Origin: Desulfovibrio sp.
Lineage (GTDB): Bacteria > Desulfobacterota > Desulfovibrionia > Desulfovibrionales > Desulfovibrionaceae
Length of the DNA stretch: 64,000 bases
Reading direction: 5' to 3'
NCBI GenBank assembly: GCA_030145055.1
Contig: JAQYWK010000001.1
Coordinates: 372,001-436,000 of the forward strand
In this document: piece by piece, positions 1 through 64,000 of the stretch
Layout: every line of letters begins with the position of its first letter
Position numbering within the stretch: the stretch's first letter is position 1
The notes under the pieces: generated by a model
The model's input: only the letters and a program-made list of their open reading frames with translations
What the model was told of the DNA's origin: nothing
The model's database searches: none
Translations under genes and position numbers: made by a program

Positions 1-210
1 TTCTTCCATAACTGATCGGTAAGACTCAATCTTTCCGATGTCTGAATTATGAAAAATGATACGTTCATCATCTGGAAGATAGTTCTGATATCCTGATGAA
101 AGATCGTCGAGAACAAGCACCTGTCCCACTTCGTCACGAAGTAGTCTTTCAATTAAGTTCAGGCCTATTGCTCCGGCGCCGCCAGTTACAAGAATTTTGG
201 CATTATTCAT
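1..210 (-). CDS. NAD-dependent sugar-nucleotide epimerase/dehydratase (N-terminal part, cut by window edge)
   Basis: The first 70 residues of an extended short-chain dehydrogenase/reductase are visible; the rest lies beyond position 1. The start ATG is at 208-210. The Rossmann nucleotide motif TGGAGAIG is at residues 9-16, and an Asp-Asp pair at residues 35-36 closes the second strand (VLVLDDLSSG), the usual ribose-binding position for NAD. Family members epimerise or dehydrate UDP- or GDP-sugars in the cytoplasm; the exact substrate cannot be told from this fragment. It overlaps the end of the upstream glycosyltransferase by 8 bases, so it is probably translated from the same mRNA as the glycan genes at 203-5295. 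Confidence 0.85.
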   Translation of the reverse strand, partial: MNNAKILVTGGAGAIGLNLIERLLRDEVGQVLVLDDLSSGYQNYLPDDERIIFHNSDIGKIESYRSVMEE

Positions 211-1381
211 CGATCAAAGCCTCACGTATATTTTCGTAGTTGTTATTCATGTTGTAGAAATCTTTACGACCAGCAGTCAGCATGGAATCATCAGCATTCT
301 CGAGTCTATCAAGCAAAGACGCGATTGCTGGAACATCTGCACTGTCTGCGACCAGTAAATCATCTTGAACTTTGCGGATAATATCAGTCGTTGTAGATGA
401 AAGCGGTGTCAGTGCCGCTAAAGGTTTTCCTGCTCCGATATAATCAGCAAGCTTGGACGGGAAAAATGGTGAATTATTCAGCGGAGCATCGATAACCAGT
501 AAAATGTCAGCATCGGAAAGAACTTGAATTGATTTAAGGTACGGAATCGGGTCGAAAATTTTGATTGTATCCGCACATTTTTCCTGCGCCAGCGCGCGTT
601 CATCCTCTTTCATGCGGCCATAAAAGTGAAATTCCAAATTTTGCGGCAGAACCTGTTCAATTGCTTCAATGAGCGGAACCACAGTCCGCAATCCATAAAT
701 ATTGCCTGTGTGCGCAATTATTTTTTTGCCGCCGGTAGGCTTATTGTCACTGTATAGATCAGGGTCAAAAACATGCGGCAAAACTCTGATTTTAGAGTTG
801 TCAGCTTTAAGGCCGTTAACAAACATATCGCGTGTCTTTTCGGAGGTGACGGTGATTTTGTCAACCTTTGAAAGGATACCTGCTTCCAGATGCTTGTTGA
901 TTTTTCTCTGCAAGACAGTTCGGTATGAAATATAAGGATTCATGGTCCATGGATCGGAAAAGTGTGCAGTCCAGTGGATCTTAGGAATAGCTTTTTTTAT
1001 TTCAAATCCTGCCAAATGATTAACCAGCGGAGATGAGTGAGTGTAAATATTTTCGATTTTAAATTCAGAAATAATTTTGAGCGCAGCTTTCTTTGCTGGA
1101 AATTTCCACCAGAGCTTGCGGTCAGTAATTTCAAGGCCACCACATATGTAGTGCAGAGCCTTCTCTGCCGGAAGTTTTTCAACGCGGTGAATAATGATGT
1201 TTTCATGTTCACGGCAAAGCGCGGAGTCGAGGTATTCGAAATCCGGAGTATCGCAGGAGGTCAGTACATGAACTTGATGCCCATTTTGCGCGAGCGCAAT
1301 GGCTCTACGCTGAACCTGGATAGACTCTGGCGAAAGGATGGGCGGAAAATCGTATGCTATGAAAAGTATTGATTTATTCAT
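203..1381 (-). CDS. Glycosyltransferase family 4 (GT-B fold)
   Basis: A 392-residue cytoplasmic or membrane-associated glycosyltransferase. The N-terminus (ILFIAYDFPPILSPESIQ, residues 5-22) is the classical GT4 acceptor-domain opening, and the C-terminal half carries the nucleotide-sugar part with SKLADYIGAGKPLAAL at about residues 309-324. No membrane segment is evident. It lies 3 bases downstream of another GT4 gene and overlaps the epimerase by 8 bases, so it belongs to the same operon. It probably adds one sugar to a lipid-linked glycan or polysaccharide repeat; donor and acceptor are not predictable. Confidence 0.85.
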   Translation of the reverse strand: MNKSILFIAYDFPPILSPESIQVQRRAIALAQNGHQVHVLTSCDTPDFEYLDSALCREHENIIIHRVEKLPAEKALHYICGGLEITDRKLWWKFPAKKAALKIISEFKIENIYTHSSPLVNHLAGFEIKKAIPKIHWTAHFSDPWTMNPYISYRTVLQRKINKHLEAGILSKVDKITVTSEKTRDMFVNGLKADNSKIRVLPHVFDPDLYSDNKPTGGKKIIAHTGNIYGLRTVVPLIEAIEQVLPQNLEFHFYGRMKEDERALAQEKCADTIKIFDPIPYLKSIQVLSDADILLVIDAPLNNSPFFPSKLADYIGAGKPLAALTPLSSTTTDIIRKVQDDLLVADSADVPAIASLLDRLENADDSMLTAGRKDFYNMNNNYENIREALIDE

Positions 1382-1384
1382 CTT

Positions 1385-2542
1385 TTATAAAGCCTTTGCG
1401 CTCATGAGCTTTTTATAAAGGTCTGCGTATTTGGTTTCTGTCTCGCAAGGATTCCAGTTTTTATTGGAGTACTCTTTTGCCAGACTACCTAACTTTTCAC
1501 GTTCAGTTTGATCCATGAGTGCGCTCAAAGCTTCGTTGTATCCTTTGGCACTGTTTTCTACCAAAGTCATCCATCCATCTTCGAATTCAGGAACTTGTAT
1601 TTTGGTCCGCTTATTAACAATGATAGGAAGCCCACTAAGGGATGCTTCAAGCACTGTCTTAGGGATTCCGTCATAGTCACAGTGAATGGCGAATACATCG
1701 AAGGACGGTGTTTGTTCGCACAGATCATCGTTTGCCATTCTAGGAATGAAAATTACTTTTCCCGGTCCATCAAGCGACTTGGCTTTCTCTTCCAAACCAG
1801 CACGAAGAGGTCCGTCCCCAACTATGGTAAGCTCTGTGTTTCCGGTTATTGCTGCTTCAATTAGATGAATGGGGTTTTTGCCAGGAATTAGTCTTCCCAC
1901 TGACAAAACCTTTAGCGGTCCATCAGATGCATAATCATCTTTAGACTTTATTTTGTCAGGATTTACAGCGTTGTAGATAGTTTTGTGTGATGCAGGGTTT
2001 CTACGGTTCACGTATGGAAGTAGCGATTTATAAATGACAACGACTTCGTCAGCATTCTCGAGCGTTACTTTCTCAACTGCAGCACTGAAATGATAATAAA
2101 GAAAATTTTTCAAGCCGAAGCTAATATTGGCTCTGTTTTCGTCAGGATGAGTATGCAGAGAAACCACGTAAGGTATTCCAAGCTCTCTTTTAATTTCAGA
2201 GGCCACGTAGCCGTTGATGTAGTTTCCGTAGCAGCGGATAAGATCAGGCTTAATTTTTTTAGCGAGTTCAATCCCTTCAGACGCCCACTCTTTTAAAAGA
2301 GCGGGACGCCAAAAGAGAGATTTAAGCAATAATGATTTGCCAGTCTGCATATTATGAATGTGCAATTTGGCGTTGCCCGCCATTTTTTGCAGATTCTGCG
2401 GGTTCGGAGTGTCCCCGTTAGTCATTAGAATATGGACGTCATCGAATACTTCGCCGGGATTATAGTAGCGCGAAGTCATCTCTCCCTTGCCTTCAAGGTG
2501 TGAGAGTCTATCCGTAATGATATTCAGAAGGACTTTGCCCAT
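1385..2542 (-). CDS. Glycosyltransferase family 4 (second copy type)
   Basis: A 385-residue GT-B glycosyltransferase. The donor-binding domain shows LSVGRLIPGKNPIHLIEA at about residues 213-230, VGDGPLRAGLEEKA at about 241-254 and the acidic loop DGIPKTVLEASLSGLP at about 291-306, which are the standard GT4 landmarks. It is not a close duplicate of the neighbouring GT4 protein. It sits 17 bases after the fused dehydrogenase/acetyltransferase and 3 bases before the next GT4 gene, consistent with one transcription unit assembling a short oligosaccharide. The substrate is unknown. Confidence 0.88.
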   Translation of the reverse strand: MGKVLLNIITDRLSHLEGKGEMTSRYYNPGEVFDDVHILMTNGDTPNPQNLQKMAGNAKLHIHNMQTGKSLLLKSLFWRPALLKEWASEGIELAKKIKPDLIRCYGNYINGYVASEIKRELGIPYVVSLHTHPDENRANISFGLKNFLYYHFSAAVEKVTLENADEVVVIYKSLLPYVNRRNPASHKTIYNAVNPDKIKSKDDYASDGPLKVLSVGRLIPGKNPIHLIEAAITGNTELTIVGDGPLRAGLEEKAKSLDGPGKVIFIPRMANDDLCEQTPSFDVFAIHCDYDGIPKTVLEASLSGLPIIVNKRTKIQVPEFEDGWMTLVENSAKGYNEALSALMDQTEREKLGSLAKEYSNKNWNPCETETKYADLYKKLMSAKAL

Positions 2543-2559
2543 CAGATCGACCTTCTAAC

Positions 2560-4125
2560 CTACTCGCAAGAAGTTAGGTTTTCGTCTTTTTCTTTGTATT
2601 TTGAGCTACAGCGGACACATTCTAGTGAGCTTGGGAGAATCTCGCCGCACTCGCATACCCAACCAGTTCTGTGGGCCGGATTGCCAACCATCAGAGCATA
2701 ATCAGCTACATTTTTAGTGACAACTGCGCCTGCGCCGATGAGAGCGTATTTTCCAACCTGATTTCCGCAAATAATGGTGCAGTTTGCGCCAAGAGTCGCA
2801 CCCTTTTTAACGAGGGTTTCACGGACTTCATTCATGCGTGCAACATGTGCACGTGGATTGAATACATTGGTGAAAACCATTGATGGTCCACAGAATACGT
2901 CATCTTCAAGAGTTACACCCTTGTAGACAGATACGTTGTTCTGAATTTTGCAACCGTTACCGATTTTTACATTCGGGCCGGCAACAACATTCTGACCTAG
3001 ATTACAATTTTCACCGATGGTTGTACCACCTAGGATGTGTGAAAAATGCCATATTTTGGTTCCGCTACCGATCTCAACGTTTTCATCAACCACAGCAGTT
3101 TCGTGAACGTTTGCGGATGGTGTGTTCGCTCCGGTATTAAGAAGAACTTCGCGACTATGTTCGTTAAGAGATTTCTGGCTGGCGTTCAGAACTTTTAGGA
3201 CGCGTAAACCTTCTTTAGCATCGGTCCTAGGAGCTTTTCCTGATTCCATGCAGTCCAAAAAGTGTTTGCACTCAAGGAACAACGGCTCATCCTGCGGAAT
3301 TTCAACTCTTTCAGCTTCCGCTTTAGATGGAACGGGGATGTTGTTTTCCCATTCTACTTTATGCGGGTATAAGAGGAGCTTTTCTTCCCATGGAAGAGTG
3401 TCGTCAAAGACGGCCATTTTGTTATCACCGACAACAACTATCTTCTGTTCTTTAAACGGGTGCAGCCATGAAACAAAAATATGAGCTTTTGCGCCGGAAG
3501 GAAACTCAAGGTGCGTGGTGGTAACATCTGCAATATGGTTATGCAGAAAATTACCGCCAGTTGCGATGACTTTTTCCGGCTCTTCACCGAGCAAGGACAG
3601 AATCATGGAAATATCATGGGGAGCGAAGGACCACAGAATGTTCTCTTCACGCCTGATTTTTCCAAGGTTTAGTCTATTGGAATAAATATAGTTGATGCGG
3701 CCTAGTTCGCCGGTCGTAGCAAGCTCACGCAATTTTACAAATACAGGGTGGTACTGAAGCAGATGCCCAACCATGAGGATAAGATTTTTATCCTTGGCAA
3801 GAACAATCAGTTCTTCGGCTTCGCCTTCATTCAGAACAAGCGGCTTTTCCACATATACATGTTTTCCCGCAAGCAGAGCTTCCTTGGCAAGTGTAAAATG
3901 TGTTTCTGCCGGAGTCGCGATTACGATTCCATCGATATCTTTATTATTTAAAACTTCTCCATAAGAGAGAACTGTTTCAACTTTAGGATACTGTTCCTTG
4001 AAGCTCGCAAGTGTGTCTTTATTAGTATCGCAGATGACCTTGAGTGCACCTGTGCGATCGTAATTACGGACAAGATTTTTACCCCAGTAACCGGAACCTA
4101 CTACTGCAACTTTGAGTTTGCTCAT
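2560..4125 (-). CDS. Fused Gfo/Idh/MocA dehydrogenase and hexapeptide N-acetyltransferase (WbpB-WbpD type), with C-terminal zinc-ribbon-like tail
   Basis: One 521-residue open frame holds two enzymes. Residues 1-325 form a Gfo/Idh/MocA oxidoreductase: the GxGxxG nucleotide motif is at 10-15 (GSGYWG) and the EKP signature at 93-95. Residues 338-485 form a left-handed beta-helix acyltransferase with repeated isoleucine/valine-rich hexapeptides. The last 30 residues carry C491, C493, C503 and C506, a likely zinc knuckle. In the UDP-GlcNAc3NAcA pathway WbpB oxidises C3 of UDP-GlcNAcA, WbpE aminates it and WbpD acetylates the amine; WbpE lies immediately upstream (12-base gap). A clear ribosome site (GGGAGAA) precedes the ATG. 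Assignment to this pathway is inferred from domain pairing and neighbours. Confidence 0.85.
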
Positions 4126-4137
4126 TAGGTTTCTCCC

Positions 4138-5295
4138 TTAAGCGTTTCTGATAGCGTCTGCGATGTATTCTTGCTGTTCCCTTTCGAGGTAAGGGTGCAT
4201 CGGAATTGCAAAAATACGGCTTGCAGCATCTTCACTAATAGGACAATCGCCCATTTTGTAACCAAGTTCTTTGAACGCGGTCTGGAGGTGAAGCGGAATA
4301 GGGTAATATACAGGAGAAGGAACATTTTTTTCTTTCAGTGCAGCCTGAATTCTGTCGCGGTGTGCGCCATCTTTAGCAAGTGGGCAATACTGCGCCCATA
4401 CGGAGCGGTCGCCTTCTGGAGTAGAAGGAGGAGTAAGTCCGTCGATATCGCTAAGAAGTTCAGCATATGTTGAAGCAACCTTGTCGCGAAGCTCTACTTC
4501 TTCAGGGAAAATATCAAATTTTGCTTGGAGAGCAGCAGCTTGAAGGGTGTCTAGTCTACCGTTGATGCCAAGACGAACGTTATCGTACTTGTCTGGACCC
4601 TGTCCGTGTACACGGTGGGAACGTAAGCGTTCGATTAACGCGTCATCGTCAGTGAAGCACATGCCGCCGTCGCCGTAACAGCCGAGGGGCTTAGCAGGGA
4701 AGAAAGATGTGCAAGTGATATCACCTAGTGAGCAGGATTTTCTGCCTTTGTATTCGCCGCCGAAGCTTTGAGCAGCATCTTCAATGATGAACAGGTCATG
4801 CTTATCTGCGATGGTTTTGATAGCATCGTAGTCAGCAGGCAGGCCGAAAATGCCAACAGTGATAATCCCTTTCGCGGTCAAACCTTCTACTTTAGGCAGA
4901 ACCATTCCGTTATCTGCACCTTTGAGAGCTTCGATGGTTTTTCCTAGCTTTTCAGGATCGATATTGAAGGTAACAGGGTCGATATCTACATAGACTGGTG
5001 TTGCACCGAGAAGTGCTATGGCTTCTGCTGTGGCAAAAAAAGTAAATGGTGTGGTGAAAACCGCGTCGCCGGGTTTAACGTCAAGGGCCATGAGCGCGAG
5101 AGTTAGAGCGTCTGTTCCGGATGCACAGCCTAGGCCGTGTTTGGTCCCACAGTATTCAGCAAGTCTCTTTTCTAGAGCTGGAATTTCTGGGCCCATGATG
5201 TATGCGCCATGTTCCATAACTGCGTCCATGTTGCTACGGACTTGTTTTTCAATGCGTGAGTACTGTTTTTTTAGGTCAATAAATGGGATATTCAT
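4138..5295 (-). CDS. wbpE: PLP-dependent sugar aminotransferase, DegT/DnrJ/EryC1 family (WbpE type)
   Basis: A 385-residue aminotransferase of the DegT/DnrJ/EryC1 family. The PLP-binding lysine is K202 in SFFPAKPLGCYGDGG, the cofactor aspartate lies in EDAAQSFGG at 173-180, and GCASGTDAL (56-64) binds the phosphate. These enzymes transfer an amino group from glutamate to a 3- or 4-keto nucleotide sugar in the cytoplasm. The neighbouring fusion would make and then acetylate a 3-keto/3-amino UDP-GlcNAcA, which points to WbpE (UDP-2-acetamido-3-amino-2,3-dideoxy-glucuronate formation). It appears to be the first structural gene of the operon running down to position 1. Confidence 0.85.
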   Translation of the reverse strand: MNIPFIDLKKQYSRIEKQVRSNMDAVMEHGAYIMGPEIPALEKRLAEYCGTKHGLGCASGTDALTLALMALDVKPGDAVFTTPFTFFATAEAIALLGATPVYVDIDPVTFNIDPEKLGKTIEALKGADNGMVLPKVEGLTAKGIITVGIFGLPADYDAIKTIADKHDLFIIEDAAQSFGGEYKGRKSCSLGDITCTSFFPAKPLGCYGDGGMCFTDDDALIERLRSHRVHGQGPDKYDNVRLGINGRLDTLQAAALQAKFDIFPEEVELRDKVASTYAELLSDIDGLTPPSTPEGDRSVWAQYCPLAKDGAHRDRIQAALKEKNVPSPVYYPIPLHLQTAFKELGYKMGDCPISEDAASRIFAIPMHPYLEREQQEYIADAIRNA

Positions 5296-5339
5296 GAGAT
5301 TTAATTCTCCGTTTTAAGCGTAATCTGTGTTTAGAGTTG

Positions 5340-5867
5340 TTAGACGATTTTCCAATTAGGCCGTTTTAAATATATATTACTCGTATTTTTAAATTCTTCG
5401 GAACCGAGAACCATAAACCTTATTTTGCGCTGAATTGCTTCTTCAGCTTTGACGCAAAGATCAATGATTCTGTCCGAATCGACATCGTCTCCGATAATGA
5501 GCACGTCGATTAGTCCTGAATCAATGCCTTTGGCATAGTCATCAAGAACGTAAACAGAGTCAACGTCACCGATAGTGGATAGGATGTACTCAAGTATCTG
5601 GTCTATACCTATATACTTGCGAACAATGGAGCTGATTTCTGGAAAGAAGGGGTGAGAGGAGTTGGCGTTGTAGAATATGTAACGCCCTTCTTTTTTTTTG
5701 TTCAGGTATCCGGCATCACTTAACCCGTCCAGTTCTTCCTTCATTGCGTTGGGAGAAACATCAAATTCTGCTGCTAATTCGCGCAAGTAGGAGGATACTC
5801 CCGGATTGAGGAATAGCTTAAGCAGTAACTTGATTCTGGTTTTTGATGTAAATAGTTCCTTTAACAT
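5340..5867 (-). CDS. Winged-helix regulator with degenerate nucleotidyltransferase-like domain
   Basis: A 175-residue protein. Residues 1-70 form a winged helix-turn-helix (recognition region YLRELAAEFDVSPNAMKEEL, then a wing ending in GRYIFYNA). Residues 100-160 resemble a MNT-type minimal nucleotidyltransferase (VYVLDDYAKGIDSGLIDVLIIGDDVD), but the usual GS...S/D-x-D catalytic pattern is eroded: DD replaces GS at 109-110 and only one aspartate (D121) remains of the metal pair. It stands 44 bases upstream of the aminotransferase in the same direction, so it probably regulates the glycan operon. That the second domain senses a ligand rather than catalysing is inference. Confidence 0.7.
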   Translation of the reverse strand: MLKELFTSKTRIKLLLKLFLNPGVSSYLRELAAEFDVSPNAMKEELDGLSDAGYLNKKKEGRYIFYNANSSHPFFPEISSIVRKYIGIDQILEYILSTIGDVDSVYVLDDYAKGIDSGLIDVLIIGDDVDSDRIIDLCVKAEEAIQRKIRFMVLGSEEFKNTSNIYLKRPNWKIV

Positions 5868-6747
5868 GATGTGAGTTTGTTAAGTTATTTTGTACGAACT
5901 GTCAAACGAATTTAAAAAAATCAACCGAATCGATGTGTCTAATCCTACTCAATAGGCTTATACCCGTACATTAATTAATGTGCTGCTCCGCGTAATATCG
6001 ATAACTCATGCGGTGAATTATCACGACCATATGAACATACTTTTATGACAAAGACATACCATTTTTGAACATAACGATCCAGAAAGTGGAGCTTTGCTCG
6101 CCATGAATTTTTATAGACGAATAATTACAAATGGGAATTGATACTATTTTTTGCCAGCGCTCAATGGAGCATTTACTTGATGTGATTGATTGTCGATGCG
6201 CACGAGGTGATTCATAAACTCATGAATTCATCTATCTCTGAATGACGGACAAGCACGAGGCTATTAAATCAGGCTTAATCACCTAATTAATTTATAATTT
6301 AGTGCGAGACAGAGCAATTCAGCCTCATAATATCATTTGCTTTTTATTTTGATCCTGATCTGGTAAGTGCACATAACAGAGAAAACCGAACATGATGCTC
6401 AACAATTCAACCCTTTCGATAAGGCTGAATTTGTCAGTACAAGCTTGATAAAATCCCACATATGCAGCGGTGGTTATAGCCACATTTCGACAAGAGTAAA
6501 ACAGAGACAAGTTCTTATAGATTGGATTGCTGGAGCTGAAGAATACGAATTTAAAGCTAATCAAGCATGCCACAACGTTTCAGCATGCTCAGTTCTTTGA
6601 CTATCCTTCTTGCTCCGATTGAAAGGACATACAGAATAGATCAAAACGATAAAAGGCAGGGTTATGGCCATTGACTTCGCTTTATCAAGTTCAGGAACAT
6701 GGCTTCATGATTCTAAGCAAGCTTTAAACAGATGATCCAAAAAAGAA
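5868..6747. other. Gene-poor intergenic region
   Basis: About 880 bases with no convincing coding region. Two opposing short frames (6325-6573 minus, 6367-6600 plus) lack recognisable motifs and usable ribosome sites. A 14-base perfect palindrome (acattaattaatgt) lies at 5968-5981, about 100 bases upstream of the regulator start, and could be an operator. Short stretches on the plus strand (around 6155-6210) look like decayed coding sequence, possibly a transposase remnant, but I cannot name a family. I see no RNA gene. Confidence 0.5.
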
Positions 6748-6776
6748 GGGGGGGTAACTTTTCAGTTACCCCCCCC
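6748..6776 (-). terminator. Strong Rho-independent terminator of the sequon-rich protein gene
   Basis: A 12-base-pair perfect stem (ggggggtaact half at 6748-6759, partner at 6764-6775) with a 4-base loop; on the minus strand it is followed by a T-rich tract. It lies about 50 bases past the stop codon at 6825. Confidence 0.92.
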
Positions 6777-6824
6777 AACTTTTCTTAATTCTAGCTATCT
6801 AGAGCCAAGTAATCAAATTAATGA

Positions 6825-8837
6825 TTATTTTTTGAAGCGGCTACGAACGATAGCAACCATTGGAGCAAGCATCAGCAACAACCATTCAAGGCCGAAGCTA
6901 GCAGCTGGGTTGAATACACAACCAGATGATGAGCTTGAAGAGGAAGTAGGAACGGAACCCAAGACAACTGGGTCAATGATACCGTACGCAGTTGAGTTAG
7001 AATCCCAAACACTGTTATCTTTAACTACCCATGTTACATAGTAGTCAGTTGCAGGATCAAGGATTGAGTTCGAGTTCAAGTAACCGTCAGCAGTGTTAGT
7101 GGAAATCCACCAGGAGCCGCCAGTTGCTGGAGTTGGTTTGCTTGCGTAAGTGAACTGTCTAGCTGTTGTAGAATCAGACATTACTTTGAACAGTCTAAGA
7201 TCAGCAATTTTACCACCAACACCGTTCATTTTGTACTGAGCGGAGAAGTTGAAGTTACTGTTCTGAGCAGTAGTGAACATTGTGTAACCTTTAACTTCAG
7301 TAAGCGGAGTGAAGTTGGAAGGAATTCCAGTCCAACGAGCTCTCAATGAAGTTGAAGTGTAACCAGTAGCGTTGTTCACGAAGTAAGTAGGAGCGAAGCC
7401 TGCTGTTGAGTTACCCTGGTAACCAATAGCAGCTGTTGCAGTCAACGCTGTCTGAGCGCTTGAAGGCATCAAGAAACACAAGGATCTGTAACCATCGTAA
7501 TCTTCGAAGAAACCAACAGAGAATACTTTATCAGCAGACTGTTTACCGTAGAAGCTACCAATTGGAGTAGTTCCGTCAGCGGCGTAGATAGTCATGTTTG
7601 ACTGAGATAATTTAAACTGTGAAGTTGAAGCGACAACAGCTGACATTCTACCAAGGCTAGCGGAGTACGCAGTCTGAGCGGAAGCTGTACCTTCTTCAAG
7701 AACGCGAGCGTTACCAAGAAGGTTCAAGTTTTCATCAGCACTGAACTGAAGCATACCTGCAGTAGCGTTACCGCTACCCTGACCAGCGTAACCAGACCCA
7801 ACATAAATCATGTTAAATCCGCGGTTCTTTACGTCATTAGCGCCAAGAACTGTTCCGCTTTTAACCATAACACCGAACAATTTCTGTGTTGCTGAATATA
7901 CGTAACCAGTAATCATGTTCTGGTCAGCGTTGATAGTTGCGTTTTCGAATAGAGCAAGACCACCGTTTCTAGTCAGGGACATAATGCCACCAACAGTAGG
8001 GTTCTTTGTCAAGCCAGTAGCGTTGAAGTTCATCCAAGTGGATGTGTTGTCAACTTTGTCAGTACCGTTGTTCATGTAGTACTTAACCTGAGCATTGGAA
8101 TTGCCTGTAGTAGTATTGATTTTTACCTGTGCAAAAACCATAACTGGCAAGTTAGTGCTCTGACCGAATCCGTAGTAGTCCCAAGTTGTGGAAGTACTAG
8201 CGATGTCTTTCAAAGTACCATTTGCGTAAATGATAGGCATGGAAAGACCAGTTCTTGGACCTGCTGCTGTTGGCACAGGTACAAGTCTTTTGTAATTAGC
8301 ACCCTTTGAACCGAGAGTTCCGTTAGCAAGACCAACTAGTAGCTGGGAGTTACCTGCAGACATGAAAAGAGTCTGACCAGTAGTTGCTGTTGCGTTGAAA
8401 GGAGAGAAACCTGCTGTACCTGCTGCATCTAAACCTGTAAGACCTACAATATTACCAAACTGCTGACTGTAAGTCAGATCCATTTTTGTAGAGTTAAGGA
8501 AGTAGTAGTTCTTCACTGTTCCGTTGTAACCAACGATAGATGCGTTGGAGAAACGAACTGATTTAGAAGCATTGATGTAGAATTTTTCAGATTTACCAGC
8601 TGCAGTCATGTTTGACGCAAAAGGAATCATTTCTTGAACAATACCTTTACTGATTGAACCGGAAGTGGCGTTAATACCAAAACCTGTAAATACCAGTGTT
8701 GTACCATTGCCTTTTGCATAAGCACCGCTAGCAAAAGTCTGGTTAAAATAAGCCGGGAAAGATTTGTCGACTGCTGCAAAAGCGCTGGAAGCTGCCAGCA
8801 TCAGCAGTACTGTAAAGAGAACTGTAATCTTTTTCAT
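6825..8837 (-). CDS. Secreted sequon-rich surface glycoprotein candidate with Gly-Cys C-terminal sorting tail
   Basis: A 670-residue protein of unknown family. Residues 1-22 are a Sec signal peptide ending AFA. The body is rich in Ala, Gly, Ser, Thr and Asn and contains 23 N-x-S/T sequons by direct count, 19 of them N-x-T. Only one (D-S-N-S-T near residue 615) has an acidic residue at -2. The end has seven serines (632-638), Gly639-Cys640, a hydrophobic helix and a basic finish RSRFKK. This layout matches the tripartite CTERM tails (MYXO-, Synergist-, JDVT-type) handled by CPBP intramembrane proteases. A good ribosome site (AAGGAGAT) precedes the ATG. The oligosaccharyltransferase lies 135 bases upstream, the secretion genes beyond it. 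A surface-layer or abundant surface-protein role is inference. Confidence 0.8.
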   Translation of the reverse strand: MKKITVLFTVLLMLAASSAFAAVDKSFPAYFNQTFASGAYAKGNGTTLVFTGFGINATSGSISKGIVQEMIPFASNMTAAGKSEKFYINASKSVRFSNASIVGYNGTVKNYYFLNSTKMDLTYSQQFGNIVGLTGLDAAGTAGFSPFNATATTGQTLFMSAGNSQLLVGLANGTLGSKGANYKRLVPVPTAAGPRTGLSMPIIYANGTLKDIASTSTTWDYYGFGQSTNLPVMVFAQVKINTTTGNSNAQVKYYMNNGTDKVDNTSTWMNFNATGLTKNPTVGGIMSLTRNGGLALFENATINADQNMITGYVYSATQKLFGVMVKSGTVLGANDVKNRGFNMIYVGSGYAGQGSGNATAGMLQFSADENLNLLGNARVLEEGTASAQTAYSASLGRMSAVVASTSQFKLSQSNMTIYAADGTTPIGSFYGKQSADKVFSVGFFEDYDGYRSLCFLMPSSAQTALTATAAIGYQGNSTAGFAPTYFVNNATGYTSTSLRARWTGIPSNFTPLTEVKGYTMFTTAQNSNFNFSAQYKMNGVGGKIADLRLFKVMSDSTTARQFTYASKPTPATGGSWWISTNTADGYLNSNSILDPATDYYVTWVVKDNSVWDSNSTAYGIIDPVVLGSVPTSSSSSSSGCVFNPAASFGLEWLLLMLAPMVAIVRSRFKK

Positions 8838-8924
8838 AATGAAAAGATCTCCTTAAGTTAAAGTTAACAAGACCAAACCCTAAAAAGCCCAATGCCTTCA
8901 ACGGGTTAGGAAATTTATGGTGTA

Positions 8925-8953
8925 AACATACACTTATCGTTCGTATAACTCAA
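8925..8953 (-). promoter_or_regulatory. Candidate sigma-70 promoter for the sequon-rich protein gene
   Basis: On the minus strand, TTGAGT (8948-8953) and TATGTT (8925-8930) are separated by 17 bases, about 90 bases upstream of the start codon and just after the oligosaccharyltransferase stop. Each hexamer matches the consensus at four of six positions. It would let the surface protein be transcribed independently of the upstream genes. Confidence 0.4.
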
Positions 8954-8972
8954 CCTTTTTTTTCTCTTCCGA

Positions 8973-11084
8973 TCAAATAACTTCATAAACTCTGACATTT
9001 GGAAAACCTTCATATGTTATTTTAAATCGCTTTGAAATTTCAGGCTGAGCTGGGTCTTCGATTAATAATTTTATCAACATGCTTGAGTAAGCAAAGTCAT
9101 CAACTAAAAAACCTTGTCTTACAGATTCATTAAACAGTAAATGCGGCCCGGTAGCCCTATTATAACTTTGAGCAACACCACCCGTAGCTTTTAAAATATT
9201 ATAGGACTTTAATGTATTAGAACCTTGCCCATTAATATTTATCCCTCCGTCCCGCGCATTCAAATCAAATGGACTGTTTATAAATAAAACGTTGGGATGT
9301 ACGCCGGTACCCGTACGGACGTCCCACGATCCATAATAAAGAATCCAATGCGCAAGTCGGATATTCTCCCAACTAACTACAATATACTGCTTAGATATTG
9401 GTGGGAATTGATACTCTTCATTACCAAAAGAGTTTAACATCGCCTGAACTTGTGAAGAAGCCATCTTATCCCATTTTTCAGCAGGATTACCCTCACTTAC
9501 AGCACTATATTTGATCACTTGATTAGCTTGCAAAAACGAAGGAGTGGTATAGGCCAAGCTCAATGGAAATAGAATATGTCCAGCATGATGTCCCCCGTTT
9601 GCAAAAGAGTTCACCCCCGAATAATACATGGTTGCATATCCCCAGTCCCACCATGTCCAAATAGTACTATCTTCAGGAATGTTCTTACCTGTCTCAACTA
9701 AAGCTTTGACGTGAGCTGGCCCCATAATGGGCGTGACCTGAGACCCTGCATAAATTGGAGCGACCTTAAACAAAAGGATGGCGATTAACAATATCGCTTG
9801 AGCAACTTGAAACAATTTATTAGTTCTATCTATTTCAACAAACCGATCTAATAAATAAACAGAAATGAAACTCAAGCCTATACCGATTGTGATACCACCA
9901 AACATAGAAAAACGACCACCCATAAAAATCGCTGCAAATGTTACAACTGCAAATGGAAAGAGCAAAATCATAACAGGGCGCAACGCCAATGCGACAGCAA
10001 AGCTTACAAAACCCAGCCACCCTAAAAAGGCACTCCCTGTCAAATTTGCAAAGAAAATTTCAAAGTTGATGTTTTGGGCCTCAATTACACTTTGTGCTAT
10101 TCCTGGATAAATGGGTCCGGAGACTGTGGCTGAAGATTCTGAAACTGGCTTCAAATAAGCCATGATTTTTTGCGACACAGCCATAATCGAAGTAAGACCT
10201 ATCCCGTTTAACATAATAAAACAGATACTTATGGCTAAATAGCAATACACATTGTTAAAATATCTATTAGCCCTGACTTTGGGATTTAAAAAAAGCGCAA
10301 TCAGCAACAACGAAATTAAAAGACCTGACCATCCTGCAAACGCAACTATCAAAAATAAGAAAAGACCACGCATTAATTCAGGACGGCTATTCTTTGTACC
10401 GCAAACAATAGAAAGCGCCATGGCAATAATTACGATCACTATTCCAAAAGTCTCAACATCTCCATGCCACATTTGCCCATAAGAAGTCACAGCCCCCGCA
10501 AGAACAGGAAGACAATAATCCCAAACAGTAGGATTAAATTTAATCTCAATACTCTTAGAGGGTAGCCAAGACTTTTTAATCCCCATAAGGACCCACCTGG
10601 CAAGCAACACTGAAATTAGCAGCGGGAAAAATAATGTAACCACATCGGTGTCGTAATATGTAAGTCTAGTTCTAAAATAATAAGCAGGAATAGACGTTGC
10701 GTACACAGCTCCAACAAGCCCTACCCAAGGTCCAGCTACGAGCATGCCCCATGCAAAAGCGGAGACAGCACAAAATCCGGCAAAAATAGCAGGAAGCCAA
10801 AAAGCAATATTGCCGTAGTACTCGCCTGTCACACTTCCAAGAAAATGTATCAAACTAGACATAGGGTTACCAACGGCACTGCCTATCCCTTTCGCCCCCG
10901 CCAACCAATAATAAGCATCATGGGTTCCCATGATATACTCACCATTTACTAAAAAGCTTGGATTATCCCATTTAGGCAAATCCAAACACCTTAAACCAAA
11001 GGCAAAAGCAAAGGATACAAGCGAAAAAAGTAAAAATACCTTCCAATCATCCACCCAAGCCGGTTTTCGAAATTCCTGCCTCAT
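8973..11084 (-). CDS. STT3/PglB/AglB-family oligosaccharyltransferase (N-glycosylation)
   Basis: A 703-residue polytopic membrane enzyme with about 12-13 predicted helices in the first 440 residues and a soluble C-terminal domain. It transfers a preassembled oligosaccharide from a polyprenyl lipid to asparagine in N-x-S/T sequons on the outer face of the inner membrane. Visible landmarks are the first acidic metal site in GTHDAYYW (D56), YYDTD (D145, D147), an external-loop SVIE motif with E335 and the signature WWDWG at 478-482. WWDWG departs from the commonest WWDYG only at the fourth residue. Desulfovibrio PglB homologues are known active enzymes with acceptor rules differing from Campylobacter PglB. 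It sits between GspE and the sequon-rich protein, its obvious candidate substrate. Confidence 0.93.
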   Translation of the reverse strand: MRQEFRKPAWVDDWKVFLLFSLVSFAFAFGLRCLDLPKWDNPSFLVNGEYIMGTHDAYYWLAGAKGIGSAVGNPMSSLIHFLGSVTGEYYGNIAFWLPAIFAGFCAVSAFAWGMLVAGPWVGLVGAVYATSIPAYYFRTRLTYYDTDVVTLFFPLLISVLLARWVLMGIKKSWLPSKSIEIKFNPTVWDYCLPVLAGAVTSYGQMWHGDVETFGIVIVIIAMALSIVCGTKNSRPELMRGLFLFLIVAFAGWSGLLISLLLIALFLNPKVRANRYFNNVYCYLAISICFIMLNGIGLTSIMAVSQKIMAYLKPVSESSATVSGPIYPGIAQSVIEAQNINFEIFFANLTGSAFLGWLGFVSFAVALALRPVMILLFPFAVVTFAAIFMGGRFSMFGGITIGIGLSFISVYLLDRFVEIDRTNKLFQVAQAILLIAILLFKVAPIYAGSQVTPIMGPAHVKALVETGKNIPEDSTIWTWWDWGYATMYYSGVNSFANGGHHAGHILFPLSLAYTTPSFLQANQVIKYSAVSEGNPAEKWDKMASSQVQAMLNSFGNEEYQFPPISKQYIVVSWENIRLAHWILYYGSWDVRTGTGVHPNVLFINSPFDLNARDGGININGQGSNTLKSYNILKATGGVAQSYNRATGPHLLFNESVRQGFLVDDFAYSSMLIKLLIEDPAQPEISKRFKITYEGFPNVRVYEVI

Positions 11085-11147
11085 GAGATATTAACTCCAA
11101 TATAAATATGTCTTAGATGTAAATTTAGGTGCGGGGCACAAGATCAT

Positions 11148-12632
11148 TTATTGCTTTGTAACTCGAGCAATTTCTTCAAGAGTAGTAACTCCCTCACGAA
11201 CGAGACGGACGCCGTGATCAACCATTGTCTCAAGGCCCTGCTCTTTGGCGTGGGCTTTGATCCTATCAGCAGAAACAACGTCCATAATCAATCCGCGCAT
11301 ATCTTCTGTTACAGGCAACATCTCGTATACGCCTTTTCGTCCACGGAAACCGGTAAAGTTGCAATGCTCACAACCTTCACCTGCGGTTTGTGTTGTAGGT
11401 AGACCATCAAATCCATCAAAAAGTTTTGCTGTGTGGTCAGAAACAGAAATAATTTTAGAGCAATGAGAACAATTAACCCTGACCAACCTCTGACCAAGAA
11501 CAAGCGAGAGGGAAGAAGCAAGCAAAAATGGTTCAATACCCATATCAAGCATTCTTGTTACAGCAGTTGCGGCATCATTTGTATGTAAAGTAGAAAGGAC
11601 GAGATGACCTGTAAGGGCGGCTTGAACGGCAGTACTTGCTGTTTCCTGATCTCGAATTTCACCAACCAGAATAATATCAGGGTCCTGCCTGAGGAAAGAA
11701 CGAATCGTGGTAGCGAAGGTCATACCAGCGGCCTTGTTTACCTGAACCTGATTTATGCCGGAAAGCTGATACTCAACAGGATCTTCAATTGTAACTATAT
11801 TTTTGTCATCGCGCGGGAGTTCGCTGAGTCCTGCATAGAGGCTAGTTGTTTTACCAGAGCCGGTCGGTCCGGTTACAAGTACAATCCCATGCGGCTGAGC
11901 TAAAGCACCTCTAAAAATCTCAAGATCTTTACCCTTGAGGCCAAGATCTTCCAAATTTAAAATATTTTTGGAGCGATCAAGAATACGAAGAACAGCCTTT
12001 TCGCCACTCATAGTAGGAATTGTGGAAACACGGACATCAACTTCTTTCTGACCAAGCTTAATAAAAATTCTACCATCTTGCGGCATACGGCTTTCAGCAA
12101 CATCCATCTCACCCATAACTTTAATACGGGCAATAATCGTAGCCTGGAGTCCACGATCAAGTCGTTTAACAGCCTTAAGAACTCCATCCTGGCGATAGCG
12201 AACCACAAAGCCTGTCCCTTGTCCTTCGAAATGAATATCACTTGCGCCAGATGTAATTGCCTGATGCATTGTCTTATTCACAAGACGAACAATAGGAGCA
12301 TCATCGTGTGACCAACCTAAAAGATCTTCTCCGTCTTCCCCTGCATTCTCTTCATCAGAATCAGACTCAATCGAGCTCTCTTCTTCCCAAATGGTCAAAG
12401 CCTGCTCTAGCAATGGAAAGAACTCATCTTCATCCACAACTTCAGTGATGACCTTTTTCCCGATCTTCCATGCAATAAAATCAGCCATTGGTAATGAAAC
12501 TTCATTTTGCACCAGCACCTTAATTTCGTTCTCCCCAACTTCCACGGGAATAAACTCACTACGTTGCGGGAAAGTTAGAAAAAGTTCCACGATTTCGCGT
12601 GGAACTTTGCTAAGATCGTAAGAATTACTCAA
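11148..12632 (-). CDS. gspE: Type II secretion ATPase GspE
   Basis: A 494-residue cytoplasmic hexameric ATPase that powers the type II secretion pseudopilus. It has an N-terminal GspE/PilB docking domain, Walker A GPTGSGKT at 255-262, the acidic Asp box near 317-328 (DPDIILVGEIRD), the His box LSTLHTNDA at 346-354, and a tetracysteine zinc site C388-x2-C391 with C421-x2-C424. The short N-terminus and GspD neighbour favour GspE over PilB. The start appears to be TTG at 12630-12632 with AGG upstream, 9 bases after the gspD stop. No other gsp genes are in the window, so the rest of the machine must be elsewhere. Confidence 0.92.
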   Translation of the reverse strand: MSNSYDLSKVPREIVELFLTFPQRSEFIPVEVGENEIKVLVQNEVSLPMADFIAWKIGKKVITEVVDEDEFFPLLEQALTIWEEESSIESDSDEENAGEDGEDLLGWSHDDAPIVRLVNKTMHQAITSGASDIHFEGQGTGFVVRYRQDGVLKAVKRLDRGLQATIIARIKVMGEMDVAESRMPQDGRIFIKLGQKEVDVRVSTIPTMSGEKAVLRILDRSKNILNLEDLGLKGKDLEIFRGALAQPHGIVLVTGPTGSGKTTSLYAGLSELPRDDKNIVTIEDPVEYQLSGINQVQVNKAAGMTFATTIRSFLRQDPDIILVGEIRDQETASTAVQAALTGHLVLSTLHTNDAATAVTRMLDMGIEPFLLASSLSLVLGQRLVRVNCSHCSKIISVSDHTAKLFDGFDGLPTTQTAGEGCEHCNFTGFRGRKGVYEMLPVTEDMRGLIMDVVSADRIKAHAKEQGLETMVDHGVRLVREGVTTLEEIARVTKQ

Positions 12633-12641
12633 TTTGATGAC

Positions 12642-14621
12642 CTATTCGCCTTCGGGCTGAGTTGAGGACGACTCTTGAGGATTATCCTTCACGTCACCTT
12701 TATTATAAGTATTAAATTCTTTTTCGATAAAACTGTTAAATCGAGTTCTCTGCGTACGATACTTATCCATTTTTACCTGACTAAGAGCTTCAAGCTGTTC
12801 GGTTGTCCTAATAATACGAGCTGACAAGAAAACCATTAACGTATTCTTTTTCCCGCTATTTGACTGAGTTTTAAACAACCACCCGAGCAACGGTAGATCT
12901 GAAAGATAAGGAACACCACTTTGACCGCGGTTTTGTTCCGTTTTAATCAAGCCGCCAATAACCATAATCGAACCATCAGCCAAAAGCACGGTGGTCTTGG
13001 TTGTACGGTCGTTAGTTACAGGCAAAGCCTCTGTTGTAGCTTCATTTACTGTATTATACGTTTGATATACTTCTAATTTTATAACACCGTCTTTACGGTT
13101 GATATGCGGCTTAATTCTGAGCTTAATACCAACATCTCTATAGTCATAAGTTGCTACAACAGAACTTCCGGCACTTGAAGTACTCTCACCTGTTTTATAC
13201 GGCCTGTTTTCACCAACGAAAATTTCCGCCTCAGAATTATCAATCGTCATAATTTGTGGAGCAGAGATAAGATTAAAATCACCTGCTGATTTAGTAAAGT
13301 TTACTAAGGCGCCAATGGATGGATAACTGTTCCCACCATAGGAAATGAGATCCCCTAAGACCCCCATAGAAAAACCACCAGGCATATTGCTTGGGTTAGC
13401 GGCATAGCCAGGCATATTACTATCCTTCGTTTTAGTATAACCAAAGGAAGAAACACCGCCTCCAACTTTAACAGCACCCTGCCATTCTACTCCAAACTCT
13501 TTCGCATTATTTAAAGAAGTCTCAAGAACAAGAGCCTCAATATAAACTTGGTCTTGAGCTTGATCCAATTGTTCAACAAATCTATTAATCTGAGGCATTT
13601 GATCAGCATCAGCCATAACTATCAGCGTATTTGTCGATGCATCCGCAGACACCTGAACTCCATCAGAACTTCCTGAAGAAGTCGTTGTGGTCGTAGCTGT
13701 TGCAGCGCCTTTAGAAGCCCCAGAAGTAGGAAGGCCACCGCTTACAAGGCTTTTCAGCACATCTCCGGCAACAACAGCCTCAATATTATGTAACTTGTAA
13801 ACTTTCAATTTTGAATAGGATTCAGTAACTTTATCAAGCTTGGCAACGAGGCCTTTTATCGTTGCCAACTGTTCACCACTACCTGAAACCAAAAGACTAT
13901 TTGCCCATTCAATAGGCTCAATCACCGGTGGGTTACCGGATTTTCCTGAAACAGAAAGTTTTTTGTAAAATGAATTTAATTTTGAGGAAACTGATTTTGA
14001 GTTTGTTCTTTTCAAATCAATTAAAGCCGTGGACTGCCCCGAACTGACCTTACGAACTATCCCTAAAAGCTTGCGCATCTTAGTAATATTTGCCTGGAGA
14101 TCGCGGACAAGCACAGCGTCAGCCATAGGAACAGCTGTAACATGCCCGATTTGCGAAGCAAAAGGCGTTAAAAGTAAAACTACTTTCTCAGGGGACATTT
14201 TTCCCGCAAGTTGAAAAACAGAGGTAACAATTTCTTCTCCGGAACCGCCTTGAGGATTTGATTTAATATCCGGGGAAATAAGTTTGGCGTCCCTTGAAGG
14301 TAAAATATATGTAACATTATCTCTAGTTACAGCGTAAAATCCGGCCCCCGACAGAACTTGCTGAAAAACAGCCATAAGCTCTGGTTCGGTCAGAGATTGC
14401 CCGGCATAAATGGACACATGAGTTCCAGGCAAAGCACCTTTGTTGAATACAATATTACGTCCGGTATAACGACCGACAAACTTGATGAACTCGACAAGCG
14501 AGATACTTTCCAAATTGGCGTGCACCTCATCTCCACCTTCAGGCTGAGCGAAGGCTCCAGATGAAAGAAGAGTAAGAGATATAACCAGCGCAACAAATAT
14601 CTTATTCAAAAATTTACACAT
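12642..14621 (-). CDS. gspD: Type II secretion secretin GspD
   Basis: The outer-membrane channel of type II secretion, 659 residues from the chosen ATG. A signal peptide (MCKFLNKIFVALVISLTLLS) ends in AFA. An N0 domain with SISLVEFIKFVGRYTGRNIVFN, three N-type repeats and the C-terminal secretin core follow, with the core signature VPYLSDLPLLGWLFKTQS. A low-complexity Thr/Ser stretch lies inside the third N domain. An in-frame GTG at 14642 would add seven residues, but the signal peptide is best formed from the ATG at 14619-14621; the start remains uncertain because the GGAG is 15 bases away. It is followed by gspE, the oligosaccharyltransferase and the surface protein. Confidence 0.9.
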   Translation of the reverse strand: MCKFLNKIFVALVISLTLLSSGAFAQPEGGDEVHANLESISLVEFIKFVGRYTGRNIVFNKGALPGTHVSIYAGQSLTEPELMAVFQQVLSGAGFYAVTRDNVTYILPSRDAKLISPDIKSNPQGGSGEEIVTSVFQLAGKMSPEKVVLLLTPFASQIGHVTAVPMADAVLVRDLQANITKMRKLLGIVRKVSSGQSTALIDLKRTNSKSVSSKLNSFYKKLSVSGKSGNPPVIEPIEWANSLLVSGSGEQLATIKGLVAKLDKVTESYSKLKVYKLHNIEAVVAGDVLKSLVSGGLPTSGASKGAATATTTTTSSGSSDGVQVSADASTNTLIVMADADQMPQINRFVEQLDQAQDQVYIEALVLETSLNNAKEFGVEWQGAVKVGGGVSSFGYTKTKDSNMPGYAANPSNMPGGFSMGVLGDLISYGGNSYPSIGALVNFTKSAGDFNLISAPQIMTIDNSEAEIFVGENRPYKTGESTSSAGSSVVATYDYRDVGIKLRIKPHINRKDGVIKLEVYQTYNTVNEATTEALPVTNDRTTKTTVLLADGSIMVIGGLIKTEQNRGQSGVPYLSDLPLLGWLFKTQSNSGKKNTLMVFLSARIIRTTEQLEALSQVKMDKYRTQRTRFNSFIEKEFNTYNKGDVKDNPQESSSTQPEGE

Positions 14622-14803
14622 ATTCAGCGTCACAATCTCCACCGAAATAAAATTCGGAAAGAATATTTTATAAAAAAATTTCAGACGACCATTTGCCTTC
14701 TAAGTCAGCTCAGAATCCAATCGACCTCAATCATGAATAACTTTACAACCATCCTACACTTGCAAAAATCAGTCAAGAGCAGTCATTTCTACCTGCACAA
14801 ATT

Positions 14804-15256
14804 CTACATAAATTGATAAAATAAAAACGCATTATACGCAAAATGGATGATAGTTCCCGGCACCACGCTGCGATATCTTTGCCAGATAAAACCAAACGCA
14901 AGCGAAGGTATAAGAGTAAGAAAGGCCCAGCTAGCCGGTTGATTGATAAGATGCATGCAGGAAAAAGTTAATGACGCCAGAATATTTGCCAAGCTTAAAG
15001 GGCCGATCCTGTATCCATACCGGAAAAATCTATCAATACCTTCTTGAAGAAGAAACCTGAAAAACACTTCTTCAATAAAAGCCTTAACCAAAAGCCACAT
15101 GAAAGAAAGCTTCAAATCGGGGCTTGGCACATATAAACCAATAAACCCGAAAGATAAAAACAGGTAAAAAATAGGGTCAGTAAAACTGTACACGCCCCAT
15201 TTAAATTGATGCCAAACTCCTCTCAGAATTCGGTTAACGATAAACTCATAAACCAT
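14804..15256 (-). CDS. Small CPBP-family intramembrane glutamic protease (candidate CTERM sorting enzyme)
   Basis: A 150-residue polytopic protein with the three CPBP (Rce1-like, formerly CAAX protease/bacteriocin-processing) motifs: E62-E63-x3-R67 in IEEVFFRFL, F-x3-H ending at H102, and H138-x3-N142. These form the glutamic protease site inside the membrane. It is short for the family, essentially only the catalytic core. An in-frame stop precedes the ATG, so no longer form exists. It is encoded 183 bases upstream of gspD, in the same direction as the secretion genes and the Gly-Cys-tailed surface protein. Myxosortase-type CPBP enzymes cleave such tails, so this is a candidate processing enzyme; other CPBP roles are possible. 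Confidence 0.78.
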   Translation of the reverse strand: MVYEFIVNRILRGVWHQFKWGVYSFTDPIFYLFLSFGFIGLYVPSPDLKLSFMWLLVKAFIEEVFFRFLLQEGIDRFFRYGYRIGPLSLANILASLTFSCMHLINQPASWAFLTLIPSLAFGFIWQRYRSVVPGTIIHFAYNAFLFYQFM

Positions 15257-15355
15257 ATGAGCCCTGTTTTTTATATACTGGCATTCATTTCCTCAAATAA
15301 AAATTTGTTGTCATTAAAACCAATTCTGACAACCCATTAACGACAACAACAGCTT

Positions 15356-16393
15356 CTATATCCTCTTCAAAACACGCTCAAGTACAACTTCCGGTTTCAG
15401 TTCATTCAGACATTTCATCAAGCCGCTGGCACATTTTTCGTTTCCGCAAGGCTGGCACTCCACCCCCTCTGGAACAACTTCTTCATGTTCAGGCGATGGA
15501 AATGTCCATGCACTACTTGATGACCCAGGAGGTGTTATACTCGGAGTTCCGACTCCTACAGCAAAATGTCTCGGAGCGGAACAGTTTCCAATATGTAAAA
15601 CAGCTCTTTCTATGAGAGCTGCCATAAGTCTCAGGGACCCCGGCTTTTCTAGCATAACACACTGCTCACCAAGACCTGCCACGGATTTAACATTCTCCGC
15701 CACATCCTTTTCTCCGGGACCATAGAGCAAGAAAAACTTAATCCCCTCCCTTTCCTGTGCAATCAGAGCGAGAAGCTTGCCATAAGATTCGGCTGACCAG
15801 CGTCTTGTCTCCCTTCTGTGAGAAGGGTCAACTGTGATTAACGTATCGCTTTCGCCAACACCCAGCGAGTCCAAACATGCACGCCCCTCTGCACGCTCTT
15901 CATCACTTACAAAAATTTGCGGTTTCTCATTGTCCCATTCAATTCCAAGAGGCTGCAAAACTCCAGCCTTATATTTTGCAGCGTAACCGTCAGGTATAGA
16001 GTCGGGCCAATTGGTATACAAAAAACGATTGTACCAACGCGGCTTAAAAGAAAGTTTTACAGAAGCGTTGCTGAATAAAAGCATCCACCGACAACGAGGT
16101 AACTGCTGGAAATCAACGATTAAATCGTAACCGGACCTTCCTACCATTCTATAAAAGGTTAAGGCTTTTAGTGGATTAGCAAGCTCTTTTTTATTTATCA
16201 CCCAGACATGCTGTACGGCGGGATTATTCTCAAAGACCTCGGCGCACTTTCCCTCAGTAAAAACATGAATTTCAGCATTGGGATATTTTTTGTTGAGCAG
16301 CGAAACGGAAGGTGTAGCCAATACCACGTCACCAATTTGGCGTAGCTGGCATACTAAAATTCGCTTAGGATTAATCTTACTTATATCTTTCAC
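15356..16393 (-). CDS. Glycosyltransferase family 9 (heptosyltransferase-like)
   Basis: A 345-residue GT9 protein. The opening RILVCQLRQIGDVVLATPSVSLL is the hallmark of ADP-heptose:LPS heptosyltransferases, and the C-terminal half has IGNCSAPRHFAVGVGTPSI, the donor-binding H/G-rich stretch with the usual small residues. It probably adds heptose to the lipopolysaccharide inner core at the cytoplasmic face of the inner membrane. The start codon appears to be GTG with a weak ribosome site. It is separated by about 180 bases from the GtrA/GT2 group, so it may be its own unit. Confidence 0.85.
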   Translation of the reverse strand: MKDISKINPKRILVCQLRQIGDVVLATPSVSLLNKKYPNAEIHVFTEGKCAEVFENNPAVQHVWVINKKELANPLKALTFYRMVGRSGYDLIVDFQQLPRCRWMLLFSNASVKLSFKPRWYNRFLYTNWPDSIPDGYAAKYKAGVLQPLGIEWDNEKPQIFVSDEERAEGRACLDSLGVGESDTLITVDPSHRRETRRWSAESYGKLLALIAQEREGIKFFLLYGPGEKDVAENVKSVAGLGEQCVMLEKPGSLRLMAALIERAVLHIGNCSAPRHFAVGVGTPSITPPGSSSSAWTFPSPEHEEVVPEGVECQPCGNEKCASGLMKCLNELKPEVVLERVLKRI

Positions 16394-16576
16394 TGCTCAA
16401 AAAACTCACTTTTCAAAATTATATAAAATCTAAAAAAATTTATCTTCACTCTTTAATACCAAACATAAAACAAGCGAATCCGTTTATTTTTTGAAAGCGT
16501 CGAAATAAGCACACCGTTTAAACAAAGTCCAGACTGAGCTTACCGCAAATCCTACTGACCATACATTAGATTGCTC

Positions 16577-16963
16577 TCATTTGAAAACATAACACGCTGA
16601 TAACACATAGTTTGCTGCCAGAGCGACACAAGATCCGACAGCCAGTGGAATAATTAAAGACGAACCGGGCCAAATAAGCAAGACTCCCGCATAGCACCCA
16701 TAGTTAATGATGCTACCAACGCCGTTTGATATCAAAAACTTATACCATCCACGCCAAGGCGCCTTTCCCTCTTTGCGGAAGGTAAAACCATGATGAAATC
16801 TGTAACAAACCGTCAACGCTACCAATATTGCCGGAATTCTTGCCCAAAGAGATGGTACACCGAGAGCAACTAATCCATACGTAATTCCGGAATCCACTAA
16901 GAAACCAAGCCCGCCAATACAGCAAAATCGTAAAAACCGACTACTTATCAACTGACCCGCCAT
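16577..16963 (-). CDS. GtrA-family membrane protein
   Basis: A 128-residue protein with four predicted membrane helices and GtrA features (RFCCIGGLGFLVDSG near the start, FRKEGKAPWRGWYKFLISNGVG in the middle). GtrA proteins are thought to help move or position polyprenyl-phosphate-linked sugars. The ATG at 16961-16963 overlaps the GT2 gene end by 23 bases; a GTG 27 bases upstream would give a 137-residue form. The order GT39-like, GT2, GtrA reads as a translationally coupled cassette for modifying a surface glycan with a lipid-activated sugar. Confidence 0.85.
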   Translation of the reverse strand: MAGQLISSRFLRFCCIGGLGFLVDSGITYGLVALGVPSLWARIPAILVALTVCYRFHHGFTFRKEGKAPWRGWYKFLISNGVGSIINYGCYAGVLLIWPGSSLIIPLAVGSCVALAANYVLSACYVFK

Positions 16964-17915
16964 CCATATTCTCTTTTGCACAGTAATCACGGCATATCAC
17001 AGCCGGAGATGTAAAATTCAAATATTCCAGCCTTCTCATCTCCATATGCCCGCGGCTGACGCAGTCCAATATAATACCTATTGCAACCGATAAGCAGGCA
17101 ATTATTCCGACAGAGGCGGCAAGAACAGCGGTGGGAAGTTTAGGAACAAGACCTGTCATCATCCACTCACCTACGATCGGAAGTCCAAGGATAAGAGAAA
17201 GCAGCGCAAATGCGCCTCCGATCCCTGCATAAAATTTTAACGGGAAAATATGACGGAACAAGCGCAACATGGTTAAAAAGATTCGTAAACCATCTCTATA
17301 TGTATTGAGCTTACTATGGCTCCCCTCAGGGCGCTTGCCATAAGTCGTAACCATTTCTTCCACCGGCAGACGAGCGGTAATGGAATGGATACTCATTTCC
17401 ATCTCAATTTCAAATCCACGACTGAGGCACGGAAAAGATTTTACAAATCTTCTTGAAAATACACGATAACCTGAAAAGATATCTGTAAAAGTCTTTTCAA
17501 AGATCATGCCCAGAAATTTATTAAATACAGCATTGCCCGCTTGATGGCCGGAACGGTATGCTTCATCTTCATCTTTATGATCCCGAATACCGACAACCAT
17601 ATCGAGATTATTACTTAGAAGCCTATCCACCATGGCCGGAGCCGCGGTAGCATCGTAAGTATCATCCCCATCTACCAAAACATAAACATCTGCATCAATA
17701 TCTGCGAACATGCGGCTGACCACATTGCCCTTTCCGCGTCTATTCTCAGAAGCGACCATAGCTCCGGCCGCCTTTGCAACGGCGATAGTATTGTCAGTAG
17801 AACCATTGTCGTAAACATATATTTCACAGCCCGGAAGTTGCTTTGCAAAATCGCGGACAACGCTAGTAATTGCTTCTTCTTCATTCAAGCACGGAATTAA
17901 AACTGCTGTCTTCAT
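16941..17915 (-). CDS. GT2 polyprenyl-phosphate sugar synthase (DPM1/GtrB-like)
   Basis: A 324-residue glycosyltransferase family 2 protein. The catalytic domain begins TAVLIPCLNEEEAITSVVRDF and carries the DxD-like VLVDGDDTYDA near residues 78-88; two membrane helices follow at about 230-290. This is the architecture of dolichyl/undecaprenyl-phosphate mannose or glucose synthases, which charge a lipid carrier with one sugar on the cytoplasmic face. It overlaps the upstream membrane transferase by 4 bases and the downstream GtrA by 23, so the three are probably translated together. Confidence 0.88.
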   Translation of the reverse strand: MKTAVLIPCLNEEEAITSVVRDFAKQLPGCEIYVYDNGSTDNTIAVAKAAGAMVASENRRGKGNVVSRMFADIDADVYVLVDGDDTYDATAAPAMVDRLLSNNLDMVVGIRDHKDEDEAYRSGHQAGNAVFNKFLGMIFEKTFTDIFSGYRVFSRRFVKSFPCLSRGFEIEMEMSIHSITARLPVEEMVTTYGKRPEGSHSKLNTYRDGLRIFLTMLRLFRHIFPLKFYAGIGGAFALLSLILGLPIVGEWMMTGLVPKLPTAVLAASVGIIACLSVAIGIILDCVSRGHMEMRRLEYLNFTSPAVICRDYCAKENMDGGSVDK

Positions 17916-19456
17916 TTTGCTGATCCTTCTTTAAATATATTCTGCGGTAACATTTCTCTTGGAACTATTGTCAAACTATGACCTTTACGACTGAACTCGG
18001 AAATACCTACTAACTGCGAATTAGCTAAGCTTTTATAATCACCTGAGTAAAAATAGTAATATCCGTCAATTGTTTCCGGCTTATAATCATTCCTGCCCTT
18101 GTGTCCAAATAAAATTGAGCCTACCCGGCGCGCATTTTTGGACATTTTGACATCTTCGTTTATTTTAAGGCGTGATTTCTTTTCGTACCCAACTAATTTC
18201 ATACCACTTTCTTCAATAAAATTAGGAACCCAAGCAGAATATCTCATAAGCACGGGAATATTCTTGTCAGTTATTATCCGTGCATTCTGAACATCTTCCT
18301 GTAAGCGGCAAAAAGTATTTTGAGAGGATACTCCTTTAAAAGTAAAAACAGCAAAAGCAACAATTAATCCGTACTTAAAGATCTTGGAGGCGCGCGGGGA
18401 ACTCTCCTGCCACTTCCTAAGACCTAGCAATAACACCATAATTAAATATGGCGAACCTGCTGTAATATTCCTGGAACCGAACGGTGTGGCAAGCTTGAGC
18501 GGGTTAAAGCTTGAAATCATATAAACACTGAAAAATAAGCCACTTAAAAACAATATAGCAATGCCTTTTTCTTCGTCACGACCCCGCCGGACTAGCCAGC
18601 ACCCAGTACCAACACCCGCCAAAATCACTGGTAAAAGTCCACGCAGTTTAACTAAGCTCAAAAAATTCAATAGATATTGTGAAACGCTAATCAAATGCTC
18701 ATCTTTCGCAACATGAGTCTGCGTAATAATTCCAAGTCTGCCGAAACTGTTTCCTGTTAAGTTTTGAAAGTACAGCCACTCTATAGCTACCACCAAAAAG
18801 AAAAATGCAGAAAATATAAATAGAGGGGTAACTTTTCTTTTGCCCAAATAAATTAAGGCAAATATTCCAGGGGCATAAAAAAGACTTGTTACTCTCGCCC
18901 CCCAAACGCATCCTGCGAACAGCCCGCTAATGGCTAGAAGATACCATCCTCCGTACTTCCGCCAACAAAACACGGCGAGTACGCACCCAAGCAGGTAGGT
19001 CATTTCATAAAGACCAGGCCAGAGCTGACTGCCCATGGTTGTCATTTTAGGATACAAGATTAAAAGCAATGCGGACATGAAACCGAACTGTCGATCTTTT
19101 AAAATATTTCCGAGAAAGAAAGCAAGTACTGCGCTTATGACAGAATATAGGACTGGTAAAATATAATAATTTGTAGGTGTTGTGCCAAAACAATTAAGGA
19201 TCAAGTACAATGGAAAGTTAATGGCCCACCTTAAAGTATGGTGGTTCCACACAAGCGCTGTGCCGTAATTAACCTGATGGACGACATTCTCCCATATCCA
19301 AAGTGAGTCACCACCCATCTCCACATACTCAAGAGATATCGCACGCACAGCAAGCGCTAGCAGAGCAATACACGCAGCATAAAAGACATCAGCATAGCAA
19401 GCTGAAAAATTCTTATCCTTGAAATGGGCAATCATATCGGATTTAACCTTGTTCAT
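17912..19456 (-). CDS. GT39/ArnT-like polytopic glycosyltransferase
   Basis: A 514-residue integral membrane protein with about ten hydrophobic segments and a soluble C-terminal part from about residue 390. The first loop contains a Glu-Met-Gly-Gly-Asp stretch (residues 46-50) in the place where GT-C enzymes carry their metal/catalytic acid. GT-C members use polyprenyl-phosphate sugars outside the membrane, which the adjoining GT2 enzyme would supply. The acceptor could be lipid A, LPS or a glycan; homologues of this length are often annotated PMT_2. The ribosome site is weak. Confidence 0.7.
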   Translation of the reverse strand: MNKVKSDMIAHFKDKNFSACYADVFYAACIALLALAVRAISLEYVEMGGDSLWIWENVVHQVNYGTALVWNHHTLRWAINFPLYLILNCFGTTPTNYYILPVLYSVISAVLAFFLGNILKDRQFGFMSALLLILYPKMTTMGSQLWPGLYEMTYLLGCVLAVFCWRKYGGWYLLAISGLFAGCVWGARVTSLFYAPGIFALIYLGKRKVTPLFIFSAFFFLVVAIEWLYFQNLTGNSFGRLGIITQTHVAKDEHLISVSQYLLNFLSLVKLRGLLPVILAGVGTGCWLVRRGRDEEKGIAILFLSGLFFSVYMISSFNPLKLATPFGSRNITAGSPYLIMVLLLGLRKWQESSPRASKIFKYGLIVAFAVFTFKGVSSQNTFCRLQEDVQNARIITDKNIPVLMRYSAWVPNFIEESGMKLVGYEKKSRLKINEDVKMSKNARRVGSILFGHKGRNDYKPETIDGYYYFYSGDYKSLANSQLVGISEFSRKGHSLTIVPREMLPQNIFKEGSAK

Positions 19457-19685
19457 AATTTCGTTTAGCTGGGTTGGGCCAAGATGCTACTGCAAATAGT
19501 CTACCCTTTGCCCTCGGTCAACCCAAGTTCTATACATGCCCGTCATGAAAATTAAACTATACTTTCAAGCCGCTGTTCTTTTCTATGCTTACCGAAAAGA
19601 ACTTTGACAAAAACAGCTAAGTTCCAGTATCTTGAAAAACGATATAATATTGTCGCATGTACATCGAACACAAACAGGAGAAATC

Positions 19686-20276
19686 ATGAAAAAACAGTCC
19701 CTATCAATATTCATTCTACTTATTGCAGTAGCAGTGCTTATGATGCCTTCCTCAGGCTTTGCCGCGGAAAAGAAAATGAAGGACGCTATTCTTCAGCTAG
19801 ATTATACTCCTATCAAAATGGATATACCACCATGCACAGTAAAGATTGCAGTAGTAAAATTTACTGAAACCAAACCCATCGCTCAAATCGGACAAAGCAA
19901 ATTATTCAAATATATCCCATCAATAGATGTAGGTACATGGATGGCTAAATCTGTTCTCACTCAGCTCATGTCTCAGGGATACGATGCGGAATACTTTGAA
20001 ACAATGGACGATGCAGGCGACAACTTCATTATCACAGGTGTAGCCAATAAAGTTTTCATCAATCGTCCTGGACAAATGGAAATGAATTACAAAGTTCAGT
20101 TGGACGGCATGGTCACTAAAGACAATAAACTACTCTTTTCCCAGAATTATATTTCTAAGCAGGAAAAAGGATTTGCCAACACTGGCGAAAATGCAGGCAA
20201 GCTAATGGCTGGACTCCACGACACTTTCAGCATGTTTCTCCCGCAAGCAGTCAAAATCATTAATGACAACAACTAG
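19686..20276 (+). CDS. Exported protein of unknown function
   Basis: A 196-residue protein starting at the ATG preceded by CAGGAG; an in-frame upstream ATG lacks a ribosome site. Residues 1-25 form a Sec signal peptide ending FAA with no lipobox. The mature part (VKIAVVKFTETKP, later VGTWMAKSVLTQLMSQGYDAEYF) resembles small periplasmic proteins of the type that read as auxiliary components of lipoprotein or surface machinery, but I do not recognise the family. It is monocistronic and closed by a strong terminator. Confidence 0.7.
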   Translation: MKKQSLSIFILLIAVAVLMMPSSGFAAEKKMKDAILQLDYTPIKMDIPPCTVKIAVVKFTETKPIAQIGQSKLFKYIPSIDVGTWMAKSVLTQLMSQGYDAEYFETMDDAGDNFIITGVANKVFINRPGQMEMNYKVQLDGMVTKDNKLLFSQNYISKQEKGFANTGENAGKLMAGLHDTFSMFLPQAVKIINDNN

Positions 20277-20311
20277 CTGAACACTTTTTTCATTAAGACG
20301 AACTTCTCATA

Positions 20312-20342
20312 AGCCCGCTGATTTTTTTCAGCGGGCTTTTTA
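20312..20342 (+). terminator. Rho-independent terminator
   Basis: A 10-base-pair perfect stem (agcccgctga / tcagcgggct) with a short T loop, followed by TTTTATT, about 35 bases after the stop of the exported protein gene. Confidence 0.93.
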
Positions 20343-20521
20343 TTAACTTGCGCCACACATAAATAATCGTTATTAGAGCCGTGACCCGTGATATAAGAAT
20401 TTAGATACACAACTGAATGTATCCTCCATTTCCTATCTTAATACAATGCATTTTTTAAAACTGAATAAAATAGTCGTTCTACCACCTAATCGCGGTACAC
20501 ATAAATAACGACGGAAAGATC

Positions 20522-21496
20522 ATGACTGCCCTTATCAATGCAATAGAATATTATATTCCAGCGAACACAGTAGATTGCCTAGAATTAGATAAAAGCAAAC
20601 CTGAATGGCATGTACGTAATTCTCTGCCAAAAACAGGCGTTCGCTTCCTTCATCATGCAGATAATGATGAAACAACACTCCAGTTGGCTTTCACCGCTGC
20701 GAAAAAGGCAATCGGATCGCTTCCTGAATCAGAGCTTCCAGATACGCTTATCGTCTGCACGCAGACACCGGACAATCTTCTGCCTCACGTATCTGCATGC
20801 CTCCAGCACGAACTGGGACTCCCTTCTACTACCAAGTGCTTTGACCTAAGCCTCGGCTGTAGCGGATATTGCTACGGTCTTTCCATTGCATACGGCTACC
20901 TGGCCGCAAATATTTCAAAAAGAGTGCTCTTTGTTACAGTCGATAATTACTCAAAAATGATCGACCCCGAAACGAACAAAGCTTACTTGCTTTTTTCGGA
21001 CGGAGCTTGCGCAACCATTCTCGACAAACCGGAGATAGCCCCATTTTTCCAATTCGGTACCGATGGAAGCCGCAATAAATCCATCATCTGCGAAAATACC
21101 GGCATCAGCGTAATGACCGGAAAAGACCCCGAAGCCCCCATTGCAAAGCCTAATTTCATAATGGACGGCTATAACGTACTCCAGTTCACAATTAAAACGA
21201 TTCCACCGGAAATTATAAAGCTGACTGAATCTGCTGGGATAACTCTTGATGACATTGATTTGTTCGTCTTCCATCAAGCAAGCCGCAAAGTGCTTGAAGA
21301 AATGGGCAAAAAATTATCCATCCCCGAAGAAAAGCTGATTATTGATCTAGAAGAGACAGGCAATATAACATCTTCATCCATCCCCATTGCCATGAAAAGA
21401 GCAGAAGCAAGAGGACAGCTTAAACGCGGAGACAAAATCATGCTCTTCGGATTCGGAATCGGACTTAGCTGGTCCGGAGCTATCGTCGAATACTAA
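20522..21496 (+). CDS. 3-oxoacyl-ACP synthase III-like (KAS III/FabH family) enzyme
   Basis: A 324-residue thiolase-fold condensing enzyme. The full KAS III triad is present: C113 in LGCSGYCYGL, H251 in FHQASRKVLE and N281 in EETGNITSSSIP. Such enzymes start fatty-acid chains or condense acyl groups for polysaccharide or secondary-metabolite decoration. It stands alone, with no acyl carrier protein or reductases nearby, and differs from housekeeping FabH in its N-terminal region, so a specialised role is plausible. The gene is convergent with the AraC regulator and has no obvious terminator. Confidence 0.85.
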   Translation: MTALINAIEYYIPANTVDCLELDKSKPEWHVRNSLPKTGVRFLHHADNDETTLQLAFTAAKKAIGSLPESELPDTLIVCTQTPDNLLPHVSACLQHELGLPSTTKCFDLSLGCSGYCYGLSIAYGYLAANISKRVLFVTVDNYSKMIDPETNKAYLLFSDGACATILDKPEIAPFFQFGTDGSRNKSIICENTGISVMTGKDPEAPIAKPNFIMDGYNVLQFTIKTIPPEIIKLTESAGITLDDIDLFVFHQASRKVLEEMGKKLSIPEEKLIIDLEETGNITSSSIPIAMKRAEARGQLKRGDKIMLFGFGIGLSWSGAIVEY

Positions 21497-21526
21497 TTTC
21501 CTTGTTTTATGGAAATGTAATTAGAA

Positions 21527-22324
21527 TCACCGAAAAGCCTTAGCATATTGGCCCGGTGTCATTCCCAGCAACTTCTTGAATATCCGATTCATATGACTTT
21601 GATCCGTAAATCCGCAATATGTTGCAGTTTCAACAAGTGGTGTGCCCTTAACTATAAGCCTTTTAGCTTCACGCATACGAATTTGATTATGAAATTCATG
21701 GGGTGGCATACCGTAAATTTGGGCGAAACGACGATTGAAACGGCAGGGACTTAGTTTAGCTATCTGGGCAAGTTCATCAAGGCATACGTTTACATTATGA
21801 TTTATTTTCATGAAACGGACTGCTTGAGCAATATTCTGAGGGACATCTGCGAGTACAGGTTTAGCTGAAGGAGTTTCCTTGAGCAACATTACCATAATCG
21901 CTACAAGTTGAGACTGGCGTTCCATAGCAAAAAATGATTCATCCATAGAATCAAATAGCCCAATAAGCATGCCGAATAAATCCGGAGAATCTATTACCGG
22001 ATTGGTATAGGCCGGAAGCATTGCTGTAAAACCAAGTGTTGCTGCAAGAGAAACCGGAATGCTGAATATTATATATTCGCAATTGTCTATGGACTGGCAA
22101 CTATGTGTCGCGTTCGGAGCAATACAGAAGACAGTCTCAGGACCAACCTCATAGGTAGAATCGTTGATACAGAGTACGCGTCTTCCAGATATGATCGCGC
22201 CCAATGTTAATGATTCGTGGCTGTGACGACCCGATGCTTTAATTGGCCCGAAAGAGTGAATCATAGTCGCTCCTTCAAGGCCTTTGATAGTTCTAAATTT
22301 GAGTGTCTCTGATTTTCTGAGCAT
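21527..22324 (-). CDS. AraC-family transcriptional regulator with N-terminal cupin sensor
   Basis: A 265-residue regulator. The N-terminal 130 residues are a cupin-type effector domain (SFGPIKASGRHSHESLTLG, then PETVFCIAPNATHSCQ). The C-terminal 100 residues form the double helix-turn-helix AraC DNA-binding unit, with LDELAQIAKLSPCRFNRRF as the first and VETATYCGFTDQSHMNRIFKK as the second recognition region. It is 11 bases downstream of a small cupin gene on the same strand and is probably co-transcribed with it. Target and ligand are unknown. Confidence 0.9.
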   Translation of the reverse strand: MLRKSETLKFRTIKGLEGATMIHSFGPIKASGRHSHESLTLGAIISGRRVLCINDSTYEVGPETVFCIAPNATHSCQSIDNCEYIIFSIPVSLAATLGFTAMLPAYTNPVIDSPDLFGMLIGLFDSMDESFFAMERQSQLVAIMVMLLKETPSAKPVLADVPQNIAQAVRFMKINHNVNVCLDELAQIAKLSPCRFNRRFAQIYGMPPHEFHNQIRMREAKRLIVKGTPLVETATYCGFTDQSHMNRIFKKLLGMTPGQYAKAFR

Positions 22325-22335
22325 GGTTTCTTTGG

Positions 22336-22722
22336 TTACAATAAAGCAGGCATGAATTTCGCCATGATAAGCAACCCATTCTCTCCCGCTTGAACGCTGT
22401 GCTTGATATTTTTCGGTAACACAGTCACAGCGCCCGGATTATAGAGGATTCTTTTCCCATCAAGTACACAGTAGCCCTCGCCACCTGCTACTTCATGTAA
22501 CTCCCAACTGTTTTCATGAACATGTTCACAAATTTCGGAGTTTGCATCCACTTTAACCAAATGGACACTGAATAGACCTTCAGTCTCTCCCCCTGTTACC
22601 AAGTGTTTGAGTTTTACTCCGCTAAAAGAAGGATGTGAGTTCCAAGGTAAATCCCCAGCGTCAGTACTCACTGTCACAGAATCTATACTCCCCAAATCAA
22701 AGCAGCTAAAAAGATCGCTCAT
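22336..22722 (-). CDS. Small cupin-domain protein
   Basis: A 128-residue single-domain cupin. The metal-binding pattern is visible as EHVHENSWELHEV with a second strand GAVTVLPKNIKHSV. The ATG at 22720-22722 is preferred because AAGGAGAA lies 8 bases upstream; the alternative ATG at 22726-22728 would be only 2 bases from it. Cupins of this size are often enzymes or ligand sensors; together with the adjacent AraC regulator it may sense or modify a small molecule. I cannot name a substrate. Confidence 0.85.
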   Translation of the reverse strand: MSDLFSCFDLGSIDSVTVSTDAGDLPWNSHPSFSGVKLKHLVTGGETEGLFSVHLVKVDANSEICEHVHENSWELHEVAGGEGYCVLDGKRILYNPGAVTVLPKNIKHSVQAGENGLLIMAKFMPALL

Positions 22723-22808
22723 AATCATTTCTCCTTATAGTTTTAGGCACGATAAGGATTTGCAATCAAATGGTATTGGACGATCTTGCCGGAAGCTATA
22801 AATTTAAT

Positions 22809-24458
22809 CTACTCACCAGCCTTGTGCACATGAACATCGCGCTGCGGGAATGGTATAATAATCCCTTCTTCATTAAACTTCTTATAAATATCACGGCTAA
22901 GCTCATGAGTCAGCCTGCCTCTATCCTTCGGCTCTGCTGCCCAGCATCGTAACTCATATTCCAGCGCGGAATCACCAAATAAGCGGAAACGTACTTTCGG
23001 CGGAGGATTGCTGATGGCGAGTGAATTAGACCTGGCGATCTCTAAAAGTAGTGCTTCTACTTTATCAACATCCGAGCCGTAAGCAACGCCGACCTTAATG
23101 CGAACTCGAAAGTGCGGCTCCGGCATGCTCTGATTAGTAATTTTGCCATTCGTAATCACCGAGTTTGGAATTGTGATCAAGATGTTGTCACGTGTAAGCA
23201 TACGCGTAGATCGCATTCCTACAGCCTTAACCTCACCCCTCTCTCCGGATTCAAGAACAATATAGTCACCTGCCCTAAACGGCCTATCCAGAAAGATGGA
23301 AACTCCACCAAAAAAGTTAGCTAAAGTTTCACGCGCAGCCAGGGCCACAGCAACACCAGCGATACCAGCAGAAGCAAATACAGCTGTAACGGGAATCCCA
23401 AAATAACTTCCTGCATGATAAAATAAGATAAAAACCAGAGTGAATGAAATAAGCCTTACAAGAAGCTTAATAACATCGGCATCAAGTGCTTCTTCCTTAA
23501 TCTTGGCAGTGGCAATAACGCCGTGCATGACAACGTTTCCAGCAACGATTATGGCGATCCCTGAAAATATAAAAAAGAACAGTTCAAAACCCATGGTCGT
23601 AACAACCAGCACCCGTCCGGTAATATTAATCTGACGATTCATGAGGTACTCTATAAAAGCACAGAGAATCATACCCGATAGCGGAAATAATAAACGCCCT
23701 ATTTCCCATGAACAACCAGCAGTCCGGCACTTAGCTCGCTTATTAAGCAACCACATCACCCATAAACAAAGCGACCCCAAAGCAAAAATTAAAAAAAGAC
23801 CAACCCACTGCCAAATAGCCTGTCCTAAATACCCATGTTTCATCCATGCAGGTAATTTACTTAAAAAACCATCCGGTATCATCCAACCGGAAGAATAAAT
23901 ATATTGCTCATACAACCCGTAATAATCCTGACCAAGATCATTTTTTTTGTATGGCAGGTCTCGAACTTCATTGTAATACTCGTCCAACCTATTAACTGTC
24001 TCAGGAGTAAAAAGGAAAGAACCTACTCTCGGTCCTTTTGCAACTTTACTGATATTTATCTCTGTATGTGGCATGCGCCAGGAAACAGCTCCAGATATTT
24101 TTACATCATTTTTATCCGGTACATCGTTCATATCCGGCAGATCAATCCTATCTAATACCTCACGAAGCATTAAAACCGACTCGATACTGACATCATCTAG
24201 TAAAGTCGGCGGAACTTCACTGAAATCGAAACAGCGAGCAGCTCTCTGCATATATTCCAACTCAAGCGCGAAATCATCATCAGGATCGCTCGCAGCTTTG
24301 TATAACTTCTCAGTATAATGGATAAAACTATTCAGAGTAGCGCGCGGACTCGATGTATCAGGAGGTTCAAGCGGAAACATAGTAGAACCGAAAACAGTTG
24401 AAAAAGTCATCATCATGAGCATGATAGATAGGACTACATACTTAACCGAACGATTCAT
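22809..24458 (-). CDS. MscS-family mechanosensitive channel with periplasmic N-terminal domain
   Basis: A 549-residue inner-membrane protein. A signal-like segment (residues 1-25) precedes a roughly 180-residue periplasmic domain with many acidic residues; hydrophobic helices follow from about residue 195. The pore-lining and beta-domain hallmark AGIAGVAVALAARETLANFFGGVSIFLDRPF is near residues 366-396, and the C-terminal domain ends IIPFPQRDVHVHK. MscS channels release solutes on hypo-osmotic shock. It is monocistronic, with GGAGAAATT before the ATG. Confidence 0.92.
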   Translation of the reverse strand: MNRSVKYVVLSIMLMMMTFSTVFGSTMFPLEPPDTSSPRATLNSFIHYTEKLYKAASDPDDDFALELEYMQRAARCFDFSEVPPTLLDDVSIESVLMLREVLDRIDLPDMNDVPDKNDVKISGAVSWRMPHTEINISKVAKGPRVGSFLFTPETVNRLDEYYNEVRDLPYKKNDLGQDYYGLYEQYIYSSGWMIPDGFLSKLPAWMKHGYLGQAIWQWVGLFLIFALGSLCLWVMWLLNKRAKCRTAGCSWEIGRLLFPLSGMILCAFIEYLMNRQINITGRVLVVTTMGFELFFFIFSGIAIIVAGNVVMHGVIATAKIKEEALDADVIKLLVRLISFTLVFILFYHAGSYFGIPVTAVFASAGIAGVAVALAARETLANFFGGVSIFLDRPFRAGDYIVLESGERGEVKAVGMRSTRMLTRDNILITIPNSVITNGKITNQSMPEPHFRVRIKVGVAYGSDVDKVEALLLEIARSNSLAISNPPPKVRFRLFGDSALEYELRCWAAEPKDRGRLTHELSRDIYKKFNEEGIIIPFPQRDVHVHKAGE

Positions 24459-24538
24459 AATTTCTCCATAAATCTATAAAATACAACGACGCGCGAGCCT
24501 AAAATAAAAGTACGTAAAACGATGTTACGCAAACAAAG

Positions 24539-24973
24539 TTATACAAACTGCCTTGCCCAGCCTGTAATCTGGTCAGCAGACATAGCGCCAGACACGCGCT
24601 TCACTTCACGTCCACTCTTAAATAGAACCAAGGTAGGTAATGAGCTTACGCTGTAGCGAGCAGATAGTGGTTTAAAGTCTTCAGTATTAACTTTTGCGGT
24701 CAATATATTTGGGTACAGCACAGTTGCAGCCTTAGCAAAGGCGGGGGCCATAGTTCGGCAGTGACCGCACCAAGGCGCCCAGAAATCCACCAATATGGGC
24801 AGTTCTGTTTTTGCAATGAAGCGATCAAAATTTTTATCGGTAAGATTTAGGGGAGATGAACTAAGCACTAAGCCACCGCACTTGCCGCAGGTAGGCTTAT
24901 CTCCGATCCGCTCAGTCTGTATCCTATTGATGGCTTGGCATTTGGAACAGACAATATGTATAGGGGTGGGCAT
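24539..24973 (-). CDS. trxC: Thioredoxin 2 (TrxC) with N-terminal zinc-binding cysteines
   Basis: A 144-residue TrxC-type thioredoxin. Residues 1-35 have two CxxC pairs (CSKC and CGKC) that bind zinc in the family; the thioredoxin domain carries the active site WCGHC and the conserved SLPTLVLFKSG. The ATG at 24971-24973 is chosen because GAAGGAGGAG lies just upstream. It reduces cytoplasmic disulfides and is often induced by oxidative stress. A 12-base inverted repeat 40-80 bases upstream of the start may be an operator. Confidence 0.92.
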   Translation of the reverse strand: MPTPIHIVCSKCQAINRIQTERIGDKPTCGKCGGLVLSSSPLNLTDKNFDRFIAKTELPILVDFWAPWCGHCRTMAPAFAKAATVLYPNILTAKVNTEDFKPLSARYSVSSLPTLVLFKSGREVKRVSGAMSADQITGWARQFV

Positions 24974-25012
24974 AAGCTCCTCCTTCAATGGTTTTGTTCC
25001 CAAGAAAGATAC

Positions 25013-25053
25013 CATTATTGCGCGACATAAGCCAACTATACCGCGCAATAATG
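25013..25053 (-). promoter_or_regulatory. 12-bp perfect inverted repeat in the trxC upstream region
   Basis: cattattgcgcg at 25013-25024 is repeated in reverse complement at 25042-25053 with a 17-base spacer. No T tract follows on the minus strand, so it is unlikely to terminate potD transcription; it lies 40-80 bases before the trxC start, a position suited to a dimeric regulator. Confidence 0.5.
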
Positions 25054-25076
25054 ATGAAGAACTAATTCCAATTTAT

Positions 25077-26105
25077 TTATTCGGCAGTCTTGAGCTTGAC
25101 CCAGTATTTTTCATAAAGCGGTGTAGCATTACCAAGGCCGACTTCAAATTCACCGCGCTTAAGGGTTTCATCATCAGGGTATGAAATCTGACTCTTGCGC
25201 ATAGCTTCAGGCAATAGCTTCACAGCTTCTGCGTTAGGAGATGAATACCCAAGTTGCTTAGCTATGTTAGCTGCCACATCAGGACGCAGAATAAAGTTTA
25301 TAAACTGGTGTGCCTCTACAACATTTTTTGCTCCGCGCGGAATACTCATATGATCCATCCACAGACTGTACCCTTCAAGAGGGTAAACATACTGTATGGC
25401 GGGATTTTCGCTGTTCGCTACAAAAGCTTCACCGTTCCATAGCTGACCGACCATAGCCTCATTACTCAACATAACCTGCTTCGGCGAGTCAGAATCGAAG
25501 ACCTTAACAGACGGCAATAATTCCTTAAGAAACTCGTAAGCCTCAGCAACATGAACAGGGTCACGATCATTAACGGAATATCCCTTAGCTTTAAGCCCGA
25601 GAGAAAACACGCCGCGTATATCATTTAATAAAAGCAAGCGTCCTTTTAACTCAGGCGCCAGTAGGGATTTGATTGTTTTAACCTTATTTACATCAACAAA
25701 TTCTGAGTTAACCGCAATACCAGAAGAACCCCAGAAATATGGTACACTGAACTTATTCTCTTCGTCGAAATCAAGGCCGACAAATCTTTTGTTCAGGTTT
25801 TTAAAATTCGGCAGTAATGCTTTATCCAGAGGAACAAGTAAGCCTTCTTTACTCATGCGAATAATAAAGTCAGTGGAAGGCACAACAATATCGTAACCAT
25901 GATCTTTAACCATTTTAATCTTGGTATACATGGCTTCGTTACTGTCATACGTCACTTCTGTGACATTTATTCCCGTTTCTTTCTGGAACTGTTCAAGCAC
26001 CTCGCGAGGCATGTATTCAGACCAGTTATATAAAACGAGTTCCCCACCCGCAAAGGCAGTGGAAGAAAGCGCCAACATCAAAATCGTAATAATGATTTTT
26101 TTCAT
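25077..26105 (-). CDS. potD: Periplasmic spermidine/putrescine-binding protein PotD
   Basis: A 342-residue solute-binding protein. A signal peptide ends SSTAFA (residue 19), followed by LVLYNWSEYMPREVLEQFQKETGI, the typical PotD/PotF opening; aromatic and acidic residues of the polyamine pocket (WGSSGIAVNSEF, LWNGEAF) are present. It captures putrescine or spermidine for the PotABC importer. Its start overlaps the potC end by 4 bases, and AAGGAG precedes it. It is the last gene of potABCD. Confidence 0.93.
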   Translation of the reverse strand: MKKIIITILMLALSSTAFAGGELVLYNWSEYMPREVLEQFQKETGINVTEVTYDSNEAMYTKIKMVKDHGYDIVVPSTDFIIRMSKEGLLVPLDKALLPNFKNLNKRFVGLDFDEENKFSVPYFWGSSGIAVNSEFVDVNKVKTIKSLLAPELKGRLLLLNDIRGVFSLGLKAKGYSVNDRDPVHVAEAYEFLKELLPSVKVFDSDSPKQVMLSNEAMVGQLWNGEAFVANSENPAIQYVYPLEGYSLWMDHMSIPRGAKNVVEAHQFINFILRPDVAANIAKQLGYSSPNAEAVKLLPEAMRKSQISYPDDETLKRGEFEVGLGNATPLYEKYWVKLKTAE

Positions 26106-26866
26106 TTTTTCTCCTTAATAAGCAGCTGTGACACGCCCACAATCAGAAGAGTGAGGACAATCATCACCGCGCATAAAGCGTTGACTTCCGGCTTTACTCC
26201 TAAACGAACCATTGAATAGATACGTAGAGGTAAAATCTCAAAAGTCGGCCCGGTGGTAAAAAAGCTAACGATCACATCATCCATGGATAAGGTGAAACTT
26301 AAAAGCCAACCTGACAGAACAGACGGCCAGGCTAAGGGCACAATAATGTGTTTAAAGGTTTCATAATCTCCAGCACCAAGGTCTTTAGCCACTTCAAGCA
26401 GATGCGGGTCCAATCCCTTAAGCCTTGCGGAAACAGTAATAACCACAAAAGGCACAGAAAAAGTTACGTGCGCAAGCAATAGAGTCCAAAATCCAAGCGG
26501 TACCGACAAAGCCACAAACAAAATAAGTAACGAAATACCCATCACGATATCAGGGGCCATCATCACAACAAATAAAAACCCCTTCATCAGCTTGCGGCCT
26601 CCGAAGCGATATTTTGTAATAATCACTGCCGCAACAGTTCCTAAAACAGTCGCAACCGTAGCAGCAACCGTAGCGAGTAAAAGTGAATTCATCGCTGTTT
26701 CCATCAGTCTGGAATTTGCAGCCAACTGATAATACCAGTCGAAAGTGAAACCTTTCCAGTTCATAGAATACTTAGAAGAATTAAACGAATATCCCACCAT
26801 TACAGCCAATGGCAGATAGAGGAAAACATAGACCATAAATGCATATAAATTGCGCAAAGTTTTCAT
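26102..26866 (-). CDS. potC: Polyamine ABC transporter permease PotC
   Basis: A 254-residue inner-membrane permease with six hydrophobic helices. The cytoplasmic EAA loop reads LLEVAKDLGAGDYETFKHIIVPLAWPS (about residues 160-190 in part), the ATPase docking site. It begins 2 bases after potB ends and overlaps potD by 4 bases. Confidence 0.93.
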   Translation of the reverse strand: MKTLRNLYAFMVYVFLYLPLAVMVGYSFNSSKYSMNWKGFTFDWYYQLAANSRLMETAMNSLLLATVAATVATVLGTVAAVIITKYRFGGRKLMKGFLFVVMMAPDIVMGISLLILFVALSVPLGFWTLLLAHVTFSVPFVVITVSARLKGLDPHLLEVAKDLGAGDYETFKHIIVPLAWPSVLSGWLLSFTLSMDDVIVSFFTTGPTFEILPLRIYSMVRLGVKPEVNALCAVMIVLTLLIVGVSQLLIKEKK

Positions 26867-26868
26867 GA

Positions 26869-27717
26869 TTAAGTCCTCTTACGCGTCTTGCGCTGACTTA
26901 TAATATTCACGACAAACATACACGCCATAAGTGTTGTTAAAAACACGCTTGCGGCTGCTCCAGCAGGCCATTCACGCGTCACTAAAAACTGATCTTTAAT
27001 AAAGTTACCGATAAGCGCCTGTTTTGATCCTCCAAGAATATCAGGTATATAAAACATTCCTAAAGCAGGAATAAAAACCAACATACAACCCGACACTATG
27101 CCGGGTAAAGTAAGCGGCAAAGCAATCTTAAAGAAGGTCCGCACTGGCCCTGCGCCAAGATCGCGCCCAGCCTCAAGAAGCCTTTTGTCGAGTTTTATAA
27201 TGGATGAATAAAGCGGCAATACCATAAACGGAAGTAAGGTATAACAAAGTCCCAAAAGCACCGCCCCGCGAGTATAGAGCATCTGCACTGGCATGGATAT
27301 CAGCCCCATGGACATGAGCAATTTATTAATCAGTCCGTTCGCGTTGATCATCGCGACAAGGGCGTAAGTTCTAACCAGCGAGTTGGTCCAGAATGGCACT
27401 ACCAGCAAAACGAGCAAAACCAATCTATACTTTTTGGAAACATGCGCCAGAAACCACGCAAAAGGATATCCGACAAGCAAACATATTACAGTCGACACCC
27501 CGGCCAGTTCAAAAGATCGCTGAATCATTTTAAGCAGGCTTGAATCGAAAAGTTCTTTGTAGTTTTCCAGAGTAAAAGGAAGCGCGGCAAAAGAATCCGT
27601 ATCAATGGAAAGAAAGGAAACTCCAAAAACGAGAAGATTTGGAATAATTACCAGCAGGAACAACCATCCCCAGACAGTTCCTACGGCAATATTCTTAGAG
27701 TTCGCTCTGATGTTCAT
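26869..27717 (-). CDS. potB: Polyamine ABC transporter permease PotB
   Basis: A 282-residue permease with six membrane helices and an EAA loop LLEAGRDLGAGPVRTFFKIA. The ATG at 27715-27717 is preferred over a TTG 27 bases upstream. The start region overlaps the end of potA by about 23 bases, so translation is probably coupled. It forms the heterodimeric channel with PotC for import of polyamines. Confidence 0.92.
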   Translation of the reverse strand: MNIRANSKNIAVGTVWGWLFLLVIIPNLLVFGVSFLSIDTDSFAALPFTLENYKELFDSSLLKMIQRSFELAGVSTVICLLVGYPFAWFLAHVSKKYRLVLLVLLVVPFWTNSLVRTYALVAMINANGLINKLLMSMGLISMPVQMLYTRGAVLLGLCYTLLPFMVLPLYSSIIKLDKRLLEAGRDLGAGPVRTFFKIALPLTLPGIVSGCMLVFIPALGMFYIPDILGGSKQALIGNFIKDQFLVTREWPAGAAASVFLTTLMACMFVVNIISQRKTRKRT

Positions 27718-28825
27718 ATGGCAATACAACCTCCCAACCTTCAATCCAGCTTACAGCCAGCTCGTCACCGCGACGAAAAGAAACATTGTCTGCGTCTTCA
27801 TTGAAAAACTCAGTAGCGAGCACCGTCTTGCCATCTTCTAACTCAACCACCACATCGTAGGTGGTTCCCTTGTAAACAGTCTCAACCACACACCCTTTAA
27901 AAATAGGATTTCCTTCAACATGAGTGTACGCGGACCACGGCAAAATCTTGATATCTTCGGGCCTTAAAAGGACTTTTACTTTTTCACCAACAGCAAAAAT
28001 AGCCGGCACGGTCAGTGTGCATTGCATTTGGCCTATAGCGGCCTCAATTCTATACCCCTTATCGCATTCGATACACGAGGCCACTGAACCATCGAAAAGA
28101 TTTGTTTCGCCCACAAAACCTGCAACGAAGAGATTTCTGGGTTCCTCATAAACTTCACGAGGACTACCAATCTGCTCCACATTACCGTGATTCATGACAA
28201 CAACCCGGTCAGACATGGTAAAAGCTTCTTCCTGATCATGAGTGACCAAAACAAAGGTAATACCAAGCTCGCGCTGCAAATGTTTAATATCCATCTGCAT
28301 CTGTTTCCTGAGGCGGCGATCCAATGCGGAAAAAGATTCATCTAAAAGAAGTACCAGCGGCTTATTCACGAGTGCGCGCGCCACAGCCACCCGCTGCTGC
28401 TGACCGCCGGAAAGTTCATGAGGTTTACGGTTCGCAAACTTTCCCATTTCAACCAGCTCAAGAATTTCCGCAACAGCCTGCTTAATATCAGACGCAGATT
28501 GTTTTTTTAGCTTCAAGCCAAAGGCAACGTTATCGAAAACAGTCATATGCGGAAAAAGGGCGTAGCTCTGAAAAACCGTATTAACAGCGCGTTTTTCAGG
28601 GGGCAAGTCATTAACAACCACACCGCCAAGGCTAACAGTTCCAACATCAGGCGTATCAAATCCGCCAATTAGTCTGAGTATAGTAGTCTTCCCGCAACCG
28701 GAAGGCCCGAGAATAGTCAGGAATTCTTTATCCCTGATAGAAATATCAACATTGGCCAGAGCCAAATCACCATCAAAGGATTTGCTCACGCCCCTAAGTT
28801 CAACGATAGGTTTCTGCCCAGTCAT
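27695..28825 (-). CDS. potA: Polyamine ABC transporter ATPase PotA
   Basis: A 376-residue ABC ATPase. Walker A is GPSGCGKT, the signature LSGGQQQRVAVARAL, and Walker B VLLLDESFSALD with the TOBE domain in the C-terminal third (VLLRPEDIKILP). GGGAGGG lies 6 bases before the chosen ATG; a longer frame upstream has no ribosome site. It powers the PotBCD importer. In Desulfovibrio-type cells polyamine uptake could also feed the decarboxylase/antiporter group at 59.6-64 kb, but no direct link is shown. Confidence 0.94.
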   Translation of the reverse strand: MTGQKPIVELRGVSKSFDGDLALANVDISIRDKEFLTILGPSGCGKTTILRLIGGFDTPDVGTVSLGGVVVNDLPPEKRAVNTVFQSYALFPHMTVFDNVAFGLKLKKQSASDIKQAVAEILELVEMGKFANRKPHELSGGQQQRVAVARALVNKPLVLLLDESFSALDRRLRKQMQMDIKHLQRELGITFVLVTHDQEEAFTMSDRVVVMNHGNVEQIGSPREVYEEPRNLFVAGFVGETNLFDGSVASCIECDKGYRIEAAIGQMQCTLTVPAIFAVGEKVKVLLRPEDIKILPWSAYTHVEGNPIFKGCVVETVYKGTTYDVVVELEDGKTVLATEFFNEDADNVSFRRGDELAVSWIEGWEVVLPYEHQSEL

Positions 28826-28987
28826 GACAGTCCCTCCCAATAAAATATAGCTGTGCGTAATAGTCCGCAGCCGATAGGGAACCGAAAAACATAGCAAACA
28901 CAGTAGAAGCGGCTGCTCACAAAAAGTACGCCGTTCTATGCTAGAGTTTAAACGTTAGCAACAAAAAAATTAACTTGGATTATATTT

Positions 28988-30091
28988 TTATTTCGCGCTC
29001 ATATGATCAATCAAAATATCCCAAATACGTTCAGCTGCATGACCATCCCAGCCTGGTATTTTTGGAGCAGGATTACCTGTCTTTTCAAGAGCCTTACCTA
29101 CTTCGCGCAGAATATTACCTTCCTCAACACCCGCAAGAACATTCGTGCCCTTTTCAACTGTAACAGGGCGTTCAGTGTTTTTACGAATAGTAACGCAAGG
29201 CACCCCAAGAGCTGTTGTCTCTTCCTGCAAGCCGCCGCTATCAGTCACTACGACCTGAGCATCTTTCCACAAATAAAGCGATTCGCGAAATGAAAGTGGT
29301 GGGAAAGTATGAATATTTTCAGAAAATGATATTGAAAATTCTTCCATCATCTTAGCCGTACGGGGATGAATAGGAAACACAATAGGAAGCTTTTCAGAAA
29401 TCTTATTAAGTGCAGAAACAATGCCTTGCAAAACATCCTTGCAGTCAACATTGGAAGGACGGTGCATGGTCAAAAACGCATATTTGCCGAGCTTCTCTTT
29501 AAGTGAACGTGATTGATAGTCCGCGGTAACATCATCACCCAAACGGCCAGCATTATAAAACAAATTGTCAATCATCACATTTCCGACCTGAAAAACTGCC
29601 GCAGCATCCTTACCTTCGCGCAGTAAATTATCGTAACCGTGTTCTTCCGTAGTGAAAAATAAATTACTGATCGAGTCAGTTACCATGCGGTTGATCTCTT
29701 CCGGCATATCCAGATCGCCACTTCTAAGACCCGCCTCAACATGGGCAACAGGAATATGAAGTTTGCGAGCTGTAATCGAGCAAGCAAGAGTAGAATTAAC
29801 ATCACCTACAACGACCACAAGATCAGGCTTATGCTCAACACACATCTGCTCAAAAGCAATCATGATCGCGCCAGTCTGCTCAGCATGGGTGCCAGTAGAT
29901 TTGCCCATATTGAATTTAGGCTCATCAATATCTAAGTCCTCGAAAAAGACCTGAGACATCTGCCTGTCGTAATGCTGACCAGTATAAACAATGTCGCATT
30001 CAATGGAGTCCAAATTGCGGGAGGCCCGGAAAATAGGGGCAACTTTCATCAGATTAGGACGCGCTCCGGCTACCAAAAATACTTTTTTCAT
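28988..30091 (-). CDS. Non-hydrolysing UDP-GlcNAc 2-epimerase (WecB/WbpI type)
   Basis: A 367-residue GT-B-fold epimerase. Family motifs are GARPNLMKVAPIFRA at the start, HVEAGLRSGDLDMPEEINRM (about 127-146), MHRPSNVD and TDSGGLQEET with the catalytic acids. It interconverts UDP-GlcNAc and UDP-ManNAc (WecB) or the diacetamido-uronic sugar epimers (WbpI). Which one cannot be told from motifs, but a WbpB-WbpD/WbpE pair at 2.5-5.3 kb makes the WbpI reaction possible. GAGAGAATATAA precedes the ATG. Confidence 0.92.
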   Translation of the reverse strand: MKKVFLVAGARPNLMKVAPIFRASRNLDSIECDIVYTGQHYDRQMSQVFFEDLDIDEPKFNMGKSTGTHAEQTGAIMIAFEQMCVEHKPDLVVVVGDVNSTLACSITARKLHIPVAHVEAGLRSGDLDMPEEINRMVTDSISNLFFTTEEHGYDNLLREGKDAAAVFQVGNVMIDNLFYNAGRLGDDVTADYQSRSLKEKLGKYAFLTMHRPSNVDCKDVLQGIVSALNKISEKLPIVFPIHPRTAKMMEEFSISFSENIHTFPPLSFRESLYLWKDAQVVVTDSGGLQEETTALGVPCVTIRKNTERPVTVEKGTNVLAGVEEGNILREVGKALEKTGNPAPKIPGWDGHAAERIWDILIDHMSAK

Positions 30092-30133
30092 TTATATTCT
30101 CTCAATTTAAATTATACACCCTCCCCCCTAAAT

Positions 30134-30181
30134 GGGAGTCCAGAGGGCCCCGGGCCTTCTGGTCCAGCCGAAGGCGAAATC
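30134..30181 (-). repeat. GC-rich palindromic intergenic element (REP-like)
   Basis: Between wecB and radA, the minus strand reads a short hairpin (GCCTTCGGC) followed by a near-perfect 11-bp palindrome (ccagagggccc / gggccttctgg on plus, one mismatch). It is far more GC-rich than its surroundings and has no T tract, so it is not a standard terminator. Similar 'cctccggcgg...ccctttgg' intergenic elements recur in Desulfovibrio-type genomes; that this is one of them is inference. Confidence 0.5.
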
Positions 30182-30194
30182 ACCTATTCTTAAT

Positions 30195-31526
30195 TTATTC
30201 AGCAGGCCCAAACAATTTAGCTTGTAAGTCATCCAGAGTTTTGCATGTATCGGACTGGAAAACAGGTTTATAACCAAGCCTGTCAGCTTGTTTAAGGCGT
30301 GTTTCTCCACCTGATGCGGGTCTGATTCGACCATTCAGATCTACTTCACCCCAGAAGACTGAACCGGCTGGTAGTGGGCGATCATAGAAAGATGAAAGCA
30401 CTGCAGCAGCTACACCAAGATCAAGTCCGGGATCGCGCATGGCTAAACCTCCGCCTATTTTGGCGTAAATATCCAGCTCACCTAGATTCAGGTTGAGTCG
30501 TTTTTCTATTACAGCGAGGATTAAGTTAAGCCTATTAGTGTCAAAACCGAGCGCGGTCCTGCGTGGTATGGATAGCACTGAGCGGCTTGCTAAGGCCTGC
30601 ACTTCTACTGCGAAAGGCTTGTGCCCATCCATTGCCATTACCACCGCTGCACCGGAAAAAGAATCGTCTCTATCGCCAAGGAATAACGTTGATGGATCTT
30701 CTACTATCTCCATACCAGCCTCGCGCATGGAAAATACTACTAGTTCGTCACTTGGACCGAATCTATTTTTCAGCACACGCATGATACGCATCATGTGTTT
30801 GCGGTCACCCTCAAGATATAAAACGGTGTCGACCATATGTTCTAATAGCTTTGGCCCGGCAATTTGGCCGTCTTTCGTTACGTGCCCGACTAGAACTAGA
30901 GTGGCGGATGTCTTTTTTACGGCATCAACTAGCTCAGAAGATACAGCCCGAACCTGACTTACGGATCCGGGTATCCCATCAGCGTGTGAAGAATTTAGAG
31001 TTTGCACGGAATCAATTATTATAAGATCCGGCTTGTCTGGAGACTCTAGAATGGCGAGAGCTTCATCTGAGCTGGTGGATGCAATAGCTAGCATTCCAGT
31101 ATCAAGAAGGCCGAGCCTTTCAGCGCGGCTTCTAATCTGGGCAAGAGACTCTTCACCGGAAAAATAAACAGCCTTGTTTCCCATCTGCGCCTGCGCAGCG
31201 GCAAGCTGCAATAGCAAGGTGGATTTACCGATACCCGGTTCACCACCGACGAGCACTGCGCCACCGGGAACAAAACCTTTACCTAAAACTGCATCCAGAG
31301 AGACAAACCCTGTAGTACGGGCTTCAGTATTTTCGATTGGGATGTCGGCTAAAGTGATTCCCCTAGAACCGGCACTCGCAGCATGGACATGAGTTATTCC
31401 ACCTTTTTTGCGGACAACTACTTTTTCTTGAAGAGTATTCCACTCACCACAACGCGGGCATTGTCCCTGCCATTTCAGAGCCTGCGCTCCACAACTGGAA
31501 CAAACAAAAACATCTTTAGTCTTCAT
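30195..31526 (-). CDS. radA: DNA repair protein RadA (Sms)
   Basis: A 443-residue RecA-like branch-migration ATPase. The N-terminal C4 zinc finger is CSSCG...CPRCGEW, Walker A GEPGIGKST, the RadA-specific KNRFG motif in VLKNRFGPSDE, and a C-terminal Lon-protease-like domain (LDLGVAAAVLSSF). The second of two adjacent ATGs is preferred since GGAG lies 5 bases upstream. It promotes recombination-intermediate processing. It follows the terminator of the DUF3426 gene. Confidence 0.95.
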   Translation of the reverse strand: MKTKDVFVCSSCGAQALKWQGQCPRCGEWNTLQEKVVVRKKGGITHVHAASAGSRGITLADIPIENTEARTTGFVSLDAVLGKGFVPGGAVLVGGEPGIGKSTLLLQLAAAQAQMGNKAVYFSGEESLAQIRSRAERLGLLDTGMLAIASTSSDEALAILESPDKPDLIIIDSVQTLNSSHADGIPGSVSQVRAVSSELVDAVKKTSATLVLVGHVTKDGQIAGPKLLEHMVDTVLYLEGDRKHMMRIMRVLKNRFGPSDELVVFSMREAGMEIVEDPSTLFLGDRDDSFSGAAVVMAMDGHKPFAVEVQALASRSVLSIPRRTALGFDTNRLNLILAVIEKRLNLNLGELDIYAKIGGGLAMRDPGLDLGVAAAVLSSFYDRPLPAGSVFWGEVDLNGRIRPASGGETRLKQADRLGYKPVFQSDTCKTLDDLQAKLFGPAE

Positions 31527-31558
31527 CATCTCTCCGGCGTAGTAAAACATAAATAAAA

Positions 31559-31583
31559 AGCCGGACATATTGTCCGGCTTTTT
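31559..31583 (-). terminator. Rho-independent terminator downstream of the DUF3426 gene
   Basis: A 9-bp perfect stem (agccggaca / tgtccggct) with a 3-base loop, followed by TTTTTAT on the minus strand and also on the plus strand. It lies about 75 bases past the stop at 31657 and just before radA. Confidence 0.9.
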
Positions 31584-31656
31584 ATATTTAAATCTATTTA
31601 TTAATTTCTTAAGCTAAGCAACTTGTTATTACAAAAAGCTTACCTTTAATAATTCT

Positions 31657-33054
31657 TTATTTCTTCGGTGGATTCTTAGCATCCACTACATTAATTACGT
31701 ATTCTTTAACTTGTGGCGAAGGCTTGAAGAAAACCACCATGAACGGAGTATCCATACCCGGCTTAAGCAAAGTATTATTAGATATAATCCCGACCTTAGA
31801 GGTCAAACCGGCGTCAATCTCTTCTCTACTCTGAACTTCAAGCTGGAACAATGAAAGAGTGTTTCCGCAAAGCAACTTCTGAGAATCAAGCACTTGTCCT
31901 TTATCATCAAAGAGCTGAGCTTCAACTTGAATGAGCTCTTTAGCGGTATCGAAATTATTAACAACTTTACCTTCAATGATAAAAAGCTGCCCCGCTTTGT
32001 CATTGTTCACATAGAACTGACGCAAATCCTTGAATGAGAATTTGCTGAACCGCTTGGAATCAGGCTCGGAAGCGTCCATTTCTCCGCTATCGCTTGAAGA
32101 AATAAAAGGAATATTTTCCCAGAGTTTAAGATACCAAGCCGCCCCTGCGCCACCGGCAAAAAGAAGTACGATGACCAAGAAAATGATCAATCCTTTTCCT
32201 TTTTTCTTACCACCCTTATTCTTAGCCGCAGCAGACAAGGTGACTCCATCATCAAGATCAAAGTCGCCCATTTCTCCATCATCTAGAGGGAAATCTGCGT
32301 CATCGTTATCAGAGTCGTCATCTTCTTCAACAAAATTATCTTCCGCCTGCAAATCATCAGTGACTTCATCTTCAACGTCATCATCGTCATTGCCAAAAAG
32401 CTCATCTTCATCAAAGAGATCTTCGTCAGAGGAATCCTCAGCGGGAGCTTCCGCAACTGGATCACTTGGAATATCATCGGGAATATCGGCAACATCATCA
32501 TCATTGCCGAAAAGCTCATCATCTATATCAAAAGCATCATCAGCATCGGCACTATCTGCCGAAGGCGCTGCCGCTTCATCATCGTCAAATAAATCCGCAC
32601 CCAAATCAGCATCGTCGTCGGTATTGTCTGATCCGAAAAGGTCATCTTCTAAATCATCTGAACCAGCATCGGCGGTATCGTCTTCTAAATCGCCGAAGAG
32701 ATCTTCATCCAGAGCCGCTTCATCCTCTGCGGCTGGCTCTTCACCAAACAGATCTTCATCGTCAGCAAGATCACCGAGAGGATCTTCTTCCGGTTCTGGT
32801 TCTGGTTCTGGTTCTGGCTCAGGTTCTGGCTCAGGTTCTGGTTTTGGCTTTGTTTTAGGGGTCGGAGCTGGTTTCGGCTCCGGCGCGGTCTCTTCTTCGA
32901 GCATAGACGCAACTTCGTCTTCCGGCTCAAGAGCAGGAGGGTTTACCTTAAAAACATTCGCACATTTGGAGCATTTAACTTTAGCTCCGCCTGCAGGAAT
33001 TTTGCTATCCGGTAAATTGAACTTGGTCTCACAGTTGGAACACGTAATAATCAT
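31657..33054 (-). CDS. Acidic zinc-ribbon (MJ0042) membrane protein with DUF3426 domain
   Basis: A 465-residue protein. Residues 1-40 are an MJ0042-type zinc ribbon (CSNCETKFNLPDSKI...CSKCANVF). A Pro-Glu repeat tract and a roughly 180-residue region of Asp/Glu-rich imperfect repeats (DDDLFGxDD-like units) follow to about residue 265. One membrane helix lies near 285-305 (GLIIFLVIVLLFAGGAGAAW), and the C-terminal 150 residues match DUF3426, probably periplasmic. Such proteins occur widely in Deltaproteobacteria; the function is unknown. It ends with its own terminator. The low-complexity acidic region makes length unreliable between strains. Confidence 0.85.
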   Translation of the reverse strand: MIITCSNCETKFNLPDSKIPAGGAKVKCSKCANVFKVNPPALEPEDEVASMLEEETAPEPKPAPTPKTKPKPEPEPEPEPEPEPEPEPEEDPLGDLADDEDLFGEEPAAEDEAALDEDLFGDLEDDTADAGSDDLEDDLFGSDNTDDDADLGADLFDDDEAAAPSADSADADDAFDIDDELFGNDDDVADIPDDIPSDPVAEAPAEDSSDEDLFDEDELFGNDDDDVEDEVTDDLQAEDNFVEEDDDSDNDDADFPLDDGEMGDFDLDDGVTLSAAAKNKGGKKKGKGLIIFLVIVLLFAGGAGAAWYLKLWENIPFISSSDSGEMDASEPDSKRFSKFSFKDLRQFYVNNDKAGQLFIIEGKVVNNFDTAKELIQVEAQLFDDKGQVLDSQKLLCGNTLSLFQLEVQSREEIDAGLTSKVGIISNNTLLKPGMDTPFMVVFFKPSPQVKEYVINVVDAKNPPKK

Positions 33055-33130
33055 GGACCGCTCTACCTGCTCTTCAAGAGGTTAAAATCAATGTAAATCA
33101 TTGAAAAATTATATAAACGAAACAACGCAA

Positions 33131-33655
33131 TTAGACATTTTCTAGTTCATATACAGCATTTAGATACCTGTATTTTTCAGCGTAGTCCATTCCGTATCCT
33201 ACAAGGAAACCATTCTCAAGAACAAAACCGGGAAATTCAACCTGTAAATCAATTTCTCTGCGTTCACGTTTATCAATTAGAGCACAAGTTTTGATGCTCA
33301 GTGCGCCGCGCATGGAAAAAACCTTCTTGAGAAAATCAATTGAGTTTCCAGTGTCTACAATGTCTTCAACAATCAAAACATGTTTTTGATCGATTGAACT
33401 TTCCAAATCTTTGGAAAAAACCATTTTACCAGTGGTACTGGTACCAGCACCATAACTGGAAAGACGGACAAAATCTATTTCCGGCTCAACTTCCAAACTC
33501 CGAGTTAAATCTGCGAAGAAAAGATACGCGCCCTTTAGTACACATACACATACTAACGGCTGTTCTCCGTATGTTTCACCAATTTCTTTTGCAATAACTT
33601 TTATTCTTGCTTCAATTTCTTTTGAAGAAAATACTTCTTTCAGGCTATGGCTCAT
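33131..33655 (-). CDS. hpt: Hypoxanthine phosphoribosyltransferase
   Basis: A 174-residue purine-salvage enzyme converting hypoxanthine (and guanine) with PRPP to IMP/GMP. The PRPP signature VLIVEDIVDTGNS is near residues 94-106, and the flexible-loop SSYGAGTSTTG near 68-78 is typical of Hpt. It is in a same-strand run with the acetyltransferase, thioredoxin-like protein and MetH genes, though gaps of 27-100 bases do not prove one operon. Confidence 0.93.
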   Translation of the reverse strand: MSHSLKEVFSSKEIEARIKVIAKEIGETYGEQPLVCVCVLKGAYLFFADLTRSLEVEPEIDFVRLSSYGAGTSTTGKMVFSKDLESSIDQKHVLIVEDIVDTGNSIDFLKKVFSMRGALSIKTCALIDKRERREIDLQVEFPGFVLENGFLVGYGMDYAEKYRYLNAVYELENV

Positions 33656-33682
33656 TTCAGATTACCTTGTTAATTTAGTATA

Positions 33683-34141
33683 TTAAAGTTTCATAACCAT
33701 CGGAATTTCATCACAATCAGGAAAAAGCGGACAGTTGATACAGTCAGCCCAGACTTTCTGGGGAAGAATATTTTTATCCGTCGCAACAAAACCCTGCTTT
33801 GAGAAAAAGTCCTCAATATTCGTAAGAACAAACACTTCGCAAACACCCAATTCACGAGCTTCCGCAACGCACGCTTCAACCATCTGGCCTCCCAGATTAG
33901 TCCCGCGCTGCGTAGGAATAACTACCAAAGAACGAACTTCAGCAAGACAGTCCCAAGTTATGCTTAAAGCGCAACAACCAACGACTTTACCATCATCCGC
34001 TTCTGCAACAAAAAAATCACGCAGATGACTATACACAGAAGATAAAGAGCGAGGTAGAACCATCGCATCCTTTGTACTTTCTTTGATGATCGAATGGATG
34101 TCTTTCGCATCCTTCATCATTGCTTTTCTAATATACGGCAT
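33683..34141 (-). CDS. GNAT acetyltransferase, short N-acetylglutamate synthase type
   Basis: A 152-residue GNAT-fold acetyltransferase. The acetyl-CoA binding region is VRSLVVIPTQRGTNLGGQMVEACVAEAREL, and the C-terminus includes an unusual cluster C-x2-C-x5-C (DCINCPLFPDC) that may bind a metal. Stand-alone proteins of this length serve as N-acetylglutamate synthases in several Deltaproteobacteria, but other amine acceptors are possible. No arginine-biosynthesis genes neighbour it here. Confidence 0.75.
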   Translation of the reverse strand: MPYIRKAMMKDAKDIHSIIKESTKDAMVLPRSLSSVYSHLRDFFVAEADDGKVVGCCALSITWDCLAEVRSLVVIPTQRGTNLGGQMVEACVAEARELGVCEVFVLTNIEDFFSKQGFVATDKNILPQKVWADCINCPLFPDCDEIPMVMKL

Positions 34142-34147
34142 TCGTAT

Positions 34148-34633
34148 CTACTTTTCTTGGAGCAATTTTTTTATAAAATTTTCAAACATTTCCCCCGGAA
34201 AGCTTCCGGACTTATCAAAAACTTTCTTTCCTTCAGTATTGAAAACCAGTGTTCTGGGAATGGATTCAATTGAAAAAAAGCTTGCAACGTCACTACCTGC
34301 AAAATAAATTGGGTAGTTAAACTCTACGTCTTTGCTCATGTATTCCGTAACAGCATCAACACCAGGGTCAACAGAAACACCTATCAACAGCAGATCACTA
34401 TCACTAAACTTTTTACGAATTTCGATCAGTTCTGGAATCTCAGCACGACAGGGCGGGCACCATGTTGCCCAGAAATTTAAAACTACAACCTTCCCCTTTG
34501 CTTTCGCAATCACATCTTGGATAGCTTTTGAATCTACTGTCTCAACATCAGTGGCAGTTTCTGCTTTGTTGCACCCGGCAGCAAGCATCACAATCATTGC
34601 CAGCAATATAAAAGCTTTATTTGTTAATCTCAT
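34148..34633 (-). CDS. TlpA/ResA-like thioredoxin-fold lipoprotein
   Basis: A 161-residue envelope-exported thioredoxin-like protein. The signal ends in a lipobox (LAAGC21), so it is probably anchored to a membrane, and the active site is WCPPC (ATWCPPCRAEIPEL). Proteins like it reduce periplasmic disulfides in cytochrome c maturation or oxidative defence. GGAGATAGGT precedes the ATG. It begins 6 bases upstream of the end of the GNAT gene region and shares its direction. Confidence 0.88.
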   Translation of the reverse strand: MRLTNKAFILLAMIVMLAAGCNKAETATDVETVDSKAIQDVIAKAKGKVVVLNFWATWCPPCRAEIPELIEIRKKFSDSDLLLIGVSVDPGVDAVTEYMSKDVEFNYPIYFAGSDVASFFSIESIPRTLVFNTEGKKVFDKSGSFPGEMFENFIKKLLQEK

Positions 34634-34765
34634 ACCTATCTCCAGTATAAAATTGTTGCGTCAAAATTAACCTACGTCAGCAGTAGCAGATTACCGCAAA
34701 GAACTCAAAAAGATCATAATGCTCACAAAATATGAAAACAATCCTGCTTTTAGCGAATAAAATAA

Positions 34766-34799
34766 AACCGCCACAATGAATAAATTCCATGCGACGGTT
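34766..34799 (-). terminator. Rho-independent terminator after metH
   Basis: aaccgccaca (34766-34775) pairs with tgcgacggtt (34790-34799), with one or two wobble pairs. On the minus strand the hairpin is followed by TTTTATTTTATT, about 20 bases beyond the metH stop; the plus strand also has a T tract. Confidence 0.75.
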
Positions 34800-34818
34800 A
34801 TATTTTTTAATTTTTAAA

Positions 34819-37233
34819 TTACTGAACCAATCTTTTAGCTAATTTAACGGCAGCAACTGCATCAGTAGACCAGCCATCAGCTCCAATGGAATCGCAGAAT
34901 CCGCCGGTAATAACTGCGCCGCCAATCATAACCTTGATATCGAGTTCACGTTCCTTAAGGAGCTTCATGGTATCTTCCATTCTGACCATTGTTGTTGTCA
35001 TCAAAGCGGAAAGACCAATTATTTTAGCACCTTTTTCCTGAGCGACATCGACAATCTTTTCTGCCGTAACATCCTTACCCAGATCGACAACATCAAAACC
35101 GTGATTACGGAGCATGAGACAGACAATATTTTTGCCGATATCATGAATATCGCCTTCAACAGTTGCCATGACGATTACGTCCTGCACCGTCTGCCCACCT
35201 GCGGCCTCAAGAAGCGGTTTGAGTTTTTCGAAAGCTTTCTGAAGAGTTTCAGCGGATTGTAGAAGCTGTGGAAGGAAATATTCCTTACGCTCGTACTTTT
35301 CACCGACTTCCATAATCGCGGGGATAAGTTCATCGTTTACAAGAACGAAGGGATCGCGCCCGCCGTCAAGTTCTCTATTCACGAGAGCAAGTATTCCGCC
35401 CCGATCTCCCGTAACTACTGCGTCGAAAAGATTATCAGCCCCGACTTTTTTAGGACCTGAATTCTGACCAGTAGCCTGACCGCCATCACCACCCGGAGTC
35501 CAGCCAGAATATTGAGCTATGAACTGCTCAGCCTGTGGATCTCTAGCAAGCAGTACTTCTGTCGCATATAAGCTTTCTCTGAGCCTTGAAGAATTCGGGT
35601 TGGCAATAAATGCGCTAAGCCCCTGCCCCTGACATAAGGTCAGGAAGCTTGAGTTGAGCAGTTCGCGGGCCGGTAGTCCGAAAGATACGTTGGAAAGACC
35701 GAGAACTGTCGGTAGATTCCACTCTTCTTTACAGTGACGGATGAAATCTAAGCAGTGTCTTGCGGCTTCCGGCTTGGATGAAACAGTCAGCGCGAGCGCA
35801 TCAACCATAATCAGTCTGCGTGGAATTCCGTAAGAATCAGCTTCTTCGAGAAGTTTGGAAACAACTTCGATTCGTTCAGCACATGTGAAAGGAAGCTTGG
35901 TACCGATAATCGGAAGCAGGATAAATGGTGCACCGAACTTTTTACACAAAGGTCCAAGCCGTTCCATGCGTCCGGCTTCACCGCTGATGGAGTTAACCAA
36001 CGGAGATCCTGCATATGTCCATAATGCGGCTTCAACGGCTTCAGGATTGGTAGAATCAATACTAAGTGGTGCAGGGTGCTGCGCCATGATCTCTTTAGCG
36101 AGAGCAGGCAAAATTTTAACTTCATCAACCAACGGTGCGCCGACGTTCACATCAAGAACAGGTGCTCCAGCTAAAATCTGCTCAGCGGCAAACTTCATAG
36201 CTTCGGTGAACTGACCATTCTGAAGCTCTGCGCTCAAAACTTTTTTACCCGTAGGATTGATCCGCTCACCAATGATTACACCACGTTGCTCAAAACCGAT
36301 TTTAACGGTCTGTGCGCGTGAAGTAAGCACCATCTGGCAATCTTCCTGCGGAACAGGACGCTGCCACATAGCACTACCGACAGCATTTCTAAGAGCCTTG
36401 ATATGATCAGGAGTTGTTCCACAACAACCACCAATGAACTTCGCGCCAACTTCAACAAAACGAGCGGACTGCTTAGCAAACGGCTCAGGCTGAAGTCTGA
36501 AAACGGTATTGCGATTTTCATCAAGCTCAGGAAGTCCGGCATTCGCTTCAGCCAGTAAGGGGCTGGTAAGTCTGGTCTGCATGGATTTCAAAACATCATA
36601 CATTTGCTCAGGACCGGCACTACAGTTAGTTCCCATGAGTTCGACGCCCATGTTCTGCATGGTGTCTATGAAAGTCTGAGGTGAAGTTCCGGTCAAACAA
36701 GCTGCAGGAGATTCGAAAGTCATAGAAAGCGCGATAGGCAGATCACACACTTCGCGGGCGGCAATAACAACAGCGCGCGCTTCGGCAAGGTCAAAGTGAG
36801 TTTCGCCCAAAATCAGATCAATTCCACCTTCAACAAGCCCCTGAATCTGCTCTTTATATATTTCAACCATCTCTTTGAAAGTCATTTCACCGAGCGGCTG
36901 AACAAAATAACCAGTAGGACCAACGCTACCACCGACAAAAACATTATCCCCGGCGACAGATCTGGCTATAAGTGCCATTTCTCTGTTAAGACCTATAACA
37001 TCGGCATCTGCGCCGAGTTTAGGTCTACTACCACCAAAAGTGTTTGTGGTAAGAACATTTGCTCCGGCAGCAACATAGTCTTTGTGTACGGATTTAATGA
37101 CATCAGGACTCTGGAGGCCGAAGATTTCAGGTGACATTCCAGCGGGAAGCCCTCTTCCCTGCAGGAGTGTTCCGTATCCACCATCAAAAAAGTAAACCTT
37201 GTCATCACTGAGTGCTTTGCGAAAATCCGGCAT
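34819..37233 (-). CDS. metH: Methionine synthase, cobalamin-dependent, short form (MetH without activation domain)
   Basis: An 804-residue enzyme transferring methyl from methyltetrahydrofolate to homocysteine. In order: homocysteine methyltransferase domain with zinc cysteines (GTNCSAG, GGCCGT), pterin-binding TIM barrel (DVNVGAP), a linker, and the B12 cap and Rossmann domain with the cobalt-binding DIHDIGKNIV at about 695-704. The C-terminal reactivation domain of E. coli MetH is absent, as is usual in many anaerobes. The ATG at 37231-37233 is chosen over a TTG 12 bases upstream because GGAG precedes it. I see no B12 riboswitch in the 180-base leader. Confidence 0.93.
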   Translation of the reverse strand: MPDFRKALSDDKVYFFDGGYGTLLQGRGLPAGMSPEIFGLQSPDVIKSVHKDYVAAGANVLTTNTFGGSRPKLGADADVIGLNREMALIARSVAGDNVFVGGSVGPTGYFVQPLGEMTFKEMVEIYKEQIQGLVEGGIDLILGETHFDLAEARAVVIAAREVCDLPIALSMTFESPAACLTGTSPQTFIDTMQNMGVELMGTNCSAGPEQMYDVLKSMQTRLTSPLLAEANAGLPELDENRNTVFRLQPEPFAKQSARFVEVGAKFIGGCCGTTPDHIKALRNAVGSAMWQRPVPQEDCQMVLTSRAQTVKIGFEQRGVIIGERINPTGKKVLSAELQNGQFTEAMKFAAEQILAGAPVLDVNVGAPLVDEVKILPALAKEIMAQHPAPLSIDSTNPEAVEAALWTYAGSPLVNSISGEAGRMERLGPLCKKFGAPFILLPIIGTKLPFTCAERIEVVSKLLEEADSYGIPRRLIMVDALALTVSSKPEAARHCLDFIRHCKEEWNLPTVLGLSNVSFGLPARELLNSSFLTLCQGQGLSAFIANPNSSRLRESLYATEVLLARDPQAEQFIAQYSGWTPGGDGGQATGQNSGPKKVGADNLFDAVVTGDRGGILALVNRELDGGRDPFVLVNDELIPAIMEVGEKYERKEYFLPQLLQSAETLQKAFEKLKPLLEAAGGQTVQDVIVMATVEGDIHDIGKNIVCLMLRNHGFDVVDLGKDVTAEKIVDVAQEKGAKIIGLSALMTTTMVRMEDTMKLLKERELDIKVMIGGAVITGGFCDSIGADGWSTDAVAAVKLAKRLVQ

Positions 37234-37414
37234 AAGATACTCCAAAAGTTATGAATAAACCCCAAAAAGAAAGGTCATAATTGTTTCAAATAGCTTCTAC
37301 TTAAAAACATTGAAAAGGACAAATAAAAACTATATCCTTATAAGTTACTAACATGATCTACATTAGGTAATAGAGTTTAAATAATGTCAGGCGCATAGGA
37401 AAACTACCCGGACA

Positions 37415-38383
37415 ATGAAATCAAAAAAAGAACCGATTACTCCAGAAGTCGAGGATATTAAAGAAGATACGCTGGTTCCAAAACCAGATTTCCTTCCTAC
37501 TCCGAGGCCAAAAGGCGAAGTAGCCACTAAAGATCCGCTGCATCTCTATCTACAAGAGATTAGCCGCTTTCCTCTACTTGAGCCTGATGAAGAATTTAGA
37601 TTAGCCAAAAGAGTGCAGGAGAATGGGGATCAGGAGGCGGCGTTCCGTCTTGTCTCATCTCACCTGCGTCTAGTGGTAAAAATAGCAATGGATTTCCAGC
37701 GTCGCTGGATGCAAAATGTTCTGGACCTCATTCAGGAAGGAAATGTCGGCCTTATGAAGGCTGTAAACAAATTTGATCCTGATAAAGGAATCAAGTTTTC
37801 TTATTATGCTGCATTCTGGGTTAAGGCTTATATCCTGAAATACATAATGGATAACTGGCGCATGGTTAAAATCGGAACCACGCAAACCCAGCGCAAACTT
37901 TTCTATAATCTTAACAAAGAACGTCAAAGACTGCAGACTTTAGGGTTTGACCCGACACCGTCCGTGCTCTCCAAAAATCTCAATGTCAGTGTTGAAGAGA
38001 TTTCGGAAATGGACCAAAGGCTGGCAAAGAATGATCTTTCGCTGAACCTTAAATTCGGAGAAGAATCAGAAGCCACACGCATGGACTTTCTACCGGACTT
38101 AGGTCCGGGTATTGAAGAAACTCTTGCCAATAAAGAGATTTCGACCTTACTTCTTGATCAACTTAGAGCTGTTGCTCCAAAGTTGAATGAGAAGGAACAA
38201 GTTATTTTAGATGACAGATTGCTCTCTGACTCACCGCGAACTCTTAGAGAAATTGGTGAAGAATTCGGAGTTACCAGAGAAAGAGTCCGCCAGATTGAAG
38301 CCCGGCTGCTAAGCAAGCTCAGGGAACATCTGTCCGAAACTGTAAAAGATTTTTCTGAAGATTGGATACCTGACAATGAATAA
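37415..38383 (+). CDS. rpoH: RNA polymerase sigma factor, RpoH (sigma-32) family
   Basis: A 322-residue sigma-70-family factor. Region 1.2 (PLHLYLQEISRFPLLEPDEE), region 2 with the core-binding and -10 recognition stretch (NVLDLIQEGNVGLMKAVNKFDPDKGIKFSYYAAFWVKAYIL) and region 4 (LREIGEEFGVTRERVRQIEARLLSKLREHL) are all present. The size and absence of region 1.1 point to an alternative heat-shock type factor. It overlaps the following HD gene by 8 bases and starts an operon that includes two lipoproteins, so envelope stress control is plausible but inferred. Confidence 0.9.
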   Translation: MKSKKEPITPEVEDIKEDTLVPKPDFLPTPRPKGEVATKDPLHLYLQEISRFPLLEPDEEFRLAKRVQENGDQEAAFRLVSSHLRLVVKIAMDFQRRWMQNVLDLIQEGNVGLMKAVNKFDPDKGIKFSYYAAFWVKAYILKYIMDNWRMVKIGTTQTQRKLFYNLNKERQRLQTLGFDPTPSVLSKNLNVSVEEISEMDQRLAKNDLSLNLKFGEESEATRMDFLPDLGPGIEETLANKEISTLLLDQLRAVAPKLNEKEQVILDDRLLSDSPRTLREIGEEFGVTRERVRQIEARLLSKLREHLSETVKDFSEDWIPDNE

Positions 38384-39164
38384 ATTACTGACAGAACTAA
38401 AAAAAGAAGCCGGAAAATTAGCGAAATCTCAGCCCACTCCCCAATTTTATAGGGATGCAGAGACACAGCTTGAATTTTCCCATAGCATGTTTTTCGACCA
38501 TCCTCTCGTCATTAGATTGCAGGAAGATGTTATCCCTTTCCTTTATGATGAATATGCTCACGGGATTTACCATTCCAAAAAAGTGTCTATAGAAGCTGGA
38601 GCAATAGTCCTGAGAGATGGCGATCACCTTCCTCCTGATACAGTCAGAGAGCTTGTTCTACTCGCACAATTCTGCGGACTGCTCCACGACTGTTGTAGAC
38701 TTGATGAGGATCATGCCAAACGCGGAGCGGAAACTTCACGCGTAATTCTGAATAACTATCCCCTTTCAGAACGCAGTAAGAATCTTATTGCTGAATCAAT
38801 TGCCAGACACGAAGCGTTCAAACCGCTAACTCCTATAGTTGACGATCCAGAACTGAAACTTCTCAGCGGCGCGCTCTACGATGCCGACAAATTCCGCTGG
38901 GGCCCTGACAACTTTTCAACAACGCTCTGGGAAATTTGTGACTACGAAGACTGGTCTGTAAGTGAAATCATCGCCAAGTTTCCAAAAGGACTTGATATGA
39001 TCAAATCTATCGAATCAACATTTCGTACAGAAACCGGCAAGAAGTACGGCCCCGAAATGATCGAGCAGGGCATGACCATTGGAGCAGAAGTTTACAAACG
39101 ACTAGTTGAAATGGCCGCTTCTCCTGAATATTCTCCCTATAATAAAGATAAGCCGACTGTATGA
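38376..39164 (+). CDS. HD-domain protein
   Basis: A 262-residue predicted metal-dependent phosphohydrolase of the HD superfamily. HGIYHSKKV supplies the first histidine and LLHDCCRLDEDHAKRGAE the HD doublet. No GYP motif is seen. HD proteins hydrolyse nucleotides, (p)ppGpp or phosphodiesters; the specific substrate is unknown. It overlaps rpoH by 8 bases and the next gene by 4 (ATGA). Confidence 0.8.
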   Translation: MNKLLTELKKEAGKLAKSQPTPQFYRDAETQLEFSHSMFFDHPLVIRLQEDVIPFLYDEYAHGIYHSKKVSIEAGAIVLRDGDHLPPDTVRELVLLAQFCGLLHDCCRLDEDHAKRGAETSRVILNNYPLSERSKNLIAESIARHEAFKPLTPIVDDPELKLLSGALYDADKFRWGPDNFSTTLWEICDYEDWSVSEIIAKFPKGLDMIKSIESTFRTETGKKYGPEMIEQGMTIGAEVYKRLVEMAASPEYSPYNKDKPTV

Positions 39165-40915
39165 TTAACCAAGCATCCATGACCCGCAAAACGGTTTCTC
39201 CTATTGCAGTCGCCGCGCTGCTTTTTGTTATTCTACTGCAGGGTTGTGCGCATAAAAACGCACCACTTCCTGGAAATGAATCTATACAACTAAGCCCTGA
39301 AACTCAGCTGACATACGACTATCTTGTCTATCAAGATTATCTAACGAGACTGAGCCAGCTTATGCGCATGAGCAACAGATCATTGGAAAGCGTGACCGAA
39401 GCTGGACGCATTCAGCATGAAGCAATTACGGTTCTGAACCGGATATTAGTAGCCGAGCCAAGTGCTCAGCTTTACTCTGAAAAAGCTTCCCTCTACTGGG
39501 CTTCACAGCAAATTGATCAAGCTAGAGAAGCTTTGAAAGAAGGATTACTGAAATATCCTGATGATCAGAAACTCATCCTTAGTCTTTCCAGCACTTATCT
39601 CATTGAAAACAGAAACGCTGATGCAGAGGGAGTCCTGCAAGATTATCTTCACAGACATCCTGACGACATCATTGTTACTAGTCAGCTAGGACACATTTTT
39701 CTTGAGCAAAAAAAATTCGCGAAGGCTCTGGATACACTGAAAACAATTCCGGCCAAGAAGCGTACACCAGAAATCCTCTATTCATACGCCAAAGCAAGCG
39801 CAGGACTAGGGCTGACCAAGCAAGCAATAAGATCTCTGCAAACAGCTGTTAAAGTTGACCCAGGCTACATTGAGGCATGGGGAGAGCTGGCTTACTTGTA
39901 TGAAATGGGAAAAGACTATGATGCCGCTGAAAAGATTTACACAAAAATGCTCGAATTTCCCGAGGTTTCTAGTCATATTAGATTGCGCCTTATTGAGCTG
40001 AGCCTAAAACTCAATAATCCCGATAAAGGATTATCTCTTGTCCTTGAAGGACCAAGGTCTACTCCTTTTCTTCTTGAATCCGCGCAACTCTTTTTGAACG
40101 GAAAGTTTTACGGCCAGGCATCAACAATACTTGATATTTTTGCACAAAAAGAAGTTATCCCTGACTCCTACTATTTTTTCAAAGCATCCATTGCCTTTGA
40201 AGGAGAAGAGGATCCGCAAAAAGCATTGAATTTCCTCTACAAAGTGAAGCCGGGCAGCGATCATTATGATCGTAGTCTTCAGTTTAAATCACACTTGTTA
40301 ATTGTTCTTAAAAAGTACGATGAAGCACTCATAACCGTAAAAGAAGGTCAGAAGCTATTCCCTGGAGACCCTAATTTTTACCTGACAGAAGGGATGATTC
40401 ACCACGAGTTAGGAGAACTTGAAAAAGCGGAAGAAGCTCTTTTAAGAGGTGACCAAAACATACCTGATTCACCAGAAATTCTTTTCCAACTAGGTATAAT
40501 GGCAGAAGGAAAGGGAGATTTAGATCAAACTCTTGCATACATGGAAAGAATCGTTTCTATGCAGCCGGATCATGCGGACGCACTGAACTTCGTAGGATAT
40601 ATTCTTGCCGAACGGAATGAACAGCTTGACCGCGCACTGGTATTAATTTCCAGAGCGAACAAGCTTGCACCGGATAACGGATATATTACGGATTCTCTTG
40701 CATGGGTCCTTTACCGCCTCGGAAGATATGAAGAAGCATGGGTGCAGATTAAACGAGCTGTATCACTAAAAGATAAACAGCCGGATTTATGGATACATTA
40801 CGGAGACATTGCAGTTTCCATGAAATATTTTAAGAGCGCTGCAAAAGGTTACAAAAGAGCGCTTAAGCTCGATCCTAAAAATAGCGAAGCTCAGAGGAAA
40901 CTCGATTCATTATGA
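39161..40915 (+). CDS. TPR-repeat outer-membrane lipoprotein
   Basis: A 584-residue protein with a signal peptide and lipobox (LLQGC28). From about residue 90 it is almost entirely tetratricopeptide repeats (for example LGLTKQAIRSLQTAVKVDPG, and a final RYEEAWVQIKRAVSLKDK). TPR lipoproteins scaffold envelope assembly. It shares ATGA overlaps with the HD protein and the next lipoprotein, which supports co-translation. Confidence 0.88.
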   Translation: MINQASMTRKTVSPIAVAALLFVILLQGCAHKNAPLPGNESIQLSPETQLTYDYLVYQDYLTRLSQLMRMSNRSLESVTEAGRIQHEAITVLNRILVAEPSAQLYSEKASLYWASQQIDQAREALKEGLLKYPDDQKLILSLSSTYLIENRNADAEGVLQDYLHRHPDDIIVTSQLGHIFLEQKKFAKALDTLKTIPAKKRTPEILYSYAKASAGLGLTKQAIRSLQTAVKVDPGYIEAWGELAYLYEMGKDYDAAEKIYTKMLEFPEVSSHIRLRLIELSLKLNNPDKGLSLVLEGPRSTPFLLESAQLFLNGKFYGQASTILDIFAQKEVIPDSYYFFKASIAFEGEEDPQKALNFLYKVKPGSDHYDRSLQFKSHLLIVLKKYDEALITVKEGQKLFPGDPNFYLTEGMIHHELGELEKAEEALLRGDQNIPDSPEILFQLGIMAEGKGDLDQTLAYMERIVSMQPDHADALNFVGYILAERNEQLDRALVLISRANKLAPDNGYITDSLAWVLYRLGRYEEAWVQIKRAVSLKDKQPDLWIHYGDIAVSMKYFKSAAKGYKRALKLDPKNSEAQRKLDSL

Positions 40916-41700
40916 TTTCCAGATTCTCGGTTTCGGCCTTTTTACTGCTATCCATAATCTTTATTGTTTCAGGGTGTGCTTCCCGTAAAATACAGGCTTA
41001 TGACTCGGATAAAATTTATGCCAAGTTCAGAAATGAATACGGAAATTGTAACAGTACCGGAATGAAAGCCAAGGCCAGTCTGTACTATAGTTCAGAGGAT
41101 CGGGGGCATCGCACAGTAATTAACCTATGGGGCAATCTAGCTTCACCTTTGCGGCTTGATGTCCGGGCTGGAATAGGTGCTTACGTTGCCCACATCCGCG
41201 AAGATGACGAAGGGCTACTCGCTTTTTACCCCGAGGAGAAGACGGCTTACTCGCACTCTTCACCCACCAGAGCGGTAAAATTACTAGGTCTTCCGTTTCC
41301 ATTCGCATTAAAAGACCTTGCGGGACTAATTGCAGGCTGTTATCCAAACCTCATTCCAAAATCTTTTGATACAATAACATCGACAGCAAATTATAATAAT
41401 TTGCTATTTATATTTGATAAGGGAGCTATCAGCTCGATAACTCTCACAAGAGAAGGTCTTCCTGTTGAATTGACAGGGGGCGGAGAACATCCATGGCGGA
41501 TGGAAATGTCCTCATATGAACTAGATGAATCCGGTAAAGAGTTGCCCGATAAAATCACCGTTTTTACCGATAATAAGGGAAAAGCTGTGCTGAGAATAAA
41601 GTCCAGATCGTTCACAAATACGAACTGGGACGTAAAATCTCTCGAAATGATCATTCCGGACGGAATTCCAACCATAAAACTTGATCGGAATGTAAATTAA
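40912..41700 (+). CDS. LolB-like/DUF4292-type outer-membrane lipoprotein
   Basis: A 262-residue lipoprotein with lipobox SGC22. The body is beta-rich and resembles LolB/DUF4292 proteins (GHRTVINLWGNLASPLRLDVRAG, and KLLGLPFPFALKDLAGLIAG). LolB inserts lipoproteins in the outer membrane, but sequence similarity of this group is low and the exact role is uncertain. It follows the TPR lipoprotein with an ATGA overlap. Confidence 0.7.
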   Translation: MISRFSVSAFLLLSIIFIVSGCASRKIQAYDSDKIYAKFRNEYGNCNSTGMKAKASLYYSSEDRGHRTVINLWGNLASPLRLDVRAGIGAYVAHIREDDEGLLAFYPEEKTAYSHSSPTRAVKLLGLPFPFALKDLAGLIAGCYPNLIPKSFDTITSTANYNNLLFIFDKGAISSITLTREGLPVELTGGGEHPWRMEMSSYELDESGKELPDKITVFTDNKGKAVLRIKSRSFTNTNWDVKSLEMIIPDGIPTIKLDRNVN

Positions 41701-41744
41701 AATATTTATTAAAAAAAATTTTGCTTTGTTATGGAGAGTATAAA

Positions 41745-42068
41745 ATGAGCGATTTAAATTGCGAATGTAACGACAAAGGTAAAGGACTTATTGAGAATTT
41801 TAAGAATGGGCTTGCTGTCTGGACACAAGAATTAAAGACTATTTTCAGCAAATTACTCGGAAATTTCGAAGTTTGTCAGCTTGAAAAACGTCTCGAAAGA
41901 GAATACGCCCTTCTCGGAAAGCTTAGTTGCGATGATGCTCAAGGCGACATTGAACTTTGCAAAAAACAGATCGACTTCTTCAAAGAAGAGATCAGCAAGC
42001 TGAAAAAAGAGCAAGCTGCAAAGCGCGATGTAAAACGCAGAGACAATCAGCGTGACATGGAATTATAG
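41745..42068 (+). CDS. Small coiled-coil protein of unknown function
   Basis: A 107-residue charged protein. The ATG is preceded by GGAGAG; a TTG 24 bases upstream is less likely. The C-terminal two thirds are predicted coiled coil (EVCQLEKRLEREYALLGKL, later KKQIDFFKEEISKLKKEQAAKR). Four or more cysteines near the N-terminus (CECN...) might bind metal. It stands between the lipoprotein operon and rpiB. Confidence 0.7.
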   Translation: MSDLNCECNDKGKGLIENFKNGLAVWTQELKTIFSKLLGNFEVCQLEKRLEREYALLGKLSCDDAQGDIELCKKQIDFFKEEISKLKKEQAAKRDVKRRDNQRDMEL

Positions 42069-42127
42069 ATCATTGTTTATAAGGGTTTATGAATTCTTAA
42101 CTTTAATGAAAGACCACGGAGACAGAG

Positions 42128-42556
42128 ATGCCTAAAGTAGTAATCGGTTCTGACCACGGCGGCTTTGAACTCAAGGAACATGCTAAAGAAGTACTCCTTG
42201 AAATGGGATATGAAGTTGAAGACGCAGGTCCTGAATCTGCTGTCAGCTGCGACTATCCTTTATATGCTACAAAAGTAGCTTCAAAGATTAAAGGAGATGT
42301 ACTGGGCATTCTCATCTGCGGAACCGGCCTTGGAATGTCCATGGCAGCCAACAGACAGAAAGGAATTCGCGCCGCAATGTGCACAAACGAGTACATGGCG
42401 AAAATGGCGAAAGCACATAATGATGCAAACATTCTTTGTTTGGGCGCAAGAGTCATCGGAATTGGCCTCGCAGAAGAAATCATCAAAGCATTTTTGACCA
42501 CCGAATTTGAAGGTGAACGTCACATGCGTAGAATCAATCAGATTGACGGTTTATAG
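42128..42556 (+). CDS. rpiB: Ribose-5-phosphate isomerase B
   Basis: A 142-residue RpiB/LacAB-type isomerase interconverting ribose-5-phosphate and ribulose-5-phosphate. The signature VIGSDHGGFELKEH at the start and CGTGLGMSMAANRQKGIRAAMC around residues 65-86 carry the catalytic Cys and His region. GGAGACAG precedes the ATG. It lies directly before transketolase, so both pentose-phosphate steps are grouped, although a terminator separates them. Confidence 0.95.
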   Translation: MPKVVIGSDHGGFELKEHAKEVLLEMGYEVEDAGPESAVSCDYPLYATKVASKIKGDVLGILICGTGLGMSMAANRQKGIRAAMCTNEYMAKMAKAHNDANILCLGARVIGIGLAEEIIKAFLTTEFEGERHMRRINQIDGL

Positions 42557-42562
42557 CCTTTA

Positions 42563-42596
42563 AACCCGAAAACCATGCGGTTTTCGGGTTTTTTTA
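42563..42596 (+). terminator. Rho-independent terminator after rpiB
   Basis: aacccgaaaacc pairs perfectly with ggttttcgggtt (12 bp, 4-base loop) and is followed by seven T residues; it lies 6 bases after the rpiB stop. Transketolase is therefore likely to have its own promoter or depend on readthrough. Confidence 0.94.
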
Positions 42597-42634
42597 TATA
42601 GAAATACCCAATAGTTTTACGAGGAACACTCACA

Positions 42635-44617
42635 ATGAGTACTAATAGTCAGATGGACCAGAAAGCAGTTAACGTAATTAAAGGCCTTATCATGGATTCT
42701 ATCCGCAAGGCCAACTCGGGTCATCCCGGCGGCTCCATGTCTTCTGCGGATTTTGCATATATCCTCTATAAAGATTTCTTGCGCTACGACGCAACCAACA
42801 CAAAATGGGAAAACAGAGACCGCTTCGTACTCGCTGCGGGTCACGAATCCCCACTTCTATACGGTCTACTGCACTTAGCTGGTCTGATTAAAATTGAAGA
42901 TCTTCAGCAGTTCCGTCAGCTAGGTTCCATCACTCCCGGTCATCCGGAACATGATGTAACACCAGGCGTTGAAGCAACAAGCGGACCTCTAGGACAGGGA
43001 TTCTGTGTTGGTGTTGGTATGGCAACAGCCGAAGCGTTCCTTAACGCTAAAACCAACGACGACGTAGTAGATCATTACACATACGTTCTTTCATCTGACG
43101 GCGATTTTCAGGAGCCTGTATCCTCAGGCGCAGCCGCACTAGCTGGACTCTGGAAACTAGGCAAGCTCATCGTTTTCTATGACAGCAACGACATTCAGCT
43201 GGCTGGTCCAACAAGCCGTTGTGACTGCACAGATTTCAAAGCTGTATACGAAGGCATGTGCTGGCAGGTTCTAGAAGTAGACGGTCACAATCACGATGAA
43301 ATCCGCGCCGCTATCAAAGCTGGTCAGGCTGAAACGGGCAAACCGACACTAATCATCGGTAAGACCAAAATGGCCGCCGGAGCTGCAACCTGCGAAGGCG
43401 ACCACTGCACGCACGGAAGCCCGCTTTCAAATGAAGAAATCGCCGCTACCAAAAAAGGTTTCGGTCTTCCTGAAAACGAACTTTTCTACGTTCCTGAAGA
43501 TGTTGTCGCGCATTTCCGCTCCCGCTTCCCTGAGCTCAAGAAAATGGCTGCTGACTGGCAGACCAAACTTGAATCAGTCCTAGCTGGAAACAAAGAAATT
43601 GCTGCTTTCTGGGCAGAAGCTTTCAAGCCTCGCAGTGAAATCAAGTTGGACCTTCCTGACTTCGAAGCAGGTCAGTCCATGGCAACAAGAAAAGCATGGG
43701 GCGCATGTCTCGATGCTATCACCGACGAGCTTCCTACCTTAATAGGTGGTTCCGCAGATCTAGATCCATCCAACCAGACTGCGAATTTCCGCAAAAAAAT
43801 GGGTGATTTCGGTTTAGACGGTTACAGCGCAAGAAACTTAGCTTTCGGTGTTCGTGAGTTCCCAATGTCCGTTATCCTTAACGGTATGGCTCTTCACGGC
43901 GGCGTAATTCCTTTCGGCGCAACTTTCCTTACCTTCTCTGATTACTGCAGAAACGGTATGAGAATGTCCGCGCTACAGAAACTTCCAGTTCTCTACATCT
44001 ACACACATGATTCATTCTACGTAGGTGAAGACGGACCGACTCATCAGCCAATCGAGCATGTAGCATCACTTAGACTCATCCCGAATATGCTGATTCTAAG
44101 ACCTGCTGACGCAAGAGAAACCGCAGCATGTTTGCAGCTTGCTATCAGCCAGACTGACCGTCCTTCCAGCCTCATGCTAACTCGTCAGGGTTTGCCTGTG
44201 ATGGATAAGACCGAATTTCCAATGGTTGAAGAAGGCGTTAAACGCGGCGGATACATCGTTAAGGATTGCGAAGGAACTCCAGACATGATCGCTATTGCGG
44301 CCGGATCAGAAGTATCCCTAGCAATCGATGCGGCTGACCTTATCAAGGATAAGAAAATCCGCGTAGTCAGCATGCCATCCATGGAACTGTTCGAAGAGCA
44401 GGATCAGGCATACAAAGATTCCGTTCTAGATCCGAAAGTCAGAGTACGTGTTGCCGCAGAAGCTGGTCGCCCAGAAATCTGGTACAAGTACGTTGGCCTA
44501 GACGGAGCAGTTCTAGGAATCGATCACTTCGGAGCATCCGCACCTGCTGGCGAGCTTGCTGAAAAGTACGGGTTCACCGCTGGTAACCTTTCTCAGATTA
44601 TGAAGGATCAGTTCTAG
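42635..44617 (+). CDS. tkt: Transketolase
   Basis: A 660-residue thiamine-diphosphate enzyme. The N-terminal ThDP motif (SSDGDFQEPVSSGAAALAGLWKLGKLIVFYDSND) carries the GDG...N Mg site, and the central domain has VGEDGPTHQPIEHVASLRLIPNM, the substrate loop. It exchanges two-carbon units in the non-oxidative pentose phosphate pathway in the cytoplasm. The length is typical (about 660). Confidence 0.97.
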   Translation: MSTNSQMDQKAVNVIKGLIMDSIRKANSGHPGGSMSSADFAYILYKDFLRYDATNTKWENRDRFVLAAGHESPLLYGLLHLAGLIKIEDLQQFRQLGSITPGHPEHDVTPGVEATSGPLGQGFCVGVGMATAEAFLNAKTNDDVVDHYTYVLSSDGDFQEPVSSGAAALAGLWKLGKLIVFYDSNDIQLAGPTSRCDCTDFKAVYEGMCWQVLEVDGHNHDEIRAAIKAGQAETGKPTLIIGKTKMAAGAATCEGDHCTHGSPLSNEEIAATKKGFGLPENELFYVPEDVVAHFRSRFPELKKMAADWQTKLESVLAGNKEIAAFWAEAFKPRSEIKLDLPDFEAGQSMATRKAWGACLDAITDELPTLIGGSADLDPSNQTANFRKKMGDFGLDGYSARNLAFGVREFPMSVILNGMALHGGVIPFGATFLTFSDYCRNGMRMSALQKLPVLYIYTHDSFYVGEDGPTHQPIEHVASLRLIPNMLILRPADARETAACLQLAISQTDRPSSLMLTRQGLPVMDKTEFPMVEEGVKRGGYIVKDCEGTPDMIAIAAGSEVSLAIDAADLIKDKKIRVVSMPSMELFEEQDQAYKDSVLDPKVRVRVAAEAGRPEIWYKYVGLDGAVLGIDHFGASAPAGELAEKYGFTAGNLSQIMKDQF

Positions 44618-44671
44618 GACTGATTTATAGATAGGGTTCAATTTGGATTACGAATTGGATTAAGAATTAGG

Positions 44672-44707
44672 AAAGCCGCTGGAACTTATGTTTCAGCGGC
44701 TTTTTTT
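44672..44707 (+). terminator. Rho-independent terminator after transketolase
   Basis: aaagccgctggaac (44672-44685) pairs with gtttcagcggcttt (44690-44703) across a 4-base loop, followed by T residues. Its core is almost the reverse complement of the hairpin at 46934-46965. Confidence 0.93.
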
Positions 44708-44816
44708 GTTGAGTCCATTTTCTTAGGAATTAAAACTTCAAAAACAACTAATTAGTTAAACCAACAAAGGGCTATAAAAAATATAAATACATTTCTGGAA
44801 CCTAGATATTTTGTCT

Positions 44817-46754
44817 TCACATAAGTAATTTAGGAATTTGATTTTTAGCATACTCGACAAACCGACTCAAAGGTTCGCGCTCTAGTAACAATGAATAGTA
44901 ATTAAATGATTCCTGATAATTCCCTTCTTTATAATAGGACCATGCTATCCAATTGTAGCAGTTATCAATCGCATTACCATTTGGGTAAGAATCTATTGTT
45001 TTTCTAAACCAATCTCTAGCTGTTTCATCGTCAGCAGAGCCATAACCCCATAATAAGTAACTCACTCCTATTTCTGCCATCGCATCATCAGCAAAAGAAT
45101 GATGAGGATAATTATCTAGTAAAAAGTTATACACCGCTACCATCTTTTCACGTTCGTAAGAGTCCCTATAGCAAAAAGCTAATAACATTAACACCTTGGG
45201 TTTTTCATCCTCTCTTGCATATGTGTTAAAGTACTCTATAAAAAGAGGAATCGCATGCTCTGAATCATGTTTTGACATTTTAAAAGCCATAGCCATTTCG
45301 TATAATTTAGCTTTGCTATTTTTTGAATTCTGGATTTCGTATATCTTTTTTAATGCAGCAATTCGGTTATAGCGTTGTATAGACCCACTTAAAACTTCGC
45401 TTGGAAGTTCATTATAAAGGTCTAAAGAGAGCATATATTTCTTATCGTCAAAGGCACTTATTGCCTGTGAAATTATATTCCGATCATAAATACTACTAAA
45501 AAGATTTCTTTTCTGTAAAATATGTAGAAAGACAAGCGTCGCTTCTGGAGTCAAAGAACTAACATACTGATTTAGAAAAGACTCACTCGTTTTTTTTCGT
45601 AAACCTTTATTCGCGTTTAAAAGTAATTTTGTGGATAAGTACTTATCTTGCATTCCAGCAAGAACACGAGCAGCCATAGTGTAACAACTTTGAGTTAACT
45701 CTGTCCCTTTATATTTTTTAGGAATATTAAGAAACCTATTCGCTAACTGTTCAAACTCAGCATCTGTTTTAATTCTTAACTTTGCTGTTTGGCAGTCAGA
45801 AGGTAAAAAGTCTTCCCTGTTAAGCATATATTCTGCTCTGTCAGCTATTATACTGTTCGGATATTCTTCTAAAATCTGTTTATACTTTTTAAGGTAAAAC
45901 AAAACATGGTCATTATATGGGTCTGTGGGATATTCTTCAAGTAAGTAATTAGCTATTTTAATTCGTTCTTTACTCGGAGTATTCATCATCTTAAATTGAA
46001 TGCGATACAAAAAACTTAAATCTTCAGGTGGAATTGCTAGCCACGCATAGGAAAGATCCGAATTATCATATTTTTTTTTAAGATCACCGATAATATCTTC
46101 AGTCTTTTTAAGACCAATTGATTTTTTAATTCTATATATAGCCCACGCAAGTTCCCACCTATTTTGTATATTACCTTTTGGCATACCATTATATCTTACC
46201 AAAATAGCTTCAAGTGCGCCTTTGTAGTCTTTACCTGCAAGCCGTATCGCCGCTTTTAAATTATCCTTAACTTTTTTAATTAACGGATTGCTTTCTTGGA
46301 GTGATTCACGAAGTTTTTCTGCATATTCAATATCGTCTGAATTAACAGCTTTATGAATCGCGCTCCGCACTTCATATATTGCTCGTTTATCTTCATCAGA
46401 TATATCTAAATACCAATATTGATTCCCTTCGTAAAAATCTCTAACAACTTCAGCCTCTTTAGCACCGTAGTTATTTGTTACATTTACCTTGCCTCTTTCA
46501 TTGTAAACCAACGTATTTGACTCTCCGCCTGATATACTAATTTCTTTATTGTCTGTTTTAGAAGCGGTTTCTCTAGTTTCATGATTTTCTTCCAATATGG
46601 TAGAAACTATTATTACAATTCCTAAAATCGTAATGAGAAAAAGCATTTTTGCCCATAATTTAATTTTAATCTTATTCAGAAGTAAAAAGGCAATTAACAA
46701 AAAAAAGGCACAAAGACTGTAAACGTTATCTATATTGGGTATTATTTTATTCAT
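44817..46754 (-). CDS. AT-rich TPR-repeat membrane protein of unknown function
   Basis: A 645-residue protein clearly more AT-rich than its neighbours. Two membrane helices (about 13-27 and 36-53) are followed by a linker containing SISGGESNTLVYNERGKVNVTNNYG (residues 73-97), a glycine/asparagine-rich beta segment. The C-terminal two thirds are TPR/BamD-like repeats (for example EREKMVAVYNFLLDNYPHHS and YYKEGNYQESFNYYSLLLEREP). The N-terminal hydrophobic hairpin suggests a membrane-anchored adaptor. Function unknown; composition suggests a horizontally acquired gene. Confidence 0.75.
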   Translation of the reverse strand: MNKIIPNIDNVYSLCAFFLLIAFLLLNKIKIKLWAKMLFLITILGIVIIVSTILEENHETRETASKTDNKEISISGGESNTLVYNERGKVNVTNNYGAKEAEVVRDFYEGNQYWYLDISDEDKRAIYEVRSAIHKAVNSDDIEYAEKLRESLQESNPLIKKVKDNLKAAIRLAGKDYKGALEAILVRYNGMPKGNIQNRWELAWAIYRIKKSIGLKKTEDIIGDLKKKYDNSDLSYAWLAIPPEDLSFLYRIQFKMMNTPSKERIKIANYLLEEYPTDPYNDHVLFYLKKYKQILEEYPNSIIADRAEYMLNREDFLPSDCQTAKLRIKTDAEFEQLANRFLNIPKKYKGTELTQSCYTMAARVLAGMQDKYLSTKLLLNANKGLRKKTSESFLNQYVSSLTPEATLVFLHILQKRNLFSSIYDRNIISQAISAFDDKKYMLSLDLYNELPSEVLSGSIQRYNRIAALKKIYEIQNSKNSKAKLYEMAMAFKMSKHDSEHAIPLFIEYFNTYAREDEKPKVLMLLAFCYRDSYEREKMVAVYNFLLDNYPHHSFADDAMAEIGVSYLLWGYGSADDETARDWFRKTIDSYPNGNAIDNCYNWIAWSYYKEGNYQESFNYYSLLLEREPLSRFVEYAKNQIPKLLM

Positions 46755-46933
46755 ATTTCTAAAATTCTTGGTTGAGGTTAGTGCGGCCTTACTAGTAATC
46801 AGGAGGCTGATATTTTTCTACTTCACCGCTTATATTAATACAACTAACACTGTCAATAATCTACCTTTAAGCATAATAAACTCGCCTTTAAAATCAAAAA
46901 TTAATATTTTAATCATAAAACCCAAATATAAAA

Positions 46934-46965
46934 AAGGCCGCCGGAACTAACGTTCCAGCGGCCTT
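46934..46965 (-). terminator. Rho-independent terminator after the small lipoprotein gene
   Basis: aaggccgccggaac pairs with gttccagcggcctt with one mismatch, loop taac. On the minus strand the stem is followed by TTTTTTATATTT. It serves the minus-strand genes ending at 47005. Confidence 0.85.
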
Positions 46966-47004
46966 ACAAATTCACCAACTACAATCCTAAAATACCAACA
47001 AATA

Positions 47005-47175
47005 CTAATCTTTAAGCTTATCAGCCATACCCTTCATAGAATCCCCAGCGTCATCCATAGCCTTATCAATCTGCTTACCAGCTTTCTCAGCAGGACCTTC
47101 TTTTTCACAACCGAATGCTACGGACATGAACGTAACCAAACACAAAACATACACTAATTTTTTCAAAACTTTCAT
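47005..47175 (-). CDS. Small lipoprotein, 56 residues
   Basis: A short gene translated by hand: the ATG is at 47173-47175 and the TAG at 47005-47007, preceded by AGGAGTGG. The product is a signal peptide with lipobox FGC23 followed by a 33-residue amphipathic lysine/alanine/aspartate-rich tail (EKAGKQIDKAMDDAGDSMKG), entericidin-like in layout but not clearly homologous. It follows the DUF748 gene by 27 bases and shares its direction, and is closed by the terminator at 46934-46965. Role unknown. Confidence 0.75.
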   Translation of the reverse strand: MKVLKKLVYVLCLVTFMSVAFGCEKEGPAEKAGKQIDKAMDDAGDSMKGMADKLKD

Positions 47176-47202
47176 AATATTACCACTCCTAATATTTATT
47201 TG

Positions 47203-50200
47203 TTAATTACCTAACCCAAGCTCGACTCGCGGCCCGGAACCCTTGCCTGTTGCGGCACTCTTAAGAAAAACTCGTTCGGTCTCTACGCCCTTATCCACCG
47301 TTAATATAATACGAATCTTCTCAGCTCTGTTTCTCGAAAGCTCAGCCAAATCCGTATCCGTAACCGTGATGTTATCCCGAATAGCCTGTTCCATTTCCGG
47401 TACAGGGCGACTTTCTACTATTCCTAGAAAATTTGTCGGCTTTTCAAATGGTGCATTCGAATACGCCTCTTCAAGATAATCAGGATATTCCTCTTCGCTG
47501 ATCACCACTTCATCAATAGAAGCAGGGGCTTTACCATCAGACTCAAGATCTAAGAACTTCGGCATGGCCACCATTCTATCAAACTTCTTCACCTTGAGTG
47601 CGGGAATATCAGCCGGAGCAGTGAACCCGCTAATCTCAAGTTTGATACCCGGGCGCGATGCCATTGCTTTCGAAACAGATTCAAGCTTTGCATTCGATGA
47701 ATCTTTCGGGATAGCTATGCCAGGCTCAAATTCCAAAATATTCATATCTTCGCTGCCACCGAATATTGCTCCGATCAACGCGAACGGCGATGTCACAGCT
47801 TTAACCAAAATATTTAGAATTGCTGTACCGATAACCCGCCCCATACGAAACTGCGGATCATCAACATTCCCTTCAACGGGAATATCTAGCCTGATATTAC
47901 CGGCACTGTCTCTGAGCAAGGCAAGTCCTAACCCTATTGGAATATTTGCGGCATCAGGACTATCAACCTTTTCGCCCACATCAAATTGATAAATATCCAG
48001 TACATTGTCGGTAGATAGAAGCTTACCTCTGAGACTAACAGCCACATCGGCGCTAAGCATCCCTGTGCTGACTGTGTACGCAATATATTTAGCGGTATAT
48101 GGTGTCAGTTGCGTCATATCCAGATTCATAAGGGTAACCTTCAAATCCGTATCAGCGCCCTCGTCTGTGGGTTGAAGATAGCCTTCTGCTACTAGCGGTG
48201 CCTGCTGATCAAGCGTTGCATTAAATGACAGCTCTGTGCGGTCTCCGTTCGGAAGCTCAATGCCTCGTACGGCGGAACCCATTTTAGTTATATCCAGTTC
48301 AAATGCTGGAGAGACAGTATAATCCTTAAAGAGCAGTGTACCATTGGTCATCGCGATCTTGTTCAGGAAAATAAAGTTACCGTCCCCTTTTACCTGTACA
48401 ACTTTAGAATCTGTAGAATTGGTTACGGTGATAGAAGCTTCATTAGCATCCTTTGCCGCGCCAGATAAAACGGCTCCGCTCGATGCGGCCTTTTTAGCCT
48501 GCTCTTCCAGAGCTTTCTCATCAACGGGAGGGGCAAGCTTGCCCGTGAGTATGCGCGCAATATTAATGGTCCCGTCCGCCTCTTTGGCGACAAAGACCTC
48601 AGGTGCAAGCACGTCAATCAACCGGACATCCACCTTGAGCGGCTCAGAAATGAAATCTATATCTCTGACAGCAATCTCGTTCAAATGGAAAAATTGTTTA
48701 TCACCCTTTGTATCTCGCAACAGCAAATCTTTTACCTGCGCCTTTCCCTTATAGGTAGCCACTGGATCATTCTCATTTGAGAAGGACCAATTACCTGAAG
48801 CATCAATATGGCCTCTTGCAATATTCATCTGCATCTGTGCGGGCAAATATCCGTTGAACTCTCGAAGTCTAAGCTTTCTCAGCTTCACAACGCCCGACAT
48901 ATTAACGGGCGCAAGAATGCCGCTACCGGTAATATTAAGTGCACCTCTTTTGTTAACAACACCATCAAAATTCAACTCTAGCGGGTTGTTCTCAGGGTAA
49001 CTAATACCCTTGATACCGCCATTAAGCTTGCTGATACTAAGGGGCGTATCTTTCGGCGCGGCCTTATCTAAAAATTCAAAAGCGGAATCAGCCAAATTGA
49101 CCTTTGTAACCAGAACCTTCCAGCCACCTTCATCAGCTTTCTTCACCATTTCTTCAACTACGGGCTTTAGCTCTGATACAGTCTCTTCCACCGTTACCTT
49201 TACGCGCTCCGCACCTCTGGCGGACTCAGTAGCATTTCCGGTAAAAACTACAGTTTGATTCGAAACACCCTGACCATGCGCTTTAATATGCTTTAAAAGG
49301 TCAATACCATCATCATCGCGGGTCAATTTAATCAGAGCTTTCGTCAAATCAACCGAGCCGATAGATACCGACTTTTTACCGATATCTATTGTTCCATTTG
49401 AAACGGCGAAACCACCCAACCCGATCAGCGGATCACCGCCAGCCATGGGACTGAGTTCAAGTGCTGCCACATCGACCTTGAGACCTTCTAATCGCATAAG
49501 GCCGTCATCTTTAGGCGCAAAATTGAAATTAGAACTTAGTCCGATTTTACCAGATGTTACAGCCAGCGGAACCGACTTTTCCATATACTTCTGATAATCT
49601 GGAATGTTTAAATCCTTCACGGAAACAAGCCCTTTAACAATGAGCGGAGCAAGGGCAAGCGACCCATCAACATTCACAACTTCCGTACCTGCCGAACCTA
49701 CCTGAATAGCGTATGTCCCAGCCTTGTTCTCTTCCGTTGTAATGTTGCTGGCAGTTATGGATAAAGGACCAATCTGCTTGGTAAATCCATTTCCAAAGGC
49801 TTTATCGGTGAAATCGACATTACCGCCCACAAGGGTAGCGCTTTCAATTTCTGCAAAAAACGCGGGTTCGTCATCTTTTGACGCTGCGAGCTTTTCAGGC
49901 TTGCTTTGTAGCATTGGAACTACATCTATCAGATCAAGAGAACCATCCGCCTTAAATCCCATTTTCAGATGAGGATCAGTTAGTTTGGCTGATTTAATTT
50001 TTAGAATCTTCCGCAAAAGACTCATTTCATTAATATCAACAGCCAGCTCTTTAAACTTTAATAGAGGTTCGCCATTGGTGCGTACAAGGTCGAAATCTCT
50101 AATGAAAAATTGACCGCCGAGCAAAATCTTAGGCAGTACTTCTTCGCCCCGTACAAAAGTAATATCAAAGGAAGAACTCAGTTTCCCGCTTTTAAGAGTC

Positions 50201-50955
50201 GTAGTTTTATGAATCGGCAGGTAAACCCAGTATTCGCCAAGCTCTGCATTATCCAAAGAGAAATTGAACTCAGTTTGCAGGGTATTTTTAAATGGCAAGG
50301 TCTGCCCTTTGAGTACAAAAGGAGTTCCATTGATGGTCATATCAAGTGAAGGCTGAACAAAATCATCACTGTGACGCGTGAGTGAAGAAGTAAATGGAAC
50401 GAACAGATTAAAATCTGATATCAGGTGATGAAAATCTTTCGGAGTGTCATATACAGCGTAAGTACCGTTAGTAACGATCAAATCCTGAATAACGAATGGG
50501 AAAAAGCTTTCATCCTTTTCCACAACGTCATCTTCCTCCACAGCTTCAGGAATAAGATCGGAAATAGTGGTGGTCCCGTCCGTAAAAATAGTTACGTTTA
50601 TCTGCGGATCAACTATTTCAAATTTATCAAATTCAGCCGAAAAAGTGAAAAGAGACAATGAGTCAAAGTTCAGATCAAGCGATTTAAAGGAAAAAAGGTT
50701 ACCCTCACCATCCTTTTTCGCAATAGTGAAACCGTCCAGTTCCAAATCCAAAGCAAATGGATTGAATTTTACACTTTCGAGGTTTACCCCCCTATTCAAA
50801 ACCGCAGGCAGTTTTGCTTCAACAACACTCCTGACTATAACCGGAACAAGGAGAAAACCGATTAAGGTATACACAACCAACAAAGAAGAAAAGATGGATG
50901 CCCACCGAATTCTGCGGTCTAAATTTTTCCACTTCATATATATATTTTTTAACAT
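47203..50955 (-). CDS. DUF748/AsmA-like large envelope protein
   Basis: A 1250-residue protein with one N-terminal membrane helix (about 19-39) and a very long periplasmic body of repeated beta-strands. The repeating pattern of AsmA/DUF748 modules is visible (for example SLDLNFDSLSLFTFSAEFDKFEIVDPQINVTI near 70-100, later LRLDIPVEGNVDDPQFRMG), and the C-terminus has a predicted OmpA-like peptidoglycan-type segment (NRAEKIRIILTVDKGVETERVFL). Proteins of this class may act as bridges moving lipid between membranes or in surface homeostasis; this is inference. The small lipoprotein lies 27 bases downstream. Confidence 0.9.
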   Translation of the reverse strand: MLKNIYMKWKNLDRRIRWASIFSSLLVVYTLIGFLLVPVIVRSVVEAKLPAVLNRGVNLESVKFNPFALDLELDGFTIAKKDGEGNLFSFKSLDLNFDSLSLFTFSAEFDKFEIVDPQINVTIFTDGTTTISDLIPEAVEEDDVVEKDESFFPFVIQDLIVTNGTYAVYDTPKDFHHLISDFNLFVPFTSSLTRHSDDFVQPSLDMTINGTPFVLKGQTLPFKNTLQTEFNFSLDNAELGEYWVYLPIHKTTTLKSGKLSSSFDITFVRGEEVLPKILLGGQFFIRDFDLVRTNGEPLLKFKELAVDINEMSLLRKILKIKSAKLTDPHLKMGFKADGSLDLIDVVPMLQSKPEKLAASKDDEPAFFAEIESATLVGGNVDFTDKAFGNGFTKQIGPLSITASNITTEENKAGTYAIQVGSAGTEVVNVDGSLALAPLIVKGLVSVKDLNIPDYQKYMEKSVPLAVTSGKIGLSSNFNFAPKDDGLMRLEGLKVDVAALELSPMAGGDPLIGLGGFAVSNGTIDIGKKSVSIGSVDLTKALIKLTRDDDGIDLLKHIKAHGQGVSNQTVVFTGNATESARGAERVKVTVEETVSELKPVVEEMVKKADEGGWKVLVTKVNLADSAFEFLDKAAPKDTPLSISKLNGGIKGISYPENNPLELNFDGVVNKRGALNITGSGILAPVNMSGVVKLRKLRLREFNGYLPAQMQMNIARGHIDASGNWSFSNENDPVATYKGKAQVKDLLLRDTKGDKQFFHLNEIAVRDIDFISEPLKVDVRLIDVLAPEVFVAKEADGTINIARILTGKLAPPVDEKALEEQAKKAASSGAVLSGAAKDANEASITVTNSTDSKVVQVKGDGNFIFLNKIAMTNGTLLFKDYTVSPAFELDITKMGSAVRGIELPNGDRTELSFNATLDQQAPLVAEGYLQPTDEGADTDLKVTLMNLDMTQLTPYTAKYIAYTVSTGMLSADVAVSLRGKLLSTDNVLDIYQFDVGEKVDSPDAANIPIGLGLALLRDSAGNIRLDIPVEGNVDDPQFRMGRVIGTAILNILVKAVTSPFALIGAIFGGSEDMNILEFEPGIAIPKDSSNAKLESVSKAMASRPGIKLEISGFTAPADIPALKVKKFDRMVAMPKFLDLESDGKAPASIDEVVISEEEYPDYLEEAYSNAPFEKPTNFLGIVESRPVPEMEQAIRDNITVTDTDLAELSRNRAEKIRIILTVDKGVETERVFLKSAATGKGSGPRVELGLGN

Positions 50956-51120
50956 AAGATTCTCCGTATCTCTCCAATTAACCTTTATAGGAGTCTTTTA
51001 CATTATAATTTTGAGAAAAGACAGTTCAACTGTAAATTCAGGACTTAGGCAATCATAATGTTGAACAAATGAAAGGCGACTGTTAGTCTCTTCCTAGAAA
51101 CACTTATTAAAGGAACTGAA

Positions 51121-51732
51121 ATGAAGGTTTACAACCTAAACGAAAGCAAAATTTTTCAGCGACATACTATGCCAGTAAACCTACTGGTCATCATATGCTG
51201 CCTATTTGCGCCTTTGTTTTGTTCAGCTTCATCAGTTCACGCGGCATCTCTCGATTTGAAAAATATGGTCCTTGATAATCAGGCTGGAGCAATCATCGCA
51301 AGGTTCGGGCTAAACCTTAAGGGAGACACAAAAGCAGAGGAGGCGCTTGAAAACGGCATTAAGCTGAAACTTGAGTGCGAAGCGACTTTATATGTTCACC
51401 AAAGCCTGTGGGCTGACTCTGCGGTTGCTAGCAAAATCTATTCAGACAAACTTTCGTACGATTCTCTTTCAAAAGAATTTGTTTTAGAACAACCCGGCAA
51501 TAAAACTCCGCTACGAAACAAAAATTTCACCCATTTGCTCCAAAAAGGATGGGATTCCATCATTCTTGACCTCGGGCCCTGGAGTACTCTTAAACGTGGA
51601 GAACGTTACAAGCTGAAACTTAATGTAAGCCTCGATCAAACTGATGTTCCCGAATGGCTCAAAAAAACACTTTTCTTCTGGTCATGGGACGTTATTCCCT
51701 CTGCCACGTATCAACTCGATTTTACTTACTAA
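51121..51732 (+). CDS. DUF4390 exported protein
   Basis: A 203-residue protein with an N-terminal signal segment (VNLLVIICCLFAPLFCSAS) and a DUF4390-like body (LDLKNMVLDNQAGAIIARFGLNLKGD, and the closing FFWSWDVIPSATYQLDF). It is 6 bases upstream of the NtrY kinase, a conserved arrangement in Deltaproteobacteria, so it may influence kinase signalling or simply be co-transcribed. AAAGGAACTGAA precedes the ATG. Confidence 0.85.
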   Translation: MKVYNLNESKIFQRHTMPVNLLVIICCLFAPLFCSASSVHAASLDLKNMVLDNQAGAIIARFGLNLKGDTKAEEALENGIKLKLECEATLYVHQSLWADSAVASKIYSDKLSYDSLSKEFVLEQPGNKTPLRNKNFTHLLQKGWDSIILDLGPWSTLKRGERYKLKLNVSLDQTDVPEWLKKTLFFWSWDVIPSATYQLDFTY

Positions 51733-51738
51733 ATAGCT

Positions 51739-53931
51739 ATGAGCGAAAAATCTATCAAAGTAAGTGTCCCTGACACTAAGCAGCGCAAAAAAAGACAGCG
51801 TGAGTATGTTCTGGCATTTCTCTGTCTACTCATTTTTGTGGCGCTCAGCGTTGTTCAGCTTAAATATATAGGTGTAAACTCATATTTATTTGTCGGACTT
51901 TTCAACCTGAACTTCATTCTGCTTCTGGTTGTCCTTTTCATTGTTGTACGTAACGGAGTTAAGCTTCTTTTAGAGCGCCGCAGGAAAGTGCTCGGCTCCA
52001 AACTTCGAACGAGAATGGTTCTTTCGTTCATGTCTCTTTCCCTTGTCCCGACACTGCTCATGTTTTTCATGGCGATGCAGTTCGTACAGGTATCAGTAGA
52101 TTACTGGTTTAAAAATCAGGTAGAAGAATCCATGGTCCAGTCCCTTGAACTGGGCCGCGCCTTTTATGCATCAGCACAGGAAGGCCTTGAACGCAGAGGA
52201 AACAACGTCCTCGGAGCCATCAAAGAGAGCCGCTACGCATGGGGCGGAAAAACCATGAACCAATTCCTCGCTACCAAACTTGTCGAATATGATCTCGGAC
52301 TGCTCGGAGTAATTCAGCCGGACGGGGATAAGTTGAATTGGCATTCCGAAGGATCGTGGGAAAAAGCATGGTCGGAAATTGAGGCCAAAGTAGACTGGGA
52401 CAACATGAAAGAAAACCCTCACTTCTGGTCAACCATACACCCAATGCCCGGCAACGACATGGTTATCGGAGTTTTACCTGTTGATGATGCCCGCACCGGA
52501 TTTTTAATTATCGGTGATAATATTGGGCAGGGACTGCTTTTCAAGTTAGACCGAGTAGTTAGAGGTCTTGATGAATACAAACAGCTCAAGACCCTTAAAT
52601 ATCCCCTGAAAATGAGCTTGTACCTCACTCTTGGCGTAACAACTCTGCTTATCATTCTTGGCTCCATCTGGTTCGGATTCAGACTGTCAAAAGAATTATC
52701 TGCGCCAATTCAAGCCTTGGCGGCAGGCTCACAAAGAATTGCTCGCGGCGACCTTTCCGTTCGCCTCGAAGACAACTCTGATGACGAACTTGGGTTCATG
52801 GTCCAGTCGTTCAACCGTATGGCGGAAGATCTCGAGGACAGTCAAAAAAGCCTGAAGACAGCCAACGAAAGATTAGCTCAACAGAATCAGGAACTTGAAC
52901 GCAGAGGCCGCTATATGGAAGCGGTTTTGAATAACATTACTGCAGGCGTCATCTCCCTTGATGAGAATGGTAAGATCAGTACGGTAAACGATGCTATCGA
53001 AGAAATGCTCGGTATCAATGCCCGCTTTGTTCACGGCAAAGATCCTCTCGCCCTGCTACCTGAGGGAGATCTGGCCTCACTTATTTCAGACGCGCGTTCT
53101 CATATGGCATCAAGCCCATATTCTCAGTGGCAGAGACAGCTTTCACTCACTGTTGACGGCCGTCACCGTAAATTTCTAGTCAACGTTGTAGCGCTCAAAA
53201 CATCAAGCAGCAGCAATGGCATTGTTGCAGTGTTTGAAGATATTACCGAACTGGAAAAAATGCAGAGAATCGCGGCATGGCGGGAAGTGGCAAGACGCAT
53301 AGCCCATGAGATAAAAAATCCGCTGACCCCTATCAAGCTTTCCGCACAAAGGTTGCAAAGAAAATTCGGACCACAAATCGAAGATGGAGTTTTTCGTGAA
53401 AGTACGGATCTTATCGTCTCACAGGTCGAACATTTGCAGCAGATGGTTCAAGAATTCTCCGCCTACGCAAAACTTCCTGAAGTAAAGCTGAAGCCCGGCA
53501 ACATGACTCCACTGCTCGAAGAAATTGTCAGCATGTACAACAACAGTCACACTGATATTACATGGGAACTGGAATTACTCACAAAAATTCCTGACCTTGA
53601 GCTTGATGCTGAAGCCATGCGCAGGACGTTGATCAATTTACTTACGAATGCCGCTGAAGCTTTGGGAGAGTGCGAGAATCCTGTGGTCAAGATTACGGCA
53701 ATGCATGACTCAACTCTGGGATGGCTGAGAATTGAGGTTCAGGATAACGGGCCGGGTCTAACTTCTGACGAAAGATCCAGAATGTTCGAGCCTTATTTTT
53801 CAAGTAAAAAAAGTGGAACGGGCCTCGGGCTGACTATCGTAAAATCAATTATAACAGATCACCGTGGATTCATTAGAGTTAAGCCTTCAGAACCACACGG
53901 AACAACTTTTGTCATCGAACTTCCGACTTAA
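51739..53931 (+). CDS. ntrY: NtrY-like sensor histidine kinase
   Basis: A 730-residue sensor kinase. Three N-terminal membrane helices (about 24-42, 53-72, 95-116) and a fourth near 292-313 flank a large periplasmic loop; a HAMP domain (315-370), a PAS domain (about 390-500) and HisKA with phosphoacceptor H523 in RRIAHEIKNPLTPIKL follow, then HATPase motifs DNGPGL and GTGLGLTIVK. It probably phosphorylates the NtrX-type regulator at 55502. Ligand unknown; in other bacteria NtrYX responds to nitrogen or redox state. Confidence 0.92.
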   Translation: MSEKSIKVSVPDTKQRKKRQREYVLAFLCLLIFVALSVVQLKYIGVNSYLFVGLFNLNFILLLVVLFIVVRNGVKLLLERRRKVLGSKLRTRMVLSFMSLSLVPTLLMFFMAMQFVQVSVDYWFKNQVEESMVQSLELGRAFYASAQEGLERRGNNVLGAIKESRYAWGGKTMNQFLATKLVEYDLGLLGVIQPDGDKLNWHSEGSWEKAWSEIEAKVDWDNMKENPHFWSTIHPMPGNDMVIGVLPVDDARTGFLIIGDNIGQGLLFKLDRVVRGLDEYKQLKTLKYPLKMSLYLTLGVTTLLIILGSIWFGFRLSKELSAPIQALAAGSQRIARGDLSVRLEDNSDDELGFMVQSFNRMAEDLEDSQKSLKTANERLAQQNQELERRGRYMEAVLNNITAGVISLDENGKISTVNDAIEEMLGINARFVHGKDPLALLPEGDLASLISDARSHMASSPYSQWQRQLSLTVDGRHRKFLVNVVALKTSSSSNGIVAVFEDITELEKMQRIAAWREVARRIAHEIKNPLTPIKLSAQRLQRKFGPQIEDGVFRESTDLIVSQVEHLQQMVQEFSAYAKLPEVKLKPGNMTPLLEEIVSMYNNSHTDITWELELLTKIPDLELDAEAMRRTLINLLTNAAEALGECENPVVKITAMHDSTLGWLRIEVQDNGPGLTSDERSRMFEPYFSSKKSGTGLGLTIVKSIITDHRGFIRVKPSEPHGTTFVIELPT

Positions 53932-54086
53932 GAAAATAATCCTTATGCTTGCCTGAAAGAATAACTCATGGTTAAAGTATATTTATTATAATTGATACAT
54001 GATATAATCTTTCAACGAAAGACGACCAATATTAACCCACAGTTTAATATGTTTTATATAGCCAGCTAAAAATACCGAGTATTACT

Positions 54087-55490
54087 ATGATTCCTTACTG
54101 CTCACAACCAGATTGCAACAACGAGAGATCTCGAATACTTATCGTTGAAGATGAGGCCATTGTTGCGCTAAACATCAAAGGATCCCTTAATAATCTGGGC
54201 TACTCTGTCCTCGGAGTTGCTCCTACCGGCGACAAAGCTATAGAAATGGCACTTAAGGAATTACCCGATCTTATCCTTATGGATATCATGCTCGAAGGCG
54301 ACATGGATGGAATAGAAACTGCTGAAATAATTAATAAAGAACATTCTATTCCTGTCATTTACATCACAGCATATGCAGACGAAAAGACTCTCGCCCGCGC
54401 TAAAATAACTGAACCTTTCGGCTATATTATTAAACCATTTGAAGACCGCGAATTAAGCCTGACCATTGAAATGGCGCTTTACAAGCACAGAGCAGAATGC
54501 GCGCTGAGGGAAAATAGGCGCTGGCTTAAAACTACATTTAATAGCATTGGAGATGCGGTTATTACCACCAACAAACATGGACAAATAAAATCAGTTAACA
54601 AGACTGCCTCACTCATGCTTGGGTGCTCAACAGAATACCTTTTCGCAAAAGATTTTAGTTCAGAAGTAGACATGGTAAACCCTCTGAGCCTGAAACACAT
54701 TAATATACTTGATGAGTTTGTAAGCAATAAAGAGAATACTCTTCAGATTGATGACGCAACTTTAAAAACAAAAAATAAACTGATTCCTGTTTCAGTAAAT
54801 ATTTCAGGCATCAGAGACCGCAAAACGACTATAGGCACTGTAATTGTTTTGCGAGATATTTCTCAGTTGAAGAAGAGTGAGGCCGCGCTCAAAAACAGCC
54901 TCAAGCAATTGCGACACACATTTGATGAAACAGTTGCATCTCTCGCAATCATGTCTGAAAAACGTGATCCATATACCTCTGGCCATCAGCAAAGGGTTGC
55001 TGAACTTGCCTGTAGAATCGCTATAAAACTTCAAATGTCTGTAGAAGAGATTCACTGCATAAAGATCGCAGGCATTCTTCACGATGTCGGTAAATTTTCC
55101 ATCCCTGCTGAGATATTATCTAAGCCCACAAAACTTACTGACATCGAAATGAGTTTAGTAAAAACACACCCCGAAGTTGGTTATGAAATCCTTAAAGGTA
55201 TATCATTCCCCTGGCCGGTAGCTAAAATTGTACTTCAACACCACGAACGGATTGACGGCACCGGCTACCCGACTGGACTTTCCGGCAACAACACTCTTCT
55301 TGAAGCGAGAATAATTGCTGTTGCCGATGTAGTGGAAGCCATGAGCTCCCATAGACCTTACCGCCCGGCTCTTGGATTCGAAAAAGCCGCAAACGAAATA
55401 ATACGTGGACGCGGAACATCTTATGAGCCAAATATAGTAGATGCCTGCATTGCAGTTATCAAAAATGACAAATTTTCTTTCGATCAATAA
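54087..55490 (+). CDS. Response regulator with PAS and HD-GYP domains (c-di-GMP phosphodiesterase candidate)
   Basis: A 467-residue regulator: REC domain (acidic pair E21-D22, phosphoacceptor D66), PAS sensor domain (about 140-270), and HD-GYP domain with [12 protein letters not shown]-like start ([15 protein letters not shown]), [10 protein letters not shown] and [11 protein letters not shown]. The HD-GYP signature is intact, so it may hydrolyse cyclic di-GMP. It sits between ntrY and ntrX on the same strand, 11 bases before ntrX and 155 after ntrY. Confidence 0.92.
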
Positions 55491-55501
55491 CGGAAATACT
55501 A

Positions 55502-56887
55502 ATGAGCAAAAGCATATTAATTGTCGATGATGAAGACGGAATCCGGTACTCACTTAGAGGAATTCTAGAAGACGAAGGCTTTGAAGTTAGCGAAGCTGCT
55601 AGCGGCGAAGTTGCCCTTAAATCTTTGTCAGAAGACATGCCTGACCTCGTTTTTTTGGATATCTGGCTACCGGGAATGGATGGCCTTGAAGTTTTAGACC
55701 GCATTAAAGAAGAATGGAAATGGCTGCCCGTAGTCATGATTTCTGGCCACGGCAATATTGAAACTGCTGTATCCGCTATCAAAAAAGGCGCCTTTGATTT
55801 CATCGAAAAACCACTTTCCCTTGAAAAAGTCGTTATCACTGCGGAAAAAGCGGTTGAATTTTCACGTTTGCAGTCTGAGAATAAGGCCTTAAAAACTCGC
55901 ATTGCAACCGAGCAGCCCGCCAAACTTACCGGACGCTCTGACGCAATTGTGTCCATGCGTGAAGTTATCGAACAAGTTGCCCCCACAGATGCGTGGGTAC
56001 TCATCACCGGAGAAAACGGAACAGGCAAAGAAATTGTAGCCCGCTCCATTCACGCTTTAAGTCATAGAAAAGACAGACCGTTAGTCGCCGTAAACTGTGC
56101 GGCTATTCCAGAAGAACTCATTGAATCCGAATTATTTGGACACGAAAAAGGAGCTTTTACCGGAGCGGAAAGGGCGCAAGAAGGTAAATTTGAGCTTGCG
56201 GATACCGGAACTCTATTCCTTGATGAAATTGGAGATATGAGCCTAAAAACACAAGCTAAGATCCTTAGAATACTCCAAGAACAGTGTTTTGAAAGAGTGG
56301 GTGGGCGCAAAACTATTAATGTAAATGTGCGCGTGATCGCAGCTACGAATAAAGACCTTTTCCAGGAAATTAAAAATGGCAATTTCAGAGAAGATTTATA
56401 CTACAGACTAAAAGTATTCCCACTTGAAGTGGCTCCACTACGCGACAGATCAGAAGATATTCCGCTGCTTATCGGGGAGTTCATTACCCGCCTCAACAGA
56501 CAGCATGGATTCAAACCGCTAACATTTACTGAAGCGGCCTTAACTGTCCTGAGCGAATACTCATGGCCTGGAAATGTACGAGAACTGAAAAATTTCGTTG
56601 AACGTATGCTTATCATGTTCGGCGGCAAAGAAGTCGGACCGGACAAACTTCCGCCAGAAATAGCTGACGGGCCGAGAGCTGAAAAGTGCATGCAGAGCCA
56701 GCTTCCTCTGCCACTACCTGAAGGTCAGCTTGATTTCAAGAAAGCCCGCGCAGATTTCGAGGCTAAATTCCTCGAAACGAAACTAAAAGAGTTCGGTGGA
56801 TCCGTTTCAAAACTTGCAGAAGCTGTGGGTCTGGAACGAAGCTCGCTATATCGCAAGCTTAAATCTTACGAAATACAAGTTGATTAA
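55502..56887 (+). CDS. ntrX: NtrX-like sigma-54-dependent response regulator
   Basis: A 461-residue activator. REC domain (DDEDG 9-13, D52-type phosphosite in LVFLDIWLPGMDG), AAA+ domain with Walker A GENGTGKE, the sigma-54-contacting GAFTGA loop in ELFGHEKGAFTGAERAQ, and a C-terminal Fis-type HTH (SVSKLAEAVGLERSSLYRKLKSY). It activates sigma-54 promoters on phosphorylation. Its stop is 6 bases from the end of the convergent GGDEF gene, with no terminator between them. Confidence 0.94.
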   Translation: MSKSILIVDDEDGIRYSLRGILEDEGFEVSEAASGEVALKSLSEDMPDLVFLDIWLPGMDGLEVLDRIKEEWKWLPVVMISGHGNIETAVSAIKKGAFDFIEKPLSLEKVVITAEKAVEFSRLQSENKALKTRIATEQPAKLTGRSDAIVSMREVIEQVAPTDAWVLITGENGTGKEIVARSIHALSHRKDRPLVAVNCAAIPEELIESELFGHEKGAFTGAERAQEGKFELADTGTLFLDEIGDMSLKTQAKILRILQEQCFERVGGRKTINVNVRVIAATNKDLFQEIKNGNFREDLYYRLKVFPLEVAPLRDRSEDIPLLIGEFITRLNRQHGFKPLTFTEAALTVLSEYSWPGNVRELKNFVERMLIMFGGKEVGPDKLPPEIADGPRAEKCMQSQLPLPLPEGQLDFKKARADFEAKFLETKLKEFGGSVSKLAEAVGLERSSLYRKLKSYEIQVD

Positions 56888-56893
56888 GAGATA

Positions 56894-58516
56894 TTATTCT
56901 ATATTTGCAACTACATGGCTATCCTTAGCTTGCTTTTTAGCTTTATACATAGCCATATCAGCCCACCGAATAAGCTTCTCGCGGTTTGTTTCATGATCTG
57001 GATAAACAGCCACCCCTATACTTGCTCCGATGCTTACTAATCCTGATTTAATCATAATAGGTTCTGCTAACGCTTTCAAAATTTTATCAGCTGTCAATTT
57101 ACAATCGCCAAGATCGCTGATCTCGGTTAGAATCACTGCAAATTCATCTCCCCCTAAACGAGCAACGGTATCTGATTTGCGCAAACAACTAATAAAAAGC
57201 TCGCCTACGCGGATCAGTAATTCATCACCAGCATCATGTCCCATTGTATCATTAACCTTTTTAAAACCATCCAAATCAATATATAGCAAGCCTAGCCTGC
57301 GCTTATGCCGGGCAGCCTGCTCAAGTCCTAAAGTAAGATGATCAAAAAACAACTTCCGGTTCGGCAAACCAGTTAAGGAATCATATAATGCCATTGCTAT
57401 AAGCTGAGCCTGATAAATCCGCCGTTTAGTAATAGCCAAAGCCAAAAGCCACGCCCCGAAAGAGATCAGAACAAATAAGCCTGCCCCGAGACTGAAAAGC
57501 TTCAGCACCAAATTATGAGAATATTCACCCATAATTCCCGGAGGTATATGAGAAACCAGTACCCAAAAATAATCCGAGGTGTTTATTGATTTAACGCTTG
57601 GAGCATAAGGCTTATTTGACCCGGAGCTGGACTGAAACCCTTCCTGCAAAGGATAAACAGTAGTGTATGTGAAAAGTCCATTATGGTTTTGTAACTGCCC
57701 GGTTTCCTTATTCCGCATTACCTTCCATTCATCCGGATAAGTTAGAGCAAAAGAGCTATTATTTAATTCCTCAAACATGAACCCCCATTCCTCTTCCATA
57801 TGTGGACTTAGGAGCCAATATCCATCAGAGTTTATAAGCATCTTTGAACTATGTGATTCAGAGCCTATTCTAGCAATCCGCTCAAGTAAATTTTCTGCTA
57901 GATAATTTAAAAGAACAATACCCCTCTTTTTATCCTTCTCATCAAAAACCGGAGTTGCAAAGCGAATCATAGGCTTAAAAGGCTGCTCTATCTTCCCACG
58001 CTCAACATTCAAATCTAACGGGGATATAAAAATTTCATTTTTCTGTAACCTGAATGCATCTTTAAAGTAATAACGCTTTGCCTTATTTTGGAGATCTTTA
58101 TCCGTAACGGCTTCAGGTTTCCCCGAATTAAAGTTCACTCGCACCATCTCCATACCACTAGCACCCAAATAACGGATTTGATCATAAATTCGTTTCGTTC
58201 TGGCCAAGGCTTTATATTCGTCTGCAATCTCCGCGGTACCACCCTTTATTCCTGATTCGCAGTAATCGAATAATTCATTTTGATTCGCCAGAAATAATAA
58301 GTCGCTAATAACAGAATCGAACTCATCACCTATCACCGAACTCTGCAACTCAAGAGTAAAACGCTCTCTCACTTTCAGTTCATTTACGTAAGTATTTAGC
58401 TCTGAACGATAAAAGATTGCAATAGCGCCACCTAATACGGCCCCTATCACAAGAAATAGAACCAAAAACAAATTTAGACTATTTTTAATTACCCGTTCAC
58501 CTGCATTCTGCAACAT
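56894..58516 (-). CDS. GGDEF diguanylate cyclase with periplasmic sensor
   Basis: A 540-residue protein from the chosen ATG (a TTG 96 bases upstream lacks a ribosome site). A membrane helix near the start, a roughly 330-residue periplasmic dCache-like sensor (LLNSDGYWLLSP-like pattern LINSDGYWLLSPH), a second helix (about 350-372) and a C-terminal GGDEF domain with ARLGGDEFAVIL follow. An RxxD allosteric site (RKSD) lies five residues before GGDEF. It would make cyclic di-GMP in response to an external ligand, opposing the neighbouring HD-GYP protein. Confidence 0.92.
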   Translation of the reverse strand: MLQNAGERVIKNSLNLFLVLFLVIGAVLGGAIAIFYRSELNTYVNELKVRERFTLELQSSVIGDEFDSVISDLLFLANQNELFDYCESGIKGGTAEIADEYKALARTKRIYDQIRYLGASGMEMVRVNFNSGKPEAVTDKDLQNKAKRYYFKDAFRLQKNEIFISPLDLNVERGKIEQPFKPMIRFATPVFDEKDKKRGIVLLNYLAENLLERIARIGSESHSSKMLINSDGYWLLSPHMEEEWGFMFEELNNSSFALTYPDEWKVMRNKETGQLQNHNGLFTYTTVYPLQEGFQSSSGSNKPYAPSVKSINTSDYFWVLVSHIPPGIMGEYSHNLVLKLFSLGAGLFVLISFGAWLLALAITKRRIYQAQLIAMALYDSLTGLPNRKLFFDHLTLGLEQAARHKRRLGLLYIDLDGFKKVNDTMGHDAGDELLIRVGELFISCLRKSDTVARLGGDEFAVILTEISDLGDCKLTADKILKALAEPIMIKSGLVSIGASIGVAVYPDHETNREKLIRWADMAMYKAKKQAKDSHVVANIE

Positions 58517-58708
58517 AATACGTAAACCTTTGTTGAAGACTAAAATTAAATATTGATAGAATCGTACCACCCCATTCGATACTTGGGAACTATCAAATAC
58601 AAATTTGACCAAAAAAACTCAAAAAAAAGGGATAAATCCTACAGGCCCGTGCATGCAAAATTTACCCTTTTACGTGAAAAATAATTAACCGAGGTCTAGC
58701 TTATATTG

Positions 58709-59404
58709 CTAGGGACCAAGCCAGCGGATGGCTCCCGTATCTGTATCATAAATAGCGCCCATAACCTGCGCCTTTCCGGATCTTACTTTTTCGAGAACCC
58801 CCGGACAGCTCCCCAGAATATCGCGCATTACCTGCCGTACATTTGTTTCAGTCACTTTATCCACAAGATCATCACCTGTAAGTGATGGATATAGAACCTT
58901 TGTCATCTTGATGGATGGATTTAACTTACCCACCAGCTGAACCAGATATCCTTTAGCTGGAATCTTCTCCACAGCCGCTTTAATAACACTACTACGCGTG
59001 TGTCCCATCACAATTAATAGCGGAGTCTCAAGCGTAATCATGGAATATTCAACAGAGGCAAGGGTGTCTGTTCCAGCAACGTTTCCTGCGGATCTTACGG
59101 TAAATAAATCACCTAATCCACGATCAAAGAGGAGAACAGGGTCCACTCTGGAATCCGCTCCAGAAACAACTGTGGCGAAAGGATGCTGCCCCTGCAAAGC
59201 CAAAACTTTCCGCTGGTGAGATGTTTGATTCGGGTAAACGCTGGACCCTTTTACAAAGCGCTGATTCCCTTCTTTCAGAAGAACAATCGCCTGATCAGCA
59301 TCAATGGCAGCCTTAGCGGGTAAAGTTCCATTGCGAGCAAAGCTGATTCCGGCAGTAAGAGATAATAGAATCAGTATAATAAAAATTGAAAACAGCTTTC
59401 TCAA
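58709..59404 (-). CDS. Exported beta-carbonic-anhydrase-like protein lacking zinc cysteines
   Basis: A 231-residue protein. The TTG at 59402-59404 is preferred because GGAG lies 6 bases upstream and it gives a clean signal peptide (MRKLFSIFIILILLSLTAG). The beta-CA fold is clear: LKEGNQRFVKGSS, FATVVSGADSRVDP, LFTVRSAGNVAG and VMGHTRSS. But the zinc ligands are altered: CxDSR is G-A-D-S-R (Gly at 82) and HxxC is H-T-R-S (Ser at 138), while D84, R86 and H135 stay. It is therefore unlikely to hydrate CO2 by the usual mechanism. Neighbours do not explain its role. Confidence 0.85.
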   Translation of the reverse strand: MRKLFSIFIILILLSLTAGISFARNGTLPAKAAIDADQAIVLLKEGNQRFVKGSSVYPNQTSHQRKVLALQGQHPFATVVSGADSRVDPVLLFDRGLGDLFTVRSAGNVAGTDTLASVEYSMITLETPLLIVMGHTRSSVIKAAVEKIPAKGYLVQLVGKLNPSIKMTKVLYPSLTGDDLVDKVTETNVRQVMRDILGSCPGVLEKVRSGKAQVMGAIYDTDTGAIRWLGP

Positions 59405-59663
59405 TTTGGTCTCCGCCAGTTGAAGTGATTTAAATTTAATATATGGACCATACATACCTGATGCATGTTTTTGCAAGCACACACGCCAAACTCTTTTTCT
59501 AGCTATTCCACTTTAACAAACTTAATAACAGCACGATTATGCGAAGAATATAGCTATTATATCTAAATTGATATATGCGTATTTTAAATAAAAATTCCAT
59601 TTATGTCGGGGTAGTGCTTTATTTATAAAAGTGATTTTGAAACGTTAGAAAGGAGTACGCGAG

Positions 59664-61964
59664 ATGAAAATAACTAAACATTCTTGGCCTGTTTTGATTG
59701 TTTCAGGGCAGTTTGAAGCGATGAATGACGAAGGACTAAGACTCCGTGAATTAGAGGAGGAACTTATTGAAGTACAGGAGTGCTCAGTAGTCCCTTCTTA
59801 TAGTTATGAAGATGCCATTGAAATTTTCATGTCCCGCGCGGATCTTGGCGCGGTGGTCATTGACTGGGACATTCAGGACGAGCGACCTGATGAAAAAATT
59901 GGGCCAGAACTACTTCTTGATGCTATCCGTAAACGTAATAAAAAAATCCCCGTTATTTTACTGACCGATCGCACTGCGATGGAAGACTTGCCGACCAGAG
60001 TTTTGCAAAAAATTAATGAATGTCTCTGGAAAACTGCCGATACATCCGAATTTCTTGCGGGCCGCGTTGAAACAGTGCTCCTTGAATACGTTAAAGGTGT
60101 GTATCCAGTATTTTTCGGCGCAATGGTCAAATATTCCGATGCTTACAAATACGCTTGGCATACCCCCGGACATATGGGTGGCGAAGGTTTCATGAGAAGC
60201 CCTGCCGGCGTAGCAATGCATAAATTTTACGGCGAAAATGTTTTCCGCTCCGACCTTTCCATTTCAGTTCCAGAGCTTGGCTCGCTGCTCGATCACGAAG
60301 GTGTTGTCGGGGATGCTGAAAAGAATTCTGCCCGCGTATTCGGAGCCGACCAAACATATTACGTTTTGAACGGTACATCCAACGTAAACCAGATTATCTG
60401 GCGCAGTCAGCTTGTACGTGATGATATCGCATTTGTTGACCGCAACTGCCATAAGTCGCTCAATTACTCCATGGTCATTACCGATGCGTATCCTATCTAT
60501 ATGGTCCCGCGCCGCAATAAACGTGGTATTATCGGACCTTGTCGTCTATCTGAGTTTTCCGAGGAATCCATTCAGGCTAAAGTGAAAGAGAATAAGCTGA
60601 TACCTGACAACATTAAGTCGTCCAGTGTTAAGATGTCTGCGCTTACCAACTCCACCTATGACGGCATCTGCTACAATGTAATCAACATCAAAAAACAGCT
60701 CCAGAAAAGCGTTGATAACCTTCATTTCGATGAAGCTTGGTATGCATACGCGCGCTTCCACCCTATTTATAAAGATCATTTCGGCATGGCTGACGATGAC
60801 CTTAACGAGAACCATCCGCCAATCTTCTGTTCACACTCCACTCATAAGTTGCTCATGGCCTTTTCACAGGCATCCATGCTTCATGTGCGAGACGGAAGTC
60901 ATGTGAAAATTGATCCTGATGAGCTGAATGAATCTTATATGATGCATGGCTCTACATCGCCGCAGTACAGCATGATTGCCTCACTCGATGTCGCTACCAA
61001 AATGATGGATGACAGTGGTGAAGTTTTAATGAACGACACCATCCTTGATGCCATTAACCTGCGCAAAAAAGTCTCTAAGATTGCCAAGGAAATGAAAGAC
61101 GACGGAGATTGGTTCTTTGAAATGTGGCAGCCTGCTAAAGTTGATATGGACGGAGAAATTAAGAACTTCGAAGATGTTCCTACTCAGTATCTCTGCGATA
61201 ATCAGAAACCTTGGGTGTTCAGTTCAAAAGATGATTGGCATGGATTTGATGATATTGAAGACAGTTACGCCATGCTAGATCCTATCAAGCTGACTTTCAC
61301 CACTCCGGGACTGAAAGAAAACGGTGAAATGTATGATGAAGGTATCCCTGCTTCAATCGTTACCAATTACCTTATTAACCACGGTATTGTTTGCGAAAAA
61401 ACAGATTACTACTCTTTCCTACTTCTTAACTCCATGGGCACAACCAAGGCCAAGCAGGGGTCACTCCTTGCCGGAATGTTGAAGTTCAAAGCGCTATACG
61501 ATGCGAATACTCCTCTGGAACAAGTTCAGCCGGACCTAGTGCAGAGTTTCCCTGAAGCGTATGCAAAAGTTGGGTTGAAAGACCATTGTAACGCTATCCA
61601 CAACTACTACAAAGAACACAAGCTGCTCGATAAAATGCAGGCGGCATTTCAGGTGATTCCAGATCAGGCAATGAAACCTTCGGAAGCTTACCATTCGGTT
61701 GTTCGTAAGAATGTTGAATATGTAGAGCTTATAAATATGAAGGGCCGCATTCCTGCTGTGATGGTTGTCCCTTACCCTCCCGGTATCCCAGTAATTATGG
61801 GCGGAGAAATCTTAAATGAAAAAGCTGACGCTATTTATGAATACCTTGAAGCACGTCAGGATTTCGAGAACATCTTCCCCGGATATGAAAGTGATATTCA
61901 CGGAGTTGAACGCATTGAACGTGAAGGTAAAAAGTACTTCAGAACTATGTGCGTAAAGAAATAA
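59664..61964 (+). CDS. PLP-dependent amino acid decarboxylase (arginine/lysine/ornithine type, class I acid-inducible fold)
   Basis: A 766-residue enzyme of the Orn/Lys/Arg decarboxylase class I family, as long as AdiA. An N-terminal receiver-like wing domain (VLIVSGQFEAMNDEG start), the PLP-binding domain with HSTHKLLMAFSQASML and FDEAWYAYARFHPIY, and the C-terminal domain follow. It removes CO2 from a basic amino acid, consuming a proton. Arginine is favoured by length and the AdiC-like transporter downstream, but lysine or ornithine is possible. AAGGAGTACGCGAG precedes the ATG. Confidence 0.88.
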   Translation: MKITKHSWPVLIVSGQFEAMNDEGLRLRELEEELIEVQECSVVPSYSYEDAIEIFMSRADLGAVVIDWDIQDERPDEKIGPELLLDAIRKRNKKIPVILLTDRTAMEDLPTRVLQKINECLWKTADTSEFLAGRVETVLLEYVKGVYPVFFGAMVKYSDAYKYAWHTPGHMGGEGFMRSPAGVAMHKFYGENVFRSDLSISVPELGSLLDHEGVVGDAEKNSARVFGADQTYYVLNGTSNVNQIIWRSQLVRDDIAFVDRNCHKSLNYSMVITDAYPIYMVPRRNKRGIIGPCRLSEFSEESIQAKVKENKLIPDNIKSSSVKMSALTNSTYDGICYNVINIKKQLQKSVDNLHFDEAWYAYARFHPIYKDHFGMADDDLNENHPPIFCSHSTHKLLMAFSQASMLHVRDGSHVKIDPDELNESYMMHGSTSPQYSMIASLDVATKMMDDSGEVLMNDTILDAINLRKKVSKIAKEMKDDGDWFFEMWQPAKVDMDGEIKNFEDVPTQYLCDNQKPWVFSSKDDWHGFDDIEDSYAMLDPIKLTFTTPGLKENGEMYDEGIPASIVTNYLINHGIVCEKTDYYSFLLLNSMGTTKAKQGSLLAGMLKFKALYDANTPLEQVQPDLVQSFPEAYAKVGLKDHCNAIHNYYKEHKLLDKMQAAFQVIPDQAMKPSEAYHSVVRKNVEYVELINMKGRIPAVMVVPYPPGIPVIMGGEILNEKADAIYEYLEARQDFENIFPGYESDIHGVERIEREGKKYFRTMCVKK

Positions 61965-62018
61965 ACTGCTTAAATTGCAGCTTATTAAGGATGTGCGAAC
62001 GTCCCTACTAAATTAATT

Positions 62019-62062
62019 AAATATGAGTCCTTAAGGGTAATCTTTTAAGGACTCATATTTTT
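62019..62062 (+). terminator. Rho-independent terminator after the decarboxylase
   Basis: A perfect long stem of at least 14 bp (atatgagtccttaa / ttaaggactcatat) around a 10-base loop, followed by TTTT; it lies about 55 bases past the decarboxylase stop and 28 before the transporter start, so the transporters depend on readthrough or their own promoter. Confidence 0.9.
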
Positions 62063-62089
62063 AAAGATTAATCAGGCCCTATAATAAAA

Positions 62090-63556
62090 ATGGCTGAATC
62101 AAACAAACCAAAGAAATCGAGTAAATTAAGCGTATTCACCCTGATGATGATCAACGTGGCGGCTATCATGTCGCTTCGTTCATTGCCAGGACTTGCTGAA
62201 TATGGCTGGTCTCTAATTTTCTATCTGACCGTAGCGTCGCTATGCTTCTTCATTCCTTCCGCGCTAGTATCTGCGGAACTTGCTTCCGGCTGGCGAGGTG
62301 AGGGTGGCGTATACTTATGGGTGAAGGAAGCTTTCGGTCCCAAGTGGGGATTTGTCGCTATCTTTATGCAATGGGTTGAAAATCTCCCGTGGTTCCCGGC
62401 GGTGCTTGCTTTCGGGGCATCGGCTATTGCCTATATTTTTGATCCCGCTCTTGCTGAGAACAAATGGTTTATTGTCGGAGTTATTCAGATTGCGCTCTGG
62501 GTCACGACCTTTTTGAACTTTAGAGATATGAAGCTTTCAGCTTTTTTCAGTTCATCTGGCGCAATTGTGGGAACGATTATTCCGGGAATTCTGATTATCG
62601 TCCTCGGTATAGTGCATGTTATGTCCGGCAAACCTCTGGAAATAACCTTTTCAACTTCCGCAATGATTCCAGATATGGACAGTTTGCAACAGTTGATGCT
62701 TCTTGCGGCGATGCTCGTTTCATTTCTCGGAATGGAAATGTCTGCTGTTCATGTGAATGAAGTGAAAAATCCTTCTAAGAATTACCCCAAGGCAATTTTC
62801 GCGGCTTGTGCAATTATTATAGTTCTTTCCACTTTAGGTTCTCTCGCAATTGCCATGGTTATTCCAGCTGGCGGCGTAAGTCTCAGTGCCGGAGTCTGTC
62901 AGGCTTTTGATAAGCTATTCCAGATTCACCACATGCCTTTCATGACTCCAATCATATGTTTTCTACTCGCTTATGGCGCACTAACTATGGTTGTTACATG
63001 GATGGTCGGCCCATCTAAAGGTATTCGTGTCGTTGCGAAAGAAGGCTATCTTCCTAAGTCTTGGGAAAAGGTTAATAAGTACGGAATTCCCACAAATATT
63101 TTAATTATCCAGACGTCCCTTTCCGCGATTCTCTCACTTGTAATTTTGTATATGCCGACTGTCAGTAGCGCGTTCATGCTCATGAGTGCGTTGGCGGCCC
63201 AACTTTACCTCATCATGTATTTACTGATGTTTGCTGCAGCTATCAGACTTCGCTACACGCACCCTGAAGTTAAACGCGGGTATACCATTCCCGGCGGCAA
63301 GCTTGGTATATGGATAGTATCATCCGTTGCAATGGTTACATGCCTGTTCGTTATCGCGTTTGGCTTTATTCCGCCTCACGCAGTTCGCTCACAAGGAATG
63401 TGGTCATCAATTTACTATGTAGGATTTCTGCTCACAGGAGTGATTGTTTTCACGCTTGTTCCTTTGATTTTCTATCACCGCGCTATTCGTAAAAAATCGC
63501 AAATCGAACTCAGCTCACAAGTTGCAGTCGCTTCACCTGTTACAATTGAACCTTAA
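62090..63556 (+). CDS. APC-family amino acid transporter, GadC/antiporter-like
   Basis: A 488-residue APC-superfamily transporter with about 12 hydrophobic helices (FTLMMINVAAIMSLRSLPGLAEYGWSLIFYLTVASLCF at the first two). The SLRSLP-type first-helix and WRGEGGVYLWVKEAFGPKWG region match glutamate:GABA-type antiporters. It could exchange amino acid and amine or take up amino acid for the decarboxylase. The ribosome site is weak. It is followed 10 bases later by a second APC transporter. Confidence 0.8.
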   Translation: MAESNKPKKSSKLSVFTLMMINVAAIMSLRSLPGLAEYGWSLIFYLTVASLCFFIPSALVSAELASGWRGEGGVYLWVKEAFGPKWGFVAIFMQWVENLPWFPAVLAFGASAIAYIFDPALAENKWFIVGVIQIALWVTTFLNFRDMKLSAFFSSSGAIVGTIIPGILIIVLGIVHVMSGKPLEITFSTSAMIPDMDSLQQLMLLAAMLVSFLGMEMSAVHVNEVKNPSKNYPKAIFAACAIIIVLSTLGSLAIAMVIPAGGVSLSAGVCQAFDKLFQIHHMPFMTPIICFLLAYGALTMVVTWMVGPSKGIRVVAKEGYLPKSWEKVNKYGIPTNILIIQTSLSAILSLVILYMPTVSSAFMLMSALAAQLYLIMYLLMFAAAIRLRYTHPEVKRGYTIPGGKLGIWIVSSVAMVTCLFVIAFGFIPPHAVRSQGMWSSIYYVGFLLTGVIVFTLVPLIFYHRAIRKKSQIELSSQVAVASPVTIEP

Positions 63557-63566
63557 GGAGACTCAA

Positions 63567-64000
63567 ATGGCTACAGCTGAACACAAAAAAATGGGAGTAA
63601 TTGCATGTACCGCAGTTGTTGCCGGAAACATGATGGGTTCGGGAATCGCTCTGCTTCCGGCAAACTTAGCCGCCATTGGAAGTATTTCTGTTATCGGCTG
63701 GGGTATTGCTTTAGTTGGAGCACTGGCACTTGCGTACGTTTTTTCCCGCCTTGGTATGGAAGATCCGCAAGAGGGTGGTCCCATCGCCTATGCCGGTGAA
63801 GTTGCACCTATTTTAGGATATCAGTCAGGCCTTCTCTACTATCACGCCAACTGGATCGGCAACATTGCCATCGCCATTACCGGTGTAGATTACTTATCAA
63901 TTTTCTTTCCAGCCCTACAGAATCCCGTTTATTCGGGCTTAACTTCCATAGCGCTAATCTGGTTTTTCACTGGAATTAATATTCTAGGCGCAGACTGGAT
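63567..64000 (+). CDS. APC-family antiporter, AdiC/PotE/CadB-like (C-terminus beyond window)
   Basis: The first 144 or so residues are visible. GNMMGSGIALLPANLA near the N-terminus is the substrate-site motif of arginine:agmatine (AdiC), ornithine:putrescine (PotE) and lysine:cadaverine (CadB) exchangers. AAGGAG precedes the ATG at 63567. It follows the other APC gene by 10 bases, forming an operon-like pair behind the decarboxylase. It would export the decarboxylated amine and import fresh amino acid. Confidence 0.9.
   Translation, partial: MATAEHKKMGVIACTAVVAGNMMGSGIALLPANLAAIGSISVIGWGIALVGALALAYVFSRLGMEDPQEGGPIAYAGEVAPILGYQSGLLYYHANWIGNIAIAITGVDYLSIFFPALQNPVYSGLTSIALIWFFTGINILGADW

Follow-up and report, generated by a model that had tools for sequence, protein, structure and literature searches.

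Two-gene MrtJ/JDVT-CTERM systems are described in the accessible part of a study on myxosortases (PMC11980579), which cites in-silico work for them and where MYXO-CTERM proteins are also reported to use both a CPBP protease and the type II secretion system (T2SS), as the sequence-only reading of the present DNA had stated for known CTERM systems. Oligosaccharyltransferases (OSTs) of Desulfovibrio accept a minimal N-x-T acceptor, according to the available portion of another study (PMC4894442). Here, we analyzed a window of 64,000 nucleotides from Desulfovibrio sp. (the host group consists of sulfate-reducing bacteria), in which genes for MrtJ, GspD, GspE, an OST and an exported tailed protein, hereafter the substrate, form one operon. 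We consider it likely that the operon serves to produce a single abundant surface glycoprotein and to export it, by way of Sec, N-glycosylation, trimming by MrtJ and the T2SS. The interpretation first given to this DNA largely holds, with corrections.

The five genes and their products

The five same-strand genes that had been noted are all present, on the minus strand and separated by gaps of 9-161 bp. The first (14804..15256) encodes a CPBP-family glutamic intramembrane protease of 150 aa that passes the curated MrtJ family (NF033192, 79.9 vs a cut-off of 75 bits), confirming the CPBP assignment, and misses the cut-off of the curated MrtX family (25 vs 180 bits). It carries EEVFFR and HFAYN, and the corresponding motifs EExxxR and HxxxN are found in all 29 MrtJ proteins listed. 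As this protease is the curated MrtJ, its pairing with a Cys-tailed protein is of a known kind. Across its own genome, the MrtJ profile gave one match above the cut-off and a weak one (27.7 bits). The type II secretin GspD (12642..14642) was recovered with TIGR02517 (401.7 vs 351.35), and TIGR02533 is indeed the best family for the proposed type II secretion ATPase GspE (11148..12632), although its 562 bits stay under the equivalog cut-off of 630.25.

The fourth gene (8973..11084) encodes a single-subunit OST of 703 aa, whose placement in the STT3/PglB family is sustained by PF21436 (62.4 vs 23), PF02516 (27 vs 24.5) and the motifs WWDWG, DAYYW, YDTD and SVIE, but its score against the PglB equivalog NF050801 lies far under the cut-off (86.8 vs 1300). 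We take WWDxG, DxD-type and SVxE-type motifs to be the catalytic motifs of STT3/PglB OSTs; WWDWG and YDTD, SVIE/SIIE, and DAYxW each occur in 15 of 15 OSTs. Relatives in the PDB are 5ogl, 6gxc, 3rce and 3aag.

The last gene (6825..8837) encodes the substrate, a protein of 670 aa with strong codon bias. The proposal that it is exported, rich in sequons and tailed agrees with its hydrophobic signal-like N-terminal segment (signal peptides being judged by a simple hydropathy rule), with its tail at Gly639-Cys640 and with its 23 sequons, 19 of them N-x-T, vs 10.2 expected from composition, a number reached in 0 of 2000 shuffles. The AlphaFold2 model is mostly beta (pLDDT 73, pTM 0.79); no match was obtained by a fold search against the PDB at E <= 0.001 or by the substrate profile against PDB sequences at E <= 1, and no phage match was found. 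The substrate is probably abundant at the surface.

Its sorting tail (6825..6923) consists of Gly639-Cys640-VFNPAA, a hydrophobic helix predicted at residues 644-668 and a terminal RSRFKK. The tail is near-identical in all 15 substrate orthologues, whose whole-protein identity averages 0.42, and silent-site identity is raised there as well (0.71 vs 0.48-0.52 in the body), for which recombination ends or codon choice may be the cause. Against JDVT-CTERM (NF033191), the tail alone scores 13.9 vs a cut-off of 27 bits and the whole substrate has no match; one tailed protein of genome G120 passes, with 40 bits. The C-terminal domain preceding the tail (6924..7298) is common to other tailed proteins and related to choice-of-anchor U: the substrate itself gives no match to NF041766, and hhalign (99.7%) links the domain to an alignment the first sequence of which does pass that family, the tail being inside both alignments. 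Judged from its sequence, the Cys-containing tail is a putative MrtJ cleavage target. A single dedicated target was ruled out, since the same genome holds three more clear tailed proteins and one weak one, and the tail is thus not unique to the operon. A terminator-like hairpin on the same strand (6747..6776; 13-pair stem, 8 GC pairs, T-rich end; a sequence match only) lies directly 3' of the substrate stop.

Sugar genes flank the operon on the minus strand. Upstream (15356..19456), family searches found a GT9, a GtrA, an AglJ/DPM-like GT2 and a 514-aa membrane protein, the latter giving no family match; downstream (203..5295) are two glycosyltransferase-like proteins, an oxidoreductase fused to a hexapeptide acetyltransferase and a PseC/LegC-like aminotransferase, all with best matches under curated cut-offs. 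Both groups may take part in making the glycan of the substrate.

Gene order and type II secretion

Co-occurrence of the five families in related genomes was the check suggested by the sequence-only reading, and the order MrtJ-GspD-GspE-OST-substrate is conserved in 15 of the 17 genomes of the genus. In G117, the OST and a tailed 1226-aa protein lie together 0.3 Mb away from MrtJ-GspD-GspE; in G093, the OST adjoins MrtJ, with GspD/GspE absent there and no close substrate. A scan of genome contigs found only five loci.

The T2SS genes of the host genome are split over two loci. The second (L128) contains GspG above its cut-off (172.1 vs 88.85), GspC, F, K and L as best matches yet under cut-off, and other pseudopilin-like ORFs with weak or no family match; GspF lies at most 5.1 kb from a PglD-like acetyltransferase in 12 of the 17 genus genomes. 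Such a split would suit a substrate that undergoes glycosylation and trimming yet arrives at its location by a route other than the T2SS, GspD and GspE being mere neighbors. We regard this as quite unlikely, considering that GspE is the neighbor of the OST within the genus, as GspF is in four further genera (on the same strand in G023 and G024, divergently in G027 and G065), that MrtJ is found within 10 kb of GspD/GspE homologues at L040, L042, L047, L050 and L051, and that a role of the T2SS is published for MYXO-CTERM proteins, in the part of that paper available (PMC11980579). A single origin of the T2SS-linked OSTs is unsupported, as they formed no one clade.

N-x-T sequons in tailed and untailed proteins

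The OST had been proposed to stand next to its likely substrate, and sequon counts bear this out. In the 15 OST-adjacent substrates, N-x-T occurs 252 times vs 85 expected, 2.95-fold over composition, and none of the control motifs is raised: N-x-S 70/69 (1.02), T-x-N 78/85 (0.92), N-x-x-T 79/88 (0.90). The excess is therefore selective and concerns N-x-T only. Only 9 of 68 sequon columns are common to at least 12 of the 15 substrates, so the number of sequons is kept and most positions shift. An Asn/Thr-rich beta protein might produce an N-x-T excess as a by-product of composition or fold, with no glycosylation at all, and the substrate does contain 8.2% Asn and 21.1% Ser/Thr. This explanation is very improbable, as reversed and shifted motifs as well as N-x-S stay at expectation, as sequons keep their number and change their places, and as no group of tailed proteins lacking a linked OST is enriched.

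We also looked at other tailed proteins. Sixteen from the genus, taken from fetched regions and including the OST-adjacent G117 protein, have no N-x-T excess as a group (77/77), and their sequon ratio differs from that of the OST-adjacent substrates (Mann-Whitney p 1.7e-6); tail matches such as those in G048, G105 and G140 are not among the 16, and the N-x-T comparison excluded tailed fragments (e.g. L135, L190) and the protein at L126 10952-13990 with its internal tail-like stretch. Glycosylation of all tailed proteins is thus unsupported for the genus, where the glycosylation signal tracks the substrate linked to the OST rather than the tail. The G117 protein, with an OST as neighbor and 8 N-x-T vs 7.3 expected, is a counter-example to OST-linked enrichment, and 2 of the 16 are N-x-T-rich without a neighboring OST (L125 of G093, 11 vs 4.6; L127 of the host genome, 8 vs 3.9). 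In the four genera beyond this one with a T2SS-linked OST, 11 tailed proteins sum to 134/46 N-x-T, and 9 of them are individually enriched. Six tailed proteins whose genomes encode MrtJ but no OST show no excess (34/31). The same holds for 8 tailed proteins (18/18) whose genomes have an OST with no known link to the T2SS, namely 6 of G016, 1 of G073 and 1 of G137, the OST loci examined being L215 for G016 and L150 for G073. The protein at L193 1272-2951 has no Cys visible in its printed tail.

Bacterial PglB enzymes are usually regarded as general modifiers. The OST might likewise be a general periplasmic enzyme for which the substrate is merely one rich client, its position in a T2SS operon being due to chance or history. 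With a single PF21436 match in the host genome, every other N-glycoprotein would be modified by this same OST; moreover, the enriched tailed proteins of G024 are located off the OST contig, so adjacency is unnecessary there, L127 is mildly N-x-T-rich, and elsewhere in the family 18 of 19 OST loci examined showed neither MrtJ nor a T2SS gene by blastp. The counts behind a Fisher test, 4 of 6 and 1 of 18, are our tally by genome, T2SS genes being sought by blastp only. Against such a general role, no excess was seen among untailed proteins that begin with a signal-like segment (100 vs 101.8; 88 proteins, drawn solely from fetched loci and in part orthologous to each other), the other tailed proteins of the genus are unenriched as a group, and a partial Mantel test shows covariation of the substrate with the C-terminal part of the OST (0.42, P 0.002) but not with MrtJ, GT9 or lipo20k. 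We therefore judge a general OST unlikely. Proteins without a signal-like start have a mild N-x-T excess (165/123.7), which speaks against our favored explanation.

In the route that we favor, Sec would export the 670-aa substrate, which its C-terminal helix would anchor in the inner membrane. The neighboring OST would then attach glycans at N-x-T in the periplasm, presumably preferring N-[Ala/Gly/Ser]-Thr without need of an acidic residue at -2, and the substrate would be its main client. MrtJ may cut off the tail near Gly639-Cys640, probably once the Cys is lipidated by another enzyme, and the type II system, formed by GspD/GspE together with Gsp genes of the second locus, which lie by lipid-linked-sugar genes, could carry the substrate to the surface. 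Other tailed proteins would use MrtJ and, in the genus, would mostly not be selected for glycosylation.

Exchange between species and comparison with known systems

The substrate appears, from sequence comparison, to have been swapped between species, often together with part of the OST. For the substrate, three sister pairs are rejected (p 9e-5 to 4e-58), and identity breaks fall inside the OST gene. That the OST is always exchanged with the substrate is unsupported: in G074 vs G153 the OST is 0.78 identical and the substrate 0.33, rejection of two sister pairs by the OST is only borderline (p 0.06 and p 0.086), and OST and substrate alike retain a fourth pair, G105+G140. The covariation of the OST C-terminal part with the substrate could be due to physical linkage in recombination instead of co-adaptation. 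We suppose that the body of the substrate passes between species, whereas its two ends, the signal peptide and the tail that common machinery recognizes, remain unchanged. More tentatively, and with some doubt, we propose a private N-glycosylation channel, in which an OST inside a T2SS operon would be tuned to one abundant surface protein, and its acceptor-side half and the substrate would be exchanged as one recombining unit between the constant signal-peptide and tail ends.

Selection for N-x-T, measured with same-genus controls, names a likely native client of the OST and predicts an acceptor rule. The T2SS cargo of these bacteria, the MrtJ target and the co-evolution of an OST with a single substrate become three questions testable in one protein, and natural enzyme/substrate pairs of such a kind would be of interest for glycoengineers.

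An enzyme encoded beside the one surface substrate that it glycosylates is also known from HMW1C and the HMW1 adhesin and from pilin-specific O-OTases. These belong to other enzyme families; HMW1C is cytoplasmic and the pilin enzymes make O-links. The PglB enzymes of D. gigas, D. desulfuricans and D. vulgaris (PMC4894442) share with our OST the STT3/PglB family, the bacterial group and, presumably, a minimal N-x-T acceptor, but the available portion of that study used model acceptors, named one native glycoprotein, the cytochrome HmcA, and mentioned no link to the T2SS. The MrtX/MYXO-CTERM system of Myxococcus xanthus, as presented in the accessible part of PMC11980579, resembles this locus in its CPBP protease, invariant Cys tail and T2SS route, reported there and proposed here, and differs in that MrtX is a separate curated family and that 'glycosyl' is absent from the main text of that paper. 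Shared with the MrtJ/JDVT-CTERM systems of the same source are an MrtJ above cut-off and a partner bearing a Gly-Cys motif, a hydrophobic helix and a basic end; unlike in them, the present tail scores under the cut-off, several tailed proteins occur per genome, and GspD, GspE and the OST sit between protease and target. Of the combination that had been called rare, the pairing of MrtJ with a tailed protein was therefore already published (PMC11980579), whereas its link to N-glycosylation appears to be the new part, tying N-glycosylation to the T2SS and MrtJ sorting in one protein.

Gene content and conservation of the operon

The five genes that the sequence-only reading had placed on one strand all lie on the minus strand, in the order MrtJ (14804-15256), GspD (12642-14642), GspE (11148-12632), the oligosaccharyltransferase OST (8973-11084) and the substrate (6825-8837), with intergenic gaps of 161, 9, 63 and 135 bp. 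The small CPBP intramembrane protease proved to be the curated MrtJ (79.9 bits vs a cut-off of 75), with EEVFFR and HFAYN motifs; it alone exceeds the MrtJ cut-off in its own genome, where a second CPBP match reached 27.7 bits. Concerning the proposed type II secretin and ATPase, GspD passed the cut-off of its type II secretion system (T2SS) model, whereas GspE matched a T2SS model best but stayed below cut-off. Both Pfam STT3/PglB domains were found in OST, as predicted, and the proteins of solved structure to which its sequence is related are PglB-type enzymes. The motifs WWDWG and YDTD, as well as SVIE or SIIE, are present in 15/15 orthologues. The substrate, 670 aa long, indeed combines a signal-like segment at its N-terminus, a Gly-Cys tail and 23 sequons (N-x-S/T), compared with a mean of 10.2 in composition shuffles (0/2000 reached 23).

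The conserved co-occurrence that the reading had suggested looking for was found in 15 of the 17 genus genomes sampled, with the five genes in the same order (the window; L032, L033, L034, L036, L038, L039; L116-L123). The operon is a real and conserved finding, with internal controls. The first exception, G117, retains MrtJ-GspD-GspE (L037) and carries OST together with a 1226-aa tailed protein 0.3 Mb off (L124). In the second, G093, OST adjoins MrtJ, GspD/GspE are absent there and a tailed protein lies about 24 kb further (L035, L125). This genus member lacking the standard operon also has a second, remote and very divergent OST (L212 2240-15001) amid GspM-, GspF- and GspD-like genes (blastp matches). 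In G074, a change of frame separates the signal-peptide segment of the substrate gene from the body (L034 16017-16560); it may be genuine or may stem from the assembly.

Beyond the genus, GspF is a direct neighbour of OST in four genomes, with both genes on one strand in G023 and G024 and in divergent orientation in G027 and G065; the four GspF proteins share 54-55% identity with that of the window's genome. A manual tally per genome, made by blastp over part of the OST-bearing family outside the genus (G137 not among them), places a T2SS gene next to OST in 4/6 MrtJ-bearing genomes vs 1/18 without strong MrtJ (Fisher p 0.006). The single case among the 18 is a GspD-like gene 16 bp from OST (L153 4731-8769, G029) in a genome giving no MrtJ match at E <= 0.001, suggesting that an OST may neighbour a secretin gene even where the protease is lacking. 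We also noticed that in L043 (G120), a genome with no PF21436 match, MrtJ lies amid three tailed proteins, including a subtilase whose tail passes JDVT-CTERM at 40 bits.

Selective N-x-T excess in OST-adjacent substrates

OST had been described as encoded next to its likely substrate, and the adjacency is kept, with catalytic motifs in all 15 orthologues. In the 15 OST-adjacent substrates, N-x-T was observed 252 times vs 85 expected from composition, while the same proteins showed no excess of N-x-S (70/69), T-x-N (78/85), S-x-N (55/69), N-x-x-T (79/88) or Q-x-T (27/33). The 16 other tailed proteins of the genus summed to 77/77, and their median sequon ratio was 0.76 vs 2.08 in the substrates (Mann-Whitney p 1.7e-6); two of them are N-x-T-rich exceptions, at L125 of G093 (11 vs 4.6) and L127 of the window's genome (8 vs 3.9). 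In the loci retrieved, the 88 untailed proteins with a signal-like start showed no raised N-x-T (100/101.8), and the 147 without one counted 165/123.7. The excess recurs in the 11 tailed proteins of G023, G024, G027 and G065 (134/46 in sum; two, with ratios of 0.74 and 1.08, lack it). It was absent from six tailed proteins of OST-less MrtJ genomes (34/31) and from eight of MrtJ genomes in which no T2SS link of the OST is known (18/18).

Sequon sites move among the 15 orthologues: 9 of 68 sequon columns are common to at least 12 of them and 38 to at most three. The +1 residue is Ala, Gly or Ser at 202/252 N-x-T sites, and the -2 residue is acidic at merely 10/252, which fits the relaxed -2 rule and acceptance of a minimal N-x-T reported for Desulfovibrio OSTs in PMC4894442. 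From the selective excess, this fit and the kept motifs, we conclude that the substrate is most likely glycosylated by the OST encoded next to it. An untailed G023 protein near the T2SS-linked OST, present as overlapping parts (L214 8927-10999; L186 1-2055), holds 25 sequons per part, where about 11-12 would be expected, and is possibly another client.

Substrate exchange and tail conservation

Mean pairwise identity across the 15 loci was 0.89 for GspE, 0.79 for MrtJ, 0.73 for GspD, 0.76 for GT9 and KAS3 and 0.70 for lipo20k, but dropped to 0.52 in OST and 0.42 in the substrate; between the window and G007 it was 0.97 for GspE, 0.60 for OST and 0.46 for the substrate. Substrate trees reject three GspD-supported sister pairs (p-AU 4e-58, 9e-5, 5e-5). 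With the OST, rejection of two of these pairs is only borderline (0.06 and 0.086) and the remaining one is retained, and a fourth tested pair, G105+G140, is retained by both. In three close pairs, DNA identity drops within the OST gene, at about nt 300-600 (window/G007, G149/G150) or near nt 1500 (G074/G153), lies at 0.35-0.64 in the substrate body and climbs to 0.67-0.77 in the tail-bearing block. OST and substrate distances, corrected for GspE, GspD and KAS3, remain correlated (partial Mantel 0.447, P 0.0008), at 0.42 for OST residues 441-703 (P 0.002) and 0.24 for 1-440 (P 0.055); MrtJ, GT9 and lipo20k showed no such correlation with the substrate. Taken together, the low identity, rejected pairs, breaks inside the OST gene and Mantel result indicate that the substrate has been exchanged between species, often together with the 3' portion of OST. 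The OST-substrate link may reflect either co-adaptation or physical linkage.

The last 34-35 residues are almost invariant in the 15 orthologues, and the tail codons (6825-6923) are also better conserved at silent positions than the body of the gene (silent-site identity 0.71 in the tail, 0.48-0.52 in the body, 0.64 in the signal peptide over 14 genomes; 0.41 in GspE), possibly as a recombination anchor or through codon constraint. Strong codon bias (AAC 0.82, GGT 0.75), equal to or exceeding that of transketolase among 12 window genes compared, suggests that the substrate is probably highly expressed. Its AlphaFold2 model (pLDDT 73, pTM 0.79) is mainly beta with a C-terminal helix and gave no confident PDB match in a fold search; profile comparison relates the C-terminal domain to choice-of-anchor U. 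As the tail scores 13.9 bits against JDVT-CTERM (cut-off 27), NCBI's model would not name it.

The window's genome encodes further tailed proteins, among them a PQQ/propeller protein and one that is glucanase-like. At L126 (C1:255000-274900), a 1189-aa protein (2774-6343) and a 583-aa PQQ-propeller-like protein (14099-15850), both with terminal tails, flank a 1012-aa ORF (10952-13990) with an internal tail-like Gly-Cys stretch (residues 761-780). L193 (G016 C40, 1272-14108) holds five tail-bearing ORFs (559-909 aa) arranged in tandem on a single strand, with no clear sequon enrichment in any of them.

A candidate route and known systems

The window's genome has a second T2SS locus about 54 kb away, where GspG is over cut-off and GspC, F, K and L are best matches yet below it. 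Judging from its start, we take the ORF just after GspF to be sugar isomerase-like. Further along lie an asparagine-synthase-type amidotransferase, a GT4-like protein, a polyprenyl sugar-phosphate transferase, a NeuD/PglD-type acetyltransferase (over cut-off), a LegC-like aminotransferase and a PseB-like dehydratase (these last two and the transferase below cut-off), a set presumably suited to making a lipid-linked amino sugar. GspF lies at most 5.1 kb from the acetyltransferase in 12/17 genomes and 12-16 kb from it in G140 and G105; the two are on different contigs in G152, G154 has just a weak match near, and G093 has distant homologues, apart. Sugar genes also occur in the flanks of the window operon.

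The components and the N-x-T selection are read in the sequence itself, and from them we infer every biochemical step as follows. The substrate would be exported by Sec, OST would transfer glycan to N-[AGS]-T, MrtJ would remove the tail near Gly639-Cys640, perhaps after lipidation (proposed for MYXO-CTERM in PMC11980579), and the substrate would then pass the T2SS and be anchored at the surface. Least certain are the T2SS step, the exception seen in G117 and the idea that OST is truly private.

Among the matches listed in searches of open-licence literature, no title or abstract opening described a link between an OST, a T2SS and a Cys tail. The claim that known Cys CTERM systems use a CPBP protease and a T2SS agrees with PMC11980579, which describes MrtJ/JDVT-CTERM pairs and T2SS sorting of MYXO-CTERM proteins, whereas T2SS passage of our substrate is suggested by its gene neighbours. 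In beta- and gamma-proteobacteria, according to the same source, MrtJ and one JDVT-CTERM protein make up a neighbourhood of two genes, whereas the genome studied here encodes several tailed proteins.
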